Shown: positions 1 to 64,000 of the stretch, in pieces
How the letters are laid out: each line of letters opens with the position of its first letter
How positions within the stretch are numbered: the stretch's first letter is position 1
Assembly: GCF_949628265.1 (NCBI RefSeq)
Contig: NC_088788.1
Coordinates: forward strand, 33,280,335 to 33,344,334
Source: Cloeon dipterum
Lineage: Eukaryota > Arthropoda > Insecta > Ephemeroptera > Baetidae
Reading direction: 5' to 3'
DNA: 64,000 nucleotides
Program-made: the position numbers and the translations under genes
Notes under the pieces: generated by a model
The model's input: only the letters and a program-made list of their open reading frames with translations
What the model was told of the DNA's origin: nothing
Databases searched by the model: none

Positions 1-536
1 TTTTTACCTTGAGAAAAGTTGTGAAAATTTAGCAAAGATGCGTTTAAAGACAGTACCTGAAAACTAAATGCAAGTAATGAACGAATTGCGTGAATGACAA
101 ACTCCTCACTATCACATGTCCACTGATTACGTTATTTTCGTCTGTAGTACCTCATAAGAGCTGATTGTATAGCATTGCAGCCGCAAAATTGCATGACTAT
201 TTTGTTTCACCAACATGTATAATTGCAAAGTTAGCAACATTCACTTCAGTAGAGAAAAACGAGGATACATTCACATAGTTAATAAGAATGGAATAAAACG
301 CGAGTTGTTTACCTAAAACGTTATGCAAGGGCCAGGGCTAAAGCTATGTAATCAAACCCCTTTTTTAGTTGATTATGTTAACAGGACTGCGTGCTTGGAA
401 CTGCTGATGTACTATTGAAAGCTGCTTTGATAGATTGCGTATATCGTGAATCAACAGATGGTACGCAAATAAACACTCAGGGGAGGCTAATAATTTGGAC
501 ATAGCAGGCCTGGGAGGCGTTGTCAACTTGTCAGCG
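1..536. other. No gene recognised
   Basis: AT-rich sequence with no ORF, RNA gene or repeat that I can support. It lies downstream of the minus-strand exon that ends at 537. Confidence 0.4.
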
Positions 537-729
537 CTATAGGCTGTTAAATGAGTTAATGGATAGGCTCGAAATTGAGTAGGTATCCCTGAAATCTATA
601 CTCGAAAATGAAGATCGAAGTGAGGGCGTGATTTCTTCCTCGCATGTTGCCATTGGAGCTGCTTCCAAGGAGACTGCTGCGGCTGGTTTGGGCTTTTCCT
701 CGGTTTTTTTCTCCTCTTCTGTAGGAATT
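537..729 (-). CDS. Candidate alternative last exon of the 2-TM gene
   Basis: A minus-strand open stretch starts right after a good acceptor (pyrimidine tract plus CAG, exon from 729) and ends in TAG at 537. It would encode 63 acidic, Ala/Pro/Lys-rich residues (EEEKKTEEKPKP near its start). Its phase fits the donor at 1969 of the upstream 2-TM gene: AA plus A gives Lys, so LMEHKEK would run straight into IPTEEEK. It could therefore replace the exon at 1794-1887 by alternative splicing. It could also belong to another gene, or be chance. No other exon lies between 730 and 1793 that I can see. Confidence 0.4.
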
Positions 730-955
730 CTGAAAGAAATTGCAGGGCTGTAATTTTCTTTATTAAAAATTTCATGAATACATACTTAAAAAAATCAAAA
801 AAATATTCAAAGGCATGTAAACAAATCAAGATAATAATTTCTCTGCTCTCTGTGTGAATCCTGAACTTGTTAACAATAAGCGAAGCTCTAAAAGCGTGGT
901 ATATTTTGCAAGAAAATGAAACCCATTGGTCCAGAAGAAAGGTTTTTTGAAACCT

Positions 956-1253
956 GCGCAGCACATCCCGTGGGCTAGGAGCTCACCAAGCCCCAATAAC
1001 ACCGCCTAGTGGATAACATGGGGCCCGAGTGGCCGCAGAGGAGCTTGGGCCCAATCGTAGCCATCTTTTCGCCTCCCCGCACCAAATTCTATTTATTGAA
1101 ACGCCAGACATTGGTCCTTAAAACCTCTCAGCCCATTGAGCTATTTGAGCATTTCAAGTCACTAAATTAACCACCTTTTGCCATCTCTGACCTTGGGCAA
1201 TCAGTATTAGATCCCCGAACTGCTCAAATTTCTCCCACTGCTTTGAGAATGTC
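956..1253. repeat. Dispersed repeat, copy 1
   Basis: About 300 bp matching the reverse complement of 12655-12975 at high identity, starting with CATCCCGTGGGCT and ending near the CTGCTTTG motif. The other copy has an extra block of roughly 40 bp in the middle. It codes for nothing and has no clear terminal inverted repeat, so a short non-autonomous interspersed element is the likely class. Confidence 0.75.
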
Positions 1254-1793
1254 TTAAGATTGCGAGGAAATGCAGCGATTCAAATCATTATTATGTTTCA
1301 TCAGGCATTATCGAAGGTTAAAGAATGACTAAAAATAATAACCTTGTTCATGTAGGCTGATTAAAAAGGTTGATTATATCGCTTATCAGTGCCACTTTAT
1401 AAGACGGAATTGTCATTGATAATCCGGCAAAAATGAGGAAAGTTAAATGTTCACAAATATTTGATCGCAGCCTCATCAAAAATCGACAGATAAATCTGGT
1501 AAATCTGGTGTTTACCACGTGTAAATACGCAAGCCTCACACTTGAACCTCCTTATCAATCTAAAACAACCTTCTAAAACATAATATTGACCCCTAGCATC
1601 TCAAACAAATCTCGGGCTGAGACAAAAAAAGCCAAGGTTAAAAGCCAAACTTGATAAGCTGGAAATTTTGCGGTTATTTCACAAGCGAGAAAGCGCTAAC
1701 GTCAGCAAAAAGGGGTTAGGTCACTGGGCATTAGTTACCTTATCATAAATTAACACAAAACAGGAATGTTCCGTTGATGACTCAATGGCTCGA

Positions 1794-3428
1794 TTAGTTC
1801 TGTTCTTGTTCGGAAGGTACGGCAGCACAAAGGGGTCGCAGCACAATTCTGGGGTCTTGGTCCAACATGCGCTCATTCTCCTCGGAACTGACGAGGGTTT
1901 GATTATTAAAACGTGGTCAAGATTAGAATGACGAAGGGAACAATTATCAGCTCCAAAGAGATACTCACTTTTCTTTGTGCTCCATTAGCTTCCTGGTCTC
2001 TTCTTCGTCATTGATCGTCGGCGCCTGGTACGCAATTTCGGACACTGGTCCATACTGGGCTGTTACCAAAGTGTCTGTCGAAGTTGGGCCGAGATTCAAA
2101 ATCTGCAATCGCCGGAAATTGCATAATTTTCTTTAGTGCTGAACACATTTCAATTATTCAAATGCCATGGCTCTCAATGATAATTTCTATTCTTATAACA
2201 TCTAATGCCCTTAGAGAAAGTAATTTTGTTTATTCAAATAACACTAAAAATCATCTCAATCAAAATTAGTTCACCCATTTCGTATTACGTCAAGCTCTGA
2301 CAATCACTCTTCCATTCTTCCTAAATGAATCAAATATTTTTCAAATCTCAAATGTGATCAAAGTTTGAAAAGTTGATGCATTAATAAAATTTGAATAGAA
2401 CTCAAGACAACTATGAATCATGATTACTGTTATACCCAATTAAATACATAGTAACAACATAAACAACGTTTTTATTTGTGGATTTGAAATAAATATTTTG
2501 TTTGAGTTCTTTAGGAAAATATTTATAACGCGCTTTTATGTTTGAACCTAGTTATTATATTATATTAATATTTTTCATACTTATGCGTTATTGAAAGTCT
2601 GATGAAAGTAAATCAAAAAACCTATTCAACCAGACGTCCCAATAAAGGCAAAAACCGAAATTTAAATCTGAGCAGAGAGTACATCAAATAGATTTACTGC
2701 TAGTGGAACCATTGTAAAATACATAAAATAGCTCAGTCAGAGAAAGTTCATTTTACTCACATTTATGCTAGAATATAAAATCAAAATTTAATTTTCTAGA
2801 TATCAAGTCAAATTGAGAACGGGAAAAAATTCCAAATGTCTCTCTATCAAAGAAAAGGTTTAGAAATTGTGTTTGGTGTAATATGAGACAATCAAAACAG
2901 TGAATTCTTCCTGAATTTCCACTTTTAAGATACATAACAACACCTGATAAAAGCTTTTACATGCTTAAATTTTTTTGGTACAAATTGCATCAGAAAATTG
3001 TTTTCTGAAAAACAATAATATATAATAACCTGGGCATTGTTGCCATCACGCAAGCGGCCGAGGTCCTTGTCCTCGCAGCAGAAGCAGAAGCCTTGGTGCC
3101 TCCGGACAACGCCGACGTATCCGAGCAGGAGGATGACGCCGACCAGCAGCAGCACGGCGCCGCAGATGGCGATGGTCAGGTCGCCGGAGGTCTCGGACTC
3201 GAGCACCGGGACGCTCTCGGTGGCGCGGTAGTCGATGGTGCCTTCGATGGCCATCATCAGGCCGGCGGCCACCGAGAAAAGTCCGAGCACCAACACCATC
3301 CACTGCAGACACTGAGTCCTGCTGAAGCCGGAAGCCACCGTCTGCGACAGGTAGCTTCCGGGCCATTCACTTCCTTGTTGCTCGTAGCTGACGGTCGTGG
3401 GCTGGTACACAGGGTTGCTCGACGGCAT
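1794..3428 (-). CDS. Two-transmembrane protein, 208 aa, family not recognised
   Basis: Three coding exons join in phase: 3428-3030 (133 codons), 2102-1969 and 1887-1794. The ATG at 3428 opens a long frame with a Tyr/Ser/Gln-rich N-terminus. Two hydrophobic helices follow, at about residues 43-64 (starting QWMVLVLGLF) and 84-108 (starting LTIAICGAVLLL), separated by an acidic loop. After the second helix come a Cys-rich juxtamembrane motif (FCFCCEDKD) and a hydrophilic tail of about 85 residues. The short loop suggests a hairpin with both ends on the same side of the membrane. I do not recognise the family. Exon 2 can also splice to 537-729. Confidence in the exon chain is good; the function is unknown. 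Confidence 0.75.
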
Positions 3429-4193
3429 CTTGCAATTAATTAGCCGAGAAGAAAGCTCAAAATCGAACGAGGAGTGGCTGGACGGCGGCGATTAAACGAC
3501 TGTCAGTCGAGCTGTCGGTGCACTGCTGACAAATAGGGGCTCCCCTCGCCGATAATAATTACCAAGCGATCATTTTAGGAAACACGGAAGCGCACGTTCC
3601 AGCAGCACCTGCGTTGATCGCATACCAAGGACACCGTGCGGCGATGACTCATTCACCTGCCCGCCAAGCAAATGATTGGGTTAGAATCGCCCGCTTTTGC
3701 TTTCGGTCTGCGATCAAAGTCGCGGACTAAAAATACACTTTCGGTGCCAGCTCAGCGCACTTTCGCGGCAACTGTTGCGGCAACTGACTTTCCAACTTAC
3801 CGACTGTGATCTTTGGCGCGCCGCTATCAGCTCGAACCAGCCTCGAAATTGCCTCACTTGCCTATATTTTTGTTGTCTGCGTCTGCAACCGCATGTTTTG
3901 CTGCGCTTATGTAAAAGCAAGCTCCGCTGTCGCTCACTCCTCCCACTCCACAGCCTGCCTCTGCCTGCCGCTGACGTCACTTCTCGTCGCCACAACTTTG
4001 GATTCTTTAGTGCCATGGCCATGCGCAAAATTTTACGAAATAAACTGAAACCTAGATGCTCTTGAAGTAAAAGTTTCAGTTTTTGGTGAAAATAATTTTT
4101 TCGGCGTGTCCTCATTAAGATTGTTGTGTGGAATGTGGATATCTGGGTAACGAGTAACGATATCAAAAGCTCTGATCACTGATGTAAAAAACC
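3429..4193. promoter_or_regulatory. Upstream region of the 2-TM gene
   Basis: GC-richer than its surroundings, with no coding exon that I can support. Overlapping ORFs on both strands at 3.7-4.2 kb have no homology features and run into the tRNA. A CRE-type TGACGTCA palindrome lies at about 3972. Probably the promoter and 5' UTR of the minus-strand gene starting at 3428. Confidence 0.3.
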
Positions 4194-4265
4194 AGGTCCC
4201 ACCGAGATTTGAACTCGGATCGCTGGATTCAGAGTCCAGAGTGCTAACCATTACACCATGGAACC
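4194..4265 (-). tRNA. tRNA-Gln (anticodon CTG)
   Basis: A 72-nt cloverleaf on the minus strand. The acceptor arms GGTTCCA and TGGGACC pair, followed by the discriminator T at 4194. The D-loop region carries the A box (TGGTGTAATGGTTAGCA). The anticodon loop CTCTGAA presents CTG, and the T arm carries the B box GTTCAAATC. No intron, and CCA is not encoded. It is transcribed by RNA polymerase III from its internal promoter. A 246-nt ORF overlapping it is incidental. Confidence 0.95.
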
Positions 4266-4577
4266 GCTGATTACGCATGGGCTAAGATTAAGATTTTATA
4301 CCCATTTCATCATCATTCTAAAGGCCAATTAAAAAATGAGTGTACTGTAGGGGCACCGTGATTTGCTCGGCGCTCAACATTAATTTTCAACAATCAACAC
4401 ATTGTTAGATTTTAAATAAAAGGCGAGAGAAGATTCGGCGACAATCATTCACAAACCAGAGGCTGACAAGATATGAAGAAGACGAACCAGAAGACGAGCC
4501 AGGGCCGAGTCAGCGACACGCAGCCATCCTACTCCGCCAATAAACTCCCTTTTTTATATGGAAGATGGAAGGTCATT

Positions 4578-4665
4578 CTCTCATTTAGACCCCCATATAA
4601 TTCTGGTGACCACCGACTGAAGACACGAACACGGCCCATTATGGGGGTCTCATTTAGACCCCCAT
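4578..4665. repeat. Hairpin and direct repeat, possible LTR remnant
   Basis: The motif TCATTTAGACCCCCATA occurs twice (about 4579 and 4650). The second copy is the right arm of a perfect hairpin: ATGGGGGTCT (4641-4650), loop CATTT, AGACCCCCAT (4656-4665). Just upstream, AATAAA and TTCTGGTGACC resemble the end of a retrotransposon LTR plus primer-binding region, but no coding part or second LTR is present. Confidence 0.35.
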
Positions 4666-5180
4666 AGTACTACATAATATTCCTAACCTTTGAAATAAAT
4701 ATGTATCTACATAATTAATACTAATAGTCTAAACACAATTACCTAACAGTAAGAATTTATGCAGGAGAAATCTAATGCTCTTGCCATTATTATGCAGCAT
4801 TTTTAGTCAATCAGTTCCAATCAATAAATGTTATGATTATCTAAAATGTACTAATACGTTGTCAGATTTCAAAGATTTTAGCTGGCGTAACGGTAATTTC
4901 ACCACTTATTTTATTCACTAGGCTTTCATCATAAATCCGGACACCACATAGCTGTTGACTTTAAATTTTAGTGCAGTGTCTATACGTCTAGTTTTGTTTC
5001 CTGGAGATAATATGCAACAACTTTTTGGCCTCCACAAGAAGCTAATTAAAAAACTATATTTATATTTTATATAAAATTCCATTATTTTAGTTCTAGTTTT
5101 GATGTGAAAATTAAAATATAAAACACATTAGAAGTAATTATTATTGTTTCATTTCAAAATTCAACATTTAATTTTTTCTT
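4666..5180. other. No gene recognised
   Basis: AT-rich spacer between the hairpin and the 3' end of METTL17. No supportable gene. Confidence 0.4.
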
Positions 5181-6983
5181 CTACAACTCGTTATTACTGG
5201 CTTGTTTCAAGTCTGTTTCTTCATCTGATTGCTCGGTTTGTTCATCTTTTCTTGCAACCTTGTCACGCACTACAAACTCTTTTTCTCTGACCTTCACTGG
5301 CAGCAAATCTCCCCATTCACTAGACCTCGCGCACAGGTAAGACCCTCTGAGAAGTGGTTGTATATTAACATTTAGTAAATCAATAATTATCAAATCTTCA
5401 AACACTAACTTTCCATCTTTTGCTCTTGTAAAGATAACCTCTTCGAGTTTTCCTTCTGGCGTGCACAATCTACTAACCACATGGCCACCTCGGACCATTG
5501 GTTGTCTTACTATGCGCGGCCACTTGGGAACGGCGCTTTTCTTTGGACCTTTCCCAAGAATTACGAAAGAAAATCTCTCTCTTTGTGATTGGCTCAAGTC
5601 ATTTTTAAATCCTGTATACCGACTCTGGAAATTGCAAGGAGTCCTGTCGCCCTCTCGCAGCAAACGCGGACACGCTTGAGTGTGCGGACACTAAAGAGGA
5701 GGGGGTTGAAGAGAAATTTGAAAAAATGCCATAAGTTTATTACCGGAGCAAGGACGTGCATTTCCTGGCCATCTTTTTTCGATTGGAATAACAGGAACTC
5801 TTTGGCCTCATCAACCAGCTGTGCAGATAACAATAATTTTTAATAAGCAGGAAGATTTACGTTAAAGTAACGTCCGTACTTTAAACCCTTCAGTGGTGCC
5901 TTGCTCAACCAGAACAAAATAATCATTAGTCTTCCTCCACAGGTTCAGATAGCATTCTAGACGACTATCCATGGTGGGAAACTCAAACAGTGTGTGAGCA
6001 CTGACGACCAAGTCAAATTTCCGCTGTTAATTCAGAAACAAGTGAGTGCTAGTGCAGGAAAAAATTAATATTTCTCTACGTTGGGATTGGGAGACATGAG
6101 CTGCTTAAAATATGTCTTTGGAATAAAAAACTGTCCATTGGCATCAGCTCCTTTCAAAAGCAGCTCTGCTAACTCTATCATGTGAGGTGACGAGTCGATG
6201 CAGAATATTTCGTCCAACTTTTTGCCCCACCTTGAAATTGCAGCCCTGGAAGAATAAATTTGATTTTATTTTTCAATATTCACATCGTAAGCAAATTGAG
6301 TGATAATTTACCATGGAACAGAACCGACACCACTGCCAAAATCAAAAATTGTTTTTGGTATAAAGTTGGGAGACCATTTGGAGATCTCGGTGAAGGCTCG
6401 GTCCACGGCTGAGTACTCTGCTGGCATCCTGCTCAGCATGTAGGAGAGGCAGGTGCTTTTGGAGTATTCAATTTTTTTCCATTTCCTCCCTTCAGTGGCC
6501 TTAGCAGGGTCAAATCGGCCTTGCAATTGTTTTGCAAGTTTCACCCCAATTGTTTGTAGGTTGCTCACATTCTTGTCTAAATAAAAAGTTGATGTTTGTT
6601 TCAATATTTAAAAAAAGACAGTGTCAATAGGTAGCTTTTGGATACAATAATATTTTTGTAGTGTGTACCTGCCAGAACTTTTTCAATGGCTCTTAAAAGA
6701 GGAGGAGGTAAATCAGATACTGAGTTGGCTATTCGACCTGGATGTATTTTGCCTGAAAAACTATCCTTTGAGGCCTCAACAGTGAGCGATTCGTCAAGCA
6801 ATCCAACGGTCTTGACTTTCGTTGCCATCTGAAAGCAATATTTATCATATAGATATAACATAATGTGTATAACTATGCATTATATTATATTATGTATTTT
6901 GTATAATATGTACTAACCAATCGAGCAAGTGTGGCATGGCACACGCTTCCTTTTGAGGCGAAAACTCGCTGGCTTGCCAACAT
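5181..6983 (-). CDS. METTL17: METTL17 (mitochondrial ribosome assembly factor), 440 aa
   Basis: Eight exons join in phase: 6983-6918, 6828-6669, 6576-6312, 6245-6080, 6023-5880, 5818-5744, 5690-5410 and 5346-5181. The Rossmann methyltransferase motif DFGSGVGS sits at about residue 155 and the family block LVEQGTTEGF at about 258. It belongs to the Rsm22/METTL17 family, which acts in mitochondria on small-subunit assembly; members carry an Fe-S cluster. The expected Cys residues are present in CPHTQACPRL, in TPCNF and in YLCARSSEWGDLLP. The N-terminus is basic and Ser/Ala-rich, consistent with a mitochondrial presequence. Length matches animal orthologues (about 450). The last intron is only 63 nt, in frame and free of stops, so a naive ORF reads through it. 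Divergent from the NXF gene at 7767. Confidence 0.93.
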
Positions 6984-7766
6984 GGTGATATTTTTATTTG
7001 TAAATGCTAATAGCGATCATAGCGATTAATGTTTCCAGCTTCCAGCTAATGCGATCGCCGCGTGAACATGAAACAGACAAAACATGTGCGTTTGTGTATG
7101 GTCGCCAGGTCGCCTCGCTACTCGCTCAAGCTTAAACGCAAACGTGCTGTCAACGCCCACTCTTAACACACTGTGATTGGCTATTGGCTTAGTAAATTTT
7201 GGAGTAGAACAAAGAGTTTGAAATTTCAGTCCATCAACTTAACAAATGAGCTGAAATATCTATTTAAAATACTCATTCATTTAATTCTTAGTTTCATATA
7301 TATTATATTATGACATGTTTAGTTCTTGCAAAAATCTTTAAATTAATGTTTGAAACTGAAAAGTTTTCTCTCCAGTCCTTCCTACCCTTTCTCATTGTCA
7401 GCTGTCTGTTTGTCTGTTATCTAATGTTTGGATTTCTATGCTGCTCTGCTGCTGCAGTAGTGCAGTGCAGAAACAGAAGCAGCCGCCAGCCGCCAGTTGC
7501 AGTTGCGGCCGGGTTTAGGAGAAAAGTCTGAGGTCTTCTGCTTTTTGCTTGAAAAACTGTCTGGTTTCACTAATCACTGAAGCTTGTAAGCGATGGTTTT
7601 AACTAAAATGAATCTTTTTCAGTCAGCTCACAGAACACACACATGATACATAAAATAATGTGCATTATACATAAATTTGCAATATTATCTCACATTTTTT
7701 GTCTCTCATAAGATATGAATATTTTACAAAAAAAATATGTTTTGATTTCAGGGTTTTAAAACAAAC
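6984..7766. promoter_or_regulatory. Divergent promoter region, METTL17 / NXF-a
   Basis: Spacer of 783 bp between two head-to-head genes. An acceptor (TTTGATTTCAG, ending about 7751) lies 16 nt before the NXF-a ATG, so that gene probably has a 5' UTR intron whose first exon lies here. The CTG/CAG-rich, GC-richer patch at 7440-7530 is a candidate for it. No coding gene is supported. Confidence 0.4.
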
Positions 7767-10700
7767 ATGGGAGACTTGGACCTTCTTGATGACATTTTGT
7801 CAGCTCGTCAAAAACAACAACTTGTGTTTAGTTCTGCACACAAATTCAGTGTCTCGAGCGTACATAGCAAAATTAGCTTGTTGAAGATATTCTTGTCCAA
7901 GGGCACTGAAGAGAATTTTTATTCTTATAAATTCATTGTAAGTATTCATACAATCACAGTATCTACTGCCATAATTCTGTGTAACATTATTAAAAGTTCC
8001 CAATTTTGTCCTCAAGAGAAACCACTACAGATTACATCCAATTCCTTATAAAATCTTGTTTGTGATATTCTTGCATCACTAGATATTTATTTTCACACCC
8101 TAATTATATATTTACACTGATTAACAGGTGAAAAATTCCACCAAGTATTCAAAAGAATTCATCCTAAGGAGCATTCTTGAAGCAAATCCTCCCATGTCTC
8201 AAAAACTCATTCCAATAAAGGTACATGCATAATAATTTCGTTGAAGAATCTTTGCATTGTTTTTATTAATGTCCTTGCAGTTCTTCACAGAAAATGATGA
8301 CAGCATTTTCTATGCCAGACTTTGTTTCGATGTAGTTGTAGGACTCATCAGACAAAATTTAAAAATACAAGTCCAAGAATCTGCTGGTCCATCGGTGGTA
8401 TGTGAACAAAATTCTTTATTTAAATCATGAATAATATGAATGAATATTTCTGTGTCAATAGCTGGAGCTTACGATCGAAGTAGGAGTAGAAGCCAGTGAC
8501 GAAACTCAATTTGTGAATGTTCATGACCTTGTTGCACTGGCCGTTCAGAGAAGAGTTTCTCAAGGCATGTCAGCTTCTACCCTCAACCTCTCAAGCTTTC
8601 ACTCTGATCCAGGTTTATACCTTAATTATTATTTGTTAAAGAGATTATTCTGACACTTGTGATTTAGATGTGGACGCATACTGCTTCTTTCCTCTGAGCT
8701 CTGTTCAAAACCTGCAAAAAGTTTTAAAGATCGCAGACCAATATGCTGTTGGTCCTTATCAAAGCTTAGACCTCTCCAACAATCAGCTGAAATATTTAAG
8801 TGCTCTTCTAGACAACCTTCCAAACTTCAGGAACTTAAAGAGCCTCAATCTTGAAGGAAATCAGGTACATTGTGCAAGTTACAAAGAAACAAGGCTGTAT
8901 AATTTAAATTCATTTCAGATGTCTTTGTCTTCTCTCAAGATCATCTCGCCCTTGCCTCTGGTTGAATTAAGAGTACATGGGAATGAGCTATGTTCATTGT
9001 ATACCAGTGAATCAGACTATATCAAGTATTCTATTGCTTTTTTAATAATTCCACCTCTAAATATTTGTCCTTTTTCATTTTTGTAAGAGATATCAAAGCA
9101 GTGTTCCCAGCTTTGAAAGTTTTGGTAGGTTTCAAAAAATAAATCTTCCCATTGCTTGAACATATTTTAATTTAGGATGGCTGTTCTTTGTCATCACATG
9201 GACACGCAATCGTGCGCCGCTTCTTTTGCCAGCAACCAATGTCCCAAGACTTCGTCGAGCAGTTCTTGACCCACTACTACAGCACTTTTGACAGCGACAA
9301 CCGGCATTTGCTGTTTGGCTTGTACCACACAGACGCGAAGTTCTCACTCACAAGCACATTGTTGCCTGGCCAATCAACAACGTCAAATGCTAGGTTCGGC
9401 ATATGAACTTATTCCACAGGTTTTCTAGAGCGACGTGAAAAGTGAAAAAATAACTTACTAATTTTACTAAAATTGAATGGAGATCAGAGAAAGTTGGACA
9501 AACAGATAACTGATTTTGTGTCACTTTAAAGTGGAATGATACAGGGCCACAATTGAAAATTATTTGAATTGTTGGATGCCACGAACAATTGATCGATAAA
9601 CAATTTGTTCAACAATTTGCAATATTAAAAACTGACCTTCCTACAGTAAAAGTTAAAATTTTGCCGATTTTCTCCAAAATTTACAGTGCTTGAACATATT
9701 TTCTTGGCATATTCTGATTCCTCTCGTCGAAATCTGTCCAACGGTGTATGTCACCTATTGGGGAAACTCTTGGTTTTGAAATTAAATCGGATTTCAAGTA
9801 AGGAGACAGCCATTTTACCATTTCGTCCTGGTAAAATTGCGCAACGTTCAACAAACGCCCAAATTTTCATTGTCGAATTGATTGTTGACCTTTTCTTGCA
9901 ACAAGGAAATTCGCGTTTGGTTGTTGAAAGTTGCGCAATTTTACTGGGACCAGGACGATTTGAAAAGCACGGTAACTTTCCAGCCAATATTCTCAAAAAA
10001 TTACAGTGCAGGTCAATTTGGGCTTTAACTTAATCCTAAGGGACGAGTTTATGCATTGGCAACAAGCATTTTCCAGGCTTTTGCAGTATCATTCCTCTTT
10101 AAAAAGTGTCAGACTTCCATTTGTTGGTTATAAAGAAAATAGAACTGTTTTGCAGTGTAAATTGTGTCTAGCGCCCATTGCCAGTATCCCAAGCAAAAGA
10201 GTTGATTTTCGATTTTCGCATAAATTGTTGAGCGATTTTTGCAATGATAAAATTTTGCTACAATCCCTCAATCCGAAAAGATAATGGGATTGGTCGCTGC
10301 CAGTGCCACTGCAGTCTGCGATTTAGGTCAAGGTGATTTCCCTAGCGCTTTCTATTAATTAATTCGCTATAAGTATTTCTGACTGTTCCTTGTTTTATTT
10401 CACTCTTCGTACTGACATTTTCTTTGTGCTGTTAGCTTGAACAACTATTTAAATGAGTCAAGGAACGTATTGAAAATCATTGACTGGGCCAAAACTAGAG
10501 GTCTGTTGCGTACTGGCAGTAAGCAGGTCATGGACGCGTTAATTAAGTTGCCAAAAACCCAACATGACCCTTTATCCTTCACTGCTGACGTTCTGAAATT
10601 TGAGGTACTGACTTCCGACTTAAGCAGGAATGATTTAAAACCACATCTCTGTCGTTCCAGCCAAACCACGTGAAGATATCTGTGACTGGTCTCTTCAAGG

Positions 10701-11201
10701 AGCCACAAAACCCGTTTTCTTCCGTCAGATACTTCAAGCGAAACTTTGTACTGCAATCTGTAAACAAGGTGTACCTGATTTTAAACGACATGCTCTTCAT
10801 TACAAACTGCACCTCTGAGCAGGCCGTGGTAAACATATTAAAATTTTTAGCTACAACGATTATTTCTTTTTTTACTATTTGCCCCCCAAAAGAGCGCTTT
10901 CCAAGTGAAGACTGAACCAGCCGCTCCCTTGAACTTGTACTTGACAACCAGAGCAATGCACGTGCCCCTCTCCAATGAGCAAAAAGTGAGAATGGTGGAG
11001 AAGATTTCTGATATCACAGACATGAACCACGAGTGGTGCCGCAGGTAAAGAACAACCAAGTCTTGGTATCTAAAAAAAAACTAACTAACTATTTTGTGCA
11101 GATGTTTAGAAGATGTGCAGTATGATCTTCGAAATGCTTTGGTCTACTTCCAAAAGAATTATGAGGAAAGGTCCATTCCGAATGAAGCATTTTTGAAGTG
11201 A
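7767..11201 (+). CDS. Nuclear RNA export factor, NXF family (paralogue a), 559 aa
   Basis: Twelve exons in phase: 7767-7937, 8128-8220, 8281-8397, 8462-8612, 8668-8864, 8919-9025, 9088-9124, 9176-9393, 10436-10604, 10661-10828, 10893-11044 and 11102-11201. Domain order is that of TAP/NXF1: RRM-like (residues about 50-165), leucine-rich repeats (SLDLSNNQLKYL, SLNLEGNQ), NTF2-like domain (from DGCSLSSHGH, with FVEQFLTHYYSTFD and LPKTQHDPLSF) and a C-terminal UBA-like TAP-C domain (MNHEWCRRCLEDVQYDLRNA). NXF proteins work as heterodimers with NXT1/p15 to carry mRNPs through the nuclear pore, binding FG repeats through the NTF2 and UBA parts. It lacks the long Arg-rich N-terminus of canonical NXF1 (over 600 aa), so it may be a specialised paralogue. 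The last codons lie 451 bp from the end of the convergent paralogue. Confidence 0.92.
9806..9972. repeat. Imperfect inverted repeat in NXF-a intron 8
   Basis: Two arms of about 50-60 bp face each other inside the 1,042-bp intron: about 9806-9857 (with TAAAATTGCGCAACGTTCAA) and about 9911-9972 (with TTGAAAGTTGCGCAATTTTA). Outer parts also pair (TCGTCCTGG with CCAGGACGA). This looks like a foldback or MITE-type insertion, which would explain why this intron is by far the longest of the gene. Confidence 0.6.
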
Positions 11202-11652
11202 AGAAGCCTTTGTATAAAAAACTGTAAACCACATAGGCTTAATTCTTAAAATAAATTGTTCTTTAATGGAACTTGTTAATGTCCGAGGATTTGCTGACAC
11301 TGCGCTAGATAAAAAGGACAAAGTCAAATACACAGCTCCTATAGTAATGTATCAGTTTCATATGAATATGTGCATGGAGTGGAAAAAATTTACCTGTTTC
11401 TACCGAGGCTATTTTCCTATTAAAACAAATAATAGTTATGTAGCCAGATGCATATTATTTTTAATTGCTCTGCTTAGGTAATCTAATCATAAATAAAAAT
11501 TGCACAATCCAATCTCTGATGCAGATGAAAAAAAAATGTTGAGTATTAACTATTCACGATTCTGGTTCTGAACTTAGCTGCTATGGACACAGTGTAGCTG
11601 CAGCACTTTCTGTCTTTGCGCGTAACAGTAGCAAACTAACTTTTCTTCCAAT
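11202..11652. other. Shared 3' flank of the convergent NXF genes
   Basis: Between the stop of NXF-a (11201) and the stop of NXF-b (11653). AATAAA at about 11250 suits polyadenylation of NXF-a. No separate gene is supported. Confidence 0.5.
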
Positions 11653-14600
11653 TCAGAGAAACGCTTCACTTGGAATCGAGTTCATAGAGTAAAACTGCTG
11701 GAAGTATATCAGGGCGTTCCGCAAGTCCCACTTCATGTCGTCAAGGCACCTGGAGGGAGAGAATCAGGTTTACTTTCCATTTCTAAGACAGAAAATTGGC
11801 GTTTACTTTTTACTCCATTTTACGTTCATCCCGGTCACGTCTGACAACTTCTTCATGAGTCCCAGTTTTTGTTCATCATTGAATACGGTGAGTTTCGGAA
11901 TGGAACTCAAATAGAGATCATACGCAGGCAGTTTGTCATCAATTTCCTTCACCGCAACCTGCAAACAAGGCGAAAATTGTTAGTTTCATTAGAATTCATG
12001 AAATTGTGAGTAAATTACATTGGCCTGCTCAGTGGTGCAGTTGGTGATGTAGAGGAGTTCATTCACTATCAGATATGTGCCACTGCAATTAGCAAAAAAC
12101 AGCTTTTTCGAAAAGAACCTTGGTGGATAGGTGCTGTTTTTCTCTCTAAACACTCCGCTCACAGTCATGTGAACACTTTTTTCCTACGAAAGTCAAAGAC
12201 AACTGATTGTGAGAGAAACAAATTATCAATATTTACTGTGTAACAAGTTATGTCGACGCAGAAGGAGGCTGGATCATGCTCTGTGAGGCTGAAAAGTTGG
12301 TAGAGGTCCATTATCGCTTTATTCCCATCATTGATCAACCTCTCAGATTTGCTCATGTCGCTCATCTTCATAAGGTTTCTACTCTGTTGCAGGTAGAAAG
12401 ATAAACTGGAACAAGAGAAGTATAAATAACATTTTAAGAAATCCCTTTTAATATATTACAAAAGAATTGATTGACTGTGCAAGATCTGTAAGAGGTAGAG
12501 GTGTGAATAACTCAGCCCCGTTGATTTTAAAGAATGGAAATGAGCATGTTTATTGTCAGGTTTAATTTATCAATTTTGAATTTGTGTTGAATTATATTTT
12601 AACTACAGGAGCAACACCTGGCTCGCATTGTTAAAGGCCTTATTTCAGGAGTGTCAAAGCAATGGAAGATGTTTGAGCAGTTCGGGGCTGCCCAATGTCA
12701 GAGATAGCAAAAGGTGGTTAGTTTAGTGACTCCCAAATACTCAATGGTCTGGGAGGCGCACCAGCGCCGACTCGCCACTTGCTGGTTTTCGCACCATTCC
12801 AGCGGCTTTAGGGATGAATGTTTGGCATTTCAATCAAAGACCTTGGTGCAGGGAGGCGGAAAGATGGCCTCATTCGGCCAAAGCTCCTCTGCGGCTACTC
12901 GGGCCCCATGTTATCCGCTTGGCGGTGTTATTGGGACTTGGTGAGCTCATAGCCCACGGGATGTTCTGAGCAGAGGTATAAAAGGGAGTTATTTATTGGT
13001 AAGCTAAACAGGGCAGATGAAATGATAGTTTCTATAGCGTAGGAAGATTCCTTTAAATGGGGGGGGGGGGGAAGGACAGTAACACCTTAAATTGACGTTA
13101 TATCCAACATTGACCGATTTTTAATCTTTAAGCTGTAAGCTTCCTTAATAAAGCAGACATATTTTGTTTATACTTTGCATTGTTAGTGGTGGATTGGTCT
13201 TCCAGGACAGTGCAGGTCAAGGACATCAGTGCTTTTGAGTGGTAAATGCCCGACAGAAGGTCCCGCCTGTCGCTATCAAAAATGCTGAAATAGTGGGTCA
13301 GAAATTGCTGCGTGAATTCCTCGGCTCCTTTGTTCTGGAAGAAATGTGGCTTGTAGGTACGCTTTCCAAAGTTCACAATCTTGCAGCCATCCTAAAAAAT
13401 GATATTTTTAACTGAAACTGCACATATAAGCAAACAAGTTACCAAAGTTTCAAGATTTGGCCACACCTTCAAGACGTCCCTGCAAATGGTTGGTTCTTAA
13501 AAAGGGATAAGAAACAATGAAATTTTTTACTCAATGTACTCCTTTTCCGTTGAATAAAAGCTGCACAATGGGTTGCCATCTAAATAGACCTCTTTTAATG
13601 GACACTTGTTGAATTGGTACAAAGCTGACATATTGAGCTGCCACAAGAATAAATTATTTAATCAAATAAATGCTTTAAGCCAGTTGGTTACCAGGTTGTT
13701 TCGAAGATCCAACACTTGCAGATTGCGATGTGGCATGAAAGTTCCCCCATTTTTAAAAAGATCAAATTTAGTCAGTCGGTTGTTAGAGAGATCAAGTGAT
13801 ATGAACGATTTTGTTGCGATAGCTTGATTCGTGAAAATATTTGCCAGGTTTGGCGTAAAGCTTAGCGGGAAGAACACATGTGGATCCAATTCTGAGAAAA
13901 TAAAGTTTTTTTTAGCATTGAACACTTCAGCAAATAATATTATTTTTTTTTTTTTTAAAAATTGTATGGAATTTATATGATTTTAGATGTGACATTATTG
14001 TATTGTTTGTTATTTGATTGTAATTGTAACTCATGATTAGGACGTACTTGGTGACGTCGAAACTGGTCGAGAAATAAAGAAGACGAATTTCTCTTTAATT
14101 TGACAACGAGGATGAAGCCTGGTTTTAATTATATTCAACATGAAAACAACCTCGAGTGGTCGCACTTTTCAAATATTAAATAATATCACCTTTATTCTTG
14201 TGGAATGTAGACAAGTCTAAATGTTTTCTCTTGGTGTCCAATTTGTTTTTTAACGCAGCCTCAATGCGACCCGCCAGCATGCTGTTTTCAGGCTTATCGC
14301 AATCCACCTCTAGGGTCACAGTGACCTAGAGAAAAACACTTTCAAAATTAATAATTTCTTTTTATTATTTTTTCCCACCTGTCCTAGCTGGTCAGAATGC
14401 AGTATCAAGTTTTTCTTCATAAGCAGTTCAATATGAGCCGAGCATTGCGTCGAGTAGAAAACACTGTCAGTCCCCTCAAAGTGGAACTGAAGTGGGTGCA
14501 ATGCAAATATCAGCATAAAACTGTTGTGCAATCGCAATAAAACACACTCACATTATAAATTGTAAATCTATTATGAATGTAGGTCTGGAACTCATCAACT

Positions 14601-17600
14601 ATTCCAAACATAATGGTTTCCCTGGAGAACTGAATTGTGTCCAACAACTGAAACATATATAGGCAAAAGATATTAAAAGAGCAATTATTTTACATTTTGA
14701 CTAGCAGAAAACTAATTTAGTGGACTGGAAAGAGGGGAATAATCTAAAATTATAGCACTAAAACCTTATTTGAATAGAAAAGGAACTATGCATTTACAAG
14801 TGAAGATATTAAAAATTGAAAAACTGGTGGAAACAAACAAAAAGCAAAATAATAATTCATATTTTTTAGAACGATCAAGATTTTTTTGTAAAAGAGTTTT
14901 TAAAAAAGATTTTCACGCTTGTTTTTTGCGATTTTCTTATAAGCTTAAGATACCCAATTAATAAATATTTATCATACAATAATACTAAAACAAAATAAAT
15001 TATAGCTTTTTACTAGAAATTTTAAAACTCAACTTGCAAATCTACATGGTACATTCATACCGTTTCCAATAAACCTAGAATCCATGCAGACTGGTCTAGA
15101 ACAAAATTTTCTTCTAATTCTTTGTTTTAATTTACAACAAACAACAGTTTTCCATAGAACTGATTTCAAAAACCTACTTCACTAATTTTAATCTGACAGA
15201 AATGATTATTGGTGCTAAACTGTATGACGAGAGAGTTATGTTTCAAAGTGGGTTAATACTGTCACAAGGGTAAAAATAAAATCAAGTATGCTATTCCAGA
15301 TAATAAAGTGTGCAGCTTACCCTGAATTTTGTCCAAAAGTAGTCTCCAAGCGTATTTCTAAAATTTTTGAACGTTTTCAGCTGGTTTAAAATAGAGATGG
15401 CGGTCACATTAACACCGTCACTTCCTCTAACTGGATGGAAGAAGATCTTTTCGGTAGTCCTTTGATGCGATTCTGCTGGGGTTTCCTCCAGAGCCACATC
15501 TTCTACCCGAGATGCGTCTAACGAATCCAACACGTCCATGTAATTGGCATAGCTCACTGATGAAGATGGCAACGACTTTGCCAAAGACGCCTCAGAAACT
15601 GGAACTTCGGCGACTGGGACTTCTTCAACGGGTTTAAAAGTCTTTTCAAACTTTGGCTCGCTGTCTGATGGTCTGGTTGGGCTTCCCTCTGACAAGAATT
15701 CCTGCTTGATATGCGAAGGAATCAAGAGCGACCGTGGCTTCATGGGTAACTTTTGGGAATCAGGCGTTACAGCATGAACCTCCTCATTGTTTTCGAAGAG
15801 GGTTGCCAAATAGTCATTGCCTTTTGTTCTAACTAGAGAAATCAGTTTGGCAAAGCGTTTGGGGAAGTCCGAAGGAAAACGGGATATTGCCTGCTGCTCC
15901 TCGAGCGAGAGCATGGTGGCGTTCACTTGTTCATTGAAAAAGAGCTTCAGGTCCGTTACAGTAAGTGAGAAGTACGCCATCGCGCATGGGTCCTCTTGAA
16001 ATGGCCTCACAACATTAGCTTTGCTGACTCTCAGGTGAGCCCACTGCTTCAAAATGAGCAGCTCTTGAAACCTGTTAAATTACAAATTGTTAAAGGGAAG
16101 ATATAAGGTTAATCGCTTATTTATGACAGCCCAAACGCTTTGGAGCAGTTCCATGTGAATTTGGGCGCGACCTTATTTCGAAATTCAGATTTTTAAGGAT
16201 GGTAGCTTCCTACTTTATTTCGTATTTGAGGTTTAGGTTCAAAATTTAGCCTGTGAAATTCTGCACAAGTACACCAAGTTCCATGGTGGCAATCTGAAGC
16301 TTAAAAACCGGTTTGAAGCCTAAAATTAATGGAATAAAATTTTTAATGTCCAATTTAAATCGACACCTTAAGGGTAACCAAATTAAACAATTTAATATTA
16401 TGTAAATTCTTCAGGATCAAACCCTGTCGTGACCCTGAGTCTCAAAACAATAAAAATCTTAAAATATTACTGATTTGCATGTCTTTTTACAGGTTTTACA
16501 AGCTATAAGCGCACTGAAGACTTTAAAATATCTAAGAATGTCTCCCAAAGGAAGGCAAGCTAAGAAAGTGGGTTTTATCCGTAGATTCATTCTGAATCCT
16601 GCACTCAATCGTTTAAAAAAACTATCAAACATCAAAATTAACATTTAGAATTAAATAAAAAAAAGAAATTTACCTTTTAGCGAAGTACTGAGCAAATGTG
16701 GAGAGCTGATTGAATGGAGTTTCATAGAGGAGGTAGGCAGATTCATCCAGGGTGGTCGGAATTTTGTTATTTTCCCGCAAGATTTCCATTATGTAATCAA
16801 GAACCACCTTTTTCTGGACATACTGCTGGATTTCAATGCAGAGGCGGTCATAGGAAATGTCATAGTCGTTTCTAGATTGTTGCTCGACAAGATACATGAA
16901 ACGATTTTTGTCTGTAGTTGTAGTGCGTTTTTTAAGTTCACGTTCAAGCGCATCCTCCTTCTTCACGTTATTTGTAACTCTCAAAAACTTCGCTTTCAAG
17001 CCTTGATTAATGAACAGAGCCCCGATCTCGTCGGGTTTCTTGCTTTCCACATTAGAGGTGTTTCCTTTGATGGTGATCATATACTTCCGAAGCAGGTCTC
17101 TTTCACCGAAATTCAGCAGGGCGTACAGCAATTGGAAAACGCTCTTAGCAACTTGTCCCAGCTTTGTGGTGCTGTAAAAGTGCAAAACGGGATTGGACGG
17201 ATCATCACTTCTGAAGTTGCAATCCAGAATAAGCAGGATTTCGGAGAGCTGATGAAATCCAAAAAAATGCTGGTCTTTAACGATGTGCCAGAGCTTTGAT
17301 CTTTCATCAAGAGACAGCTCTACAAACGGTTTGGAGAACACCTCTTTAGACTGCAACTCCAGAAAAGCTTTCGCGTCCATGTCCTGGATATCGTTAACGA
17401 CTCCTTGCTTCTGAGGGGCTGCCGTTGACGTAGAGACTTGAGTAAACGGCGCTGCTGGATTCTGAGGCCATTGCAACACTGGCAGTGAAGGATGCCGAAG
17501 CCAATGCATCGCTGGCCCAGCAGGTGCAGGCTGCTGAGGCCTCGGAGGTTGGAGCCATGGAGCGGGAGGTCGATTTTCAAATCGAGATGTTTGTGCCGGT

Positions 17601-17791
17601 GTTTGAGGAACCGCATAAAATGGCAGAGATGGAGAAGCTGTAGTTGTTGCTACTGGTTGAAGGTTGTTTGGATTTGGCTTATTTATTGGTTGAGGTTTAA
17701 CAGGAATTATTTGCCGAATTTGCAAATTGTTGAAATTGTGGACCTGAGCCTTTTTCTCCTTTTTCTTATTCCTATTCCTATTTCTGGGCAT
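11653..17791 (-). CDS. NXF-family protein with a ~590-residue N-terminal extension, 1117 aa
   Basis: Thirteen exons join in phase: 17791-16674, 16071-15321, 14647-14552, 14486-14379, 14325-14190, 13891-13692, 13637-13531, 13479-13443, 13391-13174, 12405-12237, 12183-12019, 11958-11807 and 11749-11653. From about residue 600 the chain is NXF: RRM-like, LRR (SLDLSNNRLTKFD, VLDLRNNL), NTF2-like (EFTQQFLTHYFSIFD) and TAP-C (CLDDMKWDLRNALIYF). Several exon lengths equal those of NXF-a (107, 37, 218, 169, 152 nt), so the two are duplicates. The first 590 residues are new: a basic start (MPRNRNRNKKKEKK), a Pro/Gln/Ala-rich stretch to about 135, a predicted helical part at about 140-470 (LSLDERSKLWHIV, LLNFGERDLLRKYM), then an acidic/Pro linker. 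I do not recognise this part. The end of exon 2 (LGDYFWTKFR) aligns with the end of NXF-a exon 1, which supports a real fusion rather than two genes. Confidence 0.88.
12655..12975. repeat. Dispersed repeat, copy 2
   Basis: Lies in the 768-bp intron between exons 9 and 10 of NXF-b. Its reverse complement matches 956-1253 over nearly its whole length, including the GGATAACATGGGGCCCGAGT block. It carries an extra segment near 12745-12800. Confidence 0.75.
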
Positions 17792-17815
17792 GATGTTTGT
17801 GTTTTCTTGAAAAAA

Positions 17816-19154
17816 CTGGAAAATTTTGAAATTAGGATTGGTTGGAACAGCATAAATATTTTGAAAAGGTTGTTCAATACGTAAGTATAGATAATTTTGA
17901 ACGGGGAATCAAAAGGATTTGTGTAAATTAAGGGTGGCTCCTCAATTTTAAGCTGGAACATAAATTATGGGAGTGAGTCAGGAATGAGCAGACACATGAG
18001 GTGACAAGCCTTTCCCAGACCCACGATTAAAGGTAAACAAATTAACCGTCAGGAGGGAAAAATTTGAAGTCCTAAATATTTTAATTTTGCTTGAATAGCA
18101 GTTGTGTAAAACGAATACACATACATCATTACTGCTCTTCTTATTACTTTCCAAATTTGTATAGCACATGTCATAATAAAGTGAGCACAAAAAGCAAAGC
18201 GTATAATATGGAAAAATTAGTTTTAGCCACAGAGTTCCAGTTGTTACGCCTACGCCACCCCTACTTTTATATGGGATTCTCAGATTCTCATAAGAATGTG
18301 TAGCCCGGCAGAAAACTGTAACTTTACCAATATATGTATTATGATAATACATACATACACGCGTGTATGTAATCAATAGAACTCACCTGAATAAGAGCTG
18401 AATTATGTATGTAAGTTCGGTTAAAACGAGATTTTTTGTTCAGCCAGAATAGCTGCAATGAATGAAATTATTATTAAATCAATTCATCTAGATTCAAAGC
18501 CACCTACAAGCGCTGTTCCGCAGGTGGTGTTCTTTTCTTGTTGTCGTTGCCTTTGGTTCTTGTTTCGTGATTTTTGTTAGCTGGCCGATCTTGTGCACTG
18601 TATTATTCATTTTTCGTTCGTAAAGTGACCGATAGATGGCTTCCCCTTCAAAGTGGTTCCAAATTGAAGTGCAGTGAGCGAACAAATTTAAAATTAAAGA
18701 GACTGTAGAGTCAGCCATCTTGACTTGGAAATTGGAAGGGACGCGTCTCATAAGACTTGTTTATTTATATTTTCGCGCGGTGGAAACTGGATAAGATGGC
18801 GGTCTTTTTTCACATTCCCATGAAAAAGTACCAAAATACGATACGAAAAACAAAAGCATTCCACAGTTTCATCGATTGTATTCGGTGTAAATTCAGCAAT
18901 CTTCGGGTGTTTTGAGCTTGTCTCGACAATATCCCTCGAAATTGGATTAAATTTTGGACTTTGGATCGGATCTTGATTACTTTCTCAAATAATTTAAGGT
19001 ACGGTGAGATCGGATTGAAGTTGAAATATTATATTAATGCTCAACAATATTGCAGTCACCCTTAGCACTTAATTTCCTTAATTTGTTCATATATATTTTT
19101 TGGGAGCACATGGCTTTCAGATTAATATGTAATTAATTGTCTTATATCTTCCAG
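17816..19154. promoter_or_regulatory. Divergent promoter and 5' UTR introns, NXF-b / SAP30BP
   Basis: For NXF-b (minus strand), a strong donor at 18387/18386 (TTCAG then GTGAGT) pairs with an acceptor at 17816, 24 nt before its ATG: a 5' UTR intron. For SAP30BP (plus strand), donors at 18998 (AAG then GTACGG) or 19003 pair with the acceptor at 19154, directly before its ATG. Between them, AAGATGGCGG at 18795 and its reverse-oriented relative at 18714-18724 match the YY1/Pho-type element often found at housekeeping start sites. Confidence 0.55.
18494..18718 (-). CDS. Small ORF of 74 aa in the divergent promoter (doubtful)
   Basis: An ATG at 18718 (MADSTVSLILNLFAH start) inside an AAGATGGCTGAC context opens 74 codons ending in TGA at 18494. 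A basic Lys/Arg-rich C-terminus follows a short hydrophobic start. I recognise no family. It may be a true micro-protein, an upstream ORF in the NXF-b 5' UTR, or chance. Confidence 0.25.
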   Translation of the reverse strand: MADSTVSLILNLFAHCTSIWNHFEGEAIYRSLYERKMNNTVHKIGQLTKITKQEPKATTTRKEHHLRNSACRWL

Positions 19155-20167
19155 ATGTCGCATTCGTTGGCATCTTTGACAGCAACTTACACAGACTCCG
19201 AGAATGAGGACGAGGAGGAGCCAGGTCACGAGGCTGGAATTGTGACCCTCACTGAGGAAAGCAGCCTTTCAAAACCGCCATCACCTGCGCAAGCATTGGG
19301 CCGAGTGAGAAGAAAACGGGCCCACCTCAATCGGCTTGTGTCCTACCAAGACGCAGATAATGTGTCTTCAGAGGGCGAAGACACAGACAATGAATACACA
19401 GACGAGGAAATGTTGGAAGACGGCAAGGACCAGGACGCTGAGGCTGAAGCTGCCCTGAATGCCGTTAAGAAGGAAGTCAGACGACCAGTCCCCACTGACG
19501 TCCAAATGCCTGAAGAACCAAAAGGAAAATGTTCAGAGGAGCACGTTAAACGAGTTCTGAAGCAATTTGAAAAGGTACTACAAAATAATATTATTTAGGA
19601 AGCTAAATCAATTTATGCTTGCTATTTAATTCGTAAATTTTACCAAATTTTGGCTCTTTATTAACCTGTTGATCTATTTTACTTGTGTTTCAGGTACAAA
19701 ACGGACTAGACGTGAACGCAATATTCCAGAGGCGGAAAGACTTCAGAAATCCTAGTATTTACGAAAAATTGCTTCTTTACTGCAACATAAACGAGCTCGG
19801 CACCAACTACCCTCCACACATGTACGATCCGACCCGCTGGGGCAAAGACTCTTACTATGAGGAGCTGTCTAAAGTGCAGAAAATCGAGATGGACAAGAAG
19901 GAAAAGGAGAAGAAGGAGAAAGCAAAGGTCGAGATCGTCACTGGCACGGCGAGAAAGCCGCCCACACTGCTGCTCCCGACAGGCGGAGCTACGCTTAAAC
20001 CTTCCGCCGCTTTGGCGACTGCTGCGGCCACGGCAGCGTCCATCGAAGAGAAGAGGAAGTCTAAGTGGGACCAAGTTGGAAATTCTGTATTGACTGCTAA
20101 TGTGACTGGAACGAAGGGAACTGTTATCTCTGCGTTTGGCTCGCTGCCTAAGAGGCCAAAGATTTGA
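19155..20167 (+). CDS. SAP30BP: SAP30-binding protein (HCNGP family), 297 aa
   Basis: Two exons, 19155-19574 (140 codons) and 19694-20167, join in phase 0. The ATG follows directly on a splice acceptor. The N-terminal half is acidic and Ser/Glu-rich (SENEDEEEP, SSEGEDTDNEYTDEE). The HCNGP domain runs from about residue 125 to 220 and has the family signatures IYEKLLLYCNINELGTNYP and PTRWGKDSYYEELSKVQ. A Lys-rich helix and an Ala/Thr-rich C-terminus ending near KRKSKWDQVG follow. SAP30BP is a nuclear transcriptional co-regulator that interacts with SAP30, and it is also linked to splicing of short introns. Length agrees with human (about 308). AATAAA lies at about 20203. Confidence 0.95.
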
Positions 20168-23100
20168 GTGACTGTGTTAATCACAACTATTAATGCAATG
20201 TAAAATAAACGCTTAGCTTTAAATTTATATAGATTTTTCTCTAAATTATATTTTCCTTATAATTACGGCTCATATTAAATTTGTTTAAATGAAACAATCG
20301 ACAACTATGGCAGGGCAAACCTTTGCAGTGAGTGTTAAAATTATATCTGAGTATGAAACCTTTGGAGTTAGATACCCAAAATTTTATATGAAAGGAAAGT
20401 TAAATTTCTTAAAAAAATTAAATTGTCTTCAATGTTCTTGGTTCTTTTCGACGTATTTGTGCGCCGCTCTTTAATTTTGTTACTATCAACAGTTTAAAAT
20501 ACTGTTATCAATTTACAGTGATGGAGTCTTGCAATTTGCCATTAGAATCTGATCAGCTCCCTGTTTTTTTCCCATTTCACTATCACTTGCCTGCATTTTA
20601 TGTTTTACAAGGAAACTAATGAATCGACATATTTTAGTTTTTAGCGAAATTATTGAAAATATAAAATAAAATATTATTTGAAATTTTTAAAAAAAAATTT
20701 ATTTGAACCTATCTATATCTATAAATATTTTTAAATATTTTGCTATGAAACAAAAAATTACCTAAAGCTATATCAACTGGCGTATAAATGGTGTCATCAA
20801 TTACATCGGACAGCGCATAGTTTAAATTTAGAGTCTATTTTAAATTATTCTATGTGATTGGAACAAAGTTCTTGCTTTGTAAAAGGAACATTTTTACATT
20901 AAGTTTTCCGACCAATAGTGAATAGAAATAATTCCTTTATTACTTAAAAAAATCTCAAAACCTGTAATTTTGTTATGACTGCATGGTTAACGCTTCCTGC
21001 AAGCTTGGCCAAATTTGGAATACTTTAGAAAAAAATTCATAGCTTTTTATTATAACAATTACTAGGTTTTTGCTATAATGCCATTAACGATTTTGTGTGA
21101 AATATATTTTAATATTTTAGTTAAATTATACAAAATTTGAGTGCACAGCACAACTAACTATATTCAGAATAAGCATCAATTTTTGCCAAAAGAATTAATG
21201 GCATATGAGTGACATTTATTGATGTTTTGCAGTTTTAAAATTTTTGGTAAGTACTTTTTACCCATGTATCAATACTACACAAAGTAAAAAGCGCTAAACT
21301 TAATAAAAAAATGTATATTTTTCTGAGCAACAGAGGTGACATAATATAATTTAGAAGTCGTCACGTGGTGTGTAATAATGCGATAATTAAAATGCACTGC
21401 AGTAATGCGAATGTAACATCATCTTATAAATTAGAAAGTGGCATTGTGCATATTGGATTTGTATAATTGAGCGTACGTGCCTAGCTCATGTCCGCCGCAG
21501 AATGGCTCGTAAAATATCCACAATGCAATGTGTTATATTAGGCCCGCAGCAGGTTAGCGGAGACGGAGGAATTCTGCTGGGCGCGTCAAAACACGAGAGT
21601 CAATCTCACTTCTCCGAAATATTGCACACGCTGTCATGATTTTTGCGGCCAATAAAACGAAAATTGGCAATAAAAGAGGAAATATGGAGAAAAAGAAGAG
21701 TTCAAAAAATGGTTTTTGTGGTCACTCGAGTGTTTCAGGGTCACAGGAAGTTGTTAACTGACATTATAATCGAGATGACACAAATAATAACTGAGTTCAA
21801 AAAACTATATCACATTTATAAAACAAAGAGGATTTTCATATTTTATAATAAATAAATAAAAGTAGACCTACTGAATAATTAAAAAGCCTTAACAGTAGAA
21901 GTGGCTTCCCTTAAAAGATGAAAAAATCTTCTTCCCATGCTCTAATTGTCAGGGATTTATAATAAAGATACTTTTGTCCTTTGTTCCTCCGCCGACAATT
22001 TTTGTCGCCAATTAATTTCGCAAAGCACCTGGGAAAGATAAGGTTAAGCGATTTCAATTCATGATCGTGTGAATGTGTTTGCTTGTGATGGAGAGGAAGG
22101 AAGGTGAGCGCTTTCTCTCTAGGAGAGGGACCATGCAGATGCTTTCTCTCTATTTGCCTCTGCAGGAGAGGGAGCAGTATTCCGGTGTGTTCGTGATTAC
22201 GCCGTCGCCACCGGCCTCACAGGTCCTCTTCAGATGGAAGAGGGAGAGTTCAAGGATGGGTTTTATATCAGATTCTGCCAGAATCTCTTTTCACTTTCTT
22301 GGCAATAAAATATACAGCTTTGAATGTCAGTATAGTGTTCCCAAGAGAGCTATTATGGTTTCTTTCGACATCAAATGGGAATCTTTCTTTTACTTTTTAG
22401 TAACCCTAAAATTGTCTCAAAGAAAAACTTGTCCTGCTATAATATAGTTGTTTTGTGATTTTTTTTTAACTGCTAGGCCTAAATTAGGAGTATTACCTAT
22501 TTATAAATAATTTTGGTTTATGAAATTTCCGTATCATGATGGTGAATTCTCATCTTATAGCAGTGAATTTTAAATCGAATTAATGGCAACACTCGTAAAT
22601 GTGTGAAATGATAAAATAATTTTATTTTTTCCTTTTTACTCTGCTCCAAATCACAATATGATTAAGTTTTCCGCGCGTTTGCAGTACAAATAAAGAAAAA
22701 ACAGGATTAGGCCTATTCAGCAACTATGCAGCTACACTAATTTCTTTTATTCCTATTTAAATTAAAAAATCCACTGCGCAATTGATATTCGGACGTTATT
22801 TTTTTGTGCTGGGAAGCCGGAAAGCCTGTAGGGCGCGCCAGTTGGAGCCAAATCATGTCGATATACTATTAGCTCATAAAGTTTTTTACGACTATTTTGT
22901 TCAACGATCGAGGACAAAGTCTGAGTATCAGCAGAAAACTCCTTTCTCGAGCATGAACACCTTCAATTCATTATAAATATCTTGCGAGTAATTTGTATTT
23001 GAATGTGAGTATTTTCTACTTTATTTTATTTCAAATTTAAAAATTATTATGACAACACAGCTAATAACTCACAATCAGTGGATTTGAAAATTTATTTAGA

Positions 23101-23608
23101 AAATAAAATGGACTTCGTTTTGGTAAAAGATTTGTTATTATGGAACAAATAAATATAAACAAAGTTTGAAGCCAAGCTGGTATTTTTGTTTAATTTAATA
23201 TGAATTTCCTTGTTTCACAAAACTCTTTTCCAATGAGCCAGTCGACGGTCCCAATTTAGTACACTGACGCATTTTTGAAGCGCGCGTATTCGAGAGAAAG
23301 AGTTATTCACCTCTGGTATATATCTTGCAGCGGCGGCAGCGAAAACAAGAGAGAGATGCACCCGTTCTCGCATTCGCCGGCTTTGAAGGAAGCGGAGCCG
23401 CGGAGAGGCGATAGAAAGCGTTGCGAACCTAACTCGCGGGGCCAACGCGAACGTGCAAAGAGACTGCAGCCCATTAGTCTCTGTAGCTGCGGAGCAGCAT
23501 GTGAAGTAGGCTGCCCAGTGTCTCGCGTGGACTCTCGTATATTGGTGTGCTCTCGATTTCGCGCAAATTTAAGGATACTTCGCTAAAACAACAACAAGTG
23601 CCGCAACC
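20168..23608. other. Gene-poor AT-rich interval and DUF2236 promoter
   Basis: No coding exon with splice support. Patches at 21480-21640 and 22060-22260 are GC- or purine-rich and may be regulatory, but I cannot prove it. From 23270 to 23600 the base composition rises in GC; this is the probable promoter and 5' UTR of the gene starting at 23609, with a TATA-like TATATA at about 23318. Confidence 0.35.
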
Positions 23609-26600
23609 ATGTCTAGGATGCAGTTGGCCGCCGTTGACAAAAATGACAGTGAGTTTTACTTTTATTTTCCTCTATGGCAAATTTTGACTTTTTAAATATA
23701 TCAATCGAAAGGCGGGGAGAAAAGAATTTGACAGTTAGTTTGGGGTTAATAGTGATTATATTTCATTATTAAATAAAATTCATAACCGAATGATGAAGTG
23801 TGTATTTATGCAAATTATTAAATTGCATGTGTGCACTGAAAACTGGTGTTTTTATCCAGTAATTTGATTGAAATAAATTTTTCAGAGTTACTTAGAAATT
23901 AATTTGGTGAAACAAAAATTTTTATTGTGCAAACAGGCCAAACATTTACTCAGAAAATAGGCACAATACGAAAAACAATTAAACAGGAAATTTTTAAGAA
24001 AGGATATTTTTTGTCATTATATCAAGAAACATTATTTGGAAATTATTGTAAATTTCTTTACGCCCGAACCCATGAACGTATTGTGTGCAAATTTTACTAT
24101 TTGCGATTGTGAAAAATTCATTGCTGCTAATGCTGGCCGTGAAATCTCCTGCTGCGGTATTGTCATGAATAGGTATCCAAGGATATATAGGAATGTATGC
24201 TTCGGAATCAACTAACTTTAATACTGTGCAGGAATTACTTTAGAATCGCGATTTCTCTTCTTCTCTATCAAGTGATTTTCTCTAAAACTGCTAATTACTG
24301 CAGCTTTGAAAAACACATTCTTCGCCAGATGACGCGCCGCCTCCTACATACTTTCATTTAATGTTTCGCAACTCACTCAATAACAAAGGCAGAGTAATTA
24401 CATCTATAACGATTTAGTATCCCGCTGCGTGTTTGATACAAAAGCGTCTCCTAGAAAGAACATGGCGATCGCAGAGAAACACGCGCAGTTTTATACATAT
24501 TTATTTATAAGTTGCGGATATCTTTGGCTGAAACCAGATATTTCGGCCGCTCCACTAGCCGTGTGGGTTTCCCCACACTTAAATTCTCCCATAAATAATT
24601 AAATGAAGCATCAGGTAAAGCCCTGAGATCTAACATCCTTGAGGTCAACGATGAACAAGACGTATAAAAGCACACCGTGCGTTGAAATGGTGAAAATTTG
24701 TGTAGTGTATTTCCTTGAAAAGGATAATTTTACTGAACGGACGATACTAGATTAAATAACTCAAAATCTCAAACCTTTGTTGTAAAAAGGCTTGAATTCG
24801 TCTGGTCAAGACTTAAGTGATCCTTGAAATCTTATCAAACTTGAGATGAAACTTCAAATTTGTACTAGTCGCGAACAAATAAAATAAATAAACTAAAACA
24901 CAAATAAGGGATATTACATTTCTAAATAATACAAAATAATATGTTTAATCTACAGTTAAAATATTAAGGTCCACCTCACTTCAAATCAACAAGTCATAAA
25001 AATTTATTGAGATCAAATAAATAAGAAATGTTTTATTGATTAAATTAAAGCCATCAACAAATATTGCAACTATCCTAAACAACTTTAAATTTGTTCATCC
25101 TAAATGATCATCCCCGATTTAAAACCGAATTCCACAGCACACTTAGCAAGACCCGAAGTACCGTACTTAGTCTTGCACCGATAAGCGTAAACTCTCTCGT
25201 AAATTTTTTGCCGCGGCTTCAATTCGTCTCAGTGTGTGTTTTTTTCATCACACCTCATCACACCTGGCTGCCTGCTCATTCTTTCTCTTGGCGAAAAGGA
25301 ATTGCATTCAACAGTGCAGACCATCCGCCTCGAAGCGAAACGTCGCACTAATTAGCACTCAAGTGAACTGGAGGAAAGTTTGTGCTTTTTCCTCGCGTCA
25401 ACAAGCGCCGTGGTGTCGTCACGCTCTCGATCAATTTTAACCGGAGTCCAGTCTCACATTTCGCCATTTTTCTCTGTCGGTCCTGCGATTTGATTCAAGG
25501 GCACCTTTGAACCTGCTCGCCTAACCTGTTTGCATTAACGAAACTCGTGCATAAAAAACCTTGAGCAGTCAAATGATTTATAGTCCACAGGTGAGACACG
25601 ACGGCCTGGACCGCCAGAGTGATATGAATACATCTGCATTTGATATTTTATGAGGAGACTTAAAAGCTGTCAACTGCAATCGGAACATGCGACATATAGT
25701 CAATCCGAGTATTAGTCTTGTAAAGTGTAAAGGTACCCGCCCAAAATTAAATGTGTCAATTTAGCTCGTTAGTTAACAGGGCTTTTAAATAATGCTAGAT
25801 GGTGTCCAATAAATGAATAATAATAAATTAAATGCTAGCAATTTTTCAACGATTTTTAGCTGAATAACAATTTAGAGATTGTTTTTTAAATACTATATAG
25901 ACGGTTTAATCAATTTTTCAAACTCTATGCGTTTGCGATGCAAATTAAATGGAAATTGTATACATTTCAAAATTATCTCAGTGCACTGATTTTAATTTTA
26001 ATCTCAGTTAAAGCTGCCGTTTAATTTCGATTAGGTGAAACGCAATTTAAAAGATTAAAAAATTCAGACGAGGTACAACTCCATAAAACAATATGATGGA
26101 GAAATAATTTTAATCTCTTCCATATATTGTTTTCTCCTTGCTTGAAAACAGCTTTAAAATTATTTTTCCAGTTTAGATGGATTTGAATGATCTTACATAA
26201 AATCATATGAGGTATTTTTTTAATATAAATCGCGCCGCGCGTGCAACGAGTGTGAAATAGTGCATGCAGATCGAGTGCAGCGAGTGCAGCACAAAGGAGA
26301 AGAATCACGGTAGTCCTATTTCGCTCGCAGCTAACGATAAGGCCGTGGGAGTCTAATTCGCACTCGTCTCCTTTTGTGTTGAACTCGCTGCATTCTGCAC
26401 GCACTATTTCACACACGTTGCACGCGCGGCGCGATTTATAAAAAAAATATAGAGACAGGATTATCGGAATCATCATTATTATATAGTTTTCCTCCCATCG
26501 TTACATGGTTAAAATTTTTGGAATTTTTGTGCAGCTTGATCATCCTCAGAGAGCGTATGTTTCGTTTTTTTTCATGTTTGAAATATTGGAAATTTAATAT

Positions 26601-29600
26601 TTGAATATTATGGTTTGTCTAAATTGGACTACACTGAGTCAAAATTTTTCGGGGTCTTTTGGTTTGACATTTCAGAGGGTCATCATCACATTAAATACAC
26701 GATTGTTACGACTCAATGAAATTTCTTCTGTCTAGACCATGTAAGCCATAACGGAATTTGTCTTTCGATTTCCAAATGGAAGAAAAGTCACTGCAACGCT
26801 TTTCAAATGTTTGCTTTTCATTGGGTTAATATTTTCTCAGCGCCATCAGGAGACGTGCAAGGCATGGCACGTTTCCTGTTCAAAAGTGAATTGACAAGAT
26901 GCAGATAATACACTCGTCATCTCAGTTTGGCAAATAACGTCATTTGTATTTGGAATGCACACTCGCGCGGCACACCTATTTGACCACATGTTGAATCTTA
27001 AAAAGACGCTCAGATTTTTATCGCTTTTCGGAAGAACGAGACATGAATAGCCAAATGACTTTTGGCACTGATTCAAGGCGACGAATTTGCAGTGTGCGGC
27101 TAATAGTGTGCGTGCTCGTTGCGGCGGCTAGAATAGACTCTTCACGTGTGTGGCTCTATTAAGAGCTGCGCGCAAAGTGCGAATTTCACCCATCGCGTCT
27201 AGCAATCGACACCGGGACATACAATGCCAGATTATCAGTGCTTTCCTAATTGGCGCCGCGGACGAGCCTTGAATGAAATACTGCGCTGCACTCTCGATGC
27301 AGTTTCTACTTCCATTGTGTGTTAATTGCTCTGCTTATCTGACGATAATCTCGTGCATAATTTTAATAACGAAAGTGCGGTGTGGGCGCAAGGCTCACGC
27401 ATATTTTCCTCAAAATTAATTCTTATTAACGCAATAAATTAAAACAGTTGCTTTATAATTAAATTTTCCCCTGAAGAGATTCCATTTGCATGTTTCCCAA
27501 TATAAAATTCATTACCTTGCTGGATTCTCGAAGAAGAGCGTGCCAGATTTTAAGAACGACGACTTCAAAGAATGATGCCTAAACAAACAGCCAAACTTAT
27601 CCGTTGAGATACGGATTTAAAAAAATATTTATGTGAAATATGTTTTATTGACTTATTTTGATCGGTTCATCTCTAACATCATAAACATCATTGGAAGAAG
27701 CCCAATCCAAAAACGGACCAGCTTGTGTCTCTGCCTCACAACGGGTCTTTGTTTGAAACGCAAGACATCGTTGAATTCACGCATGCTGATAAGGTGCAAA
27801 TCAGCAAGAAGCAAGTCGGACTGCTGGAAGCAATCTTCCATAATCTGGATGCAGGAGAGTCAAATGTGGGCACATATCAGCCTGCCCCTGCACTCGACTC
27901 CCAAATTCTCACATCGCAACGGCTTGGCGAAAGCAAACTAATTTTTCGCACTGCAGTCCTAATCATGAGCTGGATATTTATCACGGAGGAAGCAAAAATA
28001 AAATTAATGAATGTAATGGCGATGCGAGTTTTAATTTTAATCTATGCTTTGCATTAATCACAGGCGAGGAGAAGAATGTGCAAAGTCATGGCAGAAGTAA
28101 TTTTTTACAAAAGCGAATCCATTTGTCTTGCATGATTGATGAGGCGCGTGTTGGTAAGGTGTGGTGCTGCGATTCCTCACTGTCAGTCGAGTTCAACCGT
28201 AGATGGTAGTGCGGGTGTAGGGTCCATATGGGCCATAGGGGTACGCTCTGTAGGGCAAGGGGCCGGCGTAGGGGTAGTAGTAGGGGTTGTAAGCGTAGGG
28301 CGCGGCCAGGGTGTTTCCTATGCCCAGTCCCAAGCCCAGACCAAACAGCGAACGCTTGTCCTTTTCGCCTCCCTCGAGCTGGTCGTCAACGGGGTTGCAC
28401 AGGGCCACGGCGACGAGGGCCAGGAAAATGATGACCTGCGGAGTGTAATTTAAAAATTATTAGTTCAGAAAGAAATTCACGTTTGAACTCAAACCTTTGC
28501 GTTCATGTTGAGAGTTGTGATTTGTCAGTGCGTTTCTGCTGAACTGATGCCTTCGCCTAGTTTTCTTCGCACTTTTATACCATATCGCCTACCTTGGGGG
28601 AGAAGTTTCGTAAAGTGCACCCGCAGCATTTATTTCTATGATATTTGCGGCTGGCTTCATCGCTTGAATGGGTTTAATTGGCAACAATTAAATGCTAGAA
28701 AACAGAGCTCAAGCATGATATGTGGCTTCTCCTTGTCCTGAAGTGTTGATTAGTTTTGAAAAACTTGATTGACGTAAATTACGATGCAGTGCAAAAGCTA
28801 TTATAAAAAGTGTGCAATAAACTTTGCGTTTTTAACGGGCCCAAAAAATTATTTTACTGTTTGATATGTGTCCAAACAAATAATAGTGTTTTTAATCAGC
28901 TCAGTTGATAAACATTATTTGGTAGAGCGCCAAATAAATTTGTACTCGCAAGCTAAATATTGATTAGTTGAAAGTTATGAAAGAAGAGGACTGCTTAGAC
29001 TATTCAATTAGAGGGAAACAATTTGAATAATTGTATGTTTTATTTTCCAATTTTACCACAGACTGGAGTGCTACTATATAATTCAGGATGATTTATAACT
29101 AAAAGATGATTATTTTGATAAAGTATATAATTAAGTTATTATATGGGTAGTTAAAAAATTGCTCCTGGCGGGATGATTCCGCCGAGATGAGCAAGTGGCG
29201 TAAGCGGTGCTGCGAACTTAGCGATGGGCTGGCCAGTAAGGGGGTGGAATCCGACTCCGTAATGAACGCCAGGTATTCCATATGCTCCAGGGTAGCCCAA
29301 AGCAAAGAGGTTCCTCTTCTGTTTCGTTCCTTCCTCATCAGTAGGAGCAGACATAGCGATGCCAACGATGGCCACAAGGACAAACACTTGCGTGAGCTAA
29401 AATGAAGGACATTATAAGAATGAGAAATTTTTTAAAGAGTCTATCTGCCAGAAAAACTTTAGGTTATACGCGTTATACTACACACATTTTCATCCCATTA
29501 AAAATTAAAATAGTAATAAAAAAGTGTTCTGATGAATTTTACGATACCTTTCTGCACATGTCGGCAGCTGTCTCTTTGCCGGGAGCGTTGAAACTGCTTC

Positions 29601-32600
29601 TTTGTTGACGCGGCTTTTACTTTTATATGCGTCTCACACGTTTTTAAGATTTTATCAGTCCAAGTATTTACTTAATTCAACGAATTATGATTTGCATAAT
29701 TTCCTTGAAGACTTCTGTTAATTGGCAATTACTATAAATTGCTGCTGATAAAGGTGCAATAAATGCAGGCACTTTACCTTCACGGTTCAATTATTTGTTA
29801 ATTGCACCGACTGCATTTTTACTCAATACCTTACAAGCACTTAATATTGTTTTGATATCTTTTTCATGTGAACAACCAAAATTATTTTTATTTTTAAATC
29901 TTTGTTCAAGTTCACGAATATATTATTACATTGGCAAAAAATAGAGTGATTTATATTTACTAAAAACAGTTACTAACCGCATTAAATCCTCAGGCATGTT
30001 TCTTTACAAATGACCTTCCTGAGCAATTGTATCACTTGTGCAAAAAGCTCTGCCTTTTGCTGTCAAAACTTTCTCAAATAACCGCACAAATTTGGGGAGT
30101 ATAAAGCTAAACGAAATTCAGGGAAAGCATCAGTCTTCGTCGAGAAGAGCACTAAACCATTTAGAGCAGTAACATGAACGCCAAGGTTCGTTCTAAAACA
30201 AAAATTTCAAACACCAGTCGTTTCACTAAAGAAACACTATAGGTCTTCATTCTCTTCGCTCTCGTGGCCGTGGCCTGGTGCTCACCGATGGAGCTGGTCA
30301 GGAGGGAGCGCTCCCTCTACACTTACCCTGTGCACCCTGTGGTGCACCGGCCCGTCGTCCAAGTCATCTCTTCGGCTCTTCTAATAGCGAGCAGATTTAA
30401 TGCTTTTCTCACTCATATAATAAAAATTGCTCTCACAAAGTTTTGTTGTTGAAAAAAATTATGGGGACCGCCGTGCAGAGTATGCAACCCGCACGGCGAG
30501 TTACCTTTGCTCCGCCCTCGTCGCTGCAGCCGCGAGTGAAGGGAACCCGCCGTGCAGGTTGCATACTCTGTACGGCGGTCCCCATAAAATCATCCACTAT
30601 TTTGGAGTTTTTTTCTGCATTGAAAGTTGCTGAAATAAATCACACACACACACAAAGCTTGAAAATAATTTTTATTACATTGACCTTTTAAATCAGTTAT
30701 AAAATATGGTCATCACTTTTTGCATTTATAACGTGAAACCCAAAAGGTAGAATAAATTTTTTGATACATAACTTGTGAAAATTGAATGCTTATCTTCCTT
30801 GTTTATTTTCTTATCATATATCTCCAACATTGGATTTTTTAGCCTGCCGCACACATGTTATACGATGCGTTATCATTTAATATTATAAATGGCAATTAAG
30901 ATAACAAAAATTATCACAATAACGATTGCCAAAATGAATGCTGTATGATGAGCAACTGTCAACAATGTTATAAAACCAAATTATTTACAACACTCTAAGG
31001 CAAAATGTTTTCAACAAAATTTAATTTATGCCTGTGCCGAATGAAGCGCCTGCTTAAGACTACGTACGTATACGTGAAGAGAATGACAAGACAGAGAAGG
31101 ATTATTAACCTGGAGCTCACAACGTAGCCGATTGCCTGTGAACAATGCTCCACCGTTTTAAGTCTAAGACATTTATGTTGCGCTATTTGATGAAATAATT
31201 TTGTACTTATTCTTAAATAAATATCGGACATATTTAAGGAAAAGAACAAATAAAACTAATTGGGTTTTTTCGTTTTTTCACGAGCTGCAAACTTTATTTA
31301 TTTTAAAACATTATAAAAAACTTGATTTCACTAATCCTAAGACACATTAAATGTCATACACGTTTCTGTGAAAATTTTCAGTGTGAAATAATGGAGACTA
31401 CACAGAAACTGATAAAGAAAATAGACAGTCAGAGAGTAAAAGGGCTTAATTAATTATTTTATTAGTTGTCTATAAGATTAATCAATTAATATTATGTCAT
31501 TAAAATGCATTAGAAATAACACAGAATTGCGAGAATCAGGAGGAAAAATGCCAAAAACTTCAGCAGATAATGGACCGGTATGGTAACTTCCATATTCAAA
31601 AAGTCCTCAATGCTTACTGGCTGACCGACAGCGACGGTGCGTGGTTTAAAAGTGGCGGCTCCGTTTGCTGCAGACGTCGGCGTCGGGGTGCTCGAGTTTG
31701 CCTGCGAGGTCGGGGTGCCAGGATTTGTCTGCACTGGAGGTGGCGGCGTCGGATCAAATTTTCGGATCTTCCTCACGTTACCCGGCTCGTTTTGCCTGGT
31801 CTGAGTGCCCGCGACAAAGTCTACGTCGTAATGATTGCCGTTGAACGAAAATGTGTAGTTTTGCGAGCCGCTGCTGTAGGCGGTGTCCATTGCGACTTGG
31901 TGATTGGGATCAAAGTCTTGCCAAGCTTTAAATATTTTTTAAATGATTTTTTTTAGCCTTCGTAAACGAAAGAATAATTTTACTCACTTTTGTTTCTCCT
32001 TTCGAACTGCCATCTCGGGCCTGTGAGTGCAGGGTTGTGCTGGGGAGTCGCATTCATGATTGGAGCAACAGGCTGTAAATTAAAAGGCGAGGGCTGGCCG
32101 TTCCCGGTGGGGCTTGTCGGAAACTGAAAATTGGTAGACAAATTCTAAACAAAATTAGTTCAGTTACTTATTCCATGCACTAAATTACCCTACTTCTAAC
32201 GCCGTCTGTCATTGCAGCAAATTTAGGCGACGATGATCTCTACGATGTTGGGAGTTGAGTCTGTAATGAAACACAAGGAAACCAGTTAGCTGCTTTTAAA
32301 GGTTCTGTATGAGCGAAAGTCTTATTATATCAGCAGTGGCGCTTCAGTACAGCTTCGTTAGTAGCGTTAGTCAAAGACTTTTTTGTTAGTTGAAACACAT
32401 GGTGAAACACCTAAAATGCCGGGAGGATAACTAAATATCTGGCAAAATTTTAAACGGACATGAATTCTTTTAATTTTTCCTGTTTATTCTAGACGAAAAA
32501 TTGATCATTTCATCCTGAACTTATTTTAAATCCATTTATAGCGTGTCAAGTAAATAATTCATTCTGACTGTTGCAGCAGAATAATTTTTATTTGTGAAAT

Positions 32601-35600
32601 CATGGAAATTTATCTTTATCAATGCGATATTTTTAGCGCTGCTGCTGTCCTTTAAAATTTTAAAGCAGGGAAGAAGAACAAAAATGTCTCAATTTGTGAG
32701 GAATTTTAATTATAAATATTTTTATTACTTCATTTTATAAAGATAAACATTTTATTTCATCCAGGATTCAAATTCAAAGCAAATAACACTGATGGACCAT
32801 ATTTTTTTAATACTTTGAGCTGATAACACATGCCAAAATCATAGTCATAAGAGTGATGATCAAATTTCTCACAGAGGTGGTCACATTCCAATTCATAAAA
32901 TCAGACAAGTAGAGTTGGCCTCCACCATTGACGTTTCCACGGTTAATATTTTGGTTTGCGCGGGCTGTCGGAGCAGCGGCTACTGGTGCTAGAGCTTGAG
33001 GTGCGACTTGCATCATGGGCTGAGGAGGTGGATATTGAGGTGTTTGCTGCTGGGCAGCTGAAGCAAAGGCTGACATCATGGGGTTCAGATTCATAGCCGA
33101 CAAAATCGGTTGAGAAGGGATGACTGGGACTGGGATGAGCTCCCGCTTGATTTTCCGCACTTTCGTCTGGTCCGACCTTTTCGTTTGCTTCATTTTTTCC
33201 AGGTCAATGTCGTACAGCTCGTTGTTTATTGTCAGTTTGCATTTTTGAGCCTTTGCCTGCTTTTGATCTTCCAAATAGGTTTGCGTCTGTGGCTCGAACG
33301 GATAATAAACTGTAAAATAATCGAAAGAAAGTTGAGGCATAATTGATTACAATACAAATATGGCGATTCAATACAGATGAGGACGGAATTGATAATAATG
33401 ATCAGATGTCATCTTTAAAAATCAGGAGCTCACTGTCGGAGACCAGAGCGTAAAAAATTAAAACTGACAATTAAGTGTCAAAAATAGAGTACACGCTTGC
33501 TACTGTTGAGCTCGATTTAAAGCAAGCTCTCAATGAAATTGAATAAATAGGAAATGAAAGGAATTGTTAGAAAATATAATGATAATGATTTTTAGCATTA
33601 AGGAAAATTTGCCAAAATATGCTTACCTCCTTTCTTTCCTTCATACAGCCACTTAGGCTTTGAAGCCATTATATTGCCGTTATGTGTCAAGTCTAGAATG
33701 AAGGCAAAATTGAAATTCTTTAAGCCTGCACTCGCCCGCTATAAAACTGGGGAAAACCCAAATCAGCGCAGCTAGTTGGGAGACAGTGTTCTTTCAATGT
33801 GATCCGTGAGCTTCGTGGTTTCGGCCGGCTTCATATACTCTTATTAAGAAGAGCTAAAGTCTTGATTGTAAAAAAGTCTTCCTTTATAGAGCTGAAGCCG
33901 CGCATCGCTCTGTAATGTGTGCGATAGTCTTTTTACGTCAACCATTGCAAAAAGAGATACGCGTACGAGACAAAATATGCCTTAAATTTTAAATTAGTCA
34001 CGATTATTAACAAATATAAAACAATCTTTGCTTGCTGAAAATATAAGCGTTGAAGTTCTTGATTTAGTTTTTTGTTTTTAAATAAGATTGAATGTTTTTC
34101 AAATTGAGGTTGAAAATTTAAGTGTAAAAATTATCTTGGATTAACCACCAATTAAATATACCATGTGACACACTAGGATTACCCTCGCTTATTGTTCCCA
34201 AAAATGCTATCCTATTTAGATGTTTTCAAAGAGCTTTCGCGATTGTTTTAGCACTTCATTTGATGGCCATAAAATTATTACCAGGTTGCAAAATAAATTA
34301 AGCCATTAAACCCACTATTTTTAAATGAAATAAATTGAAGCTGCCACTCTTTCACATATGATATTTTAAATATCTGTTTGAGCAGCGTTTAACAATCAGC
34401 GATAAAATGATTCAATAACTTTTGAAATAATGATTATGCGCGCTCTTCTATAGAAGCGAAAATGAAATTTTCCCCAGTGTGTCTATAAATCACACCTAGC
34501 GCAACCACTTTATTTATGACTGAACTGCAATTAAAGCTTTCAAAATCTAGGCGTTTAATTGCACTCTTTGCACTATAAAAAGCCAGCACCAAAAAGCGGA
34601 GGGCATCAGTTTAGCTCCTCCAGCCGAACAGTCCGCAACAATGAACGCCAAGGTACAGTTTTACAGCGCACCACTTGCTACCATCAAATTCACCCTTTCA
34701 AAATCCAGATCGTCGTCTTCCTGGCCGTGGTGGCCGTCGCCGTCTGCTCCCCCGCCGAGGAGACAACCAAAGACAAGCGCGCCCTAGTCGGTCTTGCTTA
34801 CCCCGGCGCCGCCGTCGCCGCTCCCCTGGCCTACCCGTACGGAGCAGCCCTCCACCCCTACAGCGCCTACCCCTACAACACCTATCCTTACGCTAGCCTG
34901 GCCTACCCTTACGCCGGTCTGCCTCGACTTCCTCTGATCAACAGCTACGCGCCTGCTGCCACCATTCTCGGCTAGATCCCTGCTGTTTGTAAATAATTAG
35001 GAAAATAAATATAGACTCATCAAATCAACTATCTATTTTTTATCTGACTATTTTTCAACTCAAGGTTGGCTTGACTCGTCAAATAATTAAATTAATATGC
35101 ATATTATATATTGATTTATTACAAAAAGAGGTTTGTTTTTTTAGACGCATACATTTTACATTTACGTGCGAGCCACTTTACAATTTTTGCGAAAATGTTA
35201 TGACGAAACAACTAAATATCTCGTATGGCTTTCTTTATCCATTCAATTTGTGGTGGCATCGTATGTCCAATTATTCTAATTTTATCACTTTTGTTTGCAA
35301 AGTCTTAGTATTGACTTGGCGCTTGCGTGCAAAGTCAACAACAAATGGTTCGCCGTTGAATATAAAGTAACTTCTACCAGTTTTATTTTCAAAGTCTTTA
35401 GTCAGCTGTGATTGGATCAGCGGCTCATGCTCTATCCAAACTGTAAAATTAATTAAATTAAAGTTTTTTTCGCTTCAACTTTCGCTTTTGATTTACCTCC
35501 TTTTTCCTTGTAATACCATTTCTCCGAGGAAGAGCAGTCCTGCAATAATGGCAGAGCAGCTACACCTGTGCTCGCACTCAATGGCACAGGTTGATGAGAA

Positions 35601-38600
35601 GTTGGAAAATCGTGGGGTGGAGGGCTAATAGGTTCTCGAATAACATTCATGACCTTCAGTCTAGTCTGCTTCATATCTTTTAGATTGATTATGCAATGAT
35701 CAAAATCGATATTAGTCTTGACAGGTTCCTCTTTCCCCTCGATAAAGCATTTTTCCAGCTCCTTTTGGAGCATTTCGTTGTACTTTGTCCTCACTGCAAA
35801 TAGGATAAAGTATCAAAAGTTGATTTTAATGTATTTATGTTTGAATAACCTCCGTTTTCATCCTCGAAATACCACACGTAAGAACTGTCAGGTGTATTAA
35901 TATTATTAGTATTTGGGTCTGCTACTGTGGCTGTAGCGGGTGCGACAACGTTGTTTTGAGATTTGGTTGGAATAACTACAATTGGGGTGGCCGCGGCCAC
36001 TGCTACCACCTGTGGTGCAACGTGCACTGTTACTGGAGGAGTTTGTATCTGTGCAATCACACTAGGTGCAGCCGTAGTAGCGAAAGGCGAAAGCATGGGA
36101 TTCGAAGTCACTGTCGTCAAAATCGGTTGAGAAGGGCTGATCTCCCGCTTGATTTTCCTCACCCTCGTCGGGTCCGACCTTTTCGTTTGTTTCATTTTTT
36201 CAAGGTCGATGTCGTAAAGTTCGTTGTTTATTGTGAGTTTGCATTTTTGTGCATTTGCCTGCTTTTTGCTTTCCAAAAAGGCTTGCGTCCGAGGCTCAAA
36301 CGGGTACCAAGCTGAAAATTAAAAAAATGTTAACGAAAGTCTAACAGTTGAGCAGTTTAAAATGCTTACTATCTTTATTTCCTGCATAAAACCATTTTGG
36401 TGATGACGAGGCCATTATGTTTTCTAACCGAACTGCGAACTAAATTGTGTTTTAAATTCTTCTTAAAGCAAAAAACATTGGTGTTGATCTCACTTGCGTC
36501 ACATGATTACTGAAAACCACATATCAGCCAGCGCTGATAACTAATAAAGAGAGGAATGCTTTTCTTTCACGCCGCATGCGTGAATTGGATTGCTATACAT
36601 TAATGTTTAAGTCTAAATTTTCTTAAAGTCTTACTTTCAAAGATTGCACAACTACTGCTAATAAATGAGACAGACAGCGAAAAGAATCACGTCACGTCGG
36701 GAAATATTAATGCATTTGTATATTTTAAAAAAATAATTGATTGGTAAATAAAATCACTTATTGGAGAAATTTTTTCCAAGGTGTAGCCCATAATGAAATA
36801 TCATTCAAAAATTTACAATAGAAGAGTGAAAAAATTATAAAAAAATATTTGTGTTGAAAATATCCTAATTAAAATCGTACAAGCTATTCTACCGGTCTAG
36901 TCTTTATTCAATAAATTCTTTTGCGGGTGTAAAATTAGAATTACTTGAATGTATATAACAATATTTTTTAAGATTAAAAATAGCTGAAAACCCATTCAAA
37001 AATCATGCGGGATAACCAGTTTTTATAAAATTTAAATTCATGCCAGAGTGCATTGTATTTGACGCAAATCATAAATTGAATTTATTTTTTAATTGTTCAA
37101 CATATAATTAAAGGGCCCAAACCACAAAAGAAAGTTTTCTCACACCAAATATGTATCACTTTAATAATCAATAAATCACTCTGAGCAATGCCACTCTATT
37201 TACGACTTACTGGAATAGGAGCTTTCAAAATAGAGCTAGACTGTTTAATTGCACTCTTTGCACTATAAAAAGCCAGCACCAAAAAGCGGAGGGCATCAGT
37301 TTAGCTCCTCCAGCCGAAGAGTCCGCAACAATGAACGCCAAGGTACAGTTTTACAGCGCATCACTTCCTTCCATCAAATTCACCCTTTCAAAATCCAGAT
37401 CGTCGTCTTCCTGGCCGTGGTGGCCGTCGCCGTCTGCTCCCCCGCCGAGGAGACAACCAAAGACAAGCGCGCCCTCGTCAGTCTCGCTTACCCCGGCGCC
37501 GCCGTCGCCGCTCCCCTGGCCTACCCGTACGGAGCAGCCCTCCACCCCTACAGCGCCTACCCCTACAACACCTACCCTTACGCTAACCTTGCCTACCCCT
37601 ACGCCGGTCTGTCTCGACTTCCTCTGGTCCACAGCTATACGCGCCTGCTGCCACCATTCTCGGCTAGATATTCAAGTCCTACTGTAAATGTCGTCCGTTT
37701 GTAAATGATTTTATGGGATAAATAAATATGAGAATCAATATGAATGAAATTAAATTTTATCCTATGAAAACGTTCAGGGCGTAATAAATTTCATAATGCT
37801 TATAAATAAGGTATTATTTTTCTTTATTTGACATACAGATAATTTATAATTCATAACAGTCATTTGTAAGTGGTGCATTTAAGCAGTAAATTTTAATATC
37901 AAAGTCGGCATTTGTATTTTTCATCTGTAATGCCGTATTCACACCAAAACAAAAAGCAGCCTAAACAAATTTAGAATTAATAGTTTTTTTTTAAATAGAA
38001 AATTTCTAAATTCTAGGCAGCAAAAATATGTTAGGAAACCATTGCATATACAAACGTGCATATTTTAAAGTACAGAACTGAACATTTATTTTTTTAAAAA
38101 GCAGTTATCATGTACACTAATTGATATCCGCCTCATAGTCCACACCCTCAATCGGGTGAGTTTATCAAGGATCCATGGTGCGTAATATTAATTAACCCAT
38201 CATGGTTTGAGAAAACGAATAAAAGTTCTGCACTCTCTTTGTTAGGACCATTTGTGGAAGAAGTCTTCACAAAGTCTCGCTTGAACTTCCACTAGTTTTG
38301 ATTTAACGAATTAAGATCACGGGGAGAAGGACTTATGAAATTGAAATTGGAGTAAAGCAGCAGCAGGTTCTCGAAAATTTTTTGCCTCCGTTTTTCCCAT
38401 ATTAAAGTTTCCCTCATTTCTTTAAAATTGACTGTGTAGCAATCTAAGTCCATTTGGATTACAGTTTCCTCTTTTCCTTCGATGTAACAGCGTTCCAGTT
38501 GCATTTGATTATGTTTTAGCTAAATTTATTAACTAGGAATCAATTCAATGCAAAATAAAATGTTAAAATTTCCTTACCTCCGTAAGCGTCCTCATAATAC

Positions 38601-41600
38601 CAAACTTACGAGGGTTGGGGCGTCTCGCCAACTAGAGTTTTCGTTGAATGTAGATTTCTATCAGTCAACTTTTTTGGCTCTCGAATAACTAATTTTGGAG
38701 AATATGTTTGGTCACCATACTTCGTTTGCTTCATTTCTTTCATATCGACTGATAAACAATCAGAACCGATGAAAATGGCAGCAAATAAATATCCAGATGA
38801 TCTACAAGATTCCAGCTTCTCTTGGTTCTCCTCTGTATACTTTATTTTCGGTGCGAAAAATTATTATTTAGTTATGTATTGACCAAATCAAATGGAAAGG
38901 AATTTACCTCCGTCATCATCAATAAAATACCAGACATGCGGCACATCATTCGGCAAATCAAGCGTGTTTCCAGGTGTCGTGGCGAGCTCAGCTTCTTTAA
39001 TTGATTGAGAACTAACGGAGGCGATCAAACTCTTGATCTTGCTTTTAGCAAAGTCAGAAAGGGCGGCAGGGCTAGAATACAAGGTGTCTTTTTTAGGATC
39101 AAACTGCCTATATGGTTTCTTGTTTCCGGACATGGCAAACCAAGATTTAGGTATGATACCTGAAGTTTATGTCGTACAATATCCCATCTCGAGAGAATGT
39201 GCATCTTTCAATACTGTATTGAAATCTGCTTTCAAGTAGCTCTTGCAGGTTATCCTCGAATTTCTGCCAATCTAGGACGCAAAAATTAACCAACCAAAAT
39301 TACTAGAAATAACACGAACGTTAAACTAATTTATTTAGCAAACAACACAGCTATTTCTTTTTGTTTCTTAGTTTAGTGCGGCCAGAAATTGCTTTTTAAA
39401 GTATATTAGTAATCCGTTTAAACCTTTCTTTGATATTTATGTTCTTTTATATTAATTGGCTGTTAATAAATCAGTTGAATTATTTTTTTTACAAACCAAC
39501 GCATCATAATGCAAAAAGGTTCTTCTCTATTAAATGCCTACTTCCTTTATTATTTAAACATTGCCACTTTTGCTGCGGCGTTTTTTTTGGCCGGTGAAAC
39601 TGGAATTATCGGTGCGCTTGTCATTGACGTCGTCGTTGAAGGTGACGGTGATTTGTTCGCTGGCTTTGCTTCTACTTTCTGGGTCGGTGGTACAGGCAAT
39701 CTAGTTGAATTAGATTTTTGAAGAGCAACTTGCTTTATTTGTCAGCTGCTAAGGTGTTGTCTTTCTATTCTTAACCTTTTCGCGAGTCACTCTTCTAACT
39801 TTTGAAGTGTCCCTTTGATTTATTTGCAGCATGCGCTCAAAATCGATCATGTATTTTTAATTTTTTTACGTCAAATGACATCTTTTTTTGCTTGGATTTG
39901 TATGCTGCCTCCAATTTATGTTGAATGCTCGCGTCATATGGGTACAAATCTGTGAGATAAAACATTTCAGTTAATAAACAAATCAATCATATCGCAAATC
40001 ATAAATGGATAAAATTCAGCACTATCAAAAAAGTCTTACTCTCTCTTAAGCCACTGTAGCTCCAAATTTTTTGGAGGCGCTGACGTTCCCTTCTGAAACA
40101 AGTAACTTCATTTACTGATGAAATGAAGAAGTATTTTTGAAACAATTTCAATAATTTAGATTGTCTCTACATATAGGATCCTTTGTGGAAGTTTCCAGAT
40201 GTTTTCTCAAACGGTAAAAATGGTTTCATTATTTCCTTATTTTTGTAATTTTTGCTCAGCGTTTGAGTAGCTTTCATGTTTTCATGCACACTTCAGAGTC
40301 TTATTTGAGCCAAATACTAATAAATGAGAAATCAAAGAAATAAAATATATTGAGGAAACCGGTATAAACAAGGTTAAAAGAAATGTGAATATTCACTTTT
40401 CACTTTCAAATGCCTTGCATGTTTAAGGCCAAAAAGAATTGATCAAACAGGGTGTACAACTATTGGTTTAAATTAATTTGTATGGTGAAAATATATACTA
40501 ACTTTCGTTTGGGAGGACGAGGGATAGCCACTGTAGCTCATGCTGCTCGCGGAACAGACTGCTAGCGAAAAGTCTTGGTGCAGAATGTCTATCCGTTCGT
40601 TGCGTATGCTCTAATTATATATTTGCGAGTAGACTTTTCAAAGTCTTAATATAAGTAGAGAGTCTTTGATATATTCGTTTAAAAAAATTAAAGTTTATAG
40701 AAGTGCGAATGTTGAAATTACCAGCTTCATTTTCATGGCAAAAAGACCATACAAATTTTTGTCTTTAACCAATTATCAAAAAAGGTGCATTATTTATATT
40801 TCAATTTTTTTTAATAATCTCAAAAAATAGCTGAAAACCCATTAAAAATCATGCGGGATAACCAGTTTTTATAAAATTTAAATTCATGCCAGAGTGCATT
40901 GTATTTGACGCAAATCATAAATTGAATTTATTTTTTAATTGTTCAACATATAATTAAAGGGCCCAAACCACAAAAGAAAGTTTTCTCACACCAAATATGT
41001 ATCACTGTAATAATCAATAAATCACTCTGAGCAATACCACTCGATTTACGACTTACTGGAATAAGAGCTTTCAAAATAGAGCTAGACTGTTTAATTGCAC
41101 TCTTTGCACTATAAAAAGCCAGCACCAAAAAGCGGAGGGCATCAGTTTAGCTCCTCCAGCCGAACAGTCCGCAACAATGAACGCCAAGGTAGAGTTTTAC
41201 AGCGCACCCTTCTGCAATCAAATTCACGCTTTCAAAATCCAGATCGTCGTCTTCCTGGCCGTGGTGGCCGTCGCCGTCTGCTCCCCCGCCGAGGAGACAA
41301 CCAAAGACAAGCGCGCCCTCGTCGGTCTTGCTTACCCCGGCGCCGCCGTCGCCGCTCCCCTGGCCTACCCGTACGGAGCAGCCCTCCACCCATACAGCGC
41401 CTACCCTTACAACACCTACCCTTACGCTAACCTTGCCTACCCATACGCCGGTCTGTCTCGACTTCCTCTGATCAACAGCTACGCGACTGCCACCACCATT
41501 CTCGGCTAGATATTCAAGTCTACTGTAAATGTCGTCCGTTTGTAAATGAATATATAGAATAAATTACGATGAGAATTAATTTGAATTTTTATAGATGTTT

Positions 41601-44600
41601 ATTCTCAGTTACATACAATATACATATATATCAATAAGACAAGTCAGAAGTAAAAAAATTGAGAAAAGGCACCATGCCTGGCAACCAACTTGATAAAACC
41701 TTGCAATGTTGGAATGGGCCCAAACTAGACGCTCAAGACTTTAAAAATTTGCGAACATATACGCACTGCAAAGCGATGGGAACTGAACTGTTGAACAAGA
41801 TTCAATTCTATGTGGCATTTCATAGATTTAATTAAATTAATTTCATTCTAGGAAAATATTCAGGGCGTAATAAATTTCATAATGCATAAATTAGGCTACG
41901 TTTCTTTATTTGTCATACAGAAAATTCAAAACAGTCATTTATAAGTGATACAATTAAGCAGAAAATATCAAAGTCAGCATTTGCATTTTATCTATAATAC
42001 CGTCTTAAAACCTAAATAAAAAGTAGCAAGAACAATTTTTTTAATCAACAATGTGTTTAATATAAGAAATTTCTAAATTCTAGGCAGCAAAAGTGTGTTA
42101 AAGAACCATATTGCATACAAACGTGCACATTATAAACACAGGGGAACAATTATTTCTGATGAAAATGCGGTTAACATGTACACTAATCGAAATCTGCCTC
42201 ATAGTCCATACCCTCAATTGGGTCAATTTTTCCAGGATCCATGCATGGTGCGTAATAAACCCATCATGGTAGTAAATAATGGTTTGAGAAAACTAATAAA
42301 AGTTCTGTACTTTCTTTGTAGGACCATTTCGTTTTAGGAGAAGTTTTCGCAAAGGATTTTTCTTTTTAGTTCTGATTTGACGAATTAAGATCACGGGGAG
42401 AAGGAGTCCAACTTGAAAGCAGCAGGTTCACGAAAAACTTTCGCCTCTGTTTTGTCCCATATTAAAGTTTGTTTCATTTCTTTAAAATTGACTGTGTAGC
42501 TATCAAAGTTAATTTGGATTACAGTTTTCTCTTTCCCTTCGATGTAACAGCTTTCCAGTTGCTTTTGATGATTTTTGTCGTACTTTGTTTTAGCTAAATT
42601 TATAAAGAAGGAATAAATTCAATGCAAAATAAAATGTTAAAATTTCCTTACCTCTGTAAGCGTCCTCATAATACCAAACGTAAGAGGGTTGGGGCGTCTC
42701 GCCAACAAGAGTTTTCGTTGAATGTAGATCTCTATCAGTCAACTTTTTTGGCTCTCGAATAACTAATTTTGGAGAATATGTTTGGTCACCATACTTCGTT
42801 TGCTTCATTTCTTTCATGTCGACTGATAAACAATCAGAACCGATGAAAATGGCAGCAAATAAATATCCAGATGATCTATAAGATTCCAGCTTCTTTTGGT
42901 TGTACTCTGCATACTCTATTTTCGCTGCCAAATATTATTATTTAGGTAATATTGACCAAACCAAGTGGATAGGAATTTACCTCCGTCATCATCAATATAA
43001 TACCAGACGTGCGGCGCATCATCCGGCAAATCAACCGTGTTTCCAGGTGGCGTGGCGGGCCTGGCTTCTTCAATTGAGGGAGAACTGGAAGAGGTGAACA
43101 CGCTCTTGATTTTGCTTTTAGCAGAGTCATATAGGGCAACAGCGCTATTAATAAAGGTGTCATTTTTAGGTTCGATCCTCTTGATGTCTCTTGTTTCCGG
43201 ATACGGCAAACGCGATGTTTGGGTCTTATTTGTGAAGTTAATGTCGTACAAATTCCCATCGCGAGAGAAAGTGTATGTTTCATCGATATTGTCTTGAAAT
43301 CTGCTTTCAAGCAGCACTTGCAGGTTATCCTCGAATTTCTGCCAATCTAGAATACAAAAAATTAATTTAATATAATTATTTCAAGAAAAAAACGAACGTT
43401 AAAATTATTTAGCGCTGCACAAAACAGCCCCATATTTATATCTGTTTCTTAGCTCCGTGCAGTGAGAAATTGTTTTTACAGTATTTTAGTTATTTATTTC
43501 CTCTTAACCTTTCTTCGTTATTCATGTGTGTTCTTTAAAAATAGTTTGCTGTTAACAAGTATCAATTAAAATATTTTTTTTCACAAACGAACAAAACATA
43601 ATGCAAAAATTATCTTCCTAGTGAAATGCTTACCTCCTTTATTATCTAGCCATTGCCACTTTGGCTGCGGCGTTTTTTGGTCCGATGTAAGTGGAACTAT
43701 CGGTGGCTTCATTGTCGTCGTCGTTGAAGGTGACGGTGATTTGTTCGCTGGCTTTGCTTCTACTTTCTGGGTCGGTGGTACAAGCAAACTAGTTGACTTA
43801 GATACTAGAGGAGCAGTTTGCTTATTCGTCGGCTGCCGAGGTGTTGTTTTCTTAACCTTTTCGCGAGTCACTCTTCTAACTTTTGAAGTGTCCCTTTGAT
43901 TTATCTGCAGCATTTGCTTAAAATCGATCATGTATGTTTCATTTTTTACGTCAAATGACATCTTTTTTTGCTTGGATTTGTATGCTGCCTCCAACTTCTC
44001 TTGCATGCTCGCGTCATATGGGTACGAATCTGCGAGATGAAACAGTTCAGTTAATAAACAACGAATCGTATCGCAACTCATATTAAAAGATAAAAAGCAC
44101 TATCAAAAAAGTCTTACTCCCACTGAAGCCAGTGTAGCTCCATATCACATTTTTTGGAGGCGGTGACGTCCCCTTCTGAAACAATTCATTGTATTTACCA
44201 ATAAAATGACGAAATATTTTGGAAACAATTTCAATTATTTAAATTATGTCCGCACAGGAACTTGTGTGGACGTTTCCAGATATTTTCTCAAATGATGAAA
44301 ATTGCGCAGCGTTTGAGTAGTTTTTATGTTTTTATACACACTATAGAGTCATTTGAGCCAATCATTAATAAATGAGAGAACAAAGAAACAATATATGGGT
44401 TGAGGAAACTAGTATATTGCAATATTATGGTTAAAATTAAAACATGGTTAGAAGAGATTGTTATTTTAACTTTTTTCATTTTAAAATGTTTTTTACATGT
44501 TTAAGACCAAAATGAATTTGTAAAAAGTGGGTTTAATATTAGTTTGTAGGGTGAAAGAAAATATATACTCACTTTCGTTTGGGAAGACCAGGGATAGCCA

Positions 44601-47600
44601 CTGTAGCTCATATATGCTGCTCGCGGGACACACTGCTAGCGAAAAGTCTTGTTGCAGAATGTCTAACCGTTCGTTGCGTATGCTCTCATTATATCTTGGC
44701 GCTTAGACTTTTCAAAGTCTAATATTAGTAGAAAGTCTATGGAATGTTCGCTTGAAAAACACATTTAAGCTGGTAGAAGTGCTAATGTTGAAATTACTAA
44801 CTTAAATTTCATGGCAAAAACTTTTTGTCTTTAAAAATCTATCCAAAGCTTAAACAATTTATATTTCAAAATTAATTTTTAAATAAATTATATTTGCGTG
44901 TTTGTCTTGTAAATGCTGAGATTTAAATTGACGAGATATTTAATTTTCATTTACCAAAACTCAAAAACGAAATTTTTAGTAACCATTTTAGGAATTAAAT
45001 TATTTGACTCTACTAAATGCGAGTTTACTTAAAGGAATGAAATTAGTAATCTTTTTTCATTGTACTGTGCCTTAAAAATGCTTTTATTTAATTAAAAAAT
45101 TGACAATAGCCAAAACAGAAAATTTACAGGGATACATAAATAGTCGAGGGGATGGACGCGATGGCAGTGATGCGGGGTAGGCGCTTAGCCGAGGTAGGCG
45201 GCGGGCCTGGTGGTGGCGACTAGGGGGCTGGCGTATGCGGGGGTAGCGTATGCAGGGGTGGCGAGGGCAGCGGCTCCCCAAGGCGCGAGAGGAGCGACGG
45301 CAGGGGCCCAGGGCGACGCCAGCCTAGAGGGCAGAGCGGTGTACGGGTTGTAGCCCAGGCCGTTGAGGCCGTAAGGGTTGTAGCTGGTGTAGGGGTTGTA
45401 AGCGTTGTAGGGATAGCCGAGGGCGCCAGGGTAGCCGAAGCCGAAGAGGTCGCGCTTCTGCTGCTTGCCGTCCTCCATAGCGGCGGCGGCCAGGGCGACC
45501 AGCGCCAGAAAAACAACAACCTGTTTAAGATTTAAAGGGTTATTTTGTGTCCTTTTCGCAGGAGTAAAATTTTAATAAATGTATTTTGTGTTGGAAATTC
45601 TTTGATTTTTTTAGAGAAAAATTTAAAAAGCTAATATGTGTTAATTTTAAAATTTAAAATTTATGATTCAGTTTAGACGAAAATTAATTTTATCTTTGGA
45701 CTCTCTCTTTTCATTGAAATTTTTTTCATTAAATAAGTAAATAAAAAATGTTTCCGTTGTGCAGATGTTTAGAAATTTTGTATTAAACACTGAAACATAC
45801 CTTTGCGTTCATGGTGGTAGCTGACTTGATGATTATCCGTCTGCTGCTAGACTGATGGTCTAACAACAAGTTCGGAAGCTTTTTATACGCGAAAAAGTCT
45901 CGATCGTGTCTGCCCGAAATCGTGAACGCGTGGCAGCAGCCCCAACAATTCTCATGACTGAATTTTATTACGGTGTATCATTAGTTTATGATGGAGGACG
46001 CAACTACGCCGCCGATCAATGATTTTCTAACTGAAACCCATATTGAGCGAGCATTCGGTGCTCGCGGGGCAGTGTAGAAAAGCGAGATTGCGCCACTCCG
46101 TGTGCGAGTGTTGCGGGGAAGCGCGCGACTCGTGCGAAATTTATTAGTGTATCCGTGTGTTCCACCGCAGAAGCAATAATATATAATTCCTAGAGAAAAT
46201 ACACGCTGCGTTTTACCTTGTTTCTCTTCAAGGCTGATCAGGTTTTACAAAATAATCTCCGAAGGCGGATTCTCTTTTTGCAGACATTGAGAAGTGCTGC
46301 TCGTTTCCCGCACGAACATGCAAATTGTGCGGAGAGCGGAAAGTGAAACGACATATATAGAGAAGGTTTGCGGCTCCGTCGTGTTTTGGCTCCGAGTTAA
46401 ACTGATTAAGCGCCTAGTTAAAAATTCGGCCTGATTAGCATTCGCATCACGAGATATCGTGGATGCCTTGTTAATGTAAATAAATTGTCTTTCGAAACGC
46501 GGTCTTGTGTCATTACTATTAAACATATACTCTCAAAACTGTGCTTTTCATGCAGGATATAATTTACAGTTGTTAATTATTTTAGCACGAATTTATATTT
46601 AATCTGTTACGTCTAGTAGCCAAATAATTTCACCCTTCTAAAAGCTCCTACCTTCGATTTGATTTACAGACGATGGAAACTCTTCCGACACCACGAACAA
46701 TAACAACAATAACTGCAACAACAACCGCGATGGTCAAGTTCCTGAAAGTATCAAGAAACGATCTTCAAAGCTAGATGCCGACACCTTTTTCCAAGAGGCG
46801 ATGGCGACCCCCGCGGACTGCGGATCTCCCATGGAGCTGCCACCGTGGTTCGACCTTGAGAAATTTCAAAGGTACAATACACGTGACACGCGCGATTTTA
46901 AGGTTAAGTCTTTTTAGAAATTTAAAGTGGTTTGTGCGAAATGATTGACTCACAAAAATGGTCAAATGTTTTCTTTTTTTTTAAATTTCCACTAAAATTT
47001 TATTGAACTTGAATTTATTGGGAAGACATCATGTGTAAAATCCAGCATGTTAACTAATTTTTCAATCAAATTATAGATATTATATCTGATAATAACTATA
47101 AGCATTTTTTCACTCTTAAACTTCTTGTCAAAACCTCTTCCTTTGTGGCTCAATAACTTCAAGACAATCTAAATATCTATAATCAACGACCCTTTTTACA
47201 ACAATTTTTGCGACCACTCTAATCTTCCATTGCCGCATTTTATACCTTATTAGTTGCCACATTTATAAAAAAAGGTTTTGATAGATTAAATAATTTTTGA
47301 CATTGCAGGGGTCAGGATTTCATGAAGCGGAACATTTTCACCTTTCTCTACACAAAACTTTCGGGCCTGGTGTGTCTGCTCGCGGTGCCGAGCATCCTCA
47401 GGGTATTGTGCTTTACGTCGCAATCAGGAGAGCCGTGCTCTGCGTTCAATAGATACTTCTCCACCCTGAGCCACATGATGGAGTGGTACAACGGAGACCT
47501 GCTCGAGCCGGGATCTAAGTAAATATTCGCAACCCTTTTAGTTAGAAATATAATAATTAAAAATTAACTCGCAGGGCCTATGAGTCACTGAAGCTGATCC

Positions 47601-50600
47601 GCAGCAGACACGCAGCAGCGGCCAAACGGTCGCGCAAAGCCGGACTCGGTCTAATGTCGCAGTTTGACATGATCGTCACGCAGTTCGGCTTTATGGGTTT
47701 CGCCATCCTGCATCCCAACTTTTTCGCCCTGCACAGAGAGAAGCGCGAGGCCTGGGAAGGTGTCACTCACTTCTGGAGAACCGTTGGCTATCTGCTCGGG
47801 ATCGATGACAGGTGAGCAGCATGCACAGACCAAACACTCTTGGCGCCTGTTCAACTCCTATACGAACTATGGCGCGGCATAAATTACGCTTGTTATAGAA
47901 CGTGATTTAGTAGACGAACGCATTGTCAGGTTCAAAGTGCGTGCCCAACACACGTCCGGCTATATAAATCAAAGGAAATGGACAAGGAGTGCCAGTCAAT
48001 TGTACATGATAGAATGATCGCGCGATGTGTGTCATTCTTTGATCATTTTTTTAATATGCAATTTATACTTTTTTAATTTTTATTTCACTGTATAAAAATT
48101 TTCAAACCAATTTTCACCTCCCCTTAAAAATTGTATCCAAAGCAGACAACGATAAATATGATGGAAACATTAATTGAAACGTTTTTCCGGCATAATTAGG
48201 CCAAACTTGTTATAGTAGTTAAAAACCACTGAGTGCCAATCAGTTCTAGAGGAAATAAAATAAATTAAAATTGAATAAAAAGGAAATAAATGAAGTTCAT
48301 ACATCAACGTGGAAGAATTCCGTTTTGCAATTACTATTGGTATACAATGAAGGCGATTAAATTGCAATGAGATACTAAAATTCAAGTTCAGAGAAAAAAT
48401 CATTTATTAGCCTGAAATCTTAGTTCCAAATGACATTTTTGTCTAATTTCAATTTTTGTTTAAATCAAGCTCTCGCATACATAAGATTGAATCGTCTGGC
48501 AGTCCAAGTCGTACCACTTTCCCCCGTCAGTCTTCGCACTTCAAATTTTAATTATTATAATAATTTTATTTAATATATTAAATAAATCAAAATAAATGTC
48601 TGCACAAGATTACGCACATCACTATCACGCATTGCTCGACTGTTGGAGCTTGTGGTTGTAATGGGGCCCACCAGGAATAGGTGTCGTTTGCGCCGTTGAT
48701 CCACACGTACTTCTGGTCAGCTCTCCCGAGGTTGTCCTTCCCAATCCAAATCCATGCTCCGGAATTGTCTTTACGCCATAATTTAAGAAAAAGGTGCATC
48801 GAGTCTTTTGGATCGAAATATTGTTACATGTTTGGTCCAAAAATTGCATCCCGCATGTCCGTTCCAATTCAGTTTCGAAAATGATCAAATCCATTCCCTT
48901 GCTTTGACATTCTTTTCTCGAGTCGGCGTATGAGGCCTGTTGAGCGGTTTCAACTTTACAAACAAAAATTAATGAACTTAATTTGCTTACTAATTTCGTT
49001 CCAATAGAGTATCTCGAAGAAGGATAATCTGAAGAATACATAATTTAATCAATAGTTTTTTTTTTAAATAATTATTTTTTGTTTGACACTCGATTAAACG
49101 TCATTTTTTAAAATGATACCAGCACATGTAGGTATCCGGCTTGTGGTTGCAGTTGTTGTAGTAGTGGTCCTCATGGTAGTGGTTGTTGTAGTTGGTGCGG
49201 TGGTTGTAGTTGTTGTCGTAGTAGTCTTCGTGGTAGTAGTTGTGGGTGGTGTGGTGGTGGTGGTAGTTGTTCTAGAGGTTGATGTTGTTGCAGCAGCAGT
49301 TGTTGTAATAGTCTTGGTTGTTGTTGTTGTGGCACGTGGTGTTGTTGAAGTGGACGTTGATGTTACTTTTTCAGAGGTAGGAAATAGTGGTGTGGTAATT
49401 AAGGTGGTTGTGGTTGTTGTAGCGGTGGTTGGTGATTTTGTGGTGGTGCTTGTTGTGGTTGTTGACGTCATCGTCGTGGAGAGGAGAGCTGTCGAAGTTA
49501 CCACAGATTCAGTGGCTGCTTCTGTTTCTGCTGGAAATTAAAAATAATTGATGTAAGCTGCAGGAAAATTCTGTATTTAATAATATCCCTCAAACTACAC
49601 ACAAAAACCCCATTATTTTATACCTTTTGGCAGCGTAGATGAAATATAATTTTCTATTGGTAACTCCGCAGCAGTAGTTATCTCTTCGCTTGCAGCTACG
49701 AGTAATAATTTTTGTAAATTTTCCATTTTTGTTTCTGTCTGGGACGAAATTCTGTGGGCTTACCTGTTATTAGGGTTGCGGATATTTTTTTCACTGTTAA
49801 GGTTTATCTTTTTGTAAGGCAAACTAAAAAATGTAAGTGCACAACCTGTTGAATCTGATGCGTTCACTATTGTAGGAAGAGTTGTTTTTGCCACTTTATT
49901 AGGGAGAGAACATTTGGTGTTTCCACAACATTTTATAATTGTCTGAAGTTTTTTCTGACGGAGGTCCACAAACAGTTTTTTATTCACATTTGTTAGCTGC
50001 ATTAGTGCTTGCATTGAGCCTTTAAATAATTTGATAAATTACTTTGTATTTCTTAAAAAAATCGGAGAAGCGTACTTTTAAAAAAAACCGCACGTGATAT
50101 TAAAGGCTCCTGAATTGAACTTTTGTCGTTATGTACTTTGAAGTTTGAAATCTTTTGTTGGCATTCAATTATCAGTAATCAGCAAGAATTTGATTTCAAT
50201 TTAACAAGGAGTTTTTCTCAACAATCTGTCCCAAAGTCCCAAAACAGTTTGCTTTAATTATAAAACGGAGAAAAAGCTCAATTCAGTTGGGCCTTTAATT
50301 AAAACTTGTTCCCAGGAATCCCAGAATGAAAGGTAAAACTAAATTATTTTGGTTCAGATGATAATAAATTAATTTGAAAGTTAAATGTAATGTTCTAAAA
50401 AAATACCAGAGTGAATGAAAGTTGTAAAAAAATGTATTGATTTTTACCACACTAGAAATTATCTTTTTAAAATCTAAACATTGAAATAATGATTTTTTTT
50501 AAATCAGCTAGGAGAATACGTCTCTTCTAGTTCGTACTATTTTTATGTTCAAAATGTTGACGGTGCAACTGATCGTAGTTTTTTTTTCATAAATTCCAGT

Positions 50601-52534
50601 TTATCGAACACGATTGATAAACTTATTGTGAGCACAACCTGATACCGGAGATGAAGATGTGTTAATGATGTCCACTATCACTAAAAATGCTATCATCTGT
50701 AATAATTAATAAAAGATATTTCCAGAGCGGTTCAGAACAAATATTCTAATTACAGTCACATATACCATCAGTTTGCATTCCATTGCGACGCGGTTTTTGC
50801 TTACAATGTTACCACTGTTTGCTATCTCATGCTGTTCTCCTCGATCTGGAAACAAAGCCGTGTCGAAAAAATAAATGTTCGTTGTTTCCGTTAGTTCGTT
50901 CGTCATTTGCCCACCATTTTTTGTTTATTGGAAAGGGGACACAATGCAGTAGGAATATTTTGGCATTGTTTTAACGTAGTTACGAAATAAAGTTTTATCA
51001 TAATATATTATATCTTTTTGGAAATCATTCTCATTCGATTAGGGCATTTGCATGAAATTTCAAAAAACCAAAATTTCACGTATTCAATTGTAAAATGTTG
51101 TCTTTGACAGTTTGTTGATTTTGACAGTAAAGGGACTTTACTCTTTAAGATATTTTTAGATTCTAGTAATTTTACTGCGTTGAACACGTTTTTGTCGATG
51201 TCGGTGTGAGTCGGCGGCTTCTGCAGTCTAGGATGAAGTGGGTGATTCATGCCATCGTGTCGTAGTCCATTTCTCATTCGACGAACGTTTTGATTAAAAT
51301 AAATCATCAAATGATAGAAAAGCAGCGCTTCAGCATGGTGTTATATCCCATTTCATATTCTTGCAAAAGAATGGTAACTCCTTATTCGATCGACAGTAAT
51401 TATCTGCTTTATTATTTGCATAAGTATGCAGCGCGTTTGCATTGAAATAGTAAGAAAATCGCATTTATAATAAAATGGGGAATATATGGATTCCGCATCA
51501 AAAAAAGACATTTAGTTCAAAAAATAAGAAAATCATATTTTATTGATTTGATGCAGAACAAAACAACTCAGATGATTTGGTGGATATACTTTGTATAAAT
51601 AAAAATTTTCCATTCTAACAAAAGATATTTTTCGTGTAAATATCAATTAAAAGGAAAATCAGAATTTAAAAAAAAACTTTTCTTGGCGGTAAAAACTGGA
51701 ACGGAAAATATACTGAATTACATTGAGCAGCGGAACTGGATTCTTGAATTCGCTAAATTTAACACAACTTTGTAGAAATTGTTTCGGGAAAAATAGTAAT
51801 TATTATTTAAACTTACTAGATTGGTTGAGGGTGCAATACCTTTAACTGTCTATGTGTACTAAAATGGTGCTGGCAGTGAAATAAAAACAACACGTTCATT
51901 TCTGCGCTTTGCTGGATATAATTGGAAAATTGATAGGTTTCTCATATTGGTTTGTATCGATTAAGCTTGTCTTCCCAATAATTAACTCAAACTTTTTATG
52001 AGAATTCCAAAATTTATCTGAATGAGAGTCAATAAGAATGAACGTAATTTTATTATCATAGTTTTCCGTTGATTAATTTAATTCAACTGACATATTAAAT
52101 TTATTCGAATTCAATTTAACAGGTTCAACCTATGCACGGGCAGCCTGGAAGAGACCAAGTCGTTGTGTCTTGCCATCCAGGACAAGGTTGTGTCACCAGG
52201 GATGAAGAATCCGCCGGCCAAGTTCAAGGTGATGGCCCACTCGCTGCTCACTGGCATGCAGTGCACCATTCCGTCGCTCGGCTTTGAGATCAAGATCAAA
52301 ATGATCATGGAGGACCTGCTGGGCCTGCCGTGCGACCTCAAGATGGACTTCAGCTCCAGGCTCACCCTGATGGTGGAGCGGCTCACCTTCTCCACCCTGC
52401 TGAGGACACGCTGGTTGGCCTTCGTTTTCAGGCCCATTTTCAACGGGCTGGTCCGACTGGCGCTCTACATCAGCGCACGCTTCCCGTTCATTGCATATTG
52501 GCGTTACGGAAAGAGAAACATCCATTTCCATTGA
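23609..52534 (+). CDS. DUF2236 (mpaB / rubber-oxygenase-like) protein, 366 aa, with giant introns
   Basis: Five exons join perfectly in phase: 23609-23648, 46670-46871, 47309-47518, 47575-47811 and 52123-52534. The first 13 residues (MSRMQLAAVDKND) come from exon 1; exon 2 adds an Asn-rich linker. The core has the family features PPWFDLEKFQRGQDF, a hydrophobic LSGLVCLLAVPSILRVL segment, LGLMSQFDMIVTQFGFMGF and FWRTVGYLLGIDDRFN. A C-terminal helix (FNGLVRLALYISARFPF) may contact membrane. The family is annotated as ER-bound oxygenase mpaB/B'/Rubber oxygenase catalytic domain; in animals the substrate is not established. Intron 1 is 23,021 bp and contains at least a dozen other genes; intron 4 (4,311 bp) contains an antisense lectin gene. 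An alternative promoter inside intron 1 is possible. Confidence 0.88.
23649..28192. other. First part of DUF2236 intron 1
   Basis: AT-rich intron with no exon that I can support, apart from a foldback element at 26.2 kb. A GC-richer patch at 25130-25590 ends in a good donor (CCACAG then GTGAGA, 25590) and could be an alternative first exon. An open frame at 27700-28056 on the plus strand has protein-like composition but no family features. Confidence 0.4.
26212..26451. repeat. Foldback element with ~85-bp inverted arms
   Basis: The arm at 26213-26302 (containing AAATCGCGCCGCGCGTGCAA) matches the reverse complement of 26367-26450 with few differences, around a spacer of about 65 bp. GC-rich arms in an AT-rich intron argue for an inserted MITE or foldback transposon. 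Both ends are T/A-rich, so the target duplication cannot be fixed by eye. Confidence 0.8.
28193..28506 (-). CDS. Secreted YP-rich peptide precursor, 84 aa
   Basis: Exon 1 (28506-28495) is only 12 nt and codes for MNAK; exon 2 is 28435-28193. The joined start, MNAK then VIIFLALVAVALC, is a signal peptide. An acidic propeptide follows, ending in the dibasic site EKDKR. The mature part is Gly/Leu then Tyr/Pro-rich (YNPYYYPYAGPLPYRAYPYG). On the minus strand a TATA box (TATAAAAG, 28579-28572) stands 32 nt from a TCAGT initiator (28547-28543). The layout recalls insect neuropeptide-like precursors or small cuticular peptides. I cannot tell which from sequence. Six relatives lie in the same intron. 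Confidence 0.85.
29151..29559 (-). CDS. Secreted peptide precursor of the same family, 85 aa
   Basis: Exon 1 (29559-29548, 12 nt) codes for MCRK; exon 2 (29396-29151) begins LTQVFVLVAIVGIAMSAP, a signal peptide. The site GTKQKR precedes a mature part rich in Gly, Pro and hydrophobic residues (NLFALGYPGAYGIPG), less Tyr-rich than its relatives. A TATA box (29627-29621, minus strand) fits. Same architecture as the neighbouring precursors, more divergent sequence. Confidence 0.8.
30174..30452 (+). CDS. Secreted peptide precursor with an RRER site, 73 aa
   Basis: Exon 1 (30174-30185) codes for MNAK; exon 2 is 30243-30452. The signal peptide (VFILFALVAVAWCSP) is followed by MELVRRERS, a basic cleavage site, then a short Val/His/Pro-rich mature part (YTYPVHPVVHRPVVQV). 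The last 25 or so residues are hydrophobic/basic and unlike the rest of the family, so the original stop may have been lost or moved. A Tc1/mariner-type MITE sits 10 nt beyond the stop. TATAAAG at 30100 and TCAGT at 30130 give a normal spacing. Confidence 0.7.
30462..30584. mobile_element. 123-bp MITE flanked by TA
   Basis: Terminal inverted repeats of about 37 bp (TGGGGACCGCCGTGCAGAGT at the left, its complement at the right, two mismatches) enclose about 50 bp. A TA dinucleotide stands on each side (30460-30461 and 30585-30586), as expected for a Tc1/mariner target duplication. No coding capacity. Confidence 0.85.
30587..31509. other. Spacer, no gene recognised
   Basis: AT-rich, with a short CA repeat at about 30640. 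No exon that I can support. Confidence 0.4.
31510..32212 (-). CDS. WWE-domain protein with C-terminal membrane anchor, 191 aa
   Basis: Three exons in phase: 32212-32189 (MTDGVRSR), 32123-31988 and 31925-31510. The WWE domain covers about residues 46-113: it starts at PRWQFERRNK, continues with TWQDFDPNHQV and YDVDFVAGTQTRQN, and ends with VRKIRKFD. The phase-1 intron cuts it eight residues after the first Trp. A Pro/Thr/Ser-rich linker follows, then SIEDFLNMEVTIP and a final hydrophobic helix (LLKFLAFFLLILAILCYF) up to the stop. This is the layout of a tail-anchored protein with the WWE domain in the cytosol. WWE domains bind (iso-)ADP-ribose and occur with PARPs and ubiquitin ligases; here there is no catalytic domain. 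No signal peptide. Confidence 0.85.
32807..33669 (-). CDS. WWE-domain protein with C-terminal membrane anchor, 181 aa
   Basis: Two exons: 33669-33627 (MASKPKWLYEGKKG) and 33309-32807. The WWE domain spans about residues 7-71, with VYYPFEPQTQTYLEDQKQ, ELYDIDLEKMKQTKRSD and VRKIKREL. A Gln/Pro/Met/Ala-rich linker leads to YLSDFMNWNVTTS and a C-terminal helix (NLIITLMTMILACVISS). The DF-[LM]-N-x-x-VT motif before the helix is shared with the gene at 31510, so the two are paralogues. The WWE domain itself is closest to the first WWE of the gene at 35271, which points to gene conversion or recent domain duplication. Confidence 0.86.
34574..34610 (+). promoter_or_regulatory. Core promoter of a YP-rich peptide gene
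   Basis: TATAAAA at 34574-34580 and an arthropod-type initiator TCAGT at 34606-34610, 32 nt apart. The same promoter is repeated almost base for base at 37264-37300 and 41110-41146, in front of the two sister genes. Confidence 0.75.
34641..34975 (+). CDS. Secreted YP-rich peptide precursor, 92 aa (copy 1 of 3)
   Basis: Exon 1 (34641-34652) codes for MNAK and exon 2 is 34709-34975. Signal peptide IVVFLAVVAVAVCSP, acidic propeptide AEETTKDKR with a Lys-Arg cleavage site, then a mature part with repeated Tyr-Pro units (LAYPYGAALHPYSAYPYN) and a hydrophobic end (TILG). The codon usage is strongly C/G-ending compared with neighbours, suggesting high expression. It is followed by the convergent tri-WWE gene at 35271. 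Two near-identical copies lie at 37331 and 41177. Confidence 0.9.
35271..36415 (-). CDS. Tri-WWE-domain protein, 324 aa
   Basis: Four exons in phase: 36415-36370, 36311-35850, 35793-35497 and 35440-35271. Three WWE domains follow each other. The first is about residues 8-73 (PKWFYAGNKD, TWYPFEPRTQAFLE, MKQTKRSDPTRVRKIKRE). The second starts at VWYFEDENG (about 162) with MKQTRLKVMNVIRE. The third starts at KWYYKEKGG (about 260) and ends the protein. Each is cut by a phase-1 intron just after its first strand. Between WWE1 and WWE2 lies a Val/Ala/Pro/Thr-rich linker of about 85 residues. No signal peptide, membrane helix or catalytic domain, so a soluble multivalent ADP-ribose reader is the simplest guess. 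Confidence 0.86.
37331..37704 (+). CDS. Secreted YP-rich peptide precursor, altered C-terminus, 105 aa (copy 2 of 3)
   Basis: Exon 1 (37331-37342) and exon 2 (37399-37704) match copies 1 and 3, with the same promoter, signal peptide and KR site. Near the end, AGCTATACGCG replaces the AGCTACGCG of copy 1: two added bases shift the frame, so the conserved TILG end is replaced by a longer tail running to a later stop (TRLLPPFSARYS onwards). The rest of the mature Tyr-Pro region is intact. It may still be functional. Confidence 0.8.
38292..40541 (-). pseudogene. Decayed copy of the tetra-WWE gene
   Basis: All six exons of the gene at 42391-44611 can be traced in order, but most are damaged. Exon 1 (40541-40503, MSYSGYPSSSQTK) is intact. 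Exon 2 has lost five bases, shifting the frame. Exon 3 has an indel in its GACGTAAAAAAAT run and then stops. Exon 4 diverges after YDINF and meets TAA. The acceptor of exon 5 is changed from AG to AC (at about 38850). Exon 6 has a deletion at its start. Short intact open frames at 38888-39133 and 38292-38504 are remnants of exons 4 and 6. Confidence 0.8.
41177..41509 (+). CDS. Secreted YP-rich peptide precursor, 92 aa (copy 3 of 3)
   Basis: Exon 1 (41177-41188, MNAK) and exon 2 (41243-41509). The protein differs from copy 1 at only a few positions (ANLAYPYAGL for ASLAYPYAGL, and the residues before TILG). TATAAAA at 41110 and TCAGT at 41142 are conserved. The 5' flank is almost identical to that of copy 2 for about 280 bp, far further than to copy 1, consistent with the tandem duplication. 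Confidence 0.9.
   Translation: MNAKVEFYSAPFCNQIHAFKIQIVVFLAVVAVAVCSPAEETTKDKRALVGLAYPGAAVAAPLAYPYGAALHPYSAYPYNTYPYANLAYPYAGLSRLPLINSYATATTILG
42391..44611 (-). CDS. Tetra-WWE-domain protein, 444 aa
   Basis: Six exons in phase: 44611-44573 (MSYSGYPWSSQTK), 44175-44118, 44029-43634, 43346-42981, 42924-42652 and 42593-42391. Four WWE domains start at about residues 25 (WSYTGFSG), 158 (WQWLDNKG), 280 (WYYIDDDG) and 371 (WYYEDAYR). Each has the expected body, for example IDFKQMLQINQRDTSKVRR in WWE1 and INFTNKTQTSR in WWE2. Every domain is interrupted by a phase-1 intron right after its first strand, so exons 3, 4 and 5 are symmetric 1-1 modules. The linker after WWE1 is Lys/Thr/Pro-rich and basic. 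No other domain, signal peptide or membrane segment. The last WWE lies at the very C-terminus. Binding to ADP-ribose is known for the family and inferred here. Confidence 0.88.
44881..45184. other. Spacer, no gene recognised
   Basis: AT-rich DNA with no feature that I can support. Confidence 0.4.
45185..45812 (-). CDS. Secreted YP-rich peptide precursor, 115 aa
   Basis: Exon 1 (45812-45801, 12 nt) codes for MNAK; exon 2 is 45520-45185. Signal peptide VVVFLALVALAAAA, short propeptide MEDGKQQKR with a Lys-Arg site, then a long mature part with Asn-Pro-Tyr repeats (YNAYNPYTSYNPYGLNGLG) and an Ala/Pro-rich second half (ATPAYATPAYASP) ending in YLG. TATAAAA is at 45897-45891 on the minus strand. 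Clear member of the same family; opposite strand to the triplicated copies. Confidence 0.88.
45813..46669. other. End of DUF2236 intron 1
   Basis: Promoter side of the peptide gene, then a GC-richer block at 46020-46420. That block could hold an alternative start site for the DUF2236 gene close to exon 2, but no ATG-exon-donor chain is convincing. Confidence 0.35.
48460..50783 (-). CDS. Mucin-like secreted C-type lectin, nested antisense; frame break in the lectin domain
   Basis: Seven exons: 50783-50766, 50696-50639, 50019-49846, 49695-49624, 49530-49120, 49028-48614 and 48531-48460. The first two give a signal peptide (MECKLMMIAFLVIVDII). Then come a basic stretch with KCCGNTKC, acidic/Thr linkers and a Thr run of about 120 residues (likely O-glycosylated). 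The C-type lectin domain follows: ADSRKECQSKGMDLIIFETE, WIWIGKDNLG, WWAPLQPQAPTVEQCV, GGKWYDLDCQ and YVCES. Splice phases agree up to the lectin exon, but its two halves are in different frames. The switch falls near 48800-48830, where only an impossibly short 23-nt intron would repair it. Either a pseudogene, an assembly error of one base, or a missed exon structure. It lies inside DUF2236 intron 4 on the opposite strand. Confidence 0.65.
49125..49500. repeat. GTT/GTG-rich low-complexity tract (ACN codons on minus strand)
   Basis: Degenerate trinucleotide repeat coding for the poly-Thr mucin part of the lectin gene. The complementary frame is open too (a poly-Val ORF) but is a shadow. Confidence 0.8.
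50784..52122. other. Remainder of DUF2236 intron 4
   Basis: Probable promoter of the lectin gene, then AT-rich sequence. Nothing else that I can support. Confidence 0.4.
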
Positions 52535-53004
52535 TTTCAAATAATCAATATTTTCCTGGGATTGCTCAAGCTAGCTGCCTTTGTGGCGTGGAAACGGGCT
52601 GATTTTAAATGTAAGAACGCCAAATTCGGACTTTCTCAAAGTTGGAGAGGTCCTTGCTTAACAGAGTATTTTATGGTGAGATAGTATTTATATTTTACAT
52701 CAAATCGAGCTTAATTTCATGTGAACTTTAAGGGAAACCGACAGAGTAAAAAGTAGCTGTATTTTTATATTAAAGTTTACAATTAAGACACGAGAGCGTT
52801 TTATTTTACTCATTTAATGGCAGTTTATTGACTTATTTTTATAAATTATTTGCTTCTATTTACACTATTTACACACATATTTCACAAAGATTTGACAAAA
52901 AAGTACAATATTAACAATTTTATATGCGCGCATGTAAACAAGTCACACAATTACGTGGTCTTCATTAAAAATCACTAATGATCGCGCTTCACAATCTATC
53001 GATC
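52535..53004. other. Convergent 3' flanks, DUF2236 / trio
   Basis: 470 bp between two stop codons, AT-rich, holding both 3' UTRs. No gene. Confidence 0.5.
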
Positions 53005-56000
53005 TCACGACGGAGAGAGCATAATTTTGCATCTTTTGCGGCGTTCAACCAACGTTCTCAGTCTATCGCTTTGAATTCTGCATCCTTCTCCATTCTGAAA
53101 AATTAAAAGGGCAGAAATTAGAGCTTAATCAAATTGTTGTTTTCAGATCAGGCTAAATTTGGATCTGATTACAGTTACTTGATAAGATGCCACTTAAAAT
53201 GTTTAGATTCCGTTCGAAGAGCTCTGAAAAGTTGGGTTAGAGTCCAGAAATTCCTCTCATTTGGTAAATTTCAATTATTTCTAATTAAACCGTTAAAATG
53301 TCCTGACATAAATTTGTTCATCATCTGAAGGAAATTTTGGCAATAACAACAACAAATTAAATGAACTATTCAATTCGACCAAACCAGAGGACATTGGAAC
53401 ACCAGTAAAAGTTTTAAAATATCACTTTTTAATTAAAAATATCGACTTAAATCACCTAAAAATGGTGAAAAATGAGCAAAAGATGGCATCATCTCCTTAA
53501 GTTTATTTTGCATTGGACAAGAATAAAAGAAGTTAACAACAAACAAAGAGGCACCAGCACGAATTTATATCTAAGAAATTTTTCTCCATTGCAAGTTCCA
53601 TTTAAAAAAAGTCTTACCTGCAAGAGCCAGGGGTCGCTGAGGCACTGGAGGGCGGTGGCCCTGTTGTGCGTCTCGAGGGTGAGGAGGCGGCCGATCAGGC
53701 TCCTGGCCCGCTCGGAGACGCCGGCCCAGAACTCGTGCGGGTAGCAGAAGTCGACGTTGAGGATGTGCGCTGACGTCTCCTCGGGCGAGTCGTCCAAGAA
53801 GGGCGACACGCCACTGAGAAAGGCGTAGAGCAGCACGCCGACGCTCCACATGTCGCTGGGGAATCCAGCGCCCACCCGGCCACGCTGGATCACCTCTGGA
53901 GACGCGAACTCCACGCTTGACGGCTGCATCTCGCTCGCCAGGCAGTTGCCGTTCGCGAACACCTCGTTGTCGTCGCCGATCACCTGCGCGTCGCCCAGGT
54001 CCACGATTATCAAACGGCCCATACCTGCGTTGTTTGGCTCCACCAGGATGTTTTCAGGCTGAAATTAAATTAATTAATTTTATTTATAATGAATTACAAA
54101 GATGCTTGCGTTTAGGAGAAACATGTGTCATCACAAAATCCTGAATGACATTTTTTTAAGCGTTGATTGGAAGGGAGCATTTAAAATAAACAATACTTTT
54201 AGTTTTATAAAGAGGGAACCCTCACTTTGTTCTGCTCAAGAATGCGTTTGTTTCGTCAAATGTGTTCACAGTTTGTCAATGATTTTTTGCTTGATTTTGA
54301 TTCGCGTCTATCAAATATTGTGCAAAAATATTGAGTTAAATGTCCCTTCTGGTGAAATAAATCGTTAATTTAAAAAAGGAGACAGTGTTCGCTGCTTGAT
54401 TAGTGTTCAAATTAGTGAGACAAATTTTCTCAGTAATTTTAAACGGAAATCTAGGATTTTTTTTGCTTTTTCTATCAAGTAAATGTAAATAGCATTTATT
54501 CATAAATTTTCTGTAAAGCCAACTTTTAACTGAAAATTTCATTGCTAAACGGGTGCATTTTTAAGCTTGAACAGGCAATTTACCTTAATGTCTAAATGTG
54601 CGACTCTGGTCTGCGTGTGAAGATAAACCAGTGCCGACAGGGCTTGGAGCATGTAGTGTCTCACCGAGCCCTCGCAGTAGCTATCCTTCTCACAGACGAA
54701 ACTGAAGAGCTCCGACCCTCTCACCCTTAAAAGCGAAAGAAAAACAATCAGTAAAATCAGCATAAATTCAATCCGCAATCTACTCACTTTTCCATCACAA
54801 TGGCGTCTCTGCCAAGACCGGCGGAGTAAAGGCCGAACGCCTTGGGCAGACTCGGGTGGCCCAGCCGCTTGAGCATTCGGTATTCTGCGACGGTGGCCGC
54901 CTCTGACTGCTTTTCGCGCCACACCAGCTTGGCCACCGCCTCCCTGCTGGTCTTCCTGTCCCTGCAGGCCATCACGACAGCCCGGGATCCGCGCTCGAGT
55001 TCCTCCACGATTTCGTAGTGGTTCTCAAGATCCAGCTGAATAAAATATAAATAATTTTTAAAAATTGTTAATTATTAACAAAGAAATATATTTTACGATT
55101 TTATCTAAAAATTCGAATTGTTTACCAGTGGCGAAGTCGGCGAGGGGCAGCTGGATTGCCGGCTGTTTTTTGAGAAGCTGGGCTTCCTGAATTTGAAGGC
55201 CCACGCCTTGCTCGGTGAGCTGGGAGGCGTGCATCCGTTTTTGTACGAGTGATTGGGCGACAGACTGTTCGGACTAGAGATGGACGAGTGCCTAGGACTC
55301 AACGGCGGGAGGGAACTCTGCGGACGCAGCATATCACATTCGTCGTTGCACTGTGAGCATCATCGATTGGAAAACATCATTAGAGTCATGCAAAAACAAA
55401 ATGTTCAATCGGAAAATTTTTATAGCCAGAAAAATAATTACGAAATAACAACAGCAAAAATTATTAGTTTGGTGTACTATCCTAACAAATTTAAAAGAGA
55501 ATCTTCGTGCCTTTATTTTGACGAACAAAGAAGGAAAGGTCATATTACAATCTGTAAACACTTCCTGGTCTCTTTGACAAGACTTTTGATGATCTATTAA
55601 AAGGTTTTCTATTGCTAGTTTTTATTTTAGGGCTAACCATGCCTGTCTCTCACTTTAGTCCTCCAAAATCTTAATATGACCTTATGAGGCTTCTCTAAAT
55701 TGCCTAAATTGAAGAAACAAATGTTATGAAACTTGAAGATTAAAACAAAAGTTATTCTTTTGGACAAAAAAATACACGCACAGGTTTAATTTTTAAATAA
55801 AAATGAATGGCTCTCATCTGTATGGAAAATTAATTTTAGACGGTTAGCTAATAGTGGAAATATGTATGAAAAAAATTTAATAACACGCTCTCGCTATGTA
55901 CAACAGCTTTTTCGGCCCCGCAGGCCTCACCAGCAGTACTTTACCTCCAAAACAAAATTTATAACCGCAGTATTAGCTGCAGAGAATTCTGACCCAGAAT

Positions 56001-59000
56001 TTGATCGTCGAAAACGTCCGGCAGCAACCCGTTTCTGAGTAAAATAAAAAAGAGGAGACGAGTGACGAATTCTTGCTAACCACGTCACTCACCCTCCCTG
56101 TGATTCAACCTTTCTGTCCATAAAAATTCACCAGCTCAAAAATACAATCCATTTAAGCTAATTTCAAAGAATGAGGAATTCTGTTTTTTTATAACATGAT
56201 AATATATATGGGGGAAAAATTTAAATATATCACGTATTCACAGAGTTTTTAAATTAGCTCAAAGTTATTCCTTGATTCGTCTTCACTCACTATAACTATT
56301 TTGGACTATCTTAAATTTTCAGTAAAATTGCTGTAAAAACTTACAGTTTCTGCTGTTTCACTCCAGCGGCGGGAGTTGGTGTTGGTGGTGAGAGTTTTGA
56401 GGCCGCCGACGAGCGCGTTGAGCCTGGACTTGCTGGAGTCGGCGGGCTTGGTGCTCTGCGGCACCGACTGGAGCCTCGGGAGGCGGCTGACGGGCGCCGG
56501 CCTGCCACTCGACGCCGGCCGGTCCTCCGAGGCGGACCTCGGGGGCATGCCGTGTGGGGGAGAAAAAGAAAATGCAGGGCTAAACAAAAAGCGGGGTCAA
56601 ATAAATGAAAAGTAAGAAGCACGGGGGCACAACCACAACCTGTTGCTTCCGCTACCTATAGGGGGTTGCAAACAAACCAAAACCCAGCCAGCACACATAG
56701 ATAGACCAACAACCAACGAATTACGAGAAGAGATACGCAACGCACACAACGCGCTGACGCCGTTTGCCGATGTCCAAATAGCGCAGCCGCTGCTCCACAC
56801 CACAAGAAATAGATAGAGAGAAAGGAAAGAATCGTTGAAGAAAAACCACAGGCGTAATTTTTTGGACCTTTCATTTTTCAATTTTATTCTATTCAAAGTG
56901 TTTGTTGTTTCTTGTTGCTGTGTCGCGCAATATGTATTTTCATCGTCATAAGTTTTAAATTTTTATATACAAACATACAATTAATTTTATTTACAAGCTT
57001 CCATGTAATCATAGTAATTGTTCTTGGCCTCAAAAAATCACCGTAAATCCAAAATGCTCAAAACAACCGAAAAAGCATGCGTTCTCTCATTATATCAGTT
57101 ATTGTTAAATTGTTTCTTTTTTTAAAACTCTTTCGCGTGTGTAGTGAGGTTTGCTCTTCAATAACGAGTACATCTAGGTTTTGTTTTTTCCTCTGCTCTT
57201 TCATTTTGGTTATTACTCAAACGCCAATCACCACTTGTTATGATCTCATTCACCGCAAGTCTCTGACTGTGTTTGTTTGGATCCACTTACGCATCCTTTG
57301 TCAGTTCTTTCTGGTACGCGATTGGCGACTGAATCGCCTTCAGGAAGTCCTTCTGCGTCTGCAGAATGCCTTTTACGGTCGCCACCCACTCGTCCCTCAG
57401 CGCCGGCGTCGCCCCTTGGCACGTGTAAATCAGGTTGGGCTTCCTCGGGTCCGTTGACTGGATCAAGAACTTGCACTGATCACCGTCTTCACTTCGCTCG
57501 TTCAGAGACATCTTGTTCACCTGGTAATCACCAACACCAAAATCATGAAAAATTTCAAATGTTAGTAATAAAAAACATTTCCAGACTTAAGAACCTGTTT
57601 GATTGATATGTTACATTCAAATCGAGATGAAAAGTACAAAGGATCCGAAATAAAAAATAAATAGAGGCATGGGATTTGAACGACCGATTAAATTAACAGG
57701 ATTTAGCCCTACAAGAAGAGGAAAAAATATATAATTTTCTTACGTGAACAAAAAATATTTTGTGAAATATTTTTTACTTTTTAAATAAAATGCGCTCTTT
57801 AATTAATTAAATAATTTCTAACGAGGAATGTCCGCAAAAATTAGAGATTTGAGACAAAGCGGTTACCTGCACGTGGCCTTTGTAGACGTAGACAGGATTG
57901 GTGAACTGGGTTTTGCGGCCGACAGCCTCGCTGAAAATCATGCTTTGCTCAAACAGGAACACTTGCAGCTCTTTGCCGCGGAAGCCTTGGGCGGCGCTTC
58001 CCTCCATGCAGGCCAGTGGGCCGTGCATCAGCAGCTTGCCCTGCGACGTGATTTTGCCCTGTAACAAGAGTATGCGCTGCATTAGCACCAAAAGCTGTCT
58101 TGAATTTAATCTATTCCAAATTGGTTTATTTTTCTAATTATAACACCATGGAAATCTCTGTTTTGTCGGTGGGGGTGGTCACCTCAAATCCCTGCAGTCT
58201 TCCGACGTCCATCATGTCATTGGCGGCTTTGGGCACGATTTGCATGATGTGGAAGGCGGCCCTCAAGGCGTGCAGCTCTTCATCTGACACGTTCGCCCTC
58301 TCCGAGTACTTGAGAATGTCCTTCAGCATCAGTTGGTATTTCATTATCCTCTGAACTGGTTTGATCAAAAGATCGGCTAACTGTAGCTTATGACCTAATT
58401 TTTGACGTAGCTCCTGGAAATTTAAGCGATGATGAGCGACCGTGTGCACAGCGGCAGCCAAACAGTAGCACTCACCTCAAAGTAGTTTTCTTTTTCTGAC
58501 ACTATAAATTCTGAGACGGGTTTGTTTTGGCAGTACACAACATACATGTGCAGTTTCCTTTCGTATCTCTTAAAAATCAAGCCCAACTCCTCGGGCTTTT
58601 CTTCACAGCGCTCCAGAGCTTTCAAGAAATAGCTACAGAACAGAATTTTAAAATAATAATTAGAGGCCACTCTCGGAAGATTGATCATATTGATTGGTAT
58701 AATGTGGGTCAAAAGAATCTGCGCAACTTTTGACTGCGAATTTTAGACAGAACGAACATTTAGAGCAAAAATAACATCATTTCAGAGGTTCCAAAACATG
58801 TTTGTTTATCAATTGAGATGGCTTTAAAGTCAATTTGTAAAAAATATAGGTTTACAAGGTTCTCATTGCAGTCGAAATGACAGGAGAACACTTTTCATTT
58901 TTAAGTTTTTGTTTCTACAGTTTCTCTTAAAGTTATCTGGAAATATTTTTGTTTCCAGCAACGCAGATTAAAATTAAGGAACCAAGGGTCAGCAGCCTCA

Positions 59001-62000
59001 AACAGACAACCGCGCGTGCACAAGCAACTAGAGGGAAACGGAGACTCACTCTCTGTGCCATTCGTAGATGGCCTCGATATTGCCGAACACCATTTTGTCC
59101 TTGCCGGCCTTGAGGTCGTCCGGCATGGACAGCTCCTCCTCCTCAGGGTTGGTCGGCGGGGGCGACCGCATGAATGTGATGTAGCCCTCGACCACGTCCC
59201 TCAGGTCCCTTACGTAGACGCGTTCCGTGTCGAGCATCTCCTTGATCACATACTGCCTTTTGTGCAGCGGGTCAGTCTTGGTTGCGATCGAGGCGGCCTC
59301 TCCTTCGGCATCCTCCTCGCTGACGGCCACCGCGACCGCTTGTGGCGAGGCCATGTCCGCCTCGTCCAACTGACTAGACCCTTTGGACAGGAGACTGTGC
59401 CGCTCCTGGTTTTCGGTGTGCTGCTCCTGAAATTTCCATTTCACGCGTTAGTTGCTGTCGATAATTTTTTTTCAAAACTTAAAGAAGCATTATGTATGGA
59501 CTACTGATTGCGAGAATATTTTTAGCTTTCTGGTGTGTATGATAATATGCGAATCAGACAATAATAAATCCTGCAAATCAGGCGGGAAAAATATCAAATA
59601 AATTTTAAATGGAAAAATTGACGCATTTCGAAAAATTAGTCATTTTAATTTATTTTAGCGCAAAGCCATCAAACATCTAGCATTCTCATTGTTACGAAAA
59701 GTATTAAACACCAAAATATCTAACATTTAAGGAACAAATAATTTAGAAAAGTTGATACGTTTCCCATCCAACAGATAAAAGGCAAAAATTAAAATGCAGC
59801 ACTCGATGAAACAGCCAACCCTGGTCCACTTCACGTCGGACCAAAGTCTCCAAATCAACAAAGCCATGATACGATTGTAAAAAATCCAGTATATGAGCTG
59901 GTGCAAACGAAATCATAAGTATCAATGTAACGAACGGCACAAAACTATAAATCGAAAGAATAATCCTGATCAAAAAAGCTGCAACGAACGGCTGTCATTT
60001 GACTGAACCAACAGCGAGAGAGCCACTAAAACTGCAAATCAACCAAAATATAAATAGAGAGAAAAAGAGACGAGACATGCATATTTTTGTTTTCATGCAG
60101 AGGATGATGGACTGCCAACCATTCTCTCCTTGACAATCTGCTCGATCTCGGCCAAATCTGCTGACGCGCCGTCCAACGCCTTCAAAGACAGACTGGACGC
60201 CTGAAAAAGACGCGTCTTTCATCTCTCGATCTATCGTGTCCTGCTGCCCGAGCGTAACGGGGTCGCTCCGAGGAGGATAAAAAAAAGACAAAACAAAAAA
60301 GAAGCGGCAAAGAGACTCACCCTCTTGGCCTGAGCGTCGTCGCCGCTGTTGGGGCCTCCGAGGGCGCTTGAGCCGCTGATCAACGAGTCCGAGATGGGCT
60401 TCATCGGCGGCGGCAGCTCCACGGTCTCTTCCTCCACGTCTTCGGCGCCGTTCAGTTCTGACGACGGGCCCGAGGATACACTCTCTGCTTCCGATTGTGT
60501 GCTGCTCGGACGCCCGCTGTCTGTGCTTGGAACCTGAACAAATAAAAGTTCATTTTTACTTGGTGCGAGAGTTATTCGTATTCTAGTGCACTGAACTGTG
60601 GGAAAGGAGGGGACTTTAATGTGTGTAAATTAAAAGGCGCTTATCACTTTCCAAGAAAATAAATTTCAGAGATAAACCTTTATAGTAAATTGTTCAACTT
60701 CTTCAAAGGTGACCTAAATTAAAAGCCGTTAGCTTTTCCTAGGTTTTCGTTTTGGGATAAAATATTAAAATAAATTCAACATTTTGTACTGTTTACTTGG
60801 ATGTGTATTTAACGCTCTAGACATTCTTGTTTGTTTAGTTAAGATTCATCTCCTAAAAAGTTTCAAGAAATATTCAAGCGAAATAAAATATTGAACAAAA
60901 TAGGCGCTCGAATCTTTGTCTCTTTACGCTGATTAAATTAAAAATTGTAGTGAAATCTAACGGATGGCAGGTATTTAGAGGAAAAATGTTAAACCTTGAC
61001 ATTTCTAAAATCACTTCTGTAGTCAGCCTACATTTAAGAATTTTTTTTTTTACAATTTATTTCCAGTAAAATTTCCTACCAGTATTTTAATAAATTTTGC
61101 GATTTAAATAATTGAAATAATAAATTGTGCACTTGCCTTTATCCTGTTATCTGAGGAAGTCTTCTTAAGAGGGCTGTGTGTTGGAATGGTGGAGTTGGGT
61201 CCTGGACTCGACACTGCTGGCTTGTCGTGCAAGTTGCCTTTGCTCGGCTTCCGCAGGGGGTACTGGAACCATTTTCGTCTGCAAACAAAATTACGCCCAA
61301 ATTAGCCACGCGCGGTCTATTCGTGGCGGGTCGGGGGTGGCGGAAGTGCGGAAGGGGGTGGAAGAACGGCGACCGACTTGCAGCAAAAGCAGCACGGCTC
61401 TGCGTCGCTGTCGTCGGACTCCATATTACTTTGCTGGCAGCAGACACTCGCGTAAAATCCTCGGATTTTGTGAACCAACTAACTCCTTCGCGATAAGAAC
61501 ACAACAATTTAATTGTGTGCGGATATGAGCGTGAGCAGAGGGCGTGGCGTCTGCCAAAATCGTTTTCGAAGAGGACGAGTGAAACACAAACGCCTGTCAC
61601 CCTTTTCCTCCGCCGTTAATAAGCACTCACGATTGACGTTTTGGGTTATCTATTCAAACTATCTGCTATTTACAAAACGTTTATTGTTTCCGACGTCTCA
61701 TTAAAGCCTCGAAAGATGTCCCAACAAGTCGCGCAAAATTAGGTCAAATGTTTTGAAATACTTTAGGACGAAAATTGTCAAATATTGCTATCAAATTAAC
61801 GGTTAACAAAGTTCTAGCATAGTTTTAAATTAAAAATGAAAAATAATATCTGAACCATCGACATCAATAAATCAGAACTGATTTAAGTTAATTTGAATAA
61901 AATATGCGTACAAGGGAAAACCACAACCAGACGTCTTTATCGTTCCCGTGACGTATTTTTTAATTTTACTTGATCGAGTGCACTATTTTCAAAATCAATA

Positions 62001-62173
62001 CCGAGAACACCATATTTAATAGAGAGGCACAGAGAGCATTCCACTCGAATGCAGCTCATAGAACAGCGCGGAGATTAGATAATGATTCGTGACTCACCCT
62101 CCGAACACCTTTCTCTTATTGACAGGCGAGTTGGTGGCTTGATGAGATGTGGAGTCGCTTCCAGTCGCACCCT
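53005..62173 (-). CDS. trio: Trio/Kalirin-type RhoGEF with C-terminal kinase (3' part, ~1,026 codons)
   Basis: Fifteen exons in phase: 62173-62098, 61278-61137, 60533-60321, 60200-60120, 59426-59050, 58632-58476, 58413-58183, 58058-57867, 57520-57291, 56579-56345, 55350-55126, 55035-54788, 54725-54584, 54058-53618 and 53094-53005. The order is that of the Trio C-terminal half: a basic linker ([14 protein letters not shown]), the GEF2 DH domain ([39 protein letters not shown]), its PH domain ([27 protein letters not shown]), a Ser/Pro-rich linker and a kinase domain. Kinase motifs: Lys in [17 protein letters not shown] catalytic loop, DLGD in place of DFG, SPE, and a C-terminal helix. GEF2 of Trio activates RhoA-type GTPases in axon guidance and adhesion. 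The upstream Sec14-spectrin-GEF1 half should lie beyond 64000. The intron after 61137 uses a GC donor. Confidence 0.92.
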
Positions 62174-64000
62174 CTGCAACAGATAAACACAACGAATGAG
62201 CACACATGCGATGGAGATGGAGAGAGACAGGGAAAGAGAAAAACTGTACAATTAATTAATCGACTCCCCTCCCGGCCCGTCGACTGCGTGATTTAAGTGG
62301 ATAATTTTGGCAGCAAATAGCCGACTCGGTGTCAGCATTAATAATTGTTGTAAAGAGCAGGGGAGATCAGAACTCTAAGGGCCGCACACATCGTGGGAAG
62401 TTGGAGAGCACGACACGCACGCACCGGGGCCTTGGCTAATAAAATTAAAAAGCAACGGCCGGCGCACGCGGCGCTACTTTATGCCCTCTTATAAATAGAT
62501 CTTGTATGCAAGGATTATTCGCGGCGGTTTTTCTTCTTGTCCAACGAGCGGACTGCTCGTTAAATTTAGAGGAGTTTTGAGCACCACTCGCAAACATGCT
62601 CTTAAACTGTTCGCCATTGACGGCTATAGAGTAAAATCATAAATTCCTCTCATTTTTATTTTTAGATTGGCGATAATTGCATAAAAGAAATCACGCATAT
62701 CCTGGAATCCAGTGTCGCGGTCTTTTTCAAAATGATAACAACTGAATGCTTTTCTTATCATGATAAAACATTTTGCGCTGTTGCTGTTTCATAAGACGTC
62801 GCAAACAAATATTGAAAGAGAACAATTATTGTGGGAAATAAAAGCACAAAAAAGGACAATGCTAAAAAAAGATTTTTGTTCATTTTGCTGATCTGAAAAT
62901 TTTTCTGGGTTAAATTTTTGCTAATAAGTAACGATATGTGCACAGTTTTTCTGTTCATCACATATAATATATGTCACGCTTGATAATTTACCGCAATTAC
63001 GTCAACAGAGTGTCCGCATAACACACATTCCGGCTGAGGCTCGTTTTAAAAATACTTAACCTCTAAAATTCAAGGCAAATCGGCGTCGAGCGTTGTTACA
63101 GAATGAAGTGGATTTAAAGCTGCTCTTGCATGATGTGCTTCAAAGGCTCAAGTTTTCCTAGGATGGAGAGCAGCTCCTCCATATCGGGCGGACTGCATCA
63201 AGCAATAAATTTCCGCCGCTCGTGCAATCGCGTGTATGCATCGCAATTCAAAGCTGCGTTTGTTTTCAATTATCTCGTAAATCAGAGGGTTCTCAGTCGG
63301 TTAATTCGCGGCCGTGGCCGAGGAAGAAGGCGGCCCTTTGTGTTTAATGCCGAGAGAGTTTGGCGCCGGCCGAAAATGCCTATCCACTCGAAATGCTATT
63401 CTCGTCATTGATTTTTGATGCCAGAGGCCAAGTTCAGAGCGCGTGACTGCGCCGGAATCGAATTCCCGCACTTTTTATTTTGGCATTCCAGCAGCCGAGA
63501 CCAAGACGCACTCACAAAGTCGACGGGACAATTGAGCAAAGGAGCCGGGAGCGGCAATGGGCGCTCCCAACGAACGCATTTCGTTTAATGGCCGAGGAAT
63601 TTATTTTCATAGGACGCAACAAGCAAAACCACCAAGCAGCAGCCAAAATTAGAAAGACGACGACCGAGGCGGGCAATTTATAAGAGGCACCAGCATGCAC
63701 AAGCGCGAGGGAGACAAATTAAACTGCCCGCGCCCGACCCACCCGCCCGCCCGCCTCGGCTTTTTGGCAAACGCCCCGCGACGTGAGAAAATGATTTCGC
63801 CGCCTTTTGTGTGCGAATCCTGCAATTTGCACTTTCATCACAGCCCAGGGACACGGGGTGGAAAGCGCGGCCGAAAAGGGGGTGGCCTAGCTCGAAATCT
63901 AGGTCATCAGATAAAACGAAATTTTGCTCTTTTCTCATGACCCGCCGGGGACGAGAAGAGGCAGGAGACAAAGATTATCATCATTATTAGGCCCTTAGGT
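62174..64000. other. Upstream trio intron or promoter region
   Basis: No further trio exon could be placed, although the exon starting at 62173 has an acceptor and needs an upstream partner. From 63120 the sequence is GC-richer with many short open frames lacking splice support; it may hold an alternative promoter and 5' UTR. Nothing firmer can be said. Confidence 0.35.

Follow-up and report, generated by a model that had tools for sequence, protein, structure and literature searches.

A window of 64,000 nt of Cloeon dipterum (mayfly) contig NC_088788.1 was examined and found to contain four intact genes, all on the minus strand, whose products consist of WWE domains and, at the Pfam cut-offs, carry no enzyme domain. 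The WWE domain is a reader of the poly-ADP-ribose (PAR) tag. The reading that we favor, tentatively, is that these genes encode RING-less WWE proteins of the RNF146 type that would bind ADP-ribose polymers and would either compete with ligases that combine RING and WWE domains or act as adaptors beside them, with two of the proteins (W1 and W2) located at a membrane and the other two (W3 and W5) soluble. The array had first been noticed in a sequence-only reading; as an observation it is real, and the interpretation then attached to it, that of multivalent PAR readers without a catalyst, is partly supported overall.

The spliced models of W1, W2, W3 and W5 encode 191, 181, 324 and 444 amino acids, respectively, with open frames and GT...AG boundaries at every intron. 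W1 (32212-31510, minus strand) consists of three exons (32212-32189, 32123-31988 and 31925-31510) and W2 (33669-32807, minus) of two (33669-33627 and 33309-32807); each encodes a single WWE domain and a C-terminal hydrophobic tail. Three WWE domains are encoded by W3 (36415-35271, minus; exons 36415-36370, 36311-35850, 35793-35497 and 35440-35271) and four by W5 (44611-42391, minus; exons 44611-44573, 44175-44118, 44029-43634, 43346-42981, 42924-42652 and 42593-42391). A decayed copy of the four-WWE gene lies at about 40541-38300 on the same strand. In a tblastn search the W5 protein matched it piecewise, with several frame changes and in-frame stops, and its WWE match in the genome-wide WWE scan contains two stops. 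The DNA of the decayed unit is 79% identical to that of the W5 unit over 3.2 kb, and block duplication of the array unit took small neighbouring genes along. The spliced models and the tblastn search thus bear out the original count of four intact minus-strand genes and one decayed copy. The W3 model is identical over 324 of 324 residues to NCBI LOC135940962, itself a prediction, and this identity confirms the gene model and does not stand for a second genome. Counterparts of W1 with 190 and 197 residues (P0002/P0003) occur in another C. dipterum assembly, where they match closely and the C-terminal tail is also present. Second gene models were found for W3 and W1, and none was seen for W2 or W5.

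The array lies on the strand opposite to a plus-strand mpaB/rubber-oxygenase-like gene. The first coding exon of this host gene was placed at 23609-23648 by similarity to the start of the orthologous Neocloeon protein (P0005), a GTGAGT donor and a fitting phase. When the 14 N-terminal residues of this orthologue, from Neocloeon triangulifer, were used as query, the site scored 34, compared to 25 for the next plus-strand site and 25 for the best minus-strand site. Intron 1 (23649-46669, plus) is about 23 kb long and contains the entire array; it is followed by the second coding exon at 46670-46871 (plus), identified from the sequence, the reading frames, P0004 and P0005. Further coding exons begin at about 47309 on the plus strand, the last ending at 52534 (P0004 and P0005). 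Contrary to this arrangement, P0004, a second C. dipterum annotation of this gene, begins at a Met within exon 2 and lacks exon 1. With the exon at 23609-23648 and the exon starting at 46670 on either side, the location of the whole array inside one intron, as originally claimed, is well supported by the predicted host gene structure. A Trio-like minus-strand gene was rejected as host; its own last exon ends near 53002-53005, as read by eye.

Pfam searches with the spliced models gave WWE scores of 50.3, 55.2, 108.8 and 125.5 bits for W1, W2, W3 and W5, all above the curated cut-off of PF02825 (21.1 bits). The WWE stretches numbered one, one, three and four, nine in total, and the other matches above cut-off were to WWE subfamilies only. 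No enzyme domain, zinc finger, PARP domain or Deltex C-terminal domain scored above cut-off in the four proteins, and there was no Pfam match to RING. The gene models and Pfam results confirm what had been read from the letters: nine intact WWE domains in stand-alone proteins without a catalytic domain. Structures were predicted for W3 and for an allele of W1 with eight aligned sequences as input. For the W3 model the 24 best PDB matches were all WWE-bearing, with TRIP12, RNF146, HUWE1, PARP14, ZAP and DTX1 among them, and the same was true of the 23 best for the W1-allele model. Structure prediction, one of the checks proposed at the outset, therefore favors the WWE fold through these matches, but the models are weak overall (mean pLDDT 57 for W3 and 63 for the W1 allele). 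In W3 the first and third WWE domains are confident and the second is poor. The linkers between WWE domains were modeled at low confidence, as for a disordered chain.

The most hydrophobic 19-residue window of W1 and of W2 is the C-terminal tail, with Kyte-Doolittle means of 2.44 and 1.84, and the hydrophobic stretches end 0 and 4 residues before the C-terminus, respectively. Because both proteins end in such tails, which are mutually related, W1 and W2 are probably membrane-anchored through them. In carrying a hydrophobic C-terminal segment, which forms a helix (residues 170-189) in the W1-allele model, they resemble tail-anchored membrane proteins. An internal stretch of W3 has a hydropathy of 1.94, on par with the W2 tail, and hydropathy by itself is therefore weak evidence for an anchor in W2. 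To our knowledge, no tail anchor is known on any PAR-reading WWE protein. The tails had escaped the sequence-only reading.

To describe the ligand site we used the equivalents of aromatic-107, Tyr144, Gln153 and Arg163 (RNF146 numbering), which contact ADP-ribose, and called a site complete when all four were present. In the domain alignment five of the nine array WWEs have a complete site, namely those of W1 and W2, the first of W3, and the first and second of W5; the first WWE in each of the four proteins thus retains it. W2 and the first WWE of W3 have Tyr107, Tyr144, Gln153 and Arg163 equivalents, and W1 has a Phe at the position of residue 107. The Gln153 equivalent is found in all nine domains. 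The other four domains lack the Tyr144 equivalent, the Arg163 equivalent or both, and two of them have a Lys in place of Arg163. In RNF146 the mutations Y107A, Y144A or R163A reportedly prevent recruitment to PAR (PMC9367489). Judged by these residues, PAR reading is likely for five of the nine domains, and the general claim of PAR reading is narrowed to these by the four domains that lack contact residues. The notion of three- and four-valent readers has the three and four WWE stretches of W3 and W5 in its favor and is weakened because complete sites are present in one of three domains of W3 and two of four of W5.

These counts also bear on a different explanation, which follows the sequence-only reading and is possible but has a clearly smaller share of our confidence, that the proteins are multivalent PAR scaffolds: a single PAR chain would be bound by several WWEs at once, giving assemblies that serve in stress, DNA damage or antiviral defence. 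The number of WWE stretches in W3 and W5 and the two complete sites of W5 would suit such scaffolds. A parallel is offered by a carp 'ZAP-like' protein that has three WWE domains but lacks zinc fingers, and that is reportedly induced by a virus and, on overexpression, lessens the cell damage that the virus causes (PMC13030082). By this description it is like W3 and W5, with several WWEs and no zinc fingers. The scarcity of complete sites in W3 and W5 argues against scaffolding, as does the make-up of W1 and W2, each a single domain with a hydrophobic tail. It is slightly less probable again that the WWEs now serve as protein-protein modules whose ADP-ribose binding is incidental or lost and whose partners are unrelated to ADP-ribosylation. 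The four domains without Tyr144 and/or Arg163 equivalents and the low-confidence, disorder-like models of the linkers would agree with this, but the retained site in the first WWE of all four proteins and the invariant Gln153 equivalent would not, nor would the dN/dS between W2 and the N-terminal part of W3, which is 0.25 over 122 codons and 0.21 for the WWE alone (73 codons). It is improbable that the array is a single spare WWE gene copied neutrally in tandem, now decaying and with no present function: this would account for the decayed copy and for block duplication together with small neighbouring genes, but not for four uninterrupted frames whose splice sites are clean, the dN/dS of 0.25, the retention of W1 with its tail in another assembly or the relatedness of the W1 and W2 tails.

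On the favored reading of RING-less RNF146-type proteins, the array products would bind PAR-tagged proteins with no handover to ubiquitin and would compete with the many RING-WWE ligases of the genome or serve as adaptors beside them. W1 and W2 would act on the cytosolic side of a membrane into which their tails are predicted to insert; W3 and W5 would be soluble, with one and two predicted complete binding sites. As natural RING-less proteins that are tail-anchored or have multiple WWEs, they would put to the test how PAR readers behave once uncoupled from ubiquitin ligase activity, and they would be nature's equivalent of the WWE probes with which PAR is imaged.

A phase-1 intron interrupts each of the nine array WWEs, and the codon that it splits shares an alignment column with the one split in the Cloeon RNF146 WWE; in eight of the nine the stretch before the split codon is one residue longer than in Cloeon RNF146. 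The RNF146 gene compared is the Cloeon copy closest to human RNF146 (91/79 in the tree), whose WWE contains a phase-1 intron. The site is read through without an intron in the other RING-WWE frames, TRIP12, HUWE1, the first Deltex WWE and C1:27349006. The shared site is best taken as a probable sign of descent and not as a defining trait of RNF146. Its occurrence in both the array and RNF146 had been missed earlier. Because a phase-1 intron cuts each WWE, multi-WWE proteins can arise: an internal exon would open with the remainder of one WWE, close with the first part of the following one, and could be duplicated without a shift of frame. The internal exons between WWEs are all multiples of three (462 and 297 nt in W3; 396, 366 and 273 nt in W5).

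Among solved WWE domains, the N-terminal 82 residues of W2 matched RNF146 (3v3l) with an E value of 1.7e-8, compared to 0.13 for TRIP12, and W5 matched, over its first WWE, TRIP12 best (0.00055), followed by DTX1, HUWE1 and RNF146 (0.061). For a domain tree 24 domains were aligned and 22 rows with 71 columns were used; the Cloeon Deltex and HUWE1 exon fragments, which lack the C-terminal third, were dropped beforehand. The grouping of array and RNF146 versus the rest received 53/92. The array did not form one group in the best tree, and the single-group topology was not rejected (p-AU 0.417). Nesting of the array inside RNF146 is unsupported by this tree, where the array and the other WWEs lie across a branch (94/97) from the RNF146 rows. 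The shared intron site and the W2 match suggest that the array WWEs may derive from RNF146, an origin for which the tree gives no backing.

The array proteins thus share with RNF146 (Iduna), the nearest solved WWE to W2, the contact residues of W2 and the first WWE of W3 and the split-codon column. Unlike RNF146 they have no RING and hence no ligase, contain up to four WWEs and, in W1 and W2, a hydrophobic tail, and in the domain tree they are placed outside RNF146. Deltex (DTX1/2/4) resembles W3 and W5 in having more than one WWE per chain, and the WWEs of DTX1 and Drosophila Deltex were among the fold matches, but Deltex combines two adjoining WWEs with a RING and a C-terminal domain, whereas the array WWEs are separated by low-confidence linkers and lack a ligase domain. 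PARP13/ZAP likewise has several WWEs in one protein, and its ZnF5-WWE1-WWE2 structures were among the fold matches; it differs in its zinc fingers and PARP-like domain, and the nearest solved sequences to the array are RNF146 and TRIP12. The premise that WWEs usually occur singly, with Deltex having two in tandem, needs amendment in that Deltex is not the sole two-WWE protein, as PARP13/ZAP illustrates, and the carp protein is described as having three (PMC13030082).

A protein database that includes Neocloeon triangulifer and Ephemera danica was searched, with 1683 candidates for W3 and 857 for a W1/W2 profile, and no relatives beyond C. dipterum were found at E ≤ 0.01. For these queries the earlier description of the array as lineage-specific is supported by sequence comparison, within the sensitivity of the search. 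Literature searches, outside which subscription papers mostly fell, found nothing on WWE domains in Ephemeroptera or on lineage-specific tankyrase/RNF146 in insects, and the term WWE is absent from the main text of the C. dipterum genome paper (PMC7250882).

Genome-wide, C. dipterum has 36 WWE places, 23 of them RNF146-like; of the 22 RNF146-like places translated outside the array, 21 show a RING. There are 24 PARP-catalytic places, and 14 tankyrase-type zinc-site patterns are located at PARP loci. It is conceivable, although we consider it rather unlikely, that the array belongs to an expanded ADP-ribose-dependent ubiquitin circuit with many tankyrase-type writers (one perhaps membrane-anchored), about two dozen RING-WWE ligases similar to RNF146, and a novel RING-less WWE class, two of its members membrane-anchored, that would shield PAR-tagged proteins at membranes or recruit them there. 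If so, the joint lineage-specific tandem expansion of writers, ligases and readers would be in keeping with an arms race, in which viruses could be one opponent. With its many RNF146-like and tankyrase-like places, the mayfly is a candidate system for diversification of the ADP-ribose-dependent ubiquitin pathway. The number of such places across the genome is a further feature that the sequence-only reading had missed.

The WWE array spans 31510-44611 on the minus strand of the window, which lies on contig C3 of the 190-Mb Cloeon dipterum genome. There are four intact genes (W1, W2, W3 and W5) and one decayed copy; the sequence-only reading of nine intact WWE domains and no catalytic domain agreed with a Pfam search of the four spliced models. 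One WWE stretch each was found in W1 (191 aa) and W2 (181 aa), three in W3 (324 aa) and four in W5 (444 aa), and no enzyme domain scored above the Pfam cut-off in these four proteins. The W3 model, spliced by eye, is identical over 324/324 residues to NCBI LOC135940962 of C. dipterum, which supports the model; the NCBI record is presumably from the same contig as the window and not from a second genome. For W1 an alternative acceptor appears to be present at 32144-32124 (minus strand). The 197-aa W1 isoform P0003 from another C. dipterum assembly carries 7 extra residues that are encoded in the window directly upstream of W1 exon 2.

The reading of the array as lying inside one intron is well supported. 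Using the N-terminus of an orthologue and splice signals, we placed it antisense within the first intron of an mpaB/rubber-oxygenase-like gene on the plus strand. The orthologue from Neocloeon triangulifer (75% identical) led, through its N-terminus, to the first coding exon of this host gene, 40 bases at 23609-23648 (plus), which fits in donor and phase; the second starts at 46670 (plus). Since P0004, the other C. dipterum annotation of the host gene, starts at a Met within exon 2, the support for exon 1 comes from the orthologue and splice signals and not from a transcript. P0004 and the W1 counterpart presumably lie on the same contig of another C. dipterum assembly. At 48625-49537 (minus), antisense in a later host-gene intron, are a long Thr-rich frame and a frame that looks lectin-like by eye; the frame at 48625-49044 gave no Pfam match.

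Alignment with RNF146 showed that the residues contacting ADP-ribose (aromatic 107, Tyr144, Gln153 and Arg163, RNF146 numbering) are all present in five of the nine array WWEs, namely that of W1 (Phe at 107), that of W2, the first of W3 and the first two of W5. Gln153 is present in all nine. Positions 144 and 163 are Cys and Met in the second WWE of W3, Phe and Lys in its third, and Leu and Lys in the third of W5; the fourth of W5 keeps Tyr144 and has Ala at 163. What the conserved Gln, Trp/Tyr, Tyr and Arg do in WWE domains is described in PMC11269756, and RNF146 with Y107A, Y144A or R163A was not recruited to poly-ADP-ribose (PAR) (PMC9367489). A rival reading is that binding has been lost and the WWEs have taken on a new partner role. 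The earlier proposal of multivalent PAR readers stands as to the three and four WWE stretches of W3 and W5, and a precedent for a multi-WWE protein is a carp protein that, like W3 and W5, has several WWEs (three) and no zinc fingers (PMC13030082). Multivalent scaffolding by several WWEs is nevertheless weakened by the residue pattern, the site being complete in only 5/9. Structure prediction agreed with the domain assignment: the best 24 PDB matches of the W3 model and the best 23 of the W1-allele model were all WWE-bearing, with the first and third WWEs of W3 modeled confidently and the second poorly.

A phase-1 intron splits every array WWE (9/9) after the first strand, and the inter-WWE exons (462, 297, 396, 366 and 273 nt) are therefore symmetric and duplicable in frame. 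W2 is closely related to the N-terminal part of W3, with a dN/dS of 0.25 over 122 codons (dS 0.95) and of 0.21 over the 73 WWE codons, both Nei-Gojobori point estimates given without error; these values weaken the view that the array is in decay. A block duplication of ~4 kb includes the decayed copy and W5, with 79% identity across 3.2 kb of the WWE part and 94% across 0.8 kb around an adjoining small gene. Interspersed with the WWE genes, this intron also contains small genes for Ala/Tyr/Pro-rich, probably secreted peptides (34482-34977, 37168-37669 and 41014-41511, all plus), and similar small frames occur near 28.2, 29.2 and 45.4 kb (minus) and 30.3 kb (plus). The three plus-strand copies share 92-94% DNA identity, above the 79% of the neighboring WWE parts.

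Among solved structures RNF146 was nearest to the N-terminal part of W2 (1.7e-8; TRIP12 0.13). For the first WWE of W5 it was TRIP12 (0.00055), with DTX1 at 0.0032, HUWE1 at 0.038 and RNF146 at 0.061. A Cloeon RNF146-like gene near 10045138 on contig C2, which grouped with human RNF146 (branch supports 91/79), is interrupted within its WWE by a phase-1 intron. In the alignment its split codon shares a column with those of 9/9 array WWEs, eight of which have one extra residue ahead of the split. No break was found at this site in any other RNF146-like frame that was translated, nor in TRIP12, HUWE1, the first Deltex WWE or C1:27349006. In the domain tree (22 rows, 71 columns) RNF146 was separated from the array and other WWEs at 94/97. 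The grouping of the array with RNF146 reached only 53/92, and we therefore term the array RNF146-type and not a member of RNF146. Descent from RNF146 is a likelihood, judged from these sequence comparisons.

The C-termini of W1 and W2 are hydrophobic, with Kyte-Doolittle means of 2.44 and 1.84; the most hydrophobic part of W3 (1.94) lies in a linker and the W5 maximum is 1.21. The final 40 residues of W1 and W2 aligned with a score of 42, which was reached in 1/20000 full shuffles and in 3/20000 shuffles that kept the first 17 and last 23 residues separate. For the W1 allele AlphaFold predicted one WWE and a helix at 170-189 (mean pLDDT 63, 8 aligned sequences). These tails are likely to be tail anchors.

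A genome-wide search gave 36 WWE places. Seven fall within the array: the decayed copy and six of the nine intact domains. The remaining three, the second and third WWEs of W3 and the third of W5, are absent from the listing. RNF146-like places number 23, and TRIP12 (1), Deltex (3), HUWE1 (1), the array and one place without assignment make up the other 13. The RNF146-like places lie at C3 11.58-11.83 Mb (8), C2 10.03-10.05 Mb (5) and C5 2.55-2.68 Mb (8), with singles at C1 24.85 Mb and C5 29.03 Mb (29.025). A RING-type Cys/His pattern adjoins 21 of the 22 that were translated (all but C5:2577078), the exception being C3:11826726. Five translated copies on C5 have identical frames, and a further two match each other exactly; residues 144 and/or 163 differ from RNF146 in 5/5 aligned non-canonical copies. 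A PARP search gave 24 PARP-catalytic places, and the loci around them hold 14 distinct forms of the tankyrase-type Cys-His-Cys-Cys zinc-site pattern, a count of pattern forms and not of intact genes, as stops or introns interrupt several frames. They include a tandem cluster on C3; places include C3:7.54-7.565 Mb, C3:8.56 Mb, C1:8.32 Mb and C1:24.788 Mb. One form looks like tankyrase proper. Two tankyrase-type frames each had 27 PDB matches, 26 to tankyrase and one named only as poly(ADP-ribose) polymerase. Drosophila has one tankyrase and one RNF146.

We propose that the complete array WWEs would bind the PAR chains that tankyrase- or PARP1-type enzymes produce, and that the RING-less array proteins may hold tagged proteins or shield them from RING-WWE ligases, with W1 and W2 acting at a membrane. 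The WWE domain, RNF146 and proteins with several WWEs are already known. On the literature searched, what looks new is an array of RNF146-type WWE proteins that lack a RING, two of which are likely to carry tail anchors.

At 1932-2297 (minus) of the genome stretch L029, and also in L037 (C1:24.788 Mb), a frame upstream of a tankyrase-like catalytic exon encodes a hydrophobic segment with a basic stretch after it. This frame is possibly a membrane-anchored writer and lies ~60 kb from the RNF146-like place at C1:24.848 Mb.
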